Source: Oscillospiraceae bacterium (GTDB taxonomy: Bacteria; Bacillota; Clostridia; Oscillospirales; Oscillospiraceae). Taken from it: DNA of 42,861 nucleotides. The stretch spans positions 1 through 42,861 of the forward strand of contig CADBWQ010000023.1 in NCBI GenBank assembly GCA_902798545.1, written 5' to 3'. Below, one piece after another: positions 1 through 42,861 of the stretch; the stretch's first letter is position 1; each line of letters starts with the position of its first letter. The translations under genes were made by a program, and so were the position numbers. The notes beneath the pieces are model-generated. The model ran no database searches. It was not told the DNA's origin and saw only the letters and a program-made list of their open reading frames with translations.

Positions 1-240
1 ACAAGGCATTTCCTCCTTGTTTTGGGTCAGTGCGTCCATTGCACTGATTACCGTATTCAATTTACGCTTTCGCTATGATGGACCCGCCGGACGTCTCCGG
101 TGGCATAAACGAAAGTGTGAACGCCTCAGGCGCACAGAGAAACACACAACCATATGCGCTTCTCTCAGGGTCTGGATGCAGGATTCAATAATCGGGTAAG
201 TAATAACACCTAAACCGGACAACTTTTGTCCTATTTAAAA
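1..240. other. Left edge, no confident gene
   Basis: No convincing CDS is seen here. On the minus strand an AAGGAGG lies just before an ATG at position 9, so a gene could run off the left edge, but only three codons are visible. A short dyad (positions 28-33 with 41-46) sits upstream of that ATG, and positions 1-6 pair with 15-20, which would mask the putative ribosome-binding site. The plus-strand 60-codon frame at 17-199 has no ribosome-binding site and no recognisable composition. Confidence 0.3.
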
Positions 241-263
241 AAATAATGCAGAAAAACAAAAAA

Positions 264-329
264 GGCCGGACACCAGGATCCGGGATTCTTCAGAAGATCA
301 GAAGAATCTCAGATTCAAAGTGTCCGGCC
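264..329 (-). terminator. Two-tier intrinsic terminator
   Basis: A ten-base perfect stem (GGCCGGACAC at 264-273 with GTGTCCGGCC at 320-329) encloses a second dyad (ATTCTTC with GAAGAAT). On the minus strand it is followed by a T-rich tract, so it should end transcripts of the Com-like and ImmA-like genes. Confidence 0.8.
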
Positions 330-380
330 ATTTGGTGCCTCGTGGTAGAACCCCGGGCCCGTTGCTCGGTACGGCGTCGG

Positions 381-508
381 AGCAAGCTTCGTATCCATTC
401 GCCTCCGCCAAGCGTGGCGAAGGCACAGTCACTAAGCTGCTCCTCCTTTTCGACTCAAACCCATTTCATTAGGCTTTGAGTCGATTCTTATTCATTTTTT
501 GCAAATAA
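381..508 (-). repeat. Degenerate copy of the NEMGLSRK element
   Basis: On the minus strand this stretch is alignable with the small phage gene at 40,729-40,863. Both contain a 35-nt hairpin (here 450-484) with the same loop, GCC(T/C)AATGAAATGGG, followed by similar GAGGA-GCAGC and GGATACG-AGCTTG blocks. Here the frame that would read NEMGLSRK is entered from a stop codon and closes after GGAA, so no intact peptide is encoded. Stem bases differ from the other copy but remain paired. Confidence 0.6.
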
Positions 509-523
509 CAGGGAATGTTCCGG

Positions 524-718
524 TCAGGAACAGAGTTTATAATCCGTTCTTGCACAGGCCGGCATTCTCGCCCGCCGAAGCGCCAGATCCACCCGTACCA
601 CAGTGCCGCAACGTGTACACTTGACCTCAATGTAGCCACTTGCCGGCGACATCTTATCAAACAGGCGCTGATTACACTTTGGGCAGCGCTTCGCAACACG
701 GATTTCATTCTTTTCCAT
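524..718 (-). CDS. Com-like zinc-ribbon protein
   Basis: This 64-aa protein carries a four-cysteine zinc ribbon: CPKC near residue 13 and CTRCGTVV near residue 35, separated by a loop with RLFDKM, ending in VDLALRRAR. The pattern matches Com, the small zinc finger of Mu-like phages that activates translation of mom; I infer only RNA or DNA binding here. The ATG overlaps the stop of the metallopeptidase gene by one base (TGATG), and a GGAGG lies about ten bases upstream, so the two genes are translationally coupled. A GTG one codon upstream is an alternative start. Confidence 0.75.
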   Translation of the reverse strand: MEKNEIRVAKRCPKCNQRLFDKMSPASGYIEVKCTRCGTVVRVDLALRRARMPACARTDYKLCS

Positions 719-1449
719 CACACAACTTCCTCCTCTGACATTTCAATATCGATCATCGCGTTGGGGCAGCGCATCTGGTTTTTCCCAAGAAGCCCCAGCA
801 ATTCAAGACGGTAGGACAGCGCCTGCTTCGAGACGCCCATGGTTTTGCAGATACCGGTAAAAGCGCAGTAGTCCTGGCGGCGCCAGACAGGATTCAGAAT
901 ATCAAAGCCCTGGGAGCAGCCGGCGAGCGCAAGGTTCCGGCGGATCAAATCCTCAGGCATCAGGAGCTCGGAAGAGAGGACATCCATCTGCCACTCCTCC
1001 CAGTCATAAGCCCCTCCCCTGGCCCGCAGGCGGTGCTTCCGGCACGGCAGCGCGCGCCGGGCGGAGAGGCCGTCGCCATAGCTTGCGGGAAAGAGCCGGT
1101 ACAGCACATGGTGGGCACACTCATGCCCGATGGTGAAGTTCCGCCGACCGGGGCCGGAGGCCTGGGTGAGCAGATCGCGCTCAATCAGAATCGTCTTGCC
1201 ATCCAGAACGCAGGAACCACAGACCTCTTCATCCGGGAGGAAGACCTCCATCTCCCGGTAACTGGTGAGACCCATGATCTCCCCATCCTCCGAGAGATGG
1301 CGATATCGAACCTTCAGCTCCAGAACCCGATCGGCCAGGAGCGCTGGGTCCACATTCCATGGATGCTCCTGAGCTTCCGGCAACCGCCAGTATTCATGAA
1401 GGACGCGCTGCGCCACCTGCGCAAGGTCATATCTTGACATATACCGCAT
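718..1449 (-). CDS. ImmA/IrrE-type zinc metallopeptidase
   Basis: This 243-aa protein has the HExxH zinc motif (H109, E110, H113 in GHECAHH) and a downstream SSELLMP segment typical of the ImmA/IrrE (M78) family, which cleaves phage or ICE repressors after DNA damage. The C-terminal 70 residues are helical and may bind the partner. The start has an AAGGGG about nine bases upstream. The gene is divergent from a LexA-type repressor, so the locus holds both a protease and a self-cleaving repressor, an unusual combination. The natural substrate is unknown; the S24 repressor or the XRE protein at 3,605 are candidates. Confidence 0.85.
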   Translation of the reverse strand: MRYMSRYDLAQVAQRVLHEYWRLPEAQEHPWNVDPALLADRVLELKVRYRHLSEDGEIMGLTSYREMEVFLPDEEVCGSCVLDGKTILIERDLLTQASGPGRRNFTIGHECAHHVLYRLFPASYGDGLSARRALPCRKHRLRARGGAYDWEEWQMDVLSSELLMPEDLIRRNLALAGCSQGFDILNPVWRRQDYCAFTGICKTMGVSKQALSYRLELLGLLGKNQMRCPNAMIDIEMSEEEVV

Positions 1450-1492
1450 GATGCTATCACCCCTTCACAAGCGCCTCATCGAGTGTAAACGG

Positions 1493-1564
1493 ATTGTAAC
1501 ACACTATTTTGCGTTTGTAAAGGGGAAATTTTTACTTGCAATCTGTAGTTTATTGTGTTACACT
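1493..1564. promoter_or_regulatory. Divergent promoters with mirrored operators
   Basis: Plus: TTGCAA (1,536-1,541), 17 bp, TACACT (1,559-1,564) for the S24 repressor. Minus: TTTACA (plus positions 1,516-1,521), 17 bp, TACAAT (1,493-1,498) for the metallopeptidase. The same 8-base word lies on each -10 box in opposite orientation: GTAACACA at 1,497-1,504 and TGTGTTAC at 1,554-1,561. This is the expected layout of a repressor that shuts both directions. Confidence 0.75.
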
Positions 1565-1707
1565 CATTACAAGCTACGGATCGACTCGTTTCCCCATTGC
1601 GACGGGAAAACGCGCTCCCTGCGCTGCTCCTCGTGCTTCGAAGAAGATCCATGATCATTGGGATCTCCTTCGAGTGAACGAAATAAATGCAGAATGGAGA
1701 AAGAATC

Positions 1708-2547
1708 ATGGGCAGACGGAATATGGAAAACACAAGCGGAAACGTCATCAGCATCAGGACGGGAAAAGCGGTGGACAAGACTTCCCTGCCCGTCATCTGT
1801 GAACAGGTGCGGAAATACCGCATCAGGAACAACATGGAACAGAAAGCGCTGGCAAAGGCGCTTGGCATCACTGCGAACGCGGTGAGCAACTGGGAAGTCG
1901 GGCGGAGCCGCCCGGACGTCGCGCTGATCCCACAGCTCTGCGAGATCCTGGGCATCAGCTTTTATGAGCTGTACGGAATGAAGGATCCGCACAGCTATGA
2001 CGAGCACGAAGCGCAGCATATGGAGCGGTACCGGAAGCTGAAGGCGGGCAACCGCATCCTGGTGGACGGACTCATGGGAAGCATGCTGCAGATGCAGGAA
2101 AAAGAGAGCGTGCCGAAGCTGATCAGGCTGCGCTACTTCGAGAAGCCGCTGGCCGCCGGCATCGGCGATCCCACCGAGTTTGAGGGACTCAGCGAGGAGA
2201 TCTATCTCTATGAGAGCGACGAATTCCGGAGAGCGGACTATGTCTTCCGGGTCAACGGCGACAGCATGGAGCCCAGGTACAGCAACGGGGATCTGGTGCT
2301 GGTGGAACGGGTACCGAGCGGCATCAAGCTGCACGAGGGCGAGATCGGCGCGTTCATCGTCGGGAACGAGATGTACATCAAGGAATACCGCGCGGACGGA
2401 CTTCACTCCCTGAACAAGAAGTACGACGTGCTGAAGTTCGACGAGGACCAGGCGGTCTACCTGATCGGCAAGGTGCTCACGGTCCTGAGCCCCGACAGCG
2501 TCGCCAGCCAGAGTGACGTGGAGAGATTTCAGTTGTTGAACGAATAA
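1708..2547 (+). CDS. LexA/CI-type S24 self-cleaving repressor
   Basis: This 279-aa regulator has an XRE helix-turn-helix at about residues 34-88 (QKALAKALGITANAVSNWE) and a C-terminal S24 peptidase domain. The catalytic serine is S186 in GDSMEP and the lysine is K225 in MYIKEY; A150-G151 in KPLAAGIG is the likely cleavage bond. The spacing (35 residues bond to Ser, 39 Ser to Lys) matches LexA. The ATG at 1,708 has GGAG nine bases upstream; the in-frame ATG at 1,687 has no ribosome-binding site. It heads a plus-strand operon with an SRAP protein and probably represses both divergent promoters until RecA-induced cleavage. Confidence 0.9.
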   Translation: MGRRNMENTSGNVISIRTGKAVDKTSLPVICEQVRKYRIRNNMEQKALAKALGITANAVSNWEVGRSRPDVALIPQLCEILGISFYELYGMKDPHSYDEHEAQHMERYRKLKAGNRILVDGLMGSMLQMQEKESVPKLIRLRYFEKPLAAGIGDPTEFEGLSEEIYLYESDEFRRADYVFRVNGDSMEPRYSNGDLVLVERVPSGIKLHEGEIGAFIVGNEMYIKEYRADGLHSLNKKYDVLKFDEDQAVYLIGKVLTVLSPDSVASQSDVERFQLLNE

Positions 2548-2559
2548 GAAGGTTATGAT

Positions 2560-3225
2560 ATGTGCTGCAGATATTACATAGAGCCGCAGGACGCGGTGCT
2601 GGAACAGCTGGGCGATGTGGCGGCCCACACGGAGCTGCGGAAGCGCATGTACGAGCCCATACCGAAGCCGCTCAGGACCTACGGCGAAGTGCGTCCGGAC
2701 GACATTGCGCCGGTGATCGCGACCAGCAAGAGGGGCAAAAAAGCCTGTTTCCCGATGGTCTGGGGCTTCAACAGCCAGAACCGGAAGCTGCTTGCCAACG
2801 CGAGATCGGAGACGGCCGGACAGAAGCCGCTGTTCCAGGGGGCATGGCGGTCACACCGGTGCATCATTCCCGCCTCGTGGTATTACGAGTGGGAGCACTA
2901 TCTCCGGCCCAACGGAAAGATAGAGACCGGTGAGAAGTACCTGATCCAGCCGAAGGGCGACAGAATCACATGGCTCTGCGGTCTGTACCGCTTTGAGGAG
3001 GGATTCCCCCACTTCGTGATCCTCACGAGAGCGCCCGCTGAGGAGATCTCCTTCATCCATGACCGGATGCCCCTGATGGTCCGGGAGAAGGACGTGGAGG
3101 AATGGATCAGCCCGGACGCGAATCCCGAGGAGATCGCATTCCGGGCCGTAACAGACCTGCATTTTGAAAAAGCGGACAGCACCGAAAAGCACCCGGAAAA
3201 CCATTGCTTCCCACCGGCCGGATGA
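2560..3225 (+). CDS. yedK: SRAP domain protein (YedK/HMCES)
   Basis: This 221-aa protein is an SRAP family member, which forms a covalent thiazolidine link to abasic sites in single-stranded DNA to protect them. All hallmark positions are present: Cys2 (MCC, exposed after Met removal), NARSET, a CIIPASWYYEW segment with the catalytic Glu, and the IHDRMP histidine motif. It lies 12 bases after the S24 repressor, in the same operon, which fits SOS control. Length is normal for bacterial members. Such repressor-SRAP cassettes often also encode a Y-family polymerase; none is present here. Confidence 0.92.
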   Translation: MCCRYYIEPQDAVLEQLGDVAAHTELRKRMYEPIPKPLRTYGEVRPDDIAPVIATSKRGKKACFPMVWGFNSQNRKLLANARSETAGQKPLFQGAWRSHRCIIPASWYYEWEHYLRPNGKIETGEKYLIQPKGDRITWLCGLYRFEEGFPHFVILTRAPAEEISFIHDRMPLMVREKDVEEWISPDANPEEIAFRAVTDLHFEKADSTEKHPENHCFPPAG

Positions 3226-3292
3226 AGGGGCATTTTCGGGACAGGTCATGGTTTATCATGTGGGCATCATCAGAAACAGGAGAAATGGAACA

Positions 3293-3592
3293 ATGAAATT
3301 CAAGAAAGACTATCTGATCACGAAGAAGAAACCCGACGCCGGGAAACAGGGCGTCAGGGTATACAGCTATAAGGCATGTCCCATCACGGAGTCCTTCGAC
3401 ATACTGGACGGACAGATGACTCACACCGTCGCCTTCCGGAAGAAGGACTGCGGCAGGTATCTCACGCTGGAGGAAATCCACGGAATCCTGGATATCATGG
3501 GCATGCGGCGTGACGGCAGCATGGTCATGGAAAAGGAGCTTGCGGAAAACGTAGTGTACTTCATGCAGAAAGTGGATGCAGAAGCAGCCTGA
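3293..3592 (+). CDS. Hypothetical protein in SOS cassette
   Basis: This 99-aa protein, starting MKFKKDYLITKKK, has a GGAG ten bases before the ATG at 3,293. It is mixed alpha/beta, basic at the N-terminus, with no membrane segment or known motif that I recognise. Position between the SRAP gene and the XRE-DUF551 gene, with the stop 12 bases before the next start, supports a real co-transcribed gene. An in-frame upstream extension to 3,164 overlaps the SRAP gene and is unlikely. Function unknown. Confidence 0.75.
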   Translation: MKFKKDYLITKKKPDAGKQGVRVYSYKACPITESFDILDGQMTHTVAFRKKDCGRYLTLEEIHGILDIMGMRRDGSMVMEKELAENVVYFMQKVDAEAA

Positions 3593-3604
3593 GGAGGAAA
3601 AGAA

Positions 3605-4090
3605 ATGACATTCGCAGAAAAACTGCAGATGGGACGAAAAGCGCAGCACCTGACACAACAGGAGCTGGCAAAGCGCTGCGGGCTCTCGACCCGCACAATT
3701 CAGAACTATGAGCTGGGCGAAAGGAAACCGAAATCGCGCGGAACCTACACAAAACTCTCCGAAGTACTTCACATTTCGGAAAAGGATCTGATAGACAACA
3801 ACGCAGTTCTAAAATTGCGCATCTCCAAAGATGTGAGCGAATACGAGAGCGGCTACAGGGCCGGAAGACAGTCTCTGCAGCCGAAGTGGATCAACGCAGA
3901 GGAACATCCGCCAAAGCAGGACGGCATCTACTTCGCCGTTATCGAGGATGAAAGCGGAACCTGCAGCATCGGGCTGTATGAGATGTTCGCCGCAGGATCG
4001 TGGCTGGTGGACAAGAAGAGAAAGGTCCGGTACTGGGCAGAACAGAGCAGTTTCGACCTGCCGGAGGAGCTGAGGTGGAAAGGAGCGTAA
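3605..4090 (+). CDS. XRE regulator with DUF551-like C-terminus
   Basis: This 161-aa protein has an N-terminal XRE helix-turn-helix (residues 5-60: GLSTRTIQNYELGERKPKS) joined to a C-terminal segment beginning PKWINAEEHPPKQDG and ending in RYWAEQ, which resembles DUF551, a short domain common in phage proteins. GAGGAAAAGAA precedes the ATG at a normal distance. The gene continues the SOS-cassette operon. It may be a second DNA-binding regulator whose C-terminal domain senses something; that part is inference. Confidence 0.8.
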   Translation: MTFAEKLQMGRKAQHLTQQELAKRCGLSTRTIQNYELGERKPKSRGTYTKLSEVLHISEKDLIDNNAVLKLRISKDVSEYESGYRAGRQSLQPKWINAEEHPPKQDGIYFAVIEDESGTCSIGLYEMFAAGSWLVDKKRKVRYWAEQSSFDLPEELRWKGA

Positions 4091-4091
4091 G

Positions 4092-4271
4092 ATGTACGCG
4101 GTAATACTGGAGAACCGTGACCGGTCCATCACCCACCTGGTGACCTGCCGGAGCAAGGAGGCCGCGCTGATCGCCTCGCAGCTGGAAAAGGACAAGGTAT
4201 CCCCTGCCGACCGCAGTAAAATCCGGGCCGTTGCCCTGGACGATGGCGGGTATACGGAAATCATATTTTAG
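4092..4271 (+). CDS. Small protein, 59 aa
   Basis: A 59-codon frame (MYAVILENRD...YTEIIF) starts two bases after the XRE-DUF551 stop and has AGGAG upstream inside the previous gene. Composition is protein-like, with an amphipathic middle helix (SKEAALIASQLEKDK). A decayed copy of its last third lies at 4,554-4,623, which supports that it is a real family. No function recognised. Confidence 0.7.
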   Translation: MYAVILENRDRSITHLVTCRSKEAALIASQLEKDKVSPADRSKIRAVALDDGGYTEIIF

Positions 4272-4286
4272 AACATGAAGGAAGAA

Positions 4287-4541
4287 ATGATGGATCTCTC
4301 TGCACTATGTCCGAAAGACGAAGAAATATGGGCAACCTATTACAGGAAAAATGAGCTGCTGTTCTTCCTTACCGGGCCGGCCGGCATGTCTTCCACGCTA
4401 ACAGCACAATCCGGGAAATTTGCCCTGTACAGTGTGAGCACCGGAGCAAAAGGCACCCAGAAAGCCAAAAAGCTCGGCCAGGGTGGAAACACGACCGAAC
4501 TGGAAGCGAAATACAATGTGGCGGAAAAGATGAAGGACTAG
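4287..4541 (+). CDS. Hypothetical protein, about 84 aa
   Basis: This protein begins MMDLSALCPKDEEIWATYY and has a basic, Gly/Lys-rich C-terminal half. GAAGGAAG lies just upstream of the paired ATGs at 4,287 and 4,290; an ATG at 4,275 lacks a ribosome-binding site. No motif recognised. It is the last gene of the plus-strand cassette. It could be a remnant of a longer gene. Confidence 0.5.
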   Translation: MMDLSALCPKDEEIWATYYRKNELLFFLTGPAGMSSTLTAQSGKFALYSVSTGAKGTQKAKKLGQGGNTTELEAKYNVAEKMKD

Positions 4542-4553
4542 AATAAATTATTT

Positions 4554-4623
4554 TCTCTGCCGATCTCGCAACAATCCAGGCAGCTGCTCTGGACGACAGC
4601 GGATATGCGGAGTCGGCATTTTA
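4554..4623 (+). pseudogene. Decayed C-terminal copy of 59-aa gene
   Basis: In frame to the TAA at 4,621-4,623 this reads AALDDSGYAESAF, against AVALDDGGYTEIIF at the end of the gene at 4,092-4,271; upstream bases (CTCTGCCGATC, AACAATCC) also align to the intact gene. No start codon remains. It marks a past partial duplication or deletion of an intervening gene. Confidence 0.55.
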
Positions 4624-4776
4624 AAATCACTGCGTCGGAGGAATAAGCCTCTGGCGCAGTACTCTTTACATATAAGACATATAAGAACAGCAATTATCAC
4701 AAGTGATTAGCTAATATTGATGTACCTATACTTTCCACAATGCCTTGATTACCAATACCTCACAAAAAAGAAAAAA

Positions 4777-4792
4777 GAGAGGCGTCCCTCTC
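4777..4792 (-). terminator. Intrinsic terminator of three-gene cassette
   Basis: On the minus strand, GAGAGG-GACG-CCTCTC is followed by TTTTTTCTTTTTT. It lies 15 bases after the stop of the 446-aa gene. Confidence 0.85.
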
Positions 4793-4806
4793 CTTCTTCA
4801 CCTATA

Positions 4807-6147
4807 TCAAGCAACTATGTCAGAGTCCCCACCAACAATCAGGAACTTTCCTTCGATCAATTTCTGAAACCGAGACTTCGCAGCAAGATACAGTTCTTCA
4901 GATTCAGCATTGATGCGTTCACGCACATAATCATGCCTCTCAGATTCTTTCAGAAATAAGGACCACTTCATTTGCTTCTCCGTATACCGGAAGAACAAAA
5001 GCCACTCTGTCGCATTAATTGCAACCGGATTCTTTGTAAAATAGATTTTAGCCGCATTCGCACCTGCACCGAATGTATGGCTCAAGAACAACATTGTCGC
5101 AAGTTTCGGATGTCTGGCATGATCCGTCGAAAACGGAATCGATTCAGAGATCTTATAACCTTCCCGAATGCGATTGAAAGCATAGAGCAAACGAGTCCAC
5201 ACTTCGATGAGCATGGCAGGAACACTCATAGAGCAGAAATGAATAAAGTCATACCCTTCATAATACATACCCTGGACAATCTCAGCCACGGTCTGATCGT
5301 ATTCTCCGATACTGCCAAACTGGCACAGATTAAATAAGTCCATCAGCGGGGCGGGGAGCCCCATAGCTGTATTCACATCGGAAGCAAGATGCCGAAACTG
5401 CTTTGCAATTGCGCAAAACAGATTTGTCTCCTTCCTGTCCGTATAGCACTCCATAACCTGTGAGACAAACTTACCATTCTTGTCAATGGTCGTCATGCGT
5501 CCAGTCAGAATGTCAAACACACCAACGACGAATCCCAGAAGTGGATCGTGCCCCAAGGAAAGCATACGGTGATAATAAGCAGAAAGACCTACCACGTTCT
5601 TTACCGTATGCCGATTATCCTGTGCATCAAACGGAACATGGCTCGCCAAATCTTTTGCGAGTTTATCCATCTCTTCTGGTGGAAATGCCTGTTCAAAGCG
5701 CTGACGTATCCAGTCCGAGAGCGGCTTAGCCTCCAGGCCGGCAGGTCCCCGCTGTGGAATACCTACCAGCAGGATATCAACAGCAGCACCAATCAAACCA
5801 CCAAATACGGAAATATAGATCTCGGCGTCGTCAAGCTTGTGGATCTCATCAAATTCTTTCCGATATCCATCAAGACGTTCCCGAATCTCCTGTTGCTGCT
5901 TGGGAGAAAGAATTGTTCCAAGGTCAGCATCATCGCCATAAAGCACTCGGGCTTCAGCTGAAATTTCTTCCCAGCTGCGAAGCTCCACTACCTTAGACGG
6001 CCGCACTTTACCACGGTTTTGCGCTGGCATGGCACGAACTGCGGTAATTTTTGCTTCAAGCTCATTGAGTCGAGCATCATTGCGTAAAAGAACTGCATTC
6101 GTGTCACGCTGACGCTGGCCGTGCGGCTTACACTCTCCCGCCTTCAT
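4807..6147 (-). CDS. Unrecognised 446-aa protein of three-gene cassette
   Basis: I do not recognise this family. The N-terminal 100 residues are charged and helical. Two hydrophobic Gly-rich stretches follow (about 111-130, SVFGGLIGAAVDILLVGI, and 199-217, GHDPLLGFVVGVFDILTG). The C-terminal half has conserved-looking aromatic and His/Asn residues and a second GAGANAAKIY stretch. No Walker, nuclease or protease motif is evident. The ATG follows the previous stop by one base, with GAGGAG upstream, so it is translationally coupled. A membrane-associated effector is one possibility. Confidence 0.75.
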   Translation of the reverse strand: MKAGECKPHGQRQRDTNAVLLRNDARLNELEAKITAVRAMPAQNRGKVRPSKVVELRSWEEISAEARVLYGDDADLGTILSPKQQQEIRERLDGYRKEFDEIHKLDDAEIYISVFGGLIGAAVDILLVGIPQRGPAGLEAKPLSDWIRQRFEQAFPPEEMDKLAKDLASHVPFDAQDNRHTVKNVVGLSAYYHRMLSLGHDPLLGFVVGVFDILTGRMTTIDKNGKFVSQVMECYTDRKETNLFCAIAKQFRHLASDVNTAMGLPAPLMDLFNLCQFGSIGEYDQTVAEIVQGMYYEGYDFIHFCSMSVPAMLIEVWTRLLYAFNRIREGYKISESIPFSTDHARHPKLATMLFLSHTFGAGANAAKIYFTKNPVAINATEWLLFFRYTEKQMKWSLFLKESERHDYVRERINAESEELYLAAKSRFQKLIEGKFLIVGGDSDIVA

Positions 6148-6148
6148 C

Positions 6149-6568
6149 TTACGCGCACTCCTCTGTGTCAGAAACAGTATTCACATCCTCTTCAGCATGC
6201 TCTTTTGGAGCCGCTTCCGTTTCAGGATTAACTGCTTCTTTCGCTGGCATATCCGATTCCTCAGTATCGAGGGAGCTGACATTCCCGTCGCACGCTCCTG
6301 ACACCATCTGATCTATTGCTTTCTCCGCGTTACTCAGCCTGGCTTCCTGCATCTGGATCACTTTATCCTTCTCCGCGAGATCCACCTCATGAGCCTTGTC
6401 CTTAGCCGCAGCGGTTGCAGCACTGCCAGCAGCAGCCCCAGCGCCAGCAGCACCAACAGGGACCGCAACTTTGGCAATCTGTTTCCAAGGGAGCTTGAGC
6501 AGTCCCTTAGACGCGGCCGCAAAACCAATTTTCGCGTATTCTCCCAAGGCAACAAAATTAATGAACAT
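6149..6568 (-). CDS. Small Gly/Ala-rich membrane-associated protein
   Basis: This 139-aa protein has a hydrophobic Ala/Gly-rich segment (about residues 34-55, VAVPVGAAGAGAAAGSAA), then a coiled-coil-like stretch (EKDKVIQMQEARLSNAEKAIDQM) and an acidic tail rich in Glu, Asp and Thr. It overlaps the HTH gene upstream by 11 bases and is followed after one base by the 446-aa gene, so all three are likely made together. It may be a small adaptor or holin-like protein; no family recognised. Confidence 0.7.
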   Translation of the reverse strand: MFINFVALGEYAKIGFAAASKGLLKLPWKQIAKVAVPVGAAGAGAAAGSAATAAAKDKAHEVDLAEKDKVIQMQEARLSNAEKAIDQMVSGACDGNVSSLDTEESDMPAKEAVNPETEAAPKEHAEEDVNTVSDTEECA

Positions 6569-7157
6569 CTATATTTAGTTCCTCCTTCATATTAATTGTC
6601 TCGTCTGTACGCAAAGGTTTCAAGCCAGAAGTGTTCCAGAGCGTTTCCAGCTCGGTCTTCTGCTTATTCAGGGCTTCAACCTCGAGACGGAGCTTCTCTA
6701 GCTCCAATTCCTGTCTCCGCAGCTCTCTCTCCCTGTTATGGATCTCTTCTTCTTTTCTTTCGATTTCCATATTACGCGCCATGAGCTGCTGAGACATCAC
6801 ATTTGCAAATTCAGCAAGCTCGGGATTGGATCGCGAATACGCAAGAGAAGTCCCCACGGCAAAAAGCGGTGCGAGCAGCGGAAGAAGCTCCAATAGGCCA
6901 GTTGTGGCGACCTTGCTAGCCGAAAGCAGTGATCTAATAAGTTCATTGCCTGTACTGGGGCTCAGCTTGCGCCGATATTTGGGATTACGCGCCAAAAAAT
7001 CCTCCAGCGCCTCTTCCGTAATCACATGTCCCTGCTTCCTTGAGTTAAACTCTGTCTGCAATCTTTTTTTCGCGTCTGGTTCTCTGATCCATCTGCGTAC
7101 AGTTTCTTCTCCGACGCCAAAGAGCGCCGCAACTTCCTTCACAGTGTAATTGGCCAT
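6558..7157 (-). CDS. HTH-membrane-coiled-coil protein
   Basis: This 199-aa protein has a MerR/excisionase-like helix-turn-helix at residues 1-60 (YTVKEVAALFGVGEETVRRWIRE, then VITEEALEDFLARNP), a hydrophobic segment at about 84-108 (LLELLPLLAPLFAVGTSLAY) and a long coiled coil at about 120-172. The ATG at 7,157 has GAGGTG upstream; the longer frame to 7,217 runs over the promoter. It leads the cassette and probably regulates it. A DNA-binding domain tethered to a membrane segment is odd and recurs in two other proteins of this window. Confidence 0.75.
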   Translation of the reverse strand: MANYTVKEVAALFGVGEETVRRWIREPDAKKRLQTEFNSRKQGHVITEEALEDFLARNPKYRRKLSPSTGNELIRSLLSASKVATTGLLELLPLLAPLFAVGTSLAYSRSNPELAEFANVMSQQLMARNMEIERKEEEIHNRERELRRQELELEKLRLEVEALNKQKTELETLWNTSGLKPLRTDETINMKEELNIDVH

Positions 7158-7171
7158 ATTACACCTCAATA

Positions 7172-7217
7172 ACAACGTTGTGTTTTGAATATTACCATAG
7201 CTCCGCAATAATGTCAA
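7172..7217 (-). promoter_or_regulatory. Promoter and palindrome of three-gene cassette
   Basis: On the minus strand a consensus TTGACA (plus positions 7,212-7,217) and TAATAT (7,189-7,194) are 17 bp apart. The perfect palindrome ACAACGTTGT at 7,172-7,181 sits at the expected transcription start, a natural site for autorepression by the HTH protein. Confidence 0.8.
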
Positions 7218-7286
7218 GATATTTTGTAGTATTATTTTTCAATTCTCGTCTTTAATGCTACTTATTCACTGTTAACCATCAAAAAA

Positions 7287-7306
7287 GGCCAGAGCTTTCT
7301 CCAGCC
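7287..7306 (-). terminator. Terminator at end of defence operon
   Basis: On the minus strand, GGCTGGAG-AAAG-CTCTGGCC (two G-U pairs) is followed by TTTTTT. It lies downstream of the 57-aa gene and before the divergent-facing cassette promoter. Confidence 0.75.
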
Positions 7307-7389
7307 TGTAAACAGCAATATAGCTCCTGAATTATCAAACGTTCAAGGCCTGAGACAAACAGCAATAGAATATCGCCCACGTTCTTATT

Positions 7390-7470
7390 CTATGTTACGG
7401 CAATTTTGCTGGATGCATCACAGGCAGAACATTTATACTCATCCGTACGGAAGAGATAGGCACGCTGGAT
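7390..7470 (-). pseudogene. Possible zinc-ribbon gene remnant
   Basis: Between the 57-aa gene and the terminator, one minus frame reads RAYLFRTDEYKCSACDASSK to a TAG with no start codon. It looks like the end of a zinc-ribbon protein. The evidence is only amino-acid composition. Confidence 0.2.
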
Positions 7471-7484
7471 TCAGCACGCTGATC

Positions 7485-7658
7485 TCATACCTTCTCCCCC
7501 ATCCTCTCTATCAGATCATGCAGGCTCTTATCATGCTGGGCCTGAGAGATTGCACGATGCTCCAATAATACGTCCAGCAAGACTTTCTGCCGCAGGAACA
7601 GCTGATGGTTCTTCTCTTCATGAGACATGGTCAGCCATGCTTCATTATCGACTTCCAT
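7485..7658 (-). CDS. Small conserved-type protein, 57 aa
   Basis: This short helical protein reads MEVDNEAWLTMSHEEKNHQL at its start and LLEHRAISQAQHDKSLHDL in its second half. GAAAGG lies upstream of the ATG. I recall similar small proteins from mobile elements of Firmicutes, without known function. It follows vsr by 142 bases and precedes the operon terminator, so it may be the last gene of the defence transcript. Confidence 0.65.
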   Translation of the reverse strand: MEVDNEAWLTMSHEEKNHQLFLRQKVLLDVLLEHRAISQAQHDKSLHDLIERMGEKV

Positions 7659-7800
7659 AAAAATTACCTTTCAAAATACCAAATTATAATCTTGGGGAAA
7701 CGGCACGAGATTGCCAGCAAAACTATACCGTTTTCAAGTTAAGCCGGAAACCAGAGCTATTTTCAACACCATGACATTAGACACAATGGGAGAAAAAAGT

Positions 7801-8229
7801 CTATATATCAGATTTATCGAGGATTCTCTGAACCACTTGAGCCATTGTTTCTTCAAATCTGGCGCTTTTGAGTTCACATTCCCATACCGTCAGTACTTTC
7901 CAGCCAAGAGAGCGAAGCTCCTTCTGCACACGCAAGTCCCGCTCAACATTTTTCTCAATCTTGGACTTCCAGAATTCCGCATTATTCTTTGGCCATACGA
8001 AGTATCTGCATCCCTCGTGTTTATGCCAGAAGCACCCATTAACAAAAACAACTGTCTTATACTTAGGGAGAACGATGTCCGGCTTACCTGGGAGCCGGGC
8101 ATCGTTTTTCCTGTAGCGAAAGCCCCTGGAAAACAGATACTTTCGTACCTTTTCTTCCGGCTTTGTATCTTTTCCGCGTATCCGGGACATGTTGTAGCTT
8201 CGTATTTCCGGAGAATGAACATCCGCCAT
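7801..8229 (-). CDS. vsr: Very short patch repair endonuclease
   Basis: This 142-aa protein is a Vsr-type nuclease, which nicks beside T:G mismatches left by deamination of 5-methylcytosine. Motifs seen are MSRIRGKDTKPE, RLPGKPDIV with catalytic Asp at residue 51, FVNGCFWHKHEGC with H69 and H71, and WECEL. N64 replaces the His at that position of the E. coli enzyme. GAGGTG precedes the ATG at 8,229; the longer frame adds six residues. It lies 24 bases after drmC in an operon that also carries a cytosine methyltransferase, a sensible pairing. Confidence 0.92.
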   Translation of the reverse strand: MADVHSPEIRSYNMSRIRGKDTKPEEKVRKYLFSRGFRYRKNDARLPGKPDIVLPKYKTVVFVNGCFWHKHEGCRYFVWPKNNAEFWKSKIEKNVERDLRVQKELRSLGWKVLTVWECELKSARFEETMAQVVQRILDKSDI

Positions 8230-8253
8230 CGCAGTCACCTCTTGCAATAAGTA

Positions 8254-8910
8254 CTAAACCTCAACAAACACCTTATTGAACAGAAGCTTCGTAAACAGAT
8301 CATCAACCTGTTTTGCCGTTTTTCCGGAATCGATAATCACACCAAGTTCGATATTGCCTTCCTGCCCGTGGTAGGAAAGATTAGCAGATGTGATCAGCGT
8401 CTTCTGCTGATCCACACTAATCACTTTGGCATGCAGCGCGGACATTTTGTCATCCTGCTTCGGATAGTTATAGATTCTCAGGAATTTACCTTTGTACTGG
8501 CACAGACGATCAAAAGTTTGCTGACTCGCGATGTCATTGACGTAGAATTTTACAAGAACCCCTTCCTGGCTTTTCCGGATAATGCGATCTATCAAATCAC
8601 TGAAATAATCAGAGAGTGAATATCCGGTTATCAGGATACTTTTCCTTGCATTCGTGAGCATCGCATCAACCATGACCTTGGTCGGCTTCGTTTTCAGCGC
8701 AAAGGAAGGCGGCGCTGTCACAACCAGTTCAGCGCTGTCCTCACTGCCCGCAGCTGCCCCCGAAACCATAGAAAAGATCTCACGTGCTTCCTTTTCCGAA
8801 AGGGACGGGTATCTTTTCCTGATTGCCTGAACAGACTCACTGCCACCTGACAATGCGTCTGTAAGAATCTGGTTCAACAGAATATCCAGGCTTATGCTTC
8901 CAGTTGACAT
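8254..8910 (-). CDS. drmC: DISARM protein DrmC, phospholipase D-like
   Basis: This 218-aa protein has a single HKD motif (H160, K162, D167 in ALHAKVISVD, then SANLS) of the phospholipase D/nuclease superfamily and an alpha-helical N-terminus with ESVQAIRKRYPSLSEKEA. Length and position after DUF1998 fit DrmC, which is dispensable for defence in the class 2 system studied. It overlaps drmB by 19 bases. One HKD suggests it acts as a dimer. Confidence 0.85.
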   Translation of the reverse strand: MSTGSISLDILLNQILTDALSGGSESVQAIRKRYPSLSEKEAREIFSMVSGAAAGSEDSAELVVTAPPSFALKTKPTKVMVDAMLTNARKSILITGYSLSDYFSDLIDRIIRKSQEGVLVKFYVNDIASQQTFDRLCQYKGKFLRIYNYPKQDDKMSALHAKVISVDQQKTLITSANLSYHGQEGNIELGVIIDSGKTAKQVDDLFTKLLFNKVFVEV

Positions 8911-10646
8911 AATTCTTCCACCAAAGTTTTGAAATAAGCCTGATTCTCTCTGCCGTCAATCGGCACGATCAGTCCGCGATCCAGCATTCGGTTTCCATTC
9001 TCGCAGGCAGTCTCAGAAACCATGCAGCAGGAATGACAGGCGGCGCCATTCGAGTTATTTCCTGCAGGAGTATTATTCAGGCATTCGGGATCGTTTGTGC
9101 AGATCAGGGCTTCCTGGAAGGCGTCCTTCATCAGCACGATCAGCTGATCTATAGTACCGAGTTCAACAAGGCCGCCAAGAGAGCCCTCTTTGTCGGCACT
9201 TCCGGTATATAGCAGCACACCGGACATCTCATCCCCGAAATATATACGTTCCCGAATAGCGGCCGAAGAATAGCCGGAGGACATCGACATCTGCTTAATC
9301 AGCAGATGGGCAAAGGTATGCATCAGAACATACCGTGCATCTCTCAGCGTCGTGACAGTCCAGCCCTTGGATTCGCAGAATTCCTTATAGCACCGGGCAT
9401 ATTTCTGAGAAAGTTCACTCAGATTCGGATCACTCAGCCAGGCGTCAATCGTCTCTCTGTTGAATTCGATAAAGACACCTTCGCCGTGCACTTCAGCAGC
9501 GGGGAGCCACTTTTCAGTCTTGCCCCTATTCAGATAAACAATATTCTTCTGCTCATCAGCATCCGGATCCGGGGCATCTACACGGGTGAAGCCGAGCAAC
9601 ACGCGGACTTCCCTCAGACGTGTAATGCGGATCACACGCCGGAAATACGGAAGCAGATAATCCGGGAGCGGATCTTCCTCCGCTTTGAAATGCTTTTTAT
9701 TCGAGGCATACACAGGATCCGAGTGATGAGTGATAGCCTGGTATTCCATCTGTTTGATCTCTGTGAACTCCCTGATGTTTTTCAGGCGTTTCTCCAGAGC
9801 TATATCGAATTCTTCCCGCGAATAATGTGCAGCGAAGTATTTGTTGTAAATCTTCGTTACACCTTCATCGCCCCAATCCTCCTTATAATTCTCTATTAAC
9901 CTGAGATGTTCATTGATCAGATTGTAGAGCGGATTGATCCAGGGAGGAATCGAAATGGCACTCCTCATCACCGGGAAATACACATTTGAAGCACCACGCT
10001 GAGAAGGCACCATATCCTTCTCACAGTGATCATTCCTGTGATTTGGCCGGAACGGATGATGACCGTTACATTGCATACCTTCAAAATTTTCACGCTGCGT
10101 TGCTCCGCCCATGCTTCGTCTGGCACCACAGGAACATTCGACCCACATATCGGCCAGCGTAGACGTATTGCCGGTCGAGTACATACGCATTGTTCCTTTA
10201 CAGTTTGAACGGCCATTATGGACCCACCAGCTCCAGGGGAAGTCGTCCATATGTCCGTCCTCGCAGATCGTAATAAAACGAGACGGGTAAGCCGGTCTAA
10301 AGCACGACGGACAGTTCACGCCATACTTCAGATACCTGTCAAGATCAAAATTATCTCTGACATCAAAAATTCTGCCACACTTCACATTGGAACAAACATG
10401 CATATACGGAAAAGAAACGACAGGAACATCTCCGCCGGAAGACGTCCGCGGCATGTAAAAGCAGTAAACCCCCAGATAGGATGCAAGGCGGCCATCGACA
10501 ATCTTCTTTCCTTTTTCCTTCCAGTAGTTCAGATCAAGGACCGTAACGGAATCCTTTACCGCATCCACGATAGCTCCAGGCCCAAAAGTCGTTATCAGCT
10601 GATTGGGACGAATCTCACCCAGTTTATTATTGTCGAACACAGGCAT
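8892..10646 (-). CDS. drmB: DISARM protein DrmB (DUF1998)
   Basis: This 584-aa protein matches DrmB. It begins GEIRPNQLITTFGPGAIVD, has an early zinc cluster (CSNVKCGRIFD, CPSC), ICEDGHMDDFPW, and a C-terminal DUF1998 region (MHTFAHLLIKQMSMSSGYSS, YFGDEMSGVLLYT) ending in a second cysteine cluster (CHSCCMVSE). DrmB partners with the DrmA helicase, and together they bind DNA and form the core of DISARM. Its ATG overlaps the drmA stop by one base (TAATG), indicating tight translational coupling. Confidence 0.92.
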   Translation of the reverse strand: MPVFDNNKLGEIRPNQLITTFGPGAIVDAVKDSVTVLDLNYWKEKGKKIVDGRLASYLGVYCFYMPRTSSGGDVPVVSFPYMHVCSNVKCGRIFDVRDNFDLDRYLKYGVNCPSCFRPAYPSRFITICEDGHMDDFPWSWWVHNGRSNCKGTMRMYSTGNTSTLADMWVECSCGARRSMGGATQRENFEGMQCNGHHPFRPNHRNDHCEKDMVPSQRGASNVYFPVMRSAISIPPWINPLYNLINEHLRLIENYKEDWGDEGVTKIYNKYFAAHYSREEFDIALEKRLKNIREFTEIKQMEYQAITHHSDPVYASNKKHFKAEEDPLPDYLLPYFRRVIRITRLREVRVLLGFTRVDAPDPDADEQKNIVYLNRGKTEKWLPAAEVHGEGVFIEFNRETIDAWLSDPNLSELSQKYARCYKEFCESKGWTVTTLRDARYVLMHTFAHLLIKQMSMSSGYSSAAIRERIYFGDEMSGVLLYTGSADKEGSLGGLVELGTIDQLIVLMKDAFQEALICTNDPECLNNTPAGNNSNGAACHSCCMVSETACENGNRMLDRGLIVPIDGRENQAYFKTLVEELCQLEA

Positions 10647-13600
10647 TATCCCTCCGTATAATAGTACATGTTTGCAGCGCTCTCGACCTCTCTCATAGAC
10701 CGGAGCGTGGGCTTTTCAGAATCCGTGCAAACTTCGCCATAATCGTTCATCAGGCGATTGTACCTGTCGGTCTTCACGACATAGTACTTCAGCCCTTTGG
10801 TCTGGGTCGCCAGCAGTTTCCAGTTGTTTATAAAATCATCGATTTCAAGTTCTGCATCCGCTTTGGCTGAAGGTTTCACAATATTCAGCCGTTCAAAAAT
10901 AAGTGCCTTGACATCACTGAGCTGTTCCCGGGTCAACTGAGCTATGGCAGCCGCTCCATCATTATCAGCAAAAGCCGGGTAACGCAGCCGAATTGCCGAT
11001 ATGATCAGTGCATGCAAGACCCGGTCCCTTGCACGGGCAGAAAAAGGTGTCGCCGTTGTACCTTCCACGAACCGATAAAGCTGGGAATGATAGCCGGTAA
11101 AATTCTCATAATGTGAGAGGTCCCTCGGACGATACGGGTTATACAGGGTAACAACAAGGCCGGGGAAAGAACGCCCGATACGGCTGGTCGCCTGAATATA
11201 CTCAGAATTCTGCTTCGGCTGGCCTGTCACGACCATCAGGCCCAGGCGGTCCACATCCATACCAACGGCAATCATGTTGGTGGCGATGGCGGTATCCAGG
11301 CACTCCCGTGAAGTGCACGGCGTTTCCAGCTGGCTCAGCTTCTTTGGAATATCGTATGAAGACATGCGTGAAGTAATTTCCACCTTATGATTAAGGAAGC
11401 GCTGTTTACTCATCCCATATTTTTTCTTAATCCGCTGAATTCTGTCAGGAATGTCATCCTGCAGCAGACGTACTGCGCCGCCAAGCTCACGTATACTGTT
11501 GTAATACCCGACAAGACTGTAGTAGGGATCAATGAAATCCCTGTACTCTTCCTTCAATGAAAGATCATACGCACTCTGCAGAATAATGGCATATACACGC
11601 AATAAAGCCGTCTTTACAGACTGGCCCGGTGCACTGACCCCAACATACCTTCTGAACGGCTCCTCTTCAACGGACACCTCCCGAATAAAAAAGCTGTCGC
11701 CAATTTCAAAACCGTTAGGCGGGAACTGGGCGGTCATCTTTCTGCCGTACAGGCATTTTGTCTGTTCAGCCGCATTCTTTATGGTAGCCGTGGAAACGAC
11801 ATATTTGGGTTTTATCTTTCTGCCGCCGGCAGTATATGTGCAAAGATCCTCGATTACCGTTTCATATGCTCCATAAATCGTTCCCAGTGGCCCGGTGATC
11901 AAATGCAGCTCATCCTGGATGATCAGTTCCGGCGGAAGGAACGGTTTTACCATGGTCAATGTGGATGCCGGAAGCTCTTCCGTACGACGATGGCGGGCAT
12001 GATCAGCGCCGACAGCAACGTAGCCGTCACGGCTGCAGACTCGGTCCACGCGGCCAAACAAAGCATTCGTATTTACATCCCACGGTAAACGTGCAAACTT
12101 ATCAACCGTAGACAGGATAATCGTCGGGCACCTGGCATAGATTTCCTCATCCACCAGATACACCGGTATCTTCATCTTGTTGTGCGATTTATACCTGTAG
12201 AATTCACAGTCCTTATCAGGACAATAGATGCTGACCGATTTTGTCGGAATATCGATATAGTAATTCTCTTCCTTGAGCGGTGTTCCGCAGTACGGGCAGG
12301 CAAGAAGCTGTCTGTAAATCAGTTTTTTCTTTCTTCTGGCTGCTGCCGTTTTCTCCTGATCCTCAGGATCCTCTTTCAATTCCTCAAAGGTATTCGGCGT
12401 AACACCACCGCCGACCCAGAAGCCGATGCTGATGGGCTCTTTCCCATATTTTGGCCAAGTCTTCTGACGAATCAACTCCGCAGCCACAATCATTTTCGTA
12501 ATACGATCACGCTGCTGCGTGGTAAGAAGGCGCAGGGTGTAGCGCAGGATGGCCGTCACACCGCCGTCACGATTGTATTCGTCACTCTCATCTGCGCGCA
12601 GCCTTCTATTGGCAATCGCAAAAGCCATGAGGCCCAGATATGCCTCGGTTTTGCCACCGCCGGTCGGGAAGTACAGCAGATCAACGACTTCCCGGTCTTC
12701 ATGCTCCGGATCCACAATTGCGTTCAGATTCATGAGAATAAAGGCAATCTGGAAGGGCCTCCAGCCGAAATTATTCTCGGGATTGCGAGGATCGATAAAG
12801 TCCGTCAAGCAGCATTCAATCCCCTTGCCATGCTTTCTGGAGAAATTCATAATATTCCTCTGAAGGATCATCACCCGGTTCATAAAGCAGAAGGCATCAA
12901 AAGCAATATCGTCATTCACCAGCAGCTGAATACCGGCGCGGATCCTTCCAAGAGCCTCCTGACATTTGGCAACAACAGGATCACCAATCCCGCTTTTGAA
13001 TGCGGCATCACTCATTTTGGGGTCCTGTACCAGCTTATCCTGAATCCAGGCTGCGTAGGAATCCGCCAGAACATTCAAACGGGCAATTATTTCATCCTTT
13101 TTCTTCGCAATGGACAGCGTCCGCATCGAAAAGTAAAAACGGTCAAAGCCCTTCAGTTCTGCGCTCACCCCCGGAATCTCATATTCCGGGATAAACGTGG
13201 AGAATATCTCAGAAGCACGTCCCTCTGCATTGGCTTTCCAGGTTGCAGCACATCCGCGTCCCCTGCCCAGAATGGGTCTCTGAGCAAAATAGTATTCATC
13301 GGGCGCTATGATCTGCCTGCAAATGTGCTCCGCCACAAAAATGTCCGATTGATCCGGGGAATATGCACGCAGACTGACCTGGAACATCATTCCTTCAACA
13401 TCATTCGACGGGTTTCTGCGTCTGTTGACAATATATGCCGTAACAAATGTAAAACCCTGTTTCAGTTCTATCCTTGAGACATGGAGAACAACATTCGAAT
13501 CAATAACCAGAGGATATTCCCTGCTCCTGGCAAATTCCTGCATATCAATCACAACTGTCTCATTCTGCGGGTGGCGGGTATATGTATTTTTGCTGATTTC

Positions 13601-13984
13601 TTTCCCGTCCCTGTTCACAATTTTATCAGACGATTTCGTATAATCGCCCCAGGATATATCCATACAGAAGGACCTGGTTACGCTCTCCAGATAGAAACTG
13701 ATGCCAATAGAAGACGGTGTTTTAAAATGCAGGACCGAAACGGGCTCATTGTCATCCTCTTCACCGGCAGTATAATCAGCATCCCCTTCATGAGAGGCAT
13801 CTTCATCGATTTCCTGCTCACTGGAACCTCCTTCGCTGGCCTGCGGTGCGAGCATGCCCACGATATATTCAGAACACGGACTTTGGCTCAGTATTTCGTT
13901 TTCGCTGCCTGGCCCCAGCAGGTCTCTCTTCAGCATTTCGATGATTTCCTGACGGACCCCGGCGTACCTGAATCTGTCTGCCAT
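10646..13984 (-). CDS. drmA: DISARM helicase DrmA
   Basis: This 1,112-aa protein has an N-terminal RDLLGP...EYIVGMLAP signature, Walker A PTGGGKT at 440-446, a zinc cluster (CPYC near 563, CPDKDC near 588), a DEAH-like box QDELH at 690-694 and a motif VI SRIGR at 933-937. This is the superfamily 2 helicase of DISARM that, with DrmB, engages incoming phage DNA. GGAGG precedes the ATG. It starts 13 bases after the drmD stop. An acidic stretch (51-80, Glu/Asp-rich) resembles the unstructured trigger loop region reported for DrmA; that equivalence is my inference. Confidence 0.92.
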   Translation of the reverse strand: MADRFRYAGVRQEIIEMLKRDLLGPGSENEILSQSPCSEYIVGMLAPQASEGGSSEQEIDEDASHEGDADYTAGEEDDNEPVSVLHFKTPSSIGISFYLESVTRSFCMDISWGDYTKSSDKIVNRDGKEISKNTYTRHPQNETVVIDMQEFARSREYPLVIDSNVVLHVSRIELKQGFTFVTAYIVNRRRNPSNDVEGMMFQVSLRAYSPDQSDIFVAEHICRQIIAPDEYYFAQRPILGRGRGCAATWKANAEGRASEIFSTFIPEYEIPGVSAELKGFDRFYFSMRTLSIAKKKDEIIARLNVLADSYAAWIQDKLVQDPKMSDAAFKSGIGDPVVAKCQEALGRIRAGIQLLVNDDIAFDAFCFMNRVMILQRNIMNFSRKHGKGIECCLTDFIDPRNPENNFGWRPFQIAFILMNLNAIVDPEHEDREVVDLLYFPTGGGKTEAYLGLMAFAIANRRLRADESDEYNRDGGVTAILRYTLRLLTTQQRDRITKMIVAAELIRQKTWPKYGKEPISIGFWVGGGVTPNTFEELKEDPEDQEKTAAARRKKKLIYRQLLACPYCGTPLKEENYYIDIPTKSVSIYCPDKDCEFYRYKSHNKMKIPVYLVDEEIYARCPTIILSTVDKFARLPWDVNTNALFGRVDRVCSRDGYVAVGADHARHRRTEELPASTLTMVKPFLPPELIIQDELHLITGPLGTIYGAYETVIEDLCTYTAGGRKIKPKYVVSTATIKNAAEQTKCLYGRKMTAQFPPNGFEIGDSFFIREVSVEEEPFRRYVGVSAPGQSVKTALLRVYAIILQSAYDLSLKEEYRDFIDPYYSLVGYYNSIRELGGAVRLLQDDIPDRIQRIKKKYGMSKQRFLNHKVEITSRMSSYDIPKKLSQLETPCTSRECLDTAIATNMIAVGMDVDRLGLMVVTGQPKQNSEYIQATSRIGRSFPGLVVTLYNPYRPRDLSHYENFTGYHSQLYRFVEGTTATPFSARARDRVLHALIISAIRLRYPAFADNDGAAAIAQLTREQLSDVKALIFERLNIVKPSAKADAELEIDDFINNWKLLATQTKGLKYYVVKTDRYNRLMNDYGEVCTDSEKPTLRSMREVESAANMYYYTEG

Positions 13985-13997
13985 ATGATGCCTCCTC

Positions 13998-16616
13998 TCA
14001 GAATTTCAATACAATGTTGATCAGAAGGTACGGATTAATCTCCTGCGTCTGATTGAAACGATCTATTTCTCTCTGTGCTTCATCCCGGATTTCTTTGGTG
14101 CGCTTCGGAAGCTCCTGCTGCAACTTATCCATTTTTTTCTTTGCTTCGGCAGCTTTCTTCCGTATATCCTGCTTTTCCAGGCTGTCCACAGCCATCATTT
14201 CAGCAGACAAAAGCTCCTCAACCTCAGTTCTGGCATCGTCAAGATGTACCTGCAGCTGATCCAGCTGGACCCCGATCCAATTCTCGATCTTCTTTTTGTT
14301 GTAGGCAATGACCGGTGCCACCGCCCTGTCATGCTTTTCCCGTGCTTCCGATATCAGGCGATCGTAAATGCGGCGATAAAACGCCTCTTCCGAATCCGTC
14401 GGGGTAAAGAAGTGAATGTCCCTGTCGTCAGCCGCTTCCAAAGCGGAAACCAGATCGTCTTCCGGGAAATTGATATAATCACCATGTTCATCACAGAGCA
14501 GAAGAACCGGGTAGAGAAACCTGTTACTGTCCATAAATGCGCCGAGGAACAGGACACCATTGGCGCCAAATACCTTTTCGCCCCAGTTGTCGATCTGCCA
14601 GTAATACAGATTGCGATCCATCGGAGGTTCTTCAAACTTATCCCAGTATGCGACGTCCCGGAGATACCGGTCGATTTCCGCTTTGGTTTTTTCCAGAGCC
14701 TCCCCTTTTGCCTCTCTGCTCTCCGTCAGAAGGATTGAGCGAAGTTCTGCAGCACGCACATTTTTCCTTGCATCCAGCTGACGATTCAAGTCAGCAAACG
14801 CTTTCCTGACAGCTGTTATATTTTTGCAGTTCTGGTATATGTCAAAGATTCGCTTTTCAAAACTTACACCGGATTCCAGAGCCCCCAGAGCCACATCGGA
14901 CGCACCGAAAACGCCTTCAAACAGTTCGAATTTCTTTGACAGGATCTCATACACTCGCCGATCCGCCTCATTGTCCGTATTGAGGAGGTTTACAGCGACA
15001 ACATCATGGGTTTGTCCATAACGATGGCAACGGCCGATACGCTGCTCAATTTTCTGCGGGTTCCACGGCAGATCATAATTGATCACCGTGTTGCAGAACT
15101 GAAGATTCAGGCCTTCAGAACCGGTATCCGTAACAATCAGTACTTTGGCATGGTCCCTGAAATAATCAACAATGGCATGCTTGTATTCCACACTTTTGCC
15201 GTAGTTCGTCTTTCCGAAATTCTTGATCTGCCAGGCTCTGAAGATTTCCTTCGTCATGGCATCATCAAAATCGCCGTTAAACAGAAGGATATCTTCTTCC
15301 ATGTAACCGTTCTTTCTGAGCTCTTCGGCAATATACTTCTGTGTGCGTTTGGATTCCGTAAAGACGACAGCCTTCTGCGCCAGCCCCTCAGACGCCTGAT
15401 GCTCAAAAGCAGAGGTCAGCGCGGTTTTCAGCGCCGAGATTTTCGCATTCGTCTTAATTGACCGGGCAGTTTCAAGTATATGCCTTACCGTCCTGAGTTC
15501 CGCCTGAATCGCCTGCTTCTTCTCCGCGGTCTCCTCGTCATCGTATTCGTTGAAGCCATCCTCATCAATCTCGTCCTCGACAAATGCCCAGAACAAATCA
15601 AAACCTTCCTGGGCATATGCGGATTTTGTTCCTTCCTTCAGTTTCTCCAGACGTTTTTCCAGGATTTCGAAGGTTTCAATCAGGGCAAAACTCGAAGATG
15701 CCAGCAGCTTGCGGATAACCAGAATAATCAGCCCGCGGTTGGCATTCGGAATGGAATAAAGCTGCTCCTGCCGGAGGAACTCATTCGTCGTGTCATAAAG
15801 CTCCTTTTCTTCCTGACTCAAATGGAAATCCACCGTCACACAGGTTCGCTTACTGAAAGACATGTACTTTCCGACATCACGGCGTAATGTACGATACAGT
15901 ACCGGGAGCAGCTCCCGTTTCAGCTCTTCATAGTCACCGCCCTCCACAAATCGCCGGTTAAAGACTTTTTCAGATCCAAATATCCGCGGATCGATAAAGG
16001 AAACGAGCCCGTGCAGATCCGTCAGGGCATTCTGCAGCGGCGTGGCGGTGAGCAGAATCTTGGGAATGCCCCGCGTCAGATCATAAAGATTTCTGGCACG
16101 CTTGGCACCATGAAACACATTGCGCAGGTTGTGTGCCTCATCGATGATCAGGAAATCCCACTTCACATGCGGGAACTGACGGATCAGCTTTGAGGAGAAA
16201 TCATAGGACGCAATAACAATGCTTATTTCACCGGTATTCTCAAGCCGGCGCTGAATATTGACGCGGTCACGGTCCACCGTATACCTGTCCAGAATAATCG
16301 CCTGACGACCGAATTTTTCCTGGAGTTCCACTTCCCACTGCTTTCTCAGGGTTGCAGGAAGAGAGATCAGCACCTTTTTCGCGCCATTGTCCAAGACATA
16401 ATTGAGCACCAGACCGGCTTCAATCGTTTTTCCCAAGCCAACTTCGTCGGCAAGAATGATTCCACCGGTTTTCAGAGCCTGAATCGCCGCACAGAACGCG
16501 TTGATCTGATGAGGATTCGGTTCGATATCCGCATTCAGCAGGCAACTATACGGAGACTCGGCCAGCTGCTGCCTTTTATACCAGCTGTACTGTTCCAGCA
16601 GAACATTAGTTTCCAT
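13998..16616 (-). CDS. drmD: SNF2-family helicase, DrmD-like
   Basis: This 872-aa protein has SNF2 motifs: Walker A ADEVGLGKT at 56-64, DEAH at 159-162, LTATP, and a C-terminal helicase core with QRIGRCHRYGQ. A long coiled-coil region precedes the C-terminus. DrmD is the SNF2 helicase that defines class 1 DISARM. The start at 16,616 has GAGGGAGGG upstream; the longer frame to 16,730 lies inside the methyltransferase gene. The gene overlaps that methyltransferase by 11 bases, so the class 1 helicase and a cytosine methyltransferase are coupled. Confidence 0.88.
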   Translation of the reverse strand: METNVLLEQYSWYKRQQLAESPYSCLLNADIEPNPHQINAFCAAIQALKTGGIILADEVGLGKTIEAGLVLNYVLDNGAKKVLISLPATLRKQWEVELQEKFGRQAIILDRYTVDRDRVNIQRRLENTGEISIVIASYDFSSKLIRQFPHVKWDFLIIDEAHNLRNVFHGAKRARNLYDLTRGIPKILLTATPLQNALTDLHGLVSFIDPRIFGSEKVFNRRFVEGGDYEELKRELLPVLYRTLRRDVGKYMSFSKRTCVTVDFHLSQEEKELYDTTNEFLRQEQLYSIPNANRGLIILVIRKLLASSSFALIETFEILEKRLEKLKEGTKSAYAQEGFDLFWAFVEDEIDEDGFNEYDDEETAEKKQAIQAELRTVRHILETARSIKTNAKISALKTALTSAFEHQASEGLAQKAVVFTESKRTQKYIAEELRKNGYMEEDILLFNGDFDDAMTKEIFRAWQIKNFGKTNYGKSVEYKHAIVDYFRDHAKVLIVTDTGSEGLNLQFCNTVINYDLPWNPQKIEQRIGRCHRYGQTHDVVAVNLLNTDNEADRRVYEILSKKFELFEGVFGASDVALGALESGVSFEKRIFDIYQNCKNITAVRKAFADLNRQLDARKNVRAAELRSILLTESREAKGEALEKTKAEIDRYLRDVAYWDKFEEPPMDRNLYYWQIDNWGEKVFGANGVLFLGAFMDSNRFLYPVLLLCDEHGDYINFPEDDLVSALEAADDRDIHFFTPTDSEEAFYRRIYDRLISEAREKHDRAVAPVIAYNKKKIENWIGVQLDQLQVHLDDARTEVEELLSAEMMAVDSLEKQDIRKKAAEAKKKMDKLQQELPKRTKEIRDEAQREIDRFNQTQEINPYLLINIVLKF

Positions 16617-17895
16617 GGCGGTACCCTCCCTCATCCAAAACCGTTCTGATCCCTCTGGCAATGGCTTTCGCCATGAGCGGAGGGACCGCATTTCCGATCT
16701 GAACAAACTGAGAAGTTCGGGGCCCTTCAAAGAAATAACTGTCCGGGAACGACTGGATTCTCGCAGCTTCCCTTACTGTGATGGAGCGGTGCTGTTCCGG
16801 ATCCGGATGGATAAAATAATGCCCGTCTTTTGATATATGCGCCAGCATCGTGTGACAGGCGGTCTCATCGCCCTCGACCACCTTGAACCGGTCCAGGAAG
16901 GATTCCCTGTTTTTATGTGTCTTCAGCTCTTCCGGCAGGTCATTATAGTTCAGCCGCTTGTGACCATCGCGCCACAATGCAATCGCATGTTTATAAATCT
17001 CTATATCTCTTTCCTTATTGGGTCTGGCCTGATGGAGCGTCAGAACATCGTCGGGCACCCGGATACCGGTTCTGGAAAGGTAGGTACAGATTTTCTCACT
17101 CCGGTATTCCGTACCATTCTCCCCTGGAAGCAAAGCCGGCAGATCATCCAGCAGTTTGCGAACCCGGGTTTTCGGATCCATTGTTTTGAATTCCGGATAG
17201 CGCAGACCGCTGTCTTTCAGCCAGCCTACTATAATCATTCGCCTGCGGTTCTGCAGAACGCCGAAGTCCCTGGAATTCTGATCCCTGCACTCGATATAAT
17301 AGCCGACACGCTTCAGATACTTCTGAATATTCTTCCAGGTTTTCCCTCCGTTGGCGGTTTTTATCCCCATGACATTCTCAAACACAAACATCAGCGGGCG
17401 ATATCTTGTCAGGAATCTTGCGTAAAGCTTATACAGATCCTTTCGCGGATCCTCTTCCATGGGGGTCTCCATATGACTGTTCTGCGCACGACCAACCATG
17501 GAATAGGCCTGGCAGGGCGGACCGCCTATGATCACATCGACCGTTTCGCGGCCTCCTGCAGCAAGCAGCCCATCTATTTTTGCAAACAGGCCGGGCAGGG
17601 TTTTCACCGACATGGTTTCACAGATAACAGAATTCAGGCATTCATCCGGGACCTCTGACAGAAGCTCCTCCCGCGAAATATTTCCTTTAAGATACTCATA
17701 ATACAGGTTCAGCCGCCCATGGGATTCGAGCCAGTAATATGCGGTTCTGGTTTCCAGCGATTTTGCCGCATAAGGATTCATCTCCACATGCGCGACAGGC
17801 GTAAAGCCCGCCTGGATGAATCCCTCCGAAAGTCCACCGGCCCCGGCAAACAGATCTATGAAATTGTATTCATTCCGTGCATCTCTCCGTGGCAT
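16606..17895 (-). CDS. DNA cytosine-5 methyltransferase
   Basis: This 429-aa enzyme has the full set of C5-methyltransferase motifs: I (DLFAGAGGLS, 14-23), IV (GPPCQAYS, catalytic Cys128), VI (ENV, 173-175), VIII (QNRRRM, 215-220), IX (RSITVREAARIQSFPD) and X (QIGNAVPPLMA). A roughly 65-residue insert between motifs II and IV resembles that of DISARM DrmMII-type enzymes. It should mark host DNA against DrmABD. The target-recognition region lies around residues 240-360; the sequence motif recognised cannot be told. GGAAGG precedes the ATG; the gene is 25 bases after Res. Confidence 0.9.
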   Translation of the reverse strand: MPRRDARNEYNFIDLFAGAGGLSEGFIQAGFTPVAHVEMNPYAAKSLETRTAYYWLESHGRLNLYYEYLKGNISREELLSEVPDECLNSVICETMSVKTLPGLFAKIDGLLAAGGRETVDVIIGGPPCQAYSMVGRAQNSHMETPMEEDPRKDLYKLYARFLTRYRPLMFVFENVMGIKTANGGKTWKNIQKYLKRVGYYIECRDQNSRDFGVLQNRRRMIIVGWLKDSGLRYPEFKTMDPKTRVRKLLDDLPALLPGENGTEYRSEKICTYLSRTGIRVPDDVLTLHQARPNKERDIEIYKHAIALWRDGHKRLNYNDLPEELKTHKNRESFLDRFKVVEGDETACHTMLAHISKDGHYFIHPDPEQHRSITVREAARIQSFPDSYFFEGPRTSQFVQIGNAVPPLMAKAIARGIRTVLDEGGYRHGN

Positions 17896-17920
17896 GGATT
17901 ATACCCTTCCGCTTTATATT

Positions 17921-20818
17921 TCAGTCTTCAAACACGCCGTCCGTATCAAAGATGTGATCCAGTTCATCCGTGCTGATGGCCGCCAAGACCTTGTTCCGAA
18001 TGATGCCGCTTGTCAGATTCAGTCTTTTGAACCTGTTCTTTCCGGCAGCGTCCTTCCCGACACGGATCAGCTGAATCCGGTCAATGCGCGGTTCCTCTGC
18101 AGCATACTGAGCAAGACCTTTCGCCTTGCCTAGATTGTCCTTGAAATCCGGATTATGCGGTTCCAGAACATCCAGCAGATACCCCAGTTCCGGATCCCGG
18201 CGAACAATGATAAAATCCGGAAATAGCTCTCTGCACTTTCCTTCCATCTCATACGGAATGCGGAGTGACCAGGACTGGCGCGAAGGATTGCGCAGCCAGC
18301 ACACAAAGTCCGGGCGTTTCTGTTCCTCCGCGAGAACAGCCAGCTCCCACCCATTGAGCTTTATTTTTGCGATCCCTTCCGGATTTGCAAACAGATGATC
18401 ATAGAATTCCGTTCCGCCAGCATCTTCCTTTGCGCTGATGGTTTCCGGCAACGTGAAATTGTGCTTACTGATTTCATCACCGTCAGCAACAATATCGCTA
18501 TACTGCTTGCGGCATTTTTCCGGTTTCACAGCAATATATTTGCGGTACTGATCATTCAGCTCATGAAACTTCTTCTCGGCATACCGGTTCAGATCCACAA
18601 TGCACTCACTGTCAAAAGCATAAAGAATACAGTCGATTTTGAATGCATTCGGATTTTCAAAGTCAATATACTTCCGGCCATACGCCAGATGGAACCCGCA
18701 TCCGCCCATTTTGGCATCGGCAACCCGGAGCTGCCGGTCAAGATCCGACTCGGAAGCAGCAAACAGATCAACCTGGGTATCCGTGTGAAGCGCCTCACCG
18801 AACACATCGAAGATCTGCACAGACAGTTTCATCTCCAGGACCTGCTTCTTCAGCTCATCATATTTGCCGTCCTCATGAAGCTTTGCAACATATGTGTGTA
18901 TCATTTCAGCCACATCGTTTTTCACATCCTCTGTGGCAGTCACACAGATGTTGAACTGGGAAAGCAGTCCGGCCAGGCTCACCAGAGATTTCAGATAGCT
19001 GTTAATCTTGACAGAGCGTACCATATAGGTCAGGTAGCCCTGCTCATTGATGAATTTCGTTATCCCTTCCCGGTCTATGGACGGAAAAACAGAGGTCTGA
19101 GGCACTTCCGGCGAAAGCTCAGGCTCATCCTCAGGCGTTTTAAGACCAGACTGACCTGCTGCCTTGCCGGCACCACTGTCCGTACCAATCGCCGGCACAG
19201 TTTCAGCCGGCTGCCCGGTCTGCTGAGCCGAAACACCTGTCTTCGCCGCAGTATCCACAGGTGTTTCGGTCCGTCCAGATGCGGGAGCCTCCGCCCCTTT
19301 CCCTTCCGGATCAGACGCCTGTTTCCCCGCAGCGGCAGGCACGCCGTCAGCAGGATCACTCATCTCACCGTTCAGATCACCAAACATACTCAGCTGTCCC
19401 GCCATCTGCTTCGGCTCTTTCTGTTTCGCAGTATGAACAGTCCAGGTCGTCCAGGTCTGCGTCTCAAGAGATTCCCCGTCCACGACCGTCGGAATCTCGC
19501 CGCCTTCCGAAGACTGCAATTCATCTATGACCTTCTTTACGTTATCCTGGTTGAAATACGGCAGGAACAGACGGACTTCATTCAGAGAATCGTCGACAAC
19601 GACATGGCACTGGAGCGGGGTACGCACCATACGGCCCAGCAGCTGCGCAATGTATGTCGCATCCTCCGCTTTCCGGAACGACATCATGGTTTCCGCGCGA
19701 GGGCAATCCCAGCCGGTGGAAAGATTTTCCTTGAACAGGACAACGCGAATGCGGTGATCTTCCGCAATATCCGAAGGCTCGACATGCGGCACATTCAGGC
19801 CATGGATTGTCAGTGTACCGGTAGACCCAAAGGTATGAACCACTTCATGTTCCCTAAACGTCGAACCTATCCGTTCCTCAGTTTTCGCAATCACATCATC
19901 AAGGTCCGTATCCGAAATCTTATTGCCAGAACCGGCGCATACCTGGATCACAAACACCGGGTCTACATTCTGATAATGCTGCTCATAGGTATACTGATGC
20001 CAGTGTCTGCACTTGTCCTGCCATTCATCCGTGGCAGCCTGCAGCACCGCCATATCGCCGTGTCTGGCCGGGTCTTCCGGATACGTTATGACAATCCGAT
20101 CCTTCAGGAGTCCGGACTGGCGCACCTGGGCAGCAGAAACAGCCACCTTGTGCAGCGTGGAACTGGTCCCCCTGCCAACGAGCGCATCAAACCGCTCAGC
20201 CGTTGCACTCATACCGATCACAACCGGGAGCGGAGAGATCTGTGGATCCGCACAGCCCTTGATAAAGCGCTGCATGATGGTCGTGGCAGTGCCGGCCTGA
20301 CGCCCCTGCATGCCACGATGGGCTTCATCAATGATGAAATACAGACGATCAGACTTCAATCGTGCCGTGTTTTCAATCGTCTCCCAGATGGTGAACTGAC
20401 GCGTATCCGAATGACGGCTCAGGTTTGCACCCTTGCCCAGCTTCTGGGTATTCAGGAAGTAAATATGACCATCGTCCAGAACTTCCTGATCAAAGGACTC
20501 GTCTGTGATCACAACACACTGGCCAATGCGGATCTTATCCGCCTTCTGCTCAATTTTCTGTCTGGACTGCTCATTCAGCTGCGGCGAATCCGAAAGCCAG
20601 ACGAAAATGGCATCCTGCTGCTCGGTAAACTGATCCGAGCCAAAGAAAATGTCTTCAATCAGGGCAGACATGATAATGGTCTTGCCCGATCCCGTCGGTG
20701 CCTGAAGCGAAACAACCTGAGGCACTTTCAGCATTCTGTAGTTATTCAGGGCCAATGCCGTACGAAAGCGCAGCTCATTGACGGCCTGCTTCTGGAAAGA
20801 GAACAATTCACAAATCAT
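17921..20818 (-). CDS. Type III-like restriction helicase (Res)
   Basis: This 965-aa protein has Walker A APTGSGKT (40-47), DEAH (164-167), SAT near 204 and a motif VI QLLGRMVRTP (392-401). Residues about 465-580 form a low-complexity Ala/Pro/Glu linker that starts with QLSMF (475-479), a match to the beta-clamp-binding consensus. The C-terminus has a nuclease-like PDF (867) followed by DVLEPH (883-888), where type III enzymes have E-x-K; the Lys is replaced by His, so cleavage activity is uncertain. It starts two bases after Mod and so pairs with it, as in type III systems. Confidence 0.85.
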   Translation of the reverse strand: MICELFSFQKQAVNELRFRTALALNNYRMLKVPQVVSLQAPTGSGKTIIMSALIEDIFFGSDQFTEQQDAIFVWLSDSPQLNEQSRQKIEQKADKIRIGQCVVITDESFDQEVLDDGHIYFLNTQKLGKGANLSRHSDTRQFTIWETIENTARLKSDRLYFIIDEAHRGMQGRQAGTATTIMQRFIKGCADPQISPLPVVIGMSATAERFDALVGRGTSSTLHKVAVSAAQVRQSGLLKDRIVITYPEDPARHGDMAVLQAATDEWQDKCRHWHQYTYEQHYQNVDPVFVIQVCAGSGNKISDTDLDDVIAKTEERIGSTFREHEVVHTFGSTGTLTIHGLNVPHVEPSDIAEDHRIRVVLFKENLSTGWDCPRAETMMSFRKAEDATYIAQLLGRMVRTPLQCHVVVDDSLNEVRLFLPYFNQDNVKKVIDELQSSEGGEIPTVVDGESLETQTWTTWTVHTAKQKEPKQMAGQLSMFGDLNGEMSDPADGVPAAAGKQASDPEGKGAEAPASGRTETPVDTAAKTGVSAQQTGQPAETVPAIGTDSGAGKAAGQSGLKTPEDEPELSPEVPQTSVFPSIDREGITKFINEQGYLTYMVRSVKINSYLKSLVSLAGLLSQFNICVTATEDVKNDVAEMIHTYVAKLHEDGKYDELKKQVLEMKLSVQIFDVFGEALHTDTQVDLFAASESDLDRQLRVADAKMGGCGFHLAYGRKYIDFENPNAFKIDCILYAFDSECIVDLNRYAEKKFHELNDQYRKYIAVKPEKCRKQYSDIVADGDEISKHNFTLPETISAKEDAGGTEFYDHLFANPEGIAKIKLNGWELAVLAEEQKRPDFVCWLRNPSRQSWSLRIPYEMEGKCRELFPDFIIVRRDPELGYLLDVLEPHNPDFKDNLGKAKGLAQYAAEEPRIDRIQLIRVGKDAAGKNRFKRLNLTSGIIRNKVLAAISTDELDHIFDTDGVFED

Positions 20819-20820
20819 AT

Positions 20821-22932
20821 TCAGTTCCTCCCTGCGCTCAGGCGGAAATGATCAAGATAATCTCTGTAAAGCTGGTAAGACTGCTCCACGTTCAGATTCT
20901 TCACCATGGAACGGTAATTCACTTCATAATCCGTTGCCAGGAAGACCGTCTGTATCTCCGGATGCTCCGCCAGCGCTTCCTCAAATGCCGCAAAGGCCTG
21001 TTCATTCACCAGAACAGCAAATCTGTTCTCCGGAAGGATCAACATGTCCGGATTCTGACCATCAGCCAGTTCATGGCATTTGCCAACACATCCGGCTTTC
21101 ATCCAGAGAACCGGGAGCATTTCCTTAAACTGCATCCCTAAAGAAACAGCCGTTTTATCCAAGAAGCCAAGCTGGAAGAATGCAGCATTCGCCCTGAACC
21201 CATCCGCCATTGGAAGATCACTGCCAAGATAATTGCCCTTCAGAGGTTCCCCTTTCACATCATGTCCCTCAATCGAGCATACTGTACGAGGCCAGGTAAC
21301 ATACCTGGCTATGCCCAATTTGTCCCACTCCTCATCACCTGGAAGATGGCCTTCAGCAGTAAGTGTCTTTGCTTCTGCCTCGGACACTTCATTGTTCGTC
21401 ACCATGATGCAGCGTCGATGCCCACCATCCTCGGCATTCAGAAGATTTACTGCATGAAGCGTGGTGCCAGAGCCAGCGAAGAAATCAATGATGAGGGCGT
21501 TAGGCTTGTTCGCAACAAAGAATCTAATAGTATCGTGCACTGCGTACAATGATTTTGGGAAACTAAACCTTGCCTCACCAAACATTTTATTAATCATCTG
21601 TGAACCTTGATATGTCGCATCATGAGATTCAATATTCCATTGAGAACCTGGTACAAACTCATGCTTATAATCAGAAGAATCTACTATTACCGTATTATTT
21701 GGGCCCTCATGCCCAATGACTAAGACATCTTTGCTATCGATCTTCTGAATGCTTCCGCGTTTTAAATATGAGACTGGAATGGTATTATCCTTCATTTTAC
21801 CTGTTTTAACATAACCGCTTTGAAGTCGCTGTGCAAGTTCGCTCTGCGACAGCTGCCATCTGCCTTCAATGCCAGATTCTTTTATTGGCCAAAGCTGGAT
21901 ATAATCGTCAAATACTTCCAAGGCCCCCGAAGGATGTTCGCTTAGCGGAAACAAGGCTTCACCAAAACCTACTATTTTAGTTCCTTGCCTGTTGAACTTA
22001 ATTGGATAGAATAGATTTGGAGAATCAGTTCTCAAATCACCTGTGCCACTCCTTCTTAATTGAGACCAAACAATTCCTTTAGCAGCAGCACTCTCATTTT
22101 TGCCGAGTTGCCACTGTGCATCAAGAGGCAGGGGAACAACTGTTGACTCCCCCATTTGCACCATAAACAGGTACTCATTCGTTCTATAAAATGAATCTTT
22201 TCGATAGACTCCTTTTTGAGCAATTATAGAACTAACCATTTGAACATTAGCCTCCGGGAACATCTCCTCCAGCAAGCACCCCAGATGCAAATACTCCTTC
22301 TCATCAATCGTGACAATCAGCACAGAATCTCTTGGATTCAGTAGCTTTTTCGCCAGCTTCAGCCGTTTCTCCATAAACGACAGCCACTTGCTGTGCCTGT
22401 AAGTATCGGAACCATCCACATAGTCGTTGTTGTACTTCCAGTCCCTTGCTCCCGTGTTATACGGCGGATCAATGTAGATGCAATCCACTTTGCCTGCATA
22501 GAGATATTCCAGCAACTGCAGCGCATGATAGTTATCCGCCTCGATCAGCGCATGCCAGAGATCGCTGTCCGGGGCATTGCACACGCTGTCCAGCGGTTTC
22601 AGGTACGGATATATTGGATCCCCAAACTCCGCAATCGTAACGAGGCTCTCGACCGGAAGCTCCACAGCCTCGGTTTCTCCACGCTTTAAACAGACAACCT
22701 TCCCATCTTTCAGACGCAGAACCCGCCAGAAATCATCCACGCTGCCGGCCTTCAGCGCGACCTTTGCCCCTGGTTTGACAGGAATATCATAAAGAGGCGT
22801 GCATTCCGGCAGATGCTCCTCAAAAACCAGGCCAAACTTCTTCTGTTTTGCGAGTTTATCGACTTCCTTCTGGATTCTGTCCCGCAGATCGGGATCAGCA
22901 ATCTGCCTGACAAGATCATTAATCGCAGCCAT
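20821..22932 (-). CDS. Type III-like adenine methyltransferase (Mod)
   Basis: This 703-aa enzyme has motif IV DPPY (155-158, in YIDPPYNTG) before motif I FAGSGT (485-490, in IIDFFAGSGT), the beta-class order of type III Mod subunits. The region between (about 225-475) is the target-recognition part and its DNA is clearly richer in A+T than the flanks. It is the first gene of the defence operon, with GGAGG before the ATG and a promoter 76 bases upstream. In class 1 DISARM an adenine methylase (DrmMI) sits beside drmD; this gene may fill that role or serve the adjacent Res. Confidence 0.87.
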   Translation of the reverse strand: MAAINDLVRQIADPDLRDRIQKEVDKLAKQKKFGLVFEEHLPECTPLYDIPVKPGAKVALKAGSVDDFWRVLRLKDGKVVCLKRGETEAVELPVESLVTIAEFGDPIYPYLKPLDSVCNAPDSDLWHALIEADNYHALQLLEYLYAGKVDCIYIDPPYNTGARDWKYNNDYVDGSDTYRHSKWLSFMEKRLKLAKKLLNPRDSVLIVTIDEKEYLHLGCLLEEMFPEANVQMVSSIIAQKGVYRKDSFYRTNEYLFMVQMGESTVVPLPLDAQWQLGKNESAAAKGIVWSQLRRSGTGDLRTDSPNLFYPIKFNRQGTKIVGFGEALFPLSEHPSGALEVFDDYIQLWPIKESGIEGRWQLSQSELAQRLQSGYVKTGKMKDNTIPVSYLKRGSIQKIDSKDVLVIGHEGPNNTVIVDSSDYKHEFVPGSQWNIESHDATYQGSQMINKMFGEARFSFPKSLYAVHDTIRFFVANKPNALIIDFFAGSGTTLHAVNLLNAEDGGHRRCIMVTNNEVSEAEAKTLTAEGHLPGDEEWDKLGIARYVTWPRTVCSIEGHDVKGEPLKGNYLGSDLPMADGFRANAAFFQLGFLDKTAVSLGMQFKEMLPVLWMKAGCVGKCHELADGQNPDMLILPENRFAVLVNEQAFAAFEEALAEHPEIQTVFLATDYEVNYRSMVKNLNVEQSYQLYRDYLDHFRLSAGRN

Positions 22933-23007
22933 GGAGAACCTCCGTTAATTAATCAATTTCTAACACCCAATAAGAACTGCTCATAACAATACAATTATAC
23001 ATAGTGA

Positions 23008-23036
23008 ATTATAATCACAATCCCATGCAAAGTCAA
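23008..23036 (-). promoter_or_regulatory. Sigma-A promoter of the defence operon
   Basis: On the minus strand, TTGACT (plus positions 23,031-23,036), 17 bp, TATAAT (23,008-23,013). Start is expected near 23,001, giving a leader of about 70 nt. No other comparable promoter was seen between the nine genes down to 7,485. Confidence 0.85.
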
Positions 23037-23054
23037 TCTTAGCTGAATGACCGA

Positions 23055-23090
23055 AACCCCTGCACGGCTACGGGAAGCCATACAGGGGTT
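23055..23090. terminator. Hairpin between the two minus operons
   Basis: AACCCCTG (23,055-23,062) pairs with CAGGGGTT (23,083-23,090), with an inner GGCT/AGCC pair. T-runs are weak on both sides. It separates the methyltransferase unit from the defence-operon promoter. Confidence 0.55.
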
Positions 23091-23184
23091 AAATCTCACC
23101 TGGGACTAAAACGGGATTTCTGCATCTTATGAGGCAAAACTGTGCCGATCTATAATGAAACCTAGTCAGATGTTTTCACCGGTC

Positions 23185-24450
23185 CTAACAGTCTCTTCTC
23201 AACAGCGGGTTATCCAAGATAGGTTTCTTTATTTGGTCTCCTCTTTTTTCCACACCATTTTCACTAACTATTCTGTAGACAGTAAAACCATTTTTCATAT
23301 CCTTATTCGCACTTTGCCGAATACTACTTATATTTGCATCCTTATAAGCAGCAAATGTATTACTTGTTAACCGTAAACCAGTAGGGCCCACATACTGATA
23401 AACCAAGCTGGAATCCTTGTCATATTTGTTTGTATATACTGCGTACCTACACACTGGATTGCCTGAATATCCTCTTAACGTCATGTAACCTTCTACGAAC
23501 TGATCCACACATACATCCAAGGCCACCAAAGAAGTCCATCCTGGTGCGCGTCCCCAATTCCCCATCAAGTCATCGATACCTGCTTCGTCACACGATAACC
23601 TGGTGAAAAAAGTGCTGATATCATCAACCATCGGACTCTCGCTGCTTTTGCAAAAAACACCGGCCTGGAATATAGCATCCTTATTTAACTCTTTCACTTT
23701 GAACTGAGAATATGTCTCTTCTATCAGATTGTATCCATTTTCCTGCAGCGCCAATAACCACCCGTAAAACATGGGGTCAATATTGCATCTCTCAGCGCTA
23801 ATAAGATACCCATCATCTGAGACCAGTTTTGCCAGGACATCACTATATGGTTTTATCAATTGTTTATGTCCTCTGCTTAACTCAATAAGTGAATACGACA
23901 TATCCAGAGAACCATTCTTCACGTTTTCATGCATCGTACGGCTTGAGAAAACCGTATCGTACCGGCCTGTGAGCTTCAAAACATCCGCTCTCCGGAAAGA
24001 AACATTCCGTATGCCCATTTTATCGGCCATTGTCTGCGCCACTTTGATTGACTTATCGTATTTATCTACAGATGTAATCTGCTTATCCGGGAACAGGCGA
24101 CCAAGGAAACATGAAACAAGACCGATGTCACATCCTACTTCCAGGATGGTATCACCGAAGTATTGTTCATTATTCTGTATCCATTGAAACAGCCTTGACA
24201 GATAATTGTAGTCATAGCCACCTGTAAATGTCACTGCAAAATCATAGTTTGCATTTTTCTTATTATATAAAGTTTTATCCAATCCTTCTGCATTTTCGTG
24301 CCGTGCCTCAATTATCTTCTTGACCTGCAGATAATTGGAAGCTCCTCCGACAGCCTCACACCGCGGATACAGGGCTTCCAAACTATCGGCAGGATAAATT
24401 CCAATCTCGGAAATAAACGAATCAACAAACTCCAGTTCATTACTCTTCAT
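23185..24450 (-). CDS. SAM-dependent methyltransferase of ATPase unit
   Basis: This 421-aa protein has a Rossmann methyltransferase core: motif I ILEVGCDIG (102-110), motif II SVDKYD (127-132), then RADVL and a DTVFSSR strand. The N-terminal 80 residues and the C-terminal 170 are not recognised; there is no DPPY or PCQ motif, so a DNA base target is not indicated and a protein, RNA or small-molecule target is as likely. GGAG lies seven bases before the ATG at 24,450. It is the last gene of a three-gene AT-rich operon behind the ATPase. Confidence 0.8.
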   Translation of the reverse strand: MKSNELEFVDSFISEIGIYPADSLEALYPRCEAVGGASNYLQVKKIIEARHENAEGLDKTLYNKKNANYDFAVTFTGGYDYNYLSRLFQWIQNNEQYFGDTILEVGCDIGLVSCFLGRLFPDKQITSVDKYDKSIKVAQTMADKMGIRNVSFRRADVLKLTGRYDTVFSSRTMHENVKNGSLDMSYSLIELSRGHKQLIKPYSDVLAKLVSDDGYLISAERCNIDPMFYGWLLALQENGYNLIEETYSQFKVKELNKDAIFQAGVFCKSSESPMVDDISTFFTRLSCDEAGIDDLMGNWGRAPGWTSLVALDVCVDQFVEGYMTLRGYSGNPVCRYAVYTNKYDKDSSLVYQYVGPTGLRLTSNTFAAYKDANISSIRQSANKDMKNGFTVYRIVSENGVEKRGDQIKKPILDNPLLRRDC

Positions 24451-24472
24451 ACTAGTTCTCCAATAGATCATT

Positions 24473-25309
24473 CTAACGTCTGTACGATGCAGGAAGAGTC
24501 GGCTTTATAGACGGATCTACAACAATTGTAGTTTCCACCCTTGTTTTGCCTGTTCGTATATCGACAAAATCCAATCCAGCCTCAAACTGTATAGTCAAAT
24601 ACTTACAGCAGATAGAGCGATCATGAAAGTCCTTTGGATCAGAACCTTTCAATATGATACGTTCCTTATATTGTTTTTTCAATGGCGTAATAACAGAATT
24701 CTGATCGGTTTTAGCGCCATCATAAATTATAGTTATTTTTTTCGCTGACGACATCATGGGAATATAGTATTGCTTCAGCAATTTACAACTATCAGCATCC
24801 TTTAATATATATCTATCAATTATTGTAATATTCTCTTCTCCCTGCAAAAGATTAGAAAGCCATTCTCTGATTTCATCGATTGAAGTGCCTTTTCTTATTT
24901 GTCTATTTACAGGCACACAATAAATACTAAGTATATTTTGCTTAAATCTGTCATTAATATCATCCAATTTCAACTCTTGAACAGAATCTCTATCCACGTT
25001 AAACCCTTTTTCACAAATAACTATATGGAATGGAAACTGTTTCATCTGAGAGACTATTTCGCTTTTAAAATCCTCTTCCAACGAATTGCGGTATTCCAAG
25101 TAGTCCCATTGCGCCCAATGTTTTACCCATTGCTGATAAAACATCAGATTGTCGTTCTCACGAAAGTATCTTTCATATTCATCCTTGATAATATCTGAGA
25201 ACAAAACTTTATGCTGCATTAATCGACCGACTGCTGTATTATACATATAGTTTTCAGAGATTGCCTTATTCAGCGCCTCCGGTGTAAGAGCCAAAACCAA
25301 TTTAACCAT
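24473..25309 (-). CDS. MIT_C/phospholipase D-fold-like protein
   Basis: This 278-aa protein has a helical N-terminal half (1-90) and a C-terminal half with IIDRYIL (163-169), a KKITIIYDG strand (190-198), FHDRS (228-232) and FEAGLDFVD (242-250). The order of I-D-x-Y-I, HDR and GLDF resembles the MIT C-terminal domain, a phospholipase D-like fold without the paired HKD. I assign it on motif order only. It sits 15 bases after the ATPase and 22 before the methyltransferase. A sensor or nuclease-like effector is plausible. Confidence 0.6.
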   Translation of the reverse strand: MVKLVLALTPEALNKAISENYMYNTAVGRLMQHKVLFSDIIKDEYERYFRENDNLMFYQQWVKHWAQWDYLEYRNSLEEDFKSEIVSQMKQFPFHIVICEKGFNVDRDSVQELKLDDINDRFKQNILSIYCVPVNRQIRKGTSIDEIREWLSNLLQGEENITIIDRYILKDADSCKLLKQYYIPMMSSAKKITIIYDGAKTDQNSVITPLKKQYKERIILKGSDPKDFHDRSICCKYLTIQFEAGLDFVDIRTGKTRVETTIVVDPSIKPTLPASYRR

Positions 25310-25324
25310 CTGACAACGCCCTCA

Positions 25325-26857
25325 TCAGTGCCCTGCCGATTTCTTCATTAACTCATATGCAAGATTATAGCCCTGGTCAAAGAAGCCTGTAGGCCACTCT
25401 TTCGCAAACTTTCCATTTTCCTTTATTACCATCTCTTCAATGAACGCGTCTTTCTCTTCATTCTGATCCACATAAAGGATCTGGACCATATCATTCGTCA
25501 GTTTGCAATCTTTATCTGCGATCATAACCTGTAGTTTGCTGATCAGGTGTTCACTGTGAGTTTCTATTACAATTCTGGCATTTTCATTTGAAGTCACGCA
25601 CAAAGCAAACAGTTCCGCAAGATTTGCCTGGGCAGCAGGATGCAGATGCAGTTCCGGCTGTTCAACAAGAAGAATATCGTTTACAGCAGAATAGTTTTTT
25701 CTTTTGCCCACTTTTGAGATCAAAGCCAGTTCACAGATAATCGGCAACACCTGTGATATACCATACCCCACATCAATAATATTGGACGTGATATGATCAT
25801 TATCAAGTATTATCTGGAAGTAGTTGTTACCGACATCCTGGATCTCAAGGTGATAACCATAATATTTGTACAGCCATCCTGAGATATCATTATATACTCC
25901 GCTGCTCTCTTTTTCCTGATATGCCTGAAAAATAAAGTCACCTATATTCTCGCCTTTAGGCCCAACATTACTCCTTGCTGTTTCTGAAAACCGATAAATT
26001 CTGTCCGGATTTTTGCGGAATGGGCCTATATATGCCACTTTGGTTCGGTACTCCCATAAAAACGATTCATAGAACAGGCGTATTAAATCGCTCGAGTAAT
26101 CAATGGCTCTGCAAATGTACAGGAACTCTCTTTCGTCTTCCGTAAGCTCTGAGTCAGATAAAACACCATATCTGTCGCTAAAAGCTAAGGTAAGCAAATT
26201 CTTAATATCATCATTCTGAACCTTCAAGTCACTTCTGCGTACAATCGACTTAAGGTAAGAATTCTCATAGACAGGAAAAAAGTTGAGAAAAGAAACGTCT
26301 GAATTATCCAAGACAACAGTTTCAGATATTTCAATGAGTTTCTCTTCTTCATAGATCATGCAAAGCTTGAGCACATAATTTCTGTTATCATTGTCCCAGT
26401 GTAGTTCAGAAAGCAGCCTCTTACCAATATACACACAGAATTTTTCTACTTTAATAGATCTCCGAACTCTTCTGACTGTAACTTCAACAGTAACTCTTTT
26501 TACTACAGTTTTATCTTTATTCTGCGTCCTCAATATTTTTCTCAAAGAACCGGAAATCTGAGTATTTCCCGATATATCAAGGTCATAACTAAGAGAGAAT
26601 GAAAACAAAGATCCCGTCTTATCATGAACAACATCTTCAAAATTGCCATAGTCCAAGAAATCCCCATTCAAAATAATTGGCTGCGTCTTGTCAGAGGAGG
26701 ACGCGGTCTGAGCCAATACTGCAGGAAACCGAAGCAAGCTGCTCTTCCCGCAACTATTCTTACCAACCAAAATTGTAATCGGCTTTAATGCTATCTCCCC
26801 TGAATCTGAGAAAGCTTTGATTTTCTTCAAACCATAGGAATTCATATCATACCCCAT
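25325..26857 (-). CDS. DUF3696-type AAA/ABC ATPase
   Basis: This 510-aa ATPase has Walker A VGKNSCGKSS (31-40) directly after KPITIL, a C-terminal Walker B region ILLVEQPELHLHPAAQANLAEL-type and IETHSEHL, and ends with EMVIKENGKFAKEWPTGFFD, the DUF3696 signature. Such OLD/SMC-like ATPases drive several defence systems (for example with nuclease partners). ATG at 26,857 or 26,845 are both possible; ribosome-binding sites are weak for each. It is the first gene of the operon and its DNA is AT-rich compared with the DISARM genes. Confidence 0.85.
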   Translation of the reverse strand: MGYDMNSYGLKKIKAFSDSGEIALKPITILVGKNSCGKSSLLRFPAVLAQTASSSDKTQPIILNGDFLDYGNFEDVVHDKTGSLFSFSLSYDLDISGNTQISGSLRKILRTQNKDKTVVKRVTVEVTVRRVRRSIKVEKFCVYIGKRLLSELHWDNDNRNYVLKLCMIYEEEKLIEISETVVLDNSDVSFLNFFPVYENSYLKSIVRRSDLKVQNDDIKNLLTLAFSDRYGVLSDSELTEDEREFLYICRAIDYSSDLIRLFYESFLWEYRTKVAYIGPFRKNPDRIYRFSETARSNVGPKGENIGDFIFQAYQEKESSGVYNDISGWLYKYYGYHLEIQDVGNNYFQIILDNDHITSNIIDVGYGISQVLPIICELALISKVGKRKNYSAVNDILLVEQPELHLHPAAQANLAELFALCVTSNENARIVIETHSEHLISKLQVMIADKDCKLTNDMVQILYVDQNEEKDAFIEEMVIKENGKFAKEWPTGFFDQGYNLAYELMKKSAGH

Positions 26858-26944
26858 ATCGGTGCGGTTCCGATATAATTAAAAATCAGGAAACAGAAGC
26901 CGCCTTAATTTCCAGTTACCTGTTCTAATTGCTGTTTTATTGAG

Positions 26945-26974
26945 ATTATAGCATAATCAATGCAGGTATGCCAA
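26945..26974 (-). promoter_or_regulatory. Extended -10 promoter of ATPase operon
   Basis: On the minus strand, TTGGCA (plus 26,969-26,974), 18 bp, TATAAT (26,945-26,950), with TG one base before the -10. The leader is about 85 nt. Confidence 0.8.
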
Positions 26975-26996
26975 CACCATAATAACGAAAATGCAG

Positions 26997-27039
26997 AAAG
27001 CCCGCATGGGTACGCACTAAACGTATCCATGCGGGCTTT
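26997..27039. terminator. Bidirectional strong hairpin terminator
   Basis: AAAGCCCGCATGG pairs with CCATGCGGGCTTT, with a further TACG/CGTA pair inside. It ends the small-gene operon on the minus strand just before the ATPase promoter. Confidence 0.85.
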
Positions 27040-27083
27040 CAATTCACTATTCCCGCATTTATTAATAAAAACCTGCCGACAGA

Positions 27084-27302
27084 TTATAAATACTGGTGCA
27101 GCCAATCGGACATATTCGGATCATCAACTGCCCAGGACGATTCAACATGCTCGTCATAATCCCATTCATTTTCATCTCCATTAAAGAACTTTTGCCGATG
27201 ACACTTATATTTCACAACTTCTCCACCTTCAAGCCTGTACTCGTTCCAGTAATAATTCTGCTTCCCATACCCGCTCCACTCGTTTGTTGTATAGATCGTC
27301 AT
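27084..27302 (-). CDS. Small acidic/aromatic protein, 72 aa
   Basis: A 72-aa protein ([20 protein letters not shown] at the start) rich in Tyr, Trp, Asp and Glu, with no cysteine pair or membrane segment. AAAGGAGG precedes the ATG. It ends the five-gene small-protein operon. No family recognised. Confidence 0.7.
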
Positions 27303-27360
27303 AATGCAATTCCTCCTTTTAATGATACAGATAATGAATTATCAGCAATTGTGATGAATT

Positions 27361-27519
27361 TTACGGTTTCCTTCTGCTTTCGAATTCTTTCCGTATGGTG
27401 CCGATTCTCTTGTCACTTCTCGTATCACGACCGTCTCTGTTTCTGATTGTCCCAGGTGGCAGGTTGTTCTTCTTCTCAAAAGTACCTACCGTGCAATCAC
27501 TTCTTACTGATCTGCTCAT
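27361..27519 (-). CDS. Small basic protein, 52 aa
   Basis: This 52-codon frame (MSRSVRSDCTVGTFEKKNNL, then NRDGRDTRSDKRIG) has AAAGGAG at ideal spacing and its ATG overlaps the preceding stop by one base (TAATG). It is strongly basic and likely binds nucleic acid. No family recognised. Confidence 0.7.
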   Translation of the reverse strand: MSRSVRSDCTVGTFEKKNNLPPGTIRNRDGRDTRSDKRIGTIRKEFESRRKP

Positions 27520-28040
27520 TACGTATCTCCTTTCTGATCATTGTCGTTTTCTTTATTCCAACCACCGATTACCTTATCAAACCAGGCTTTTATTTTCGGA
27601 GCATTATTCTGTATTATAACTGCAACAGCTGCTGAAGCACCTATTATTCCTCCTATAAGCTTAGAAACAGAAATGCTATCATCAGTTTCTTCTCCAATGG
27701 TTTCAATCAACTTGCTTAAGTCTGGCTTGTTTTGTTCTTCCCTTTTCTTTCTCCGAGCTTCAGCATCTGCTTCTCTGGCAGCTTGTTTCTCTTCCTGGGA
27801 GAAGTACAGTTCTTTCAGGATACTTTTATCGTATGTAGTGACAGTCCACGAAGGATTATACTGTTTATATCCGCCGGTTCCTCGCTTGTAATCTGTTTCG
27901 TGTATGTACGGTTCCGCTTTTTCAGTCGGACACCAGTTATTAGGTTCACCCTTTAGAAACCCCTGTCTCTTAAGCAATTGATTTACTTCTCGGCTTGTCA
28001 AGCCATGCTTGTCCCCGATTTGTTTCGCTGATAATCTCAT
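27519..28040 (-). CDS. HTH-membrane protein, 173 aa
   Basis: Residues 1-45 form a helix-turn-helix (LSAKQIGDKHGLTSREVNQL, GFLKG) of a type seen in phage antirepressor-like proteins. An Arg/Glu-rich charged helix (80-105) follows and a hydrophobic segment lies at about 127-143 (LIGGIIGASAAVAVIIQ). GGAGG precedes the ATG. Third gene of the operon. It shares the HTH plus membrane plus charged-helix plan with the proteins at 6,558 and 29,072, without clear sequence similarity. Confidence 0.75.
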   Translation of the reverse strand: MRLSAKQIGDKHGLTSREVNQLLKRQGFLKGEPNNWCPTEKAEPYIHETDYKRGTGGYKQYNPSWTVTTYDKSILKELYFSQEEKQAAREADAEARRKKREEQNKPDLSKLIETIGEETDDSISVSKLIGGIIGASAAVAVIIQNNAPKIKAWFDKVIGGWNKENDNDQKGDT

Positions 28041-28065
28041 AACATCCTCCTTTTTAATTCACCGT

Positions 28066-28206
28066 TCACCTGAAAAACGGCATCAAAGCTGCCCCTAATA
28101 CAGCCACGTCATCAATCAGTATTCCTGGTGCTAAATCAACAGGTGAAAAGAAATAGATTATTGCTATTACCAGAAATACCGTCTTCAAGGCTCTTACATC
28201 ATCCAT
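28066..28206 (-). CDS. Minimal DUF1232 (YkvA-like) protein
   Basis: This 46-aa protein is essentially one DUF1232 motif: a hydrophobic helix followed by YFFSPVDLAPGILIDDVAVL. DUF1232 proteins are small membrane-associated proteins of unknown role; most are longer. GGAG lies upstream of the ATG at 28,206. It overlaps the preceding 52-aa gene by 8 bases. Confidence 0.75.
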   Translation of the reverse strand: MDDVRALKTVFLVIAIIYFFSPVDLAPGILIDDVAVLGAALMPFFR

Positions 28207-28357
28207 CCTTTGACTCCCCCTTCCGCTGTTCAACACATTCCACTCTTCCAGCAACCTCGGACCGATTTATCAGCCCAAGCTTTTTACTGAATTCCTCATC
28301 ACAAGTCATTTTACCTATCAACTTACAGATAAAAACTCTTTGACTGACCGTCTTCAT
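28199..28357 (-). CDS. Small protein, 52 aa, first gene of operon
   Basis: This 52-codon frame (MKTVSQRVFICKLIGKMTCD at the start, then EEFSKKLGLINRSEVAGRVE) has GGAGGG eight bases before the ATG. It directly follows the divergent promoter region and overlaps the DUF1232 gene. No family recognised. Confidence 0.65.
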   Translation of the reverse strand: MKTVSQRVFICKLIGKMTCDEEFSKKLGLINRSEVAGRVECVEQRKGESKDG

Positions 28358-28423
28358 ATCAGCCCTCCTCTCTCGATGTGTGCATATTGTATCGCTGATT
28401 CATGCAACAATAAATATCGGCTC

Positions 28424-28498
28424 CTATACAATACGAAGTTCTATTTTCTCAATAAATGGAAAATAGAACTTCACTTTCATTACTTCCTATTGTATAAT
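28424..28498. promoter_or_regulatory. Divergent control region with 14-bp operator
   Basis: A perfect 14-bp inverted repeat (28,435-28,448 with 28,459-28,472, 10-nt spacer) abuts the -35 TTCACT (28,470-28,475) of a promoter with TATAAT at 28,493-28,498 (17 bp) reading into the XRE gene. An outer TATACAAT/ATTGTATA pair mirrors it toward the minus operon. This is a likely operator for the XRE protein on both genes. Confidence 0.8.
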
Positions 28499-28522
28499 TT
28501 CCTCGGAAAGGGGCTGGCTATC

Positions 28523-29017
28523 ATGGGCAGACGTTCAATCAGAGAAGACAAAAATATATATCAACAGCTTCGGGAGGAACTCGGTTATTCCCGCGCAAAA
28601 GCCAGTGAGAAGCTGAAATGTATTTCCGATGGCCGGCTGGTCAGAATTGAGTCCGGAGAAACTGTACCGTACCCTGAAGAAATCATAACGATGGCTGAAG
28701 TGTATGGGGAGCCCAACCTGCCCAACATTTATTGTGCCAACGAGTGCCTTCTCGGCAAAGCTTACGTCACAGAAGTTGAAGTAAAAGATCTGTCCGTCAT
28801 TACTCTGGAAATGCTAAATCTGCTGAACCGGCTTACCAAGCAAAAAGAACGTCTGATAGATATTACTGTTGACGGAAAGATAACTCCTGATGAATATAAA
28901 GATTTTAACGAAATAAAGCGAAATCTCGAACAAATGTCAATGGCAATCGATTCCATGCAGCTTTGGATAGATAATATGATCGCAGATGGGAAAATAGAAA
29001 AAGGCGCAATAGATTAG
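28523..29017 (+). CDS. XRE-family regulator
   Basis: This 164-aa protein has an N-terminal helix-turn-helix (YQQLREELGYSRAKASEKL, GRLVRIESGETVPYPEEI) and a C-terminal helical part (DITVDGKITPDEYKDF, then a 30-residue helix) likely for dimerisation. GGAAAGGGG precedes the ATG at 28,523. It is divergent from the five small genes and should bind the inverted repeat between them. The longer frame to 28,340 covers the operator and is not used. Confidence 0.85.
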   Translation: MGRRSIREDKNIYQQLREELGYSRAKASEKLKCISDGRLVRIESGETVPYPEEIITMAEVYGEPNLPNIYCANECLLGKAYVTEVEVKDLSVITLEMLNLLNRLTKQKERLIDITVDGKITPDEYKDFNEIKRNLEQMSMAIDSMQLWIDNMIADGKIEKGAID

Positions 29018-29033
29018 AAACGCTTTATCATAC

Positions 29034-29066
29034 AAGACTTTACACGGTAATGCCGCGTAAAGTCTT
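29034..29066 (+). terminator. Terminator after XRE gene
   Basis: AAGACTTTAC pairs with GTAAAGTCTT, then TCTTTTT. It also lies at the end of the minus gene at 29,072 and may serve both. Confidence 0.85.
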
Positions 29067-29071
29067 TCTTT

Positions 29072-29722
29072 TTACTCTACAATCCCGTATTCCTCTCTCA
29101 TCTTCGCCAATTCCGCCATTCTCTTTTCATATTCCTGTTCTATCTCAGCTTTTTTCTTTTCATACTCTTCGCGCTTAGCAGCCTGGGCCTGCGCTTTTTC
29201 CTCAATTCTGTCGATTCTCTCCAGGACTTCCGGTTCACTGTTCTCAAAATGACGGATGATATCAACCCTGAACACAGGCTCTTCTTCACCGTTATTATTG
29301 GCGAGAACAAAAGTGTAACCGCATGCATAGGCCACGATGATCAAATCTTCAAAAGAAAAAGAATCCCGCGCAAGCTTGGTGTTGAGATAACTCACCGTAC
29401 AGCCAAGATGCTCCGCAATGGTATCCAGACTCACACCAGACTGCTTCATCAACCACTTTACCATATTCGCCTTAGGCCTGGATTTCCATGTGTCGCTCAC
29501 AGGATTCACCGGCGCGGTTTTTTTATTGATCAAAAACCCAGTGTATTTTGTCATAAGGGTAGTCACCACCAGGCCAGCTACTGTTAGTGCAGCCGGACCA
29601 ACGGCAGCACCCACTACCCTTTGGGCAGCTAAACCAGATAATTCACTGCCTGTAATTACGCTGCTTAATGCAGCAGCAGCACGCGCTGTTGTTCCCGCAG
29701 CCTTTTTAATATCGGACGCCAT
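29072..29722 (-). CDS. Membrane-HTH-coiled-coil protein, 216 aa
   Basis: An Ala/Gly-rich N-terminus with a hydrophobic segment (about 35-58, VVGAAVGPAALTVAGLVVTT) is followed by a helix-turn-helix-like region (86-140, LMKQSGVSLDTIAEHLGCTV) and a long Lys/Glu coiled coil (162-212). GGAGG precedes the ATG at 29,722; the frame opening five codons upstream is a TTG over the ribosome-binding site. It has its own promoter with an inverted repeat. I do not recognise a family beyond the HTH. Confidence 0.75.
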   Translation of the reverse strand: MASDIKKAAGTTARAAAALSSVITGSELSGLAAQRVVGAAVGPAALTVAGLVVTTLMTKYTGFLINKKTAPVNPVSDTWKSRPKANMVKWLMKQSGVSLDTIAEHLGCTVSYLNTKLARDSFSFEDLIIVAYACGYTFVLANNNGEEEPVFRVDIIRHFENSEPEVLERIDRIEEKAQAQAAKREEYEKKKAEIEQEYEKRMAELAKMREEYGIVE

Positions 29723-29803
29723 ATATACCTCCTGCAAAACTGAAATACGAAAAACGCTACAACATCTAATTCAAAATCTGAAGGTTCCAGCTGCTTCGCT
29801 TTT

Positions 29804-29859
29804 ACTTTAACATATTTTTTGTCAGAAATCAACAAAAAAGTGATAATATTTTTGTTGAT
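29804..29859 (-). promoter_or_regulatory. Promoter with 11-bp inverted repeat
   Basis: On the minus strand, TTGATT (plus 29,827-29,832), 17 bp, TAAAGT (29,804-29,809). ATCAACAAAAA (29,828-29,838) is mirrored by TTTTTGTTGAT (29,849-29,859) with a 10-nt spacer, overlapping the -35. The arm spacing is the same as in the operator at 28,435. Confidence 0.7.
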
Positions 29860-29868
29860 CATTACTTA

Positions 29869-29897
29869 TTGCTATTTACTTCAATAAGATATATTAT
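29869..29897 (+). promoter_or_regulatory. Promoter of the small-gene run
   Basis: TTGCTA (29,869-29,874), 17 bp, TATTAT (29,892-29,897). It drives the gene at 30,040 through a leader of about 135 nt. Confidence 0.6.
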
Positions 29898-29979
29898 ATG
29901 CACCACTAAGAATTAATCAGTTTTCAATTCTGTGTCAATCACGAAGGAGGTCGATACCAAAAGGAATCGCTAAATTTAC

Positions 29980-30032
29980 AACTCCTATAGCAGGAACACC
30001 GGTACGCCGGTGTTCACTCACTGACAGGAGTT
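29980..30032 (+). promoter_or_regulatory. Leader hairpin masking a ribosome-binding site
   Basis: GAACACCGG-TACG-CCGGTGTTC (29,994-30,015) is a stable hairpin with a cUACGg loop. An outer stem pairs AACTCCT (29,980-29,986) with AGGAGTT (30,026-30,032), which contains the AGGAG of the gene at 30,040. Folding would block initiation. Confidence 0.65.
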
Positions 30033-30039
30033 GAAGACC

Positions 30040-30546
30040 ATGACTTATGAAGAATCCAGCATAGCTCTGAATGCAGCAGTGATGCAGCTCTCCCCCGCTG
30101 AGCTGCCACAGTTTCTCAAAGAGCACGCAGAAGATCAGCCCAAACGGCCATTCACCGATTATATGCGGCAGAAGTTCCGGGAGAAGAGAATATCACAGCA
30201 GAACGTATTCCTGGCCGCAGATCTGTCGGAACGGTATGGATACAAACTGATCTCCGGTGAAAAGCCAACGAAGAAGCGTGATGTCATTCTCCGGATCTGT
30301 CTGGCAGCGAAATTCCAGCCGGAGGAAGTCCAATCTGCCCTGCTTCTTTATGGCATGACACCCCTGTGTGCAAGATTTCCCCGTGATTGTGCGTTCCTTG
30401 TGGCATTCTGCAACCGGATCTATGACATCCATGATGTAGACGCACTGCTTCGCGAGAACAATCTTGCACCGTGCCTGATAACGGAAGTATCTTCCGTCAC
30501 GAGTGTCCAAGGGGTAAAGGAGCGCAACCAGTACTCTGATACCTAA
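30040..30546 (+). CDS. Putative HTH-like regulatory protein, 168 aa
   Basis: This protein has an acidic N-terminal helix (TYEESSIALNAAVMQLSPAE) and a central region (about 40-110: YMRQKFREKRISQQNVFLAA, then DVILRICLAAKFQPEEVQ) that looks like an XRE-type helical bundle. GGAG lies nine bases before the ATG at 30,040; a TTG three codons upstream is less likely. It is the first gene of a run of small plus-strand genes and sits behind a structured leader. Confidence 0.7.
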   Translation: MTYEESSIALNAAVMQLSPAELPQFLKEHAEDQPKRPFTDYMRQKFREKRISQQNVFLAADLSERYGYKLISGEKPTKKRDVILRICLAAKFQPEEVQSALLLYGMTPLCARFPRDCAFLVAFCNRIYDIHDVDALLRENNLAPCLITEVSSVTSVQGVKERNQYSDT

Positions 30547-30596
30547 CAGGACAGCAATTAATGAGCCGAAGTATCATAATTAGATGGAGGTAAATC

Positions 30597-30803
30597 ATGG
30601 CAACATGCAAGTACTGCGGGCGGCAGTTCAGCCCGAGCGTGGCTGAGTCGGAATACGATTCTGACAGCTACATCTGTAATCACAGTCTCGAAGGGACCTA
30701 TGGATGTTTTGATGGCTTATGTGCAGAGTGCGCAATCACCGAATGCATGGAATCATACCCACAAGGTCTTGAAGACTGCAACGCCCTGGGTGACGACGAC
30801 TGA
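30597..30803 (+). CDS. Small zinc-ribbon protein, 68 aa
   Basis: MATCKYCGRQF at the N-terminus and CAECAITEC later give a four-plus cysteine zinc-binding pattern in a very acidic protein. ATGGAGG precedes the ATG. It shares the opening MATCxxC and acidic tail with the protein at 31,826, suggesting paralogues. Function unknown. Confidence 0.7.
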   Translation: MATCKYCGRQFSPSVAESEYDSDSYICNHSLEGTYGCFDGLCAECAITECMESYPQGLEDCNALGDDD

Positions 30804-30838
30804 TCGATCTAATAACAACATAATTGGAGACCTACATT

Positions 30839-31036
30839 ATGAAAAACGTACAAACTGACAGATTTCATCAGATTTTCCCAGATCATGGTGAACCGAAACT
30901 TCCAATCTCTATTTATAACAAATTGCTGGATACTATGGAAGAAGATGCGGCTTTCAGTCTTCTGTGCGATTATGAGAGAGGATCCGTAAGCTTAAGCGAC
31001 GTCACCTGTCATCTGGCTGCAGATGGTGGAAATTGA
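30839..31036 (+). CDS. Small hypothetical protein, 65 aa
   Basis: The ATG at 30,839 has GGAG nine bases upstream; the TTG at 30,824 is part of that ribosome-binding site. The protein (MKNVQTDRFHQIFPDHGEPK at the start) is acidic, helical and soluble. No motif recognised. Confidence 0.6.
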   Translation: MKNVQTDRFHQIFPDHGEPKLPISIYNKLLDTMEEDAAFSLLCDYERGSVSLSDVTCHLAADGGN

Positions 31037-31065
31037 CTCGCATATTTTACAGTTTCTATAGCAGA

Positions 31066-31096
31066 GAGCGCCAGGCCCACACGGGGTCCGGCGCTC
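31066..31096 (+). terminator. GC-rich hairpin
   Basis: GAGCGCC pairs with GGCGCTC (31,066-31,072 with 31,090-31,096), with a GG/CC pair inside. There is no T-run, so it could be a weak terminator or a processing or stabilising hairpin between small genes. Confidence 0.45.
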
Positions 31097-31137
31097 GGTA
31101 ATCCAACAAGAAACCACCAGCCTGAAAGGAGTTCATA

Positions 31138-31350
31138 ATGGCAGAATACATCTGTGTATTAGTTGTAACAGCACTGATCATCGGCTTCCTCTGCGGCCGC
31201 TGGCGCGTGAAGGAGTATAGCGGTGATGTGATCGTCTCGAAAGAATCAGGATCCTGTACCTTTGCCCTGGACATTCCGGCAGAAGACATTCCAAACTACC
31301 AGGAGCTGGTATTCCGGGTAGTAAAGAAAGAGGATTCTCATAATGGCTGA
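31138..31350 (+). CDS. Small single-span membrane protein, 70 aa
   Basis: One N-terminal membrane segment (residues 4-20, YICVLVVTALIIGFLCG) is followed by a basic RWRVK stop-transfer and a soluble domain of about 45 residues. GAAAGGAG precedes the ATG. The last 8 bases overlap the next gene. Function unknown; the topology suggests a cytoplasmic tail. Confidence 0.7.
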   Translation: MAEYICVLVVTALIIGFLCGRWRVKEYSGDVIVSKESGSCTFALDIPAEDIPNYQELVFRVVKKEDSHNG

Positions 31351-31756
31351 GCATAAATGGCTTCCGGCAGAGATTGACAAAGAATGCTATGGCGACTATC
31401 TGTGCACATATCGCAATGAGCTGGGGGAAGAACTCGTGCACACGATCGACAGCTATGGCAGCTATGGAGACCCACGAGCATTCTGCTGGCGTGGATGCAG
31501 CGGGGATTGGCCAGGCTGCAAAAGAGACTGCCCGATCTGGAATGTAATTGCCAACGACATGCTGGAGATGGACAGGCAGAGGGAAGAAATGCCACCTCAC
31601 GATCCGTTCAGCTTCATGCTGAATCACACGGAAGACATTGACGCTCACAACTTCTATGTGGAAGAATTCGACACCCTGGACGGGACACACTGGGCGATTG
31701 CGGTGGATATAGAAAAACAGATCCAGGATTATCTGGACAAAGAAACGGAGGATTAG
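31343..31756 (+). CDS. Hypothetical acidic protein, 137 aa
   Basis: This acidic protein has a cysteine cluster in the middle (FCWRGCSGDWPGCKRDCPIW, about residues 47-66) that may bind zinc or form disulfides, and a C-terminal helix. Overlap with the preceding membrane-protein gene points to coupled translation. No family recognised. Confidence 0.7.
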   Translation: MAEHKWLPAEIDKECYGDYLCTYRNELGEELVHTIDSYGSYGDPRAFCWRGCSGDWPGCKRDCPIWNVIANDMLEMDRQREEMPPHDPFSFMLNHTEDIDAHNFYVEEFDTLDGTHWAIAVDIEKQIQDYLDKETED

Positions 31757-31825
31757 ATCACAAGCCATTGTATTGTGAAATAACTTGTACACCGAAACAA
31801 CTTAAATTATGCAGGAGGTAAAAAA

Positions 31826-32029
31826 ATGGCAACTTGCGAAAAATGTAATGGTGAATTTAACAGAAACTATGTCCGTAAAATCATTGATAACGAGTGGGGC
31901 GATGGACGGTATGATTGGGCGACCGGTGGAGAAAGAAATCTCTGTGAATACTGCGCCTCTGAGATTCTCGAATTGCGTGACGATGACGGGAATCTGGTCG
32001 ATCCAAGCGACATCTACTATCCGGACTAA
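31826..32029 (+). CDS. Small zinc-ribbon protein, 67 aa
   Basis: MATCEKCNGEF and LCEYC form a CxxC...CxxC zinc-ribbon in an acidic protein ending DIYYPD. AGGAGG precedes the ATG. It is a probable paralogue of the protein at 30,597. A perfect terminator hairpin follows six bases after the stop. Confidence 0.75.
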   Translation: MATCEKCNGEFNRNYVRKIIDNEWGDGRYDWATGGERNLCEYCASEILELRDDDGNLVDPSDIYYPD

Positions 32030-32032
32030 AGG

Positions 32033-32088
32033 AACAGACCGGGGAATTATCCCCGGTCTGCATTAATTTTGAGCAATGTGAAGTCGGG
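32033..32088 (+). terminator. Terminator, copy 1 of a repeated element
   Basis: CAGACCGGGG (32,035-32,044) pairs with CCCCGGTCTG (32,051-32,060). The hairpin and a downstream TTGAGCAATGTGAAG block recur at 35,707-35,764. Confidence 0.75.
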
Positions 32089-32127
32089 TACCAGAACTTG
32101 TTTCTATAATTTCCCCCAGCATTCCAC

Positions 32128-32287
32128 TTGCCATTTTCCCGTTTCCATGCTATAATCCATTCAACTCATAAAGAGTGCGAACAGGGACAGCCCCTATGAC
32201 CGCACACCAACCTGCCGGAACGGTAAGGTGGTAAAGGCTGAACGATGAGTTGGTACCGCTCATCGTGACGATGGGCGTTTTTCTTTT
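32128..32287 (+). ncRNA. SAM-I/SAM-IV-type riboswitch with terminator
   Basis: Promoter TTGCCA (32,128-32,133), 17 bp, TATAAT (32,151-32,156) with an extended TG. Aptamer: P1 CAACTCAT (32,162-32,169) with ATGAGTTG (32,245-32,252); AGAG then P2 GTGCG (32,175-32,179) with CGCAC (32,201-32,205); loop GGGACAGCCCC and TATGACC; P3 CCAACC...AAGGTGG; pseudoknot CAGCC (32,188-32,192) with GGCTG (32,236-32,240). Antiterminator CGATGAG (32,243-32,249) with CTCATCG (32,259-32,265) competes with both P1 and the terminator CGCTCATCG-TGA-CGATGGGCG (32,257-32,277) plus T-run. This predicts an OFF switch when ligand binds. Class assignment is from the aptamer pattern. Confidence 0.75.
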
Positions 32288-32328
32288 GCCTCTTTATGAG
32301 AATTCTATTCTTATTGGAGGTCATGGAA

Positions 32329-32415
32329 ATGACAAGATTTGCAGTTCAGCGGTGTATCGGAAACACCAAAGAAGTACTCGGGATAAACTGTACCCTGCAG
32401 AATGGACACCCGTAG
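32329..32415 (+). CDS. 28-aa ORF under the riboswitch
   Basis: GGAGG lies eight bases before the ATG at 32,329, and the frame MTRFAVQRCIGNTKEVLGIN continues to a TAG at 32,413. An ATG at 32,323 is too close to the ribosome-binding site. It is the only frame directly downstream of the riboswitch terminator. It may be a true micropeptide, a leader, or the start of a gene truncated by deletion. Confidence 0.5.
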   Translation: MTRFAVQRCIGNTKEVLGINCTLQNGHP

Positions 32416-32530
32416 TTTGGGGGCAGCCCTGATCGTCGGACAGGAAGATTAGGGTAACACCCTATACCGTGGATACTTCTGCGGGAAAGCAGTTACACGA
32501 TAGCATACCTGGGGGAATCTTTACCCCCTA
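32416..32530 (+). other. Structured untranslated stretch
   Basis: No gene is seen. Short dyads include TAGGGT/ACCCTA near 32,450-32,465 and GGGGG (32,511-32,515) with CCCCC (32,524-32,528), the latter a possible terminator without a T-run. Confidence 0.35.
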
Positions 32531-32639
32531 AAATTCAAAATTGTTCTTGACATGGGGTACACTTCAATTTTGTGCTTCAATTGCAGTTCGTTCTGCTTGT
32601 TGGCTATAAGACTGAGAGTTTTTTGTGCCATCTTCGATA

Positions 32640-32668
32640 TTGACAATTCTTGAACTGGATTTTATCAT
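32640..32668 (+). promoter_or_regulatory. Promoter of DUF4236 gene
   Basis: TTGACA (32,640-32,645), 17 bp, TATCAT (32,663-32,668), about 45 bases before the ATG. Confidence 0.75.
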
Positions 32669-32719
32669 AATAAGTGATTCTATTTGACTTCTTGCCGATG
32701 ATAGGAGGAAGTATACAGT

Positions 32720-33313
32720 ATGGGAATGCGCTTTAGGAAAAGAATTAAACTTGCCAAAGGCGTTCATATTAATCTTGGCAAGAAGAGTATGGGTGTGAGT
32801 ATCGGTGGCCGCCGTGGAGGGATTAACATCAATTCCCGGGCAGGTGTATCTGCTAGGGTATCTGCGCCGGGAACAGGTATGTCGTATACGACAAAGTTGT
32901 CTTCGGGAAAGAAAGCTTCATCAGGTACTGCAGTAAGATCTCGTAACAATAGTCTTCCTGCCGCCCCGTCGGCCTCATCTGCTCCAGTGAAACGCCCCGT
33001 CTGTAAAAGAACATGGTATCTTGTGCTTGCCATCTTGTTAATTCTGTCTGCTTTCGGTTCTCAGCAGACAAATCCGGTTGGCGCGGTGATAACTTTTATA
33101 GCAGGAGTCGTTATGATAGCGTATCGACTGATAAAAAAAGAACCGATTCCGTTGCAGGAAGAGGTTACCATCAACGAACCGGCGCTTATTCATGATCAAC
33201 GCGAAGGTGTAAACGCTCCTACGGAGTTACGCCAATGGAAAGAGCTGTATGATGAAGGCCTTATTTCGGCAGAAGAATATGAAGTGAAAAAGAAGAAACT
33301 GCTGGAGAAATGA
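32720..33313 (+). CDS. DUF4236-SHOCT membrane protein
   Basis: The first 60 residues match DUF4236 (MRFRKRIKLAKGVHINLGKK, GVSIGGRRGG, APGTGMSYTT). Two hydrophobic segments follow (about 97-110 and 115-134), then a C-terminal SHOCT-like helix pair (LRQWKELYDEGLISAEEYE). The family is membrane-associated and of unknown function; SHOCT is thought to aid oligomerisation. AGGAGG precedes the ATG, 197 aa in total. Confidence 0.85.
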   Translation: MGMRFRKRIKLAKGVHINLGKKSMGVSIGGRRGGININSRAGVSARVSAPGTGMSYTTKLSSGKKASSGTAVRSRNNSLPAAPSASSAPVKRPVCKRTWYLVLAILLILSAFGSQQTNPVGAVITFIAGVVMIAYRLIKKEPIPLQEEVTINEPALIHDQREGVNAPTELRQWKELYDEGLISAEEYEVKKKKLLEK

Positions 33314-33388
33314 AAATATTTCTTTTTTCTGTGAACTGCTAATGGTGGAAACTCTTACAACGTAAATGATGGATCAGGAGATATCGAC

Positions 33389-34396
33389 ATGAAGAAGCAA
33401 CTTTTCATCGGTATAATCGCTCTTTTTGCTGTCTCTTGTTTTGCTTTTGTGCTAGGTAAACTCTATTCGGCGAAGATACTGGAGCCGCCCGATTTGAAAG
33501 CCAGACTGTTTCCTGTTGCCGATGTACCTGCCCAAACAGAAAAACCGAGCCCCGATGAAGTGCGTCAGCTTCGCATCCAGGAACTGGCGAAACGTGAACA
33601 GTTGAAGCTCGGGACGGAATTCAAGACCGCTGAGATCAAGTGGCATCTTGAGCAGGACGAGGCATATTGTTTCTTTGATATCACGTCTCCGGATATCGGG
33701 GAACAGCTGGTTGAGAGCATCAGTGAAGGGAACCGTGACGCGAAGACACGATGGTCTGATCTGACAACGCGTGTAAGAACAGTACAGAGCGGAATCCAAA
33801 AAGAGTTTTATGATGAAGATCTGGATGTAGCTGTTGTCATGCGAATTTTGGATTCGCAGAACACAAATGAGACGCTTCTTTCTGCGGCGCATGGTGTGGT
33901 CGGATATGATGCGGTGAGCCATCTGGATCTGAAGAACATGCCTGCTGTACCGACCCGTAATATGAGTCAAGCTGATAATCGGGAGCTTCCAGACGCTCAG
34001 GATGATGGTTCCAATTCTGCTACAGATGCCTCAGCGCTGGCGATATTGAACGATTTGAAAGAAAACGATATGACGGTGAAGGTTCAGCGTAGGCGTACAG
34101 ATGATGTGAATATTGGTGATGAATGGTTTTATGCTTATTTTGTCGATGGTGAGTATCTGTCCGGTCAGCAATTCAGGTTCTCCTTGGATGAAAGCATTAT
34201 ATTGTCTGCGAAGATTACGGAGAACGATGAGTACCCCGATGTAGGTACTGCCGAGATCGAGCATGTGATCACACAGGACGATTTGCTAAATGGATTTGAT
34301 GAGATATTGAAAGTCAGCGTGACAGAAAATAAGGGCCATAACAGTGGTAAATCAGCGGAATTCGCTCTGATATTCAGTTTTATGCCGGTAGCTTAA
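33389..34396 (+). CDS. Exported or membrane-anchored hypothetical protein
   Basis: This 335-aa protein has an N-terminal signal anchor (KKQLFIGIIALFAVSCFAFV, residues 2-21; a Cys at 17 makes a lipobox possible but without the usual L-x-G/A-C). The rest is soluble with a Glu/Lys helical part (55-80), a beta-rich middle and a C-terminal domain resembling small exported proteins of unknown function. GGAG precedes the ATG. It lies 75 bases after the DUF4236 gene. Confidence 0.7.
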   Translation: MKKQLFIGIIALFAVSCFAFVLGKLYSAKILEPPDLKARLFPVADVPAQTEKPSPDEVRQLRIQELAKREQLKLGTEFKTAEIKWHLEQDEAYCFFDITSPDIGEQLVESISEGNRDAKTRWSDLTTRVRTVQSGIQKEFYDEDLDVAVVMRILDSQNTNETLLSAAHGVVGYDAVSHLDLKNMPAVPTRNMSQADNRELPDAQDDGSNSATDASALAILNDLKENDMTVKVQRRRTDDVNIGDEWFYAYFVDGEYLSGQQFRFSLDESIILSAKITENDEYPDVGTAEIEHVITQDDLLNGFDEILKVSVTENKGHNSGKSAEFALIFSFMPVA

Positions 34397-34533
34397 GCTT
34401 CGTGATCAGAATAGGGGTGAGCGGGAACCTGAGCGAAAGCGGACATATGAACCCGCTGGAACAATATCGAATATACTAATAAAAGCCAAAGAATATAACC
34501 ACTATATCCAAAAACTCAGTTGTCGAGTATTTA

Positions 34534-34562
34534 TTGACAGGAAAAAAGGCACATGTTACACT
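34534..34562 (+). promoter_or_regulatory. Promoter of the unknown small RNA
   Basis: TTGACA (34,534-34,539), exactly 17 bp, TACACT (34,557-34,562). Start expected near 34,569. Confidence 0.75.
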
Positions 34563-34568
34563 TATGAT

Positions 34569-34697
34569 AAGCCCAGATGCTGAACTGGTGTCGCTGGACG
34601 CAGCTACTCCAGTCTTGACAAAGGCATTTGGGCTGCGCCTTATCTGCGCTCCTCCGCTGCAGCGGAGTTGAGTCTTGCAACGCAGATAAGGCGTTTT
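34569..34697 (+). ncRNA. Unclassified structured small RNA, about 129 nt
   Basis: From the expected start, AGCCCAGATG (34,570-34,579) pairs with CATTTGGGCT (34,625-34,634), enclosing a CTGG/CCAG inner stem. It is followed at once by a 13-bp perfect stem, CGCCTTATCTGCG (34,636-34,648) with CGCAGATAAGGCG (34,681-34,693), holding a CTCCGC/GCGGAG hairpin, then TTTT. No ORF with a ribosome-binding site lies inside. I do not recognise the family. Confidence 0.65.
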
Positions 34698-34724
34698 AAT
34701 TAATCATACATATGAAACAGACGA

Positions 34725-34765
34725 AACCCAGATGAGCTAATCATATGATCAGTTCGTCTGGGGTT
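34725..34765. terminator. Hairpin related to that at 39,337
   Basis: AACCCAGATGA pairs imperfectly with TCGTCTGGGGTT. The inner GAGCT...GATCAGTTCGTC is shared with the hairpin at 39,337-39,373. It probably ends the minus-strand lipoprotein gene. Confidence 0.5.
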
Positions 34766-34808
34766 CGATATGTGCAGAGGAATCTGTCAATTATCTTCCG
34801 CCTGACTA

Positions 34809-35642
34809 TTATTCGTAATAATACCTTGTAAAGCTACTGATTCCATTATCATAATCACGGGAAACATACAAAAGCTTTCCATCCAGATCATAATCTCGTA
34901 GTTCTGAATATGGATTGGTAGCACTAAAGCAGTTAATCTTCACTTCCAAGCCATCAACATATGCATATTTCACGTAGTCCTCTTCAGATTCAATCGGATT
35001 CAATACAGATGTTTCCGCATAATGATACTGCTTTGAAGTGATCCCGTTATCCAAAACTGTAACGATATAAAGGCGTCCATCGTCCTTATATGTATATGAA
35101 ATATTTGCGCCTGTAGAACAATAAGCACCTATCAGCCGGGGCCCATCATACTCAAAATCTATAGATATGATATCATCACCAACTAAAAGCAACTCTCTTG
35201 CCACATGGTCTTCTTCATACCAAAAGCTGATCACATAACCGGCATCATCAAGTTCCTCTGGTTCTCTGCCTTCTATGCGTACCAGACGATTTCCTTTATC
35301 ATATTGATAAGTTTCCTCCACTTCACGTATATCCATATCGATTAAATCCCATATGTGAGGGATCTCAGAACGAGCAGCCAAGGTACCCTCGGGAGCATAG
35401 GCACGGGTAAGAAGCCCGTTATCATATTCATAATACTGAATCATATGCGTTTGGCGTTCATCTTTCACAACCGTTGTCTCAGCCTTAATGAGCCGGCTTT
35501 CCTCGACTATTGGCTCAGGCAACGGATCAAACGAAGACGCATCCACGATTGCCGGCAGCTCCGGATCTAAACTCACTCTCGTACAGGAAGCCAAGAAGAA
35601 AACGGATATCAGAAACAAAAAGAATAATACTATTTTTCTCAT
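34809..35642 (-). CDS. Lipoprotein with YD-like repeats
   Basis: This 277-aa protein has a lipoprotein signal (hydrophobic 4-19, FFLASC with lipid-bearing Cys20). Downstream are repeated Tyr-Asp units (YYEYDNGLL, YQYDKGNRL, FEYDGPRL, YTYKDDGRL) like the YD/RHS repeat, so it is probably a small beta-structured surface lipoprotein. GAAGGTGG precedes the ATG. It has its own promoter. Confidence 0.8.
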   Translation of the reverse strand: MRKIVLFFLFLISVFFLASCTRVSLDPELPAIVDASSFDPLPEPIVEESRLIKAETTVVKDERQTHMIQYYEYDNGLLTRAYAPEGTLAARSEIPHIWDLIDMDIREVEETYQYDKGNRLVRIEGREPEELDDAGYVISFWYEEDHVARELLLVGDDIISIDFEYDGPRLIGAYCSTGANISYTYKDDGRLYIVTVLDNGITSKQYHYAETSVLNPIESEEDYVKYAYVDGLEVKINCFSATNPYSELRDYDLDGKLLYVSRDYDNGISSFTRYYYE

Positions 35643-35672
35643 AATACTACCACCTTCAAGATAGTAAATATT

Positions 35673-35701
35673 ACTATAACACGAAGCAGAAATCAGCTCA
35701 A
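35673..35701 (-). promoter_or_regulatory. Promoter of the lipoprotein gene
   Basis: On the minus strand, TTGAGC (plus 35,696-35,701), 17 bp, TATAGT (35,673-35,678). The -35 directly follows the T-run of the upstream terminator. Confidence 0.7.
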
Positions 35702-35706
35702 GAAAA

Positions 35707-35764
35707 AACAGACCGGGGAATTAACCCCGGTCTGATGTTACCTTGAGCAATGTGAAGTTGGGCA
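35707..35764 (-). terminator. Terminator, copy 2 of a repeated element
   Basis: CAGACCGGGG (35,709-35,718) pairs with CCCCGGTCTG (35,725-35,734); on the minus strand TTTTTT follows, ending the surface-protein gene. A TTGAGCAATGTGAAG block beside it is shared with copy 1 at 32,033. Confidence 0.8.
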
Positions 35765-35869
35765 TCACAATATTCCGTATATTGCCGGACCTGGCACAAT
35801 TCACGCACTGAGTGGAAACTCCGCGAAGCAAGGAGGTCCTGCTCACAGCGAAGATACACACCCCAATGC

Positions 35870-38152
35870 TTAAAACTCTTTTCTGCGGAACAGATACCAG
35901 GTAATGGTCGTCATACCGAAGAAGGTTCCGATCGCCATTACGATCCACTCAAAAGTCATACTGTTATCAGCCGTCTTCGGGCTGGAAGTCGAGCCGCTGA
36001 AGCCGAAGGAAACCGTGATCGGTCCCTTGACACCGTTTACCGTGAACGGATTCGTCACATTACGGGAACCAACATATCTGCCGTTGATGTTGATCTCATG
36101 CAGCCAATAGCCATTTTGCGGACTGAATGTGAACTTGATACTATCCCATTTCTGAACCAGGAAAACATTATCGTAATCGCCATACTTCGGGCAGTCGGTA
36201 TAATACGTGCCCTTGCCATACATAAGCTGGGCCGTGACCGTATACCAGTCATTAATCGTGACTTCGGTCGCGGGACTCGGATTCAGGGTGCTGCTTCCGG
36301 CATACCGCACCAGATAGGTGCCGGCAGCCAGATTCGACAGCGTGGAACCCGTGACCGAGTAATAGCCTTCGGTGCCGTCCTTGAGCTTGTACTCCATGGC
36401 AGTTGTGAGCCCGCTGATAGAGCCCGCCATTCTGGTGCCGTTGTCAATACGGTCCGTCACAGTCAGGCCGGTCGGGGCCTTCTGGTCAGCTCTCGTGATG
36501 ATAATCTTCGAAGAAGACTTCGGTGCTGCAAAGAGAGCGAACGGAGAAAAAACCGCAGAGCTTGAGATGACGCCGGAGGAACCACTGGCAGCAGGCAGCT
36601 CGGTCATGCTGCCGGAAGCGGCATCATAGTGATACACGAAGAATACATAATCCGCGGAGGAATAGCCGGACGGATAAGGGATCGTGAAAGACAATGGCGT
36701 CGTGATATCCGCGCTGTCCACCGGGTCGCTGGTATCCCCATCCCAATATGGGGTCACATCATAGCCAAAGGCTGCGATCTGGGAGGTCGAAACATTCCTG
36801 GAGCTGGCCAGGTTTGCGATCACCGAATTGACGGCGTTCATACTTGGAAGACTCGCTTTGGTCACAATCGCGACCGGCGTCTTATCAACGGTGCCCTTTT
36901 TGAAGGTGCAGGAAACCGTGAGGCCGTTGTTGGCAGCATTCATGGTGAACGCAACGGTATTGGAACCGGTGACTGTGGAGCCGCCGCTGACGGACACAGT
37001 ATCGACCACATATCCATTGGCCGGCGTAAGAATGATCTCGACGGAACTTCCCTCCAGCACCTTGACAGCCGTGCCAGAGGAAACGGCGTTACCATTCCAT
37101 GTGGCGGAGCCGTTGCTGCCCAGGGTCACGGTGAAGCTGTACTTATGAATGCCGCAGGTGGTGCAGACATCATCCTCGTCAAAGCTGTGGTCGCAGACCG
37201 CATCACAGCGGTCACAGACGCCATCGGTCCAGTGATGGCCGAGGGGATCACCGGTCTCGAAGTACCGATCCGGCGACTTCGCGCCGCAGGTCTCACAGGA
37301 CTGGTAATACTGGGCCTTCTCAGTGCATGTCGCATCGGCTTTCCAGTACTTGTCATCAACGACGGTCTTCCAGGAATGGTTTCCTGTCGCATCAATGGAG
37401 ACGGGAGCATTCTCCGGGTCTTTCAGGCCGCAGCGGGAGCATTCCTTATACGCTTCCGTCCCATCCTGGGCACAGGTCGGCTCCACCCTGGCGTGATCCT
37501 GCCAGTCATGGCCGAGGGGTTCGCCGTAATCAAAGTACATCGAGTCAGACTCAGCACCGCAGGTCTCACATGACTGGTAATAGCTGGCTTTCTCCGTGCA
37601 GGTGGCAGCCTTTTTCAGATAATCGGAAGAGGGGTTCATGACCCAAGTATGGCCAGTCGCAGGAACGGTGGTCATCGGGTGCGCCGGATCCTGATCGCCA
37701 CAGCGGGAACAGGTATAATACTCCGTGGAACCGGCCTCGGTGCAGGTGGCAGCCACAGCGTCATGGTGGACGGAATAATCATGGACAAGGGCAGAGGTTT
37801 CTCTGGTCTCGGTCGCTTCACAGCGGGAGCAAGCCCGGGTCTCAGTACCGCCGGCCTTGCAGGTGGCGGTATTGTTGCCCCATTCGCCGAAGTTATGGCC
37901 GAGGGGTTCGCCATCATAAACAACCTCAGTTTCGGACACCGTACCGCACTTCGAGCAGGTTTTGTGATACATGGCAGCCTGCGTACACGTGGCATCGGAT
38001 ATCCAGGCATTCTCCGTTCTCTCGAACACGAAGGTATGATCCTTGCACTCCGAAGGGTCAAGTTCATACGCCCACGAACGGATCGGCAGCAGGGTCAGGC
38101 ACATCAGCGCGACCAGCAACAGGGCCATGATACGGACTACGGTTTTCTGCAT
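35870..38152 (-). CDS. Cell-surface protein with CxxC repeats
   Basis: This 760-aa protein starts at 38,152 (GGAGG nine bases upstream); the longer frame is untranslated leader. A signal peptide (about 1-28) precedes at least seven repeats with CSRCG, CETCGA and GHxW motifs (about 30-345), a pattern that may bind zinc. Then come a Flg_new_2/InlB-B-like domain (about 345-430), beta-rich regions, SPKTA, a membrane span and RRKEF, which looks like a variant sortase signal. It is probably attached to the cell wall or membrane; ligand unknown. Confidence 0.8.
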   Translation of the reverse strand: MQKTVVRIMALLLVALMCLTLLPIRSWAYELDPSECKDHTFVFERTENAWISDATCTQAAMYHKTCSKCGTVSETEVVYDGEPLGHNFGEWGNNTATCKAGGTETRACSRCEATETRETSALVHDYSVHHDAVAATCTEAGSTEYYTCSRCGDQDPAHPMTTVPATGHTWVMNPSSDYLKKAATCTEKASYYQSCETCGAESDSMYFDYGEPLGHDWQDHARVEPTCAQDGTEAYKECSRCGLKDPENAPVSIDATGNHSWKTVVDDKYWKADATCTEKAQYYQSCETCGAKSPDRYFETGDPLGHHWTDGVCDRCDAVCDHSFDEDDVCTTCGIHKYSFTVTLGSNGSATWNGNAVSSGTAVKVLEGSSVEIILTPANGYVVDTVSVSGGSTVTGSNTVAFTMNAANNGLTVSCTFKKGTVDKTPVAIVTKASLPSMNAVNSVIANLASSRNVSTSQIAAFGYDVTPYWDGDTSDPVDSADITTPLSFTIPYPSGYSSADYVFFVYHYDAASGSMTELPAASGSSGVISSSAVFSPFALFAAPKSSSKIIITRADQKAPTGLTVTDRIDNGTRMAGSISGLTTAMEYKLKDGTEGYYSVTGSTLSNLAAGTYLVRYAGSSTLNPSPATEVTINDWYTVTAQLMYGKGTYYTDCPKYGDYDNVFLVQKWDSIKFTFSPQNGYWLHEININGRYVGSRNVTNPFTVNGVKGPITVSFGFSGSTSSPKTADNSMTFEWIVMAIGTFFGMTTITWYLFRRKEF

Positions 38153-38210
38153 CGAAACAATCCTCCTTGAAGAAGCATTGCGTATCATCATCTTTTGATT
38201 ACAGTACCGC

Positions 38211-38239
38211 ATTATACCACAAGATGTTCCATCGGGCAA
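38211..38239 (-). promoter_or_regulatory. Promoter of surface-protein gene
   Basis: On the minus strand, TTGCCC (plus 38,234-38,239), 17 bp, TATAAT (38,211-38,216). Confidence 0.75.
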
Positions 38240-38281
38240 TGGACAGACATCTAAATATTGCTTAAGATTACGTATAAGAGT

Positions 38282-38315
38282 GCGGCAGCCTGGGGAGTGA
38301 TCCTCAGACTGCCGC
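38282..38315. terminator. Hairpin upstream of surface-protein promoter
   Basis: GCGGCAG pairs with CTGCCGC, with an inner GGGA/TCCT-type pairing. T-run is weak (ATCTGTTTT on plus). The rest of 38,316-38,494 shows no gene. Confidence 0.5.
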
Positions 38316-38494
38316 ATCTGTTTTACAGCGCCCCTGGTTTCTCAAGAGGCGGGAATAATTTAACGGAAATTTGGTGCCGTGTCAAGGGTGCTTTTTTGTA
38401 CTTCTGCAGCCGCAATGAGTCATGAAAACTGTGCTTGAAAACCGGCACAGGACAGGATATAATGAAGATATATTATGTAACCTGAGGGATGATT

Positions 38495-39352
38495 ATGGGC
38501 GGGAAAAAGACTGACTTCACAGGCCTGAAGCTCGGTCACCTGACAGTTATTGAACCGACAGGCCGACACGACGGAAACGGACGAGCCATCTGGCGCTGCG
38601 ACTGTGACTGCGGGAACACCATCTATCTGGACTCGCGGGCATTAAAACGGACCAAACGCCGGGACTGCGGATGCAACATCCTGAACAGTCCGTTTGTAAA
38701 GGATCTGACCGGCCAGCGCTTTGGGAAGCTTGTATGTCTGTATCCAACGGGCGATAAGGACAGTTCAGGCGGGCTGATCTGGCACTGCAGGTGCGACTGT
38801 GGAAATGAAAGTAACTTTTCAGCACATTTATTGAAAAGTGGCAGAACGCGCACCTGCGGCTGTTCAAGGAACGCAGTCATAAAAGATTACGTTGGGAAAC
38901 GCTTCGGCAGTCTGACCGTCATAGAGCACGCCGGTATGGGCATAAACAGCACACATCTCTGGAAATGCCGCTGCGACTGTGGAACGATCGTCATCGCAAG
39001 ACAGCCCAGACTGGAAAGCGGCTACACCACATCCTGCGGCTGCACCTATACTGAGAGAATAAATGCGTTAAAAAAACTCTACGATGGGACCGGTATATCT
39101 TTTCTGGAATACAATTTAAGCGGAAAACTAAGATCAAGCAATAAATCCGGAGTTACCGGCGTACACTTCGACAGCAGAAATAACAAATGGATCGCAAGAA
39201 TCACCCTGCGTAAGAAACTATACAGTCTGGGAAGCTATAAGAACAAAGAAGACGCCATAAAAGCAAGGAAGAGGGCCGAAGAAGAACTCTTTGAGCCTGT
39301 TATCGAAGAATACTATAGGAGCAAAGAGACGGAAGAAACCCCGACGAGCTGA
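38495..39352 (+). CDS. AP2-domain protein with three zinc-ribbon repeats
   Basis: This 285-aa protein has three repeats of the form TGxxFGxLTV...W.C.CDCG...CGC (about 4-60, 65-123, 128-186) and a C-terminal AP2 DNA-binding domain (about 210-262: NKSGVTGVHFDSRNNKW, ITLRKKLYSLGSY). Such proteins occur in phages and mobile elements, often beside HNH homing nucleases; no HNH is seen here. GAGGG lies before the ATG at 38,495, preferred over 38,489. The gene ends inside its terminator hairpin. Confidence 0.85.
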   Translation: MGGKKTDFTGLKLGHLTVIEPTGRHDGNGRAIWRCDCDCGNTIYLDSRALKRTKRRDCGCNILNSPFVKDLTGQRFGKLVCLYPTGDKDSSGGLIWHCRCDCGNESNFSAHLLKSGRTRTCGCSRNAVIKDYVGKRFGSLTVIEHAGMGINSTHLWKCRCDCGTIVIARQPRLESGYTTSCGCTYTERINALKKLYDGTGISFLEYNLSGKLRSSNKSGVTGVHFDSRNNKWIARITLRKKLYSLGSYKNKEDAIKARKRAEEELFEPVIEEYYRSKETEETPTS

Positions 39353-39373
39353 GAAGATCAGTTCGTCGGGGTT
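39337..39373. terminator. Bidirectional terminator
   Basis: AACCCCGACGA (39,337-39,347) pairs perfectly with TCGTCGGGGTT (39,363-39,373). It follows the AP2 gene and lies at the end of the prophage lysis module. Confidence 0.8.
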
Positions 39374-39457
39374 ATTGGTGTGTGGGGATTAGGGTGCCGG
39401 AAAGCAGCAGCCTACAGCGGGAAGGTTTTCCCTCACTGCGGACTGGCTCACTTTTTA

Positions 39458-39904
39458 CTAATCAGAGATATCTTCGCCGATCACGGTTTCCGGTTCGCCG
39501 CTTTTCTTAGCACGATTGTGAAGCTGTTCGAGTACTTGTTTCAGCTGTTCGGGAACCGGCAGGCCGAGATGGGCAGCGTTCTCCAGGATGGAGAGGCCGT
39601 TGTTCGCCACCGCCCAGAAGATGACGGCGGTGCGCAGGACGCCCGGCTGGTTCAGGATGTGTTCATCCAGGACCTGGGCGATGCCCACCAGCAGGAAGGT
39701 CAGCACCTTCCGGCAGAGGCCGCGGAAGCCGACGGCGGAGCTGAGCGTCCGGTCCTCAATCGCGCACATCACGCCGGTGATGTAATCCACGATCACGAAG
39801 ACCAGCAGCGCGTAGAGCAGGCCGTCGCTCCCGCCAAGGAAGTAGCCGAGCCATGCGCCGACAGCGGCGAAGACACTTTCAATCAGATGCCAGAAAGATT
39901 TCAT
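39458..39904 (-). CDS. Phage holin, holin_4 family type
   Basis: This 148-aa protein has hydrophobic segments at about 9-25, 30-45 and 68-85 (FLGGSDGLLYALLVFVIVDY, RKVLTFLLVGIAQVLDEHI) and a basic soluble tail (HNRAKKSG), typical of the toxin-secretion/phage-lysis holin family. It would permeabilise the membrane to release the endolysin. It starts three bases after the lysozyme gene and is the last gene of the module. Confidence 0.88.
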   Translation of the reverse strand: MKSFWHLIESVFAAVGAWLGYFLGGSDGLLYALLVFVIVDYITGVMCAIEDRTLSSAVGFRGLCRKVLTFLLVGIAQVLDEHILNQPGVLRTAVIFWAVANNGLSILENAAHLGLPVPEQLKQVLEQLHNRAKKSGEPETVIGEDISD

Positions 39905-39907
39905 TTT

Positions 39908-40732
39908 TCAGTCCTCCATAGATAAGATTTTGCGCCAGGTCAGGGGACCGACGACACCGTCGGGGTCGAGATCATGCTCGCGCTGGAACCTGCGGATCGC
40001 CTGATCCGTTGCCTCCCCGATCACACCGTCGGTCTCGGTTTTATAGCCGCGCGCATCCAGGATGGCCTGGAGCACGGTGACATCCTTGCCGGACATGGAT
40101 TTATCCACCATACGGGGTGGCCAGAAATCGGCGTCAGCCGGTTTCTCCTTTTCCGGTGCTTCGTCAGCTGTGGCCGGAGATGGTATTTTGTCCCCAGACG
40201 GAGTGGCAGCTGCCGTGCCAATCTCCTGGGCCATGGACAGGGCATAGCGGAAGCGGGCGTCCACATTGCAGTAATAGGGCTGCTCGTACAGGCGGCAGAC
40301 CTTATCCGTTGCCGAATAGATGTCGTCGGTCATCTTCAGGTACTTCCAGAGACCTGAATACTGCCCTTCGGTCTTCAGCTCATGCAGGGCGAAGGCCACC
40401 TGCATGGATGCATCGTCCAGGGCCTTGCCGGACTTCTTCCAGAAGTCGTAGAGATCCAGCTTTCTCCCCTGCCCGGTGGAGAAGTTGAAATAGGTCCACT
40501 GGGCCAGGCCGTAGCCCTTCTGATCCCGGGCAAACTGCGTGCGGCTGATCCGCCCGGCCGTGACATCGGCGGTATAGGCGTGGGAGAGCGAACGGCCGGC
40601 GGTGAAATCGTTTTGCAGCCGCCAGGGCTCCAGACCGGACTCGGCCATCCAGTTCCCCATCAGGCCGAGGGCACCGGCGTGGGAGACGCCGGAGGCGCGG
40701 AGTTGGTTATAGATAAGCAGCGTATTATTCAT
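39908..40732 (-). CDS. Phage endolysin: lysozyme plus peptidoglycan-binding
   Basis: This 274-aa protein has an N-terminal tail-lysozyme-type catalytic domain (about 5-165; GNWMAESGL with Glu31, KGYGLAQWTY) and a C-terminal PG_binding_1 domain (about 205-272; VLQAILDARGYKTETDGVIG). A Pro/Ala/Lys linker joins them. It would hydrolyse host cell wall at lysis. The ATG overlaps the upstream small gene by four bases (ATGA). Confidence 0.9.
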   Translation of the reverse strand: MNNTLLIYNQLRASGVSHAGALGLMGNWMAESGLEPWRLQNDFTAGRSLSHAYTADVTAGRISRTQFARDQKGYGLAQWTYFNFSTGQGRKLDLYDFWKKSGKALDDASMQVAFALHELKTEGQYSGLWKYLKMTDDIYSATDKVCRLYEQPYYCNVDARFRYALSMAQEIGTAAATPSGDKIPSPATADEAPEKEKPADADFWPPRMVDKSMSGKDVTVLQAILDARGYKTETDGVIGEATDQAIRRFQREHDLDPDGVVGPLTWRKILSMED

Positions 40733-40863
40733 GATATCGTCCTCACAAGCTCCGTATCGTTCGCTTCCCTGTAGCGACAGGAAATCTCACTCACTTCGCT
40801 GCTCGTCCTCTTTCGCGAAAGACCCATTTCATTGGGCTCTTCCGCGATTATTTTTTCAACCAT
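40729..40863 (-). CDS. 44-aa phage protein with NEMGLSRK core
   Basis: The frame reads MVEKIIAEEPNEMGLSRKRT and then SSEVSEISCRYREANDTELV. AAGGAAGG precedes the ATG at 40,863. It overlaps the neighbours on both sides (8 and 4 bases), as in a compact phage operon. The NEMGLSRK part coincides with a 35-nt hairpin that is conserved in structure with the element at 381-508, so selection may act on the RNA as well as the peptide. Confidence 0.6.
   Translation of the reverse strand: MVEKIIAEEPNEMGLSRKRTSSEVSEISCRYREANDTELVRTIS
40813..40847 (-). repeat. Conserved-loop hairpin, copy B
   Basis: TCGCG-A-AAGA pairs with TCTT-C-CGCGA around the loop CCCATTTCATTGGGC (plus strand). The copy at 450-484 has the same length and loop but a different paired stem. 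Confidence 0.6.
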
Positions 40864-41131
40864 TGTAAATTCCTTCCTTATAAAGTCGAATGACTGTGTT
40901 TCCGGTGGGCATACGCTCAATGCCCTTGAAGACGGTGAAGCCCTCGAAGGTCCTGCGGTCTTCGTCGAAGACGCGGGTCAGGCTGCGGGTATGCTCCGGA
41001 TCGTTGAAGATGGAAAAGAGCGTGGCGAGATCCGTCTCGGGGGTCTCGAAGCGGAGGCTTCCGTCCAGCTCGGAGATCCCGATCCAGTTCAGGGGAAGCG
41101 TGGTTCCCTGCGCGGTTTCAAGTGTAAGCAT
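40856..41131 (-). CDS. Small prophage protein, 91 aa
   Basis: A 91-aa protein (MLTLETAQGTTLPLNWIGIS at the start) in the tail-lysis interval. Beta-rich, no motif recognised. Its start is 10 bases after the tail gene and the stop overlaps the 44-aa gene. Probably a minor tail or assembly protein; a small XkdX-like role is possible. Confidence 0.7.
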   Translation of the reverse strand: MLTLETAQGTTLPLNWIGISELDGSLRFETPETDLATLFSIFNDPEHTRSLTRVFDEDRRTFEGFTVFKGIERMPTGNTVIRLYKEGIYNG

Positions 41132-41141
41132 ATGTTCTCCT

Positions 41142-42788
41142 TTAAGTCCAAGTTACGAGTTTGCGGTTCACGCCCCCGACCGTGATGGTCTCAAGGCCGA
41201 GGTAGTGGTAATTCAGGGCGATGGATCCGGCCAGCAGGGTCGAGAACTGGGCGCTGCCCTCGAAGTATCCGTAGAGCGTGTCGATGTTCGCCTTGTTCGT
41301 TCCGACCTGATCCAGGGTGGACTGGAAACTGGTCTTGCCGTAGGAGACCGCCGATGATCCGATCACGCGGTTGACGGCGGCACCGTCATCGATCTTCGTG
41401 GATCCGAGGGAATAGTCCGCGATGCGGTTGGTATTCAGCGTGCCCGCCGTGATCTTCGAGGCGTTCAGGTTCTGGATGTTCGCGTTGTAGATCTTGAGGA
41501 CGCCGTCCTCGATCGTGCAGCCGCCGATAGTCCCGGACGTGGCGTCGATGACGCCGTGGACGGTGAGGCCGGAGGAATTCACCAGCATGACGACGGAGCC
41601 GTCGGAGCGGAGTTCGAACTTGTCGGCGTCGAGGTACCAGCCGAAGCTGGAGGGATCCCCGCCGCTGCGGGAGACCTTGGCCGCGATCTGCTGTGCCTGG
41701 AGTGTCAGCTCCGACTGGACATTCTGCAGCCGGCGGGAATAACTGCGCTCGGAAGACGGAATAAACGGGTATTCGTGGTCCAGCTCCTCATCCTCCGGGG
41801 CAGAGACAGAAGCCGCGCAGAGGGCGTCGAAGCTCAGGTCGCAGGAAAGCAGGCTCGTAAGCGAGCCGGAGACGGATATGGTATCTCCGATCTCCACCGC
41901 CGGGTCCAGGATGGCGGCCTCGGCGGCGAAGGGGCGATAGACGAAGCCCTGCATTTTGGTCAGGAGCCGGTCCGCCGCTGCCTGCGTCGCAAAGGGGCAG
42001 GAGATCTCATAAACATAGCCGGTCTCATCCCCGGCGAAGAGCTCGCCTACGGCACTAGGACTTCGTCCGTCGCTGTCATCATCCAGCAGGAAGCGGACGC
42101 CGGTGCAGGCCGGGAAGGCCGGACTCTCGGTCAGTCGGTGGGTGGAACCGAGGGTGAGATCCGCTTCAGTCTTCCGGTTCCAGAGGCATACGAGCCGCAG
42201 GGTGTTGGCATCCGTTAGGACGAAAGATCCGCCGTAGAGCGCCGCAATGTACTGCAGCGTCTCGCGCAGGGTGTACTGCGCCGGGAGAGGGATCATGAAT
42301 CCGGCGGTCATGAGGTCAATGGTCTGGGCGTCAACTGTGACGCCCAGGAACGAGGCGATCTCGGTGACGACATTCAGGTCGCTATATGGCCAGATGTGGG
42401 TCGTACTCGGGTAAGCCAGTTCGCCCTTGAGCATGGCATCGTAGGCGTGGAGTGTCAGAAGTCCTGAGAATGTGTCGGCCTCGCGGGTGTCGATGTAATA
42501 GACGCCTTTGGCGATCCACTCAGACTGCTGGGTGTCGTTGACGGCACGGACGTAGGGGCGGATCGTCGCCATGCGCGGGACAGAGGACGAATCCACATAG
42601 AGGGAGAGCGTCAGATCCCCCGCGGGGGCGAGACCGAGGTGGGGCGATCCGCTGCCGAAGGCGGAGCGGGAACTCCTCATGGACGTAAGGACATCCATGC
42701 CGTAGTCAGTGCTGCCAATGCTGACCTTGACCTCAAAGGAGTGAATGCCGGAGAAGATGGAATTGTAGAGTTCGGAAGTTGTATTCAT
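41142..42788 (-). CDS. Prophage tail/baseplate protein
   Basis: This 548-aa protein has an N-terminal half of tail-hub type (GVYYIDTREADTFSGLLTLH, AYDAMLKGEL, then a region with IGDTISVSG) and a C-terminal half with repeated ASGTIGGCTIEDG-like and ASKITAGTLNTNRIAD motifs common in siphophage tail-tip and fibre-attachment proteins. The size fits a prophage endopeptidase-tail or distal tail-associated protein. Its ATG overlaps the stop of the upstream gene (ATGA). Confidence 0.8.
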   Translation of the reverse strand: MNTTSELYNSIFSGIHSFEVKVSIGSTDYGMDVLTSMRSSRSAFGSGSPHLGLAPAGDLTLSLYVDSSSVPRMATIRPYVRAVNDTQQSEWIAKGVYYIDTREADTFSGLLTLHAYDAMLKGELAYPSTTHIWPYSDLNVVTEIASFLGVTVDAQTIDLMTAGFMIPLPAQYTLRETLQYIAALYGGSFVLTDANTLRLVCLWNRKTEADLTLGSTHRLTESPAFPACTGVRFLLDDDSDGRSPSAVGELFAGDETGYVYEISCPFATQAAADRLLTKMQGFVYRPFAAEAAILDPAVEIGDTISVSGSLTSLLSCDLSFDALCAASVSAPEDEELDHEYPFIPSSERSYSRRLQNVQSELTLQAQQIAAKVSRSGGDPSSFGWYLDADKFELRSDGSVVMLVNSSGLTVHGVIDATSGTIGGCTIEDGVLKIYNANIQNLNASKITAGTLNTNRIADYSLGSTKIDDGAAVNRVIGSSAVSYGKTSFQSTLDQVGTNKANIDTLYGYFEGSAQFSTLLAGSIALNYHYLGLETITVGGVNRKLVTWT

Positions 42789-42861
42789 CTTTCAATCAGC
42801 GGGAACGTCAGGCCCTTCCAGATCGCGGTGCCATCGGGATTGACCGTTGCACAGATGGTAG
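42785..42861 (-). CDS. Partial prophage protein, C-terminus only
   Basis: The frame entering from the right edge reads TICATVNPDGTAIWKGLTFP and ends LIER with TGA at 42,785, overlapping the next ATG. Only 24 residues are visible; position suggests a tail protein. Confidence 0.6.
   Translation of the reverse strand, partial: TICATVNPDGTAIWKGLTFPLIER

Follow-up and report, generated by a model that had tools for sequence, protein, structure and literature searches.

A DISARM-type operon with a type III Mod-Res pair in place of a DrmMI-type methylase

On the minus strand of an Oscillospiraceae contig, positions 7801-22932 of the 42,861-nucleotide stretch analysed here (the window) hold one tight operon of eight intact open reading frames that joins a DISARM core to a type III restriction-modification (R-M) pair, and this combination recurs in related gut bacteria. 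DISARM reportedly has its founding paper in Ofir 2018. The present operon is distinguished by having a type III Mod-Res pair instead of a DrmMI-type methylase. We consider it probable that the operon represents a variant of DISARM in which an exchangeable type III R-M module, complete in itself, occupies the slot of the second methylase. This reading draws on four features seen in the sequences, namely the recurrence of the operon, the presence of two unrelated Mod-Res families in two places, the nesting of one family (alpha) among stand-alone systems, and the kinship of DrmD with the SNF2 proteins of free SNF2-Mod-Res triads.

Organization of the operon and comparison with known systems

The genes run in the order Mod, Res, DrmMII, DrmD, DrmA, DrmB, DrmC and Vsr. 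Profile matches for all eight, with gaps of at most 25 nt or overlaps, bear out the operon proposed in a preliminary description. Mod, a type III DNA methyltransferase of 703 amino acids (20821..22932), matches PADLOC model MTase_III PDLC03645 at 586 bits over residues 2-701. Res (965 amino acids; 17921..20818) follows after 2 nt and combines an SF2 helicase (ResIII PF04851, 56.8 bits, cut-off 22.5) with a putative C-terminal PD-(D/E)XK-like domain. After 25 nt comes the cytosine-5 methyltransferase DrmMII (16606..17895; PDLC02649, 536 bits; PF00145, 196 bits), whose motifs DLFAG, GGPPC, ENV and GNAV are kept in 15 of 15 aligned rows; in one relative (L068) the stretch stops within DrmD, so DrmMII lies outside its view. 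DrmD, an SNF2 helicase of the DrmD_b type (13998..16616; DISARM_DrmD_b NF038318, 1350 bits, cut-off 950), could be extended to 16730, and it overlaps DrmMII by 11 nt if it begins at 16616, the start that we chose because relatives use it.

The remaining genes are packed just as closely. DrmA, a YprA-type SF2 helicase of the short form (10646..13984; DISARM_DrmAS NF038325, 1274 bits, cut-off 950), begins 13 nt after DrmD and overlaps by 1 nt the DUF1998/MZB protein DrmB (8892..10646; NF038324, 591 bits, cut-off 240; MZB PF09369). DrmB in turn overlaps by 19 nt the phospholipase D-type nuclease DrmC (8254..8910; PADLOC PDLC02616, 306 bits), which scores 115 bits with the NCBIfam DrmC model, under its cut-off of 133, and whose motif H-x-K-x4-D is kept in 17 of 17 aligned rows. 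Last is the T:G mismatch endonuclease Vsr (7801..8247; TIGR00632, 155 bits, cut-off 98), which likely starts at the ATG at 8229, giving a spacing of 24 nt from DrmC. Vsr lies 3' of DrmC in 8 of the 18 evaluable loci of the window's DrmA subfamily (L049, whose stretch ends within DrmC, is left out of this count). The composite character claimed earlier is upheld and extends to relatives: Res, DrmD and DrmA supply three helicase-type motors, next to the two methylases.

A promoter-like sequence, TTGACT-17-TATAAT, is located about 75 nt 5' of Mod (23008..23036, minus strand; an 11/12 consensus match only). As an operon promoter this box is suggestive only, because our scan returned 37 promoter-like sites versus 19.8 (sd 4.8) in shuffled sequences, and because another 11/12 site lies on the plus strand within drmA. 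Downstream of Vsr is a terminator-like hairpin of nine pairs with a T-rich tail (7286..7307, minus strand), also a consensus match only.

With a DrmA, DrmB and DrmC core and a DNA methylase, the operon is by gene content DISARM in the wide sense. As given in the available text of PMC9252829, the PADLOC rule for type I calls for DrmA, DrmB, DrmC, DrmD and DrmMI in the absence of DrmE. The window has the first four, but DrmMI is found neither among the 24 families listed for Mod nor among the matches listed for the other seven proteins. From the type II rule it has DrmMII but not DrmE, which is not among the PADLOC matches listed, and the remaining operon genes are all otherwise assigned. Class 1 DISARM (DrmD, DrmMI and DrmA-C; Serratia and plasmids) shares with the window DrmA-C and an SNF2 DrmD, and some members likewise have a cytosine methylase and Vsr; the window differs in having no DrmMI-type (PglX/MmeI-like) methylase and in carrying a DrmD_b-type DrmD and a type III pair. 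Class 2 DISARM (DrmE, DrmMII and DrmA-C) shares DrmMII and DrmA-C, whereas the window carries DrmD and Mod-Res and has no DrmE among the matches listed.

The preliminary description had argued for a hybrid because drmD accompanies a 5mC enzyme. This argument was partly wrong, because class 1 DISARM already has drmD with both methylase types and Vsr. The accessible portion of PMC9142583 describes 5mC and N6-adenine methylases together in the Serratia operon, and on plasmids the annotated DISARM regions of Deinococcus (L076) and Microvirga (L080) combine DrmD and Vsr with both a cytosine methylase and an MmeI-type enzyme. The pairing of drmD with a 5mC enzyme is therefore ruled out as the novelty of the operon. 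Bell 2025 (PMC12458937) reports numerous DISARM-like classes that are uncharacterised, but its available part does not mention a type III pair. In the portions accessible of the open-licence DISARM literature we found no account of such a pair as a DISARM component.

Recurrence, position and origin of the Mod-Res pair

DrmA searches yielded 19 loci whose DrmA is at least about 47% identical to that of the window, and a type III Mod-Res pair is present in 18 of these. Carriers include Butyrivibrio proteoclasticus P6B7 and Anaerovibrio sp. RM50. One of the 18 loci (L054) has a split Mod; no tandem repeat was found there, which rules out a repeat tract as the cause. In the 19th (L056), only a Res fragment remains, adjoining an IS110-type transposase. 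Chance adjacency of Mod-Res and DISARM is ruled out by the 18 of 19 loci. The preliminary description would have given up the association if relatives kept the two apart, and they do so in one direction: the pair is often free, with alpha-family Mod-Res lacking DISARM in 21 of 22 viral-contig loci (within the stretches examined), whereas a DISARM core of this type occurs in 0 of 19 loci without a pair or fragment.

The searches were seeded with the window and G361, both Mod-Res carriers, the latter found through the DrmD model. Because the genome contig scan relied on just two peptide patterns, which matched 62 stretches (11 of them relatives), the set of 19 loci falls short of a census. L052 and L053 are near-identical strains, and L055/L039/G361 (one genome) and L058/L139 (one contig) were each counted once. 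Among 14 loci with more distant DrmA, several of which end early at contig ends, none has an open reading frame matching the Mod or Res queries, which detect only pairs like themselves; two further distant loci (L069 and L070) have neither gene. Among the 291 genomes of one sample, this DrmD (at least about 1131 bits) and this DrmA occur in the same four.

The pairs within DISARM belong to two unrelated families in two positions. The alpha pair is found at the operon head in seven loci, including the window, and the beta pair lies between DrmD and DrmA in 11. Spacing was measured in 15 of the 19 loci (all except L053, L056, L123 and L124). In the eight beta loci measured, Mod-Res gaps are at most 17 nt or the genes overlap, except for 194 nt in L073 after a shortened DrmD whose frame has no C-terminus. 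The same DrmD-DrmA slot holds an annotated adenine-type methylase in five of the six plasmid DISARM regions examined.

The alpha-family Mod has the sequence features expected of a type III methyltransferase: the beta-class motif order, with DPPYNTG preceding the AdoMet motif FFAGSGTT, both invariant in 7 of 7 rows, and a variable middle recognition region between them. Residues 236-455 show a mean pairwise identity of 28%, against 72% and 63% for the flanks, and DrmMII has no comparable divergent block. Searching the PDB with a Mod-alpha profile returned Mbo45V, a Mod in entry 6k0w and the EcoP15I Mod as relatives (7dsu, 6k0w and 4zcf). We describe its predicted mark as m6A or m4C because, according to the available text of PMC8259958, type III Mods can make m4C.

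Res has the SF2 helicase domain expected of a type III system, with G[SA]GKT and DEAH kept in each of the 13 alpha-family rows, and matches PADLOC REase_III weakly (E 3e-9). Its putative nuclease domain has PD...[ED]PH, and the helix that follows carries a K that is invariant (13/13 rows); the canonical ExK is absent, with [ED]PH instead, while PDF...EVK appears in all five aligned rows of DISARM Res-beta. A PDB sequence search with Res gave zero matches. The AlphaFold model of full-length Res was poor (pLDDT 43), and Foldseek with a model of the nuclease-like domain (pLDDT 74) gave zero matches at E <= 0.001, the best being a weak one to TnsA (E 0.015). The pair resembles type III R-M systems such as EcoP15I and Mbo45V in its DPPY-bearing Mod with a variable recognition region and its SF2-helicase Res, but differs in being joined to DrmA-D and DrmMII and in a Res with PD...EPH and no PDB sequence match.

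The Res-alpha proteins of DISARM form one clade (100/99) nested within stand-alone Res-alpha, and therefore the head-type pair was probably captured from stand-alone, partly phage-borne type III systems. In seven further genomes with alpha-family relatives, a DISARM core is present in 0 of the 5 stretches examined (G086 and G258 were left out); on plasmids, Res-alpha has relatives in 32 records, three of which were examined. One module change is implied by a five-gene tree (65/68; 16 of 19 loci) and two, for alpha, by a DrmA+DrmB tree (17 of 19 loci), and from these trees we are unsure how many swaps took place.

DrmD_b and the weighing of alternatives

The window's DrmD is closest to the SNF2 proteins found in free SNF2-Mod-Res triads. 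A tree built by a quick method places DrmD_b beside these proteins, with class 1 DrmD far away. The PADLOC DrmD model at E <= 0.001 matches 330 of 398 genomes and 14 of 14 controls, and thus we used only high scores; at 1e-120 it matches none of the controls. For matches of about 345 to 702 bits all seven genomes were examined (those of 209 bits or less were left out), and eight of 958 plasmid records were examined from the best 20. The PADLOC model gives whole triad SNF2 genes about 630-720 bits, and the single one run against NF038318 reached 720 bits versus the cut-off of 950. In Bacillota, Mod lies at most one gene from SNF2 in 13 of 13 loci and Res does so in 12 of 12 evaluable loci. The triads occur in Bacillota genomes and in plasmids of several phyla, with at least three Res families, and they resemble the window in that their type III pair has a DrmD_b-like SNF2 close by but differ in that DrmA, DrmB and DrmC were not found in the stretches examined. 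In seven of the eight plasmid records a methylase is annotated nearby, together with a Res of DEAD/DEAH or type III annotation; one neighbourhood (L088) sits among insertion sequences, and a Thioclava plasmid (L083) has neither methylase nor Res annotated near SNF2. A viral-contig scan by DrmD alone matched five stretches, with no relatives among them. Annotation pipelines may call such free triads DISARM DrmD.

Could the operon simply hold two independent defence systems, type III R-M and DISARM, that share a promoter for joint regulation and transfer? Free-standing relatives of the pair do exist, surrounded by phage genes or with ABC-3C genes as neighbours, and the accessible text of PMC7365801 describes an island insertion that put a type III system into the DISARM locus of Cutibacterium acnes. 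That insertion disrupted drmMI, whereas all eight window genes are whole. Moreover, in 11 loci the pair is flanked by DrmD and DrmA within the operon (spacing measured in eight), the pair has been swapped for an unrelated one and yet retained in 18 of 19 loci, and the DrmD type fits partners of type III pairs rather than class 1 DrmD. We therefore judge independence unlikely, although it is the stronger of the two rivals. Quite improbable is the idea that Mod alone matters, replacing DrmMI as a second self mark read by DrmAB while Res is a passenger or regulator with no role in cleavage: the beta order, which puts Mod-Res in the adenine-type methylase slot, and the missing ExK and weak fold match of Res-alpha are consistent with it, but Res is conserved nearly as well as DrmA (66-79% versus 67-83% identity to the window in the same six alpha relatives), keeps its helicase and nuclease-like motifs in all 13 alpha-family rows, accompanies Mod in both module types, and in its beta form has PDF...EVK.

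Proposed function and its meaning

For a DISARM variant with an exchangeable type III module, we envisage that DrmMII (m5C) and Mod would together mark host DNA. Mod-Res would locate an unmodified site on incoming DNA, translocate and, through the putative Res nuclease, cut. DrmD, an SNF2 motor of the kind that accompanies type III pairs, might remodel or clear that DNA, and DrmAB would load onto the ends left by Mod-Res, with unwinding and degradation together with DrmC. The Serratia DrmAB, as described in the available text of PMC9142583, prefers unmodified 5' overhangs and is sensitive to methylation. Vsr would mend T:G mismatches arising from deaminated m5C. More tentatively, and with a good deal of doubt, we speculate that the operon encodes a machine working in two stages, with the type III pair as its interchangeable targeting head: site-directed cuts in unmodified DNA would load DrmAB, and the SNF2 proteins that make up the DrmD_b/triad clade would act as general adaptors coupling type III modules to downstream machinery. 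If so, cassette swaps would change DISARM specificity without any change in the m5C self mark.

The operon offers a concrete way into the question of how DISARM recognises and attacks foreign DNA. Because the second methylase belongs to a type III module, and such modules are known in general as site-specific cutters, it can be asked directly whether DrmAB starts from a programmed cut. It can likewise be asked whether each of the two marks protects on its own, and whether a change of cassette alters what gets attacked.

The operon and its relation to known DISARM types

Within bases 1-42861 of contig C23 of a 3.03 Mb genome, the genes for Mod, Res, DrmMII, DrmD, DrmA, DrmB, DrmC and Vsr follow one another in that order from 22932 down to 7801 on the minus strand, and neighboring genes are separated by 25 nt or less or overlap. 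Each of the eight genes was identified by a profile match. The weakest identification is that of Res, for which the ResIII domain scores above its cut-off and type III restriction models match weakly. A promoter-like box (a good match) 5′ of Mod and a terminator-like hairpin 3′ of Vsr were recognized by consensus match only.

This operon plainly has a DISARM core. Under the PADLOC rules (PMC9252829), it is not type I, since it lacks DrmMI, and not type II, since it lacks DrmE. The gene family of its SNF2 helicase is already recognized, given that NCBI holds a DrmD_b model. We found no description of a type III pair as a DISARM part in the titles, abstract openings and selected passages of open-licence papers, a set that does not include the founding DISARM paper, and the operon is filed here as a new DISARM variant.

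Immediate neighbors include a low G+C block (0.37-0.42) upstream, at 23185-26857 on the minus strand, which encodes an ATPase of the AAA_15/DUF3696 type that scores 211 bits against PADLOC NsnB, together with a protein that matches NsnC weakly and a SAM methyltransferase, and is probably another defence operon. Downstream (4807-7217, minus strand) lie genes for an HTH protein, for a small protein and for one of 446 aa that scores 202 bits against PADLOC BnzB; they possibly form a further defence system. The island may be phage-derived, as suggested by a Phage_lysozyme2/peptidoglycan-binding protein (39908-40732, minus strand), an S24-type regulator (1687-2547) and SRAP (2560-3225).

Recurrence of the type III pair with one DrmA subfamily

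Relatives were gathered via DrmA rather than via Mod or Res, although both seeds (the window and genome G361) carry a Mod-Res pair. A one-genome-per-species scan yielded 11 relatives, viral contigs three and other genome searches four, giving 19 loci, window included, in which DrmA shares about 47% identity or more with that of the window. The Mod-Res pair is found in 18 of these, arranged in two ways. Seven loci (the window, L047-L051 and L058) share the alpha order Mod-Res, DrmMII, DrmD, DrmA, DrmB, DrmC. Eleven (L052-L055, L057, L068, L071-L073, L123 and L124) have the beta order DrmMII, DrmD, Mod-Res, DrmA, DrmB, DrmC, with Mod and Res of a different family; L068 is counted here with its DrmMII falling outside the stretch examined, and the L054 Mod is divided between two frames. 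The remaining locus, L056, retains solely a Res-beta fragment, adjoining an IS110-type transposase. No Mod-Res pair was seen in 14 loci with a more distant DrmA (L125-L138; 29-41% identity over the best segment). Conversely, in a 291-genome sample the four genomes that encode such a DrmD (scores from about 1131 bits upward) are also the four with this DrmA, which agrees with the association found through the DrmA search.

In five of six plasmid DISARM regions fetched (L079 has no annotated DrmD), the slot between DrmD and DrmA, occupied by Mod-Res in beta loci, holds the annotated adenine-type methylase, labelled PglX, MmeI or ‘DNA methyltransferase’. Two Ruminococcus flavefaciens loci encode a second DrmB-like protein (31-32%) 5′ of DrmMII (L052 1-1449; L053 1-1620), perhaps from a neighboring second DISARM-like operon. 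Three beta loci (L071, L123 and L124) carry a DUF2326-type ABC ATPase before DrmMII, a Pfam assignment made from L071 only.

Free relatives and the origin of the pair

Beneath DrmD_b, scores from the PADLOC DrmD model show a gap, followed by SNF2 proteins at about 630-720 bits. We examined 13 Bacillota loci of these free SNF2-Mod-Res triads in two sets, one of seven (two with broken, lower-scoring SNF2 genes) and one of six. Mod adjoins SNF2 or sits one gene off in all 13 (that of L118 is cut by the contig end), Res follows in 12/12 evaluable loci, and DrmA, DrmB and DrmC are absent from the stretches examined. On plasmids, too, a methylase gene and a Res-like gene lie close to the SNF2 match in seven of eight cases inspected. 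A quickly built SNF2 tree places DISARM DrmD_b as sister to triad SNF2, with class 1 DrmD distant, and in the Res tree Res-beta groups with part of the triad Res, which spans at least three families. These neighborhoods and trees indicate that SNF2 proteins of the DrmD_b/triad clade are regular companions of type III pairs, and that the pair is exchangeable. Because the PADLOC model gives triad SNF2 about 700 bits (L084 9962-12808; L040 3208-6090), such proteins may be mislabelled as DISARM DrmD; the one protein tested against the NCBIfam model, from L084, scores 720 bits and would be excluded by the cut-off of 950.

Res-alpha relatives occur as two-gene plasmid systems (L074, L081 and L082) and, in G144 (L103), as a pair standing alone with Mod in several frames. 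Transposase-like ORFs, which match HTH_38 and, weakly, the integrase core rve, border the L103 pair on both sides (2195-3163 and 11880-12908). Other relatives adjoin ABC-three-component genes, with DUF2326 in L104-L107 and CTD11 in all three tested; these loci are another system with the same type III cassette. Such genes lie directly 5′ of alpha-family Mod-Res in L104 (8335-16254), L105-L107, L148-L152, L154-L157 and L159. Among 22 viral-contig Res-alpha loci, one has the DISARM variant, 10 have ABC-three-component genes and 11 have neither within the examined stretch. All three stand-alone loci tested for phage genes have them beside the pair: L140 and L143 encode a DNA polymerase and an exonuclease, L140 additionally an endolysin, and L145 a DNA polymerase. 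In the two other stand-alone loci tested, L144 and L147, the neighbor is an integrase.

The seven DISARM Res-alpha proteins form a single clade (100/99), sister to stand-alone L140/L142 and nested in a larger stand-alone set, and thus the alpha pair was most simply captured from free type III systems. When DrmA and DrmB are rooted with six other DISARM-type loci, the earliest split sets a wholly beta group apart from a mixed one; since free triads also have the beta order, the alpha order looks derived from an ancestral beta order. The module may have been swapped once, as in the five-gene tree, where the single change is weakly supported (65/68), or twice for alpha, as in the DrmA and DrmB tree.

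Res, the methylases and a probable mechanism

Res-alpha keeps its helicase motifs and likely carries a predicted nuclease. Its C-terminal part has PD...[ED]PH in 13 of 13 aligned rows, an aspartate three residues ahead in 12, and, in the helix that follows, a lysine that never varies. By comparison, the DISARM Res-beta alignment of five rows has PDF...EVK. A domain model of Res-alpha (pLDDT 74) shows the strand and helix order expected for PD-(D/E)XK. It gave no fold match at E 0.001, and the best rows were TnsA and Cas4-type proteins, which we take to be PD-(D/E)XK nucleases.

The motif order of Mod is beta-class; its sequence does not discriminate between an m6A and an m4C product (PMC8259958). 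Across the seven alpha rows, Mod residues 236-455 average 28% pairwise identity between flanks at 72% and 63%. A diverged middle block is the usual sign of changing recognition in Mod. DrmMII has no comparable block, its lowest 25-residue bins being about 0.45-0.48 (alpha rows, C-terminal tail excluded), and from these alignments we infer a steady m5C mark combined with a changeable type III mark.

The main rival explanation is that two separate systems share one transcript. More likely, the eight proteins act together, and Mod-Res would make the first cut on foreign DNA; enzymes of the EcoP15I type move along DNA and then cut close to their own unmodified sites. DrmD would move or clear DNA, and DrmAB would enter at DNA ends. 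Serratia DrmAB has a preference for unmodified DNA that carries 5′ overhangs, and its ATPase activity is lowered on m5C DNA (PMC9142583). DrmC would degrade the DNA after DrmAB entry, Vsr (present in eight of 18 evaluable loci) would reduce mutations at m5C, and the two methylases would protect the host.
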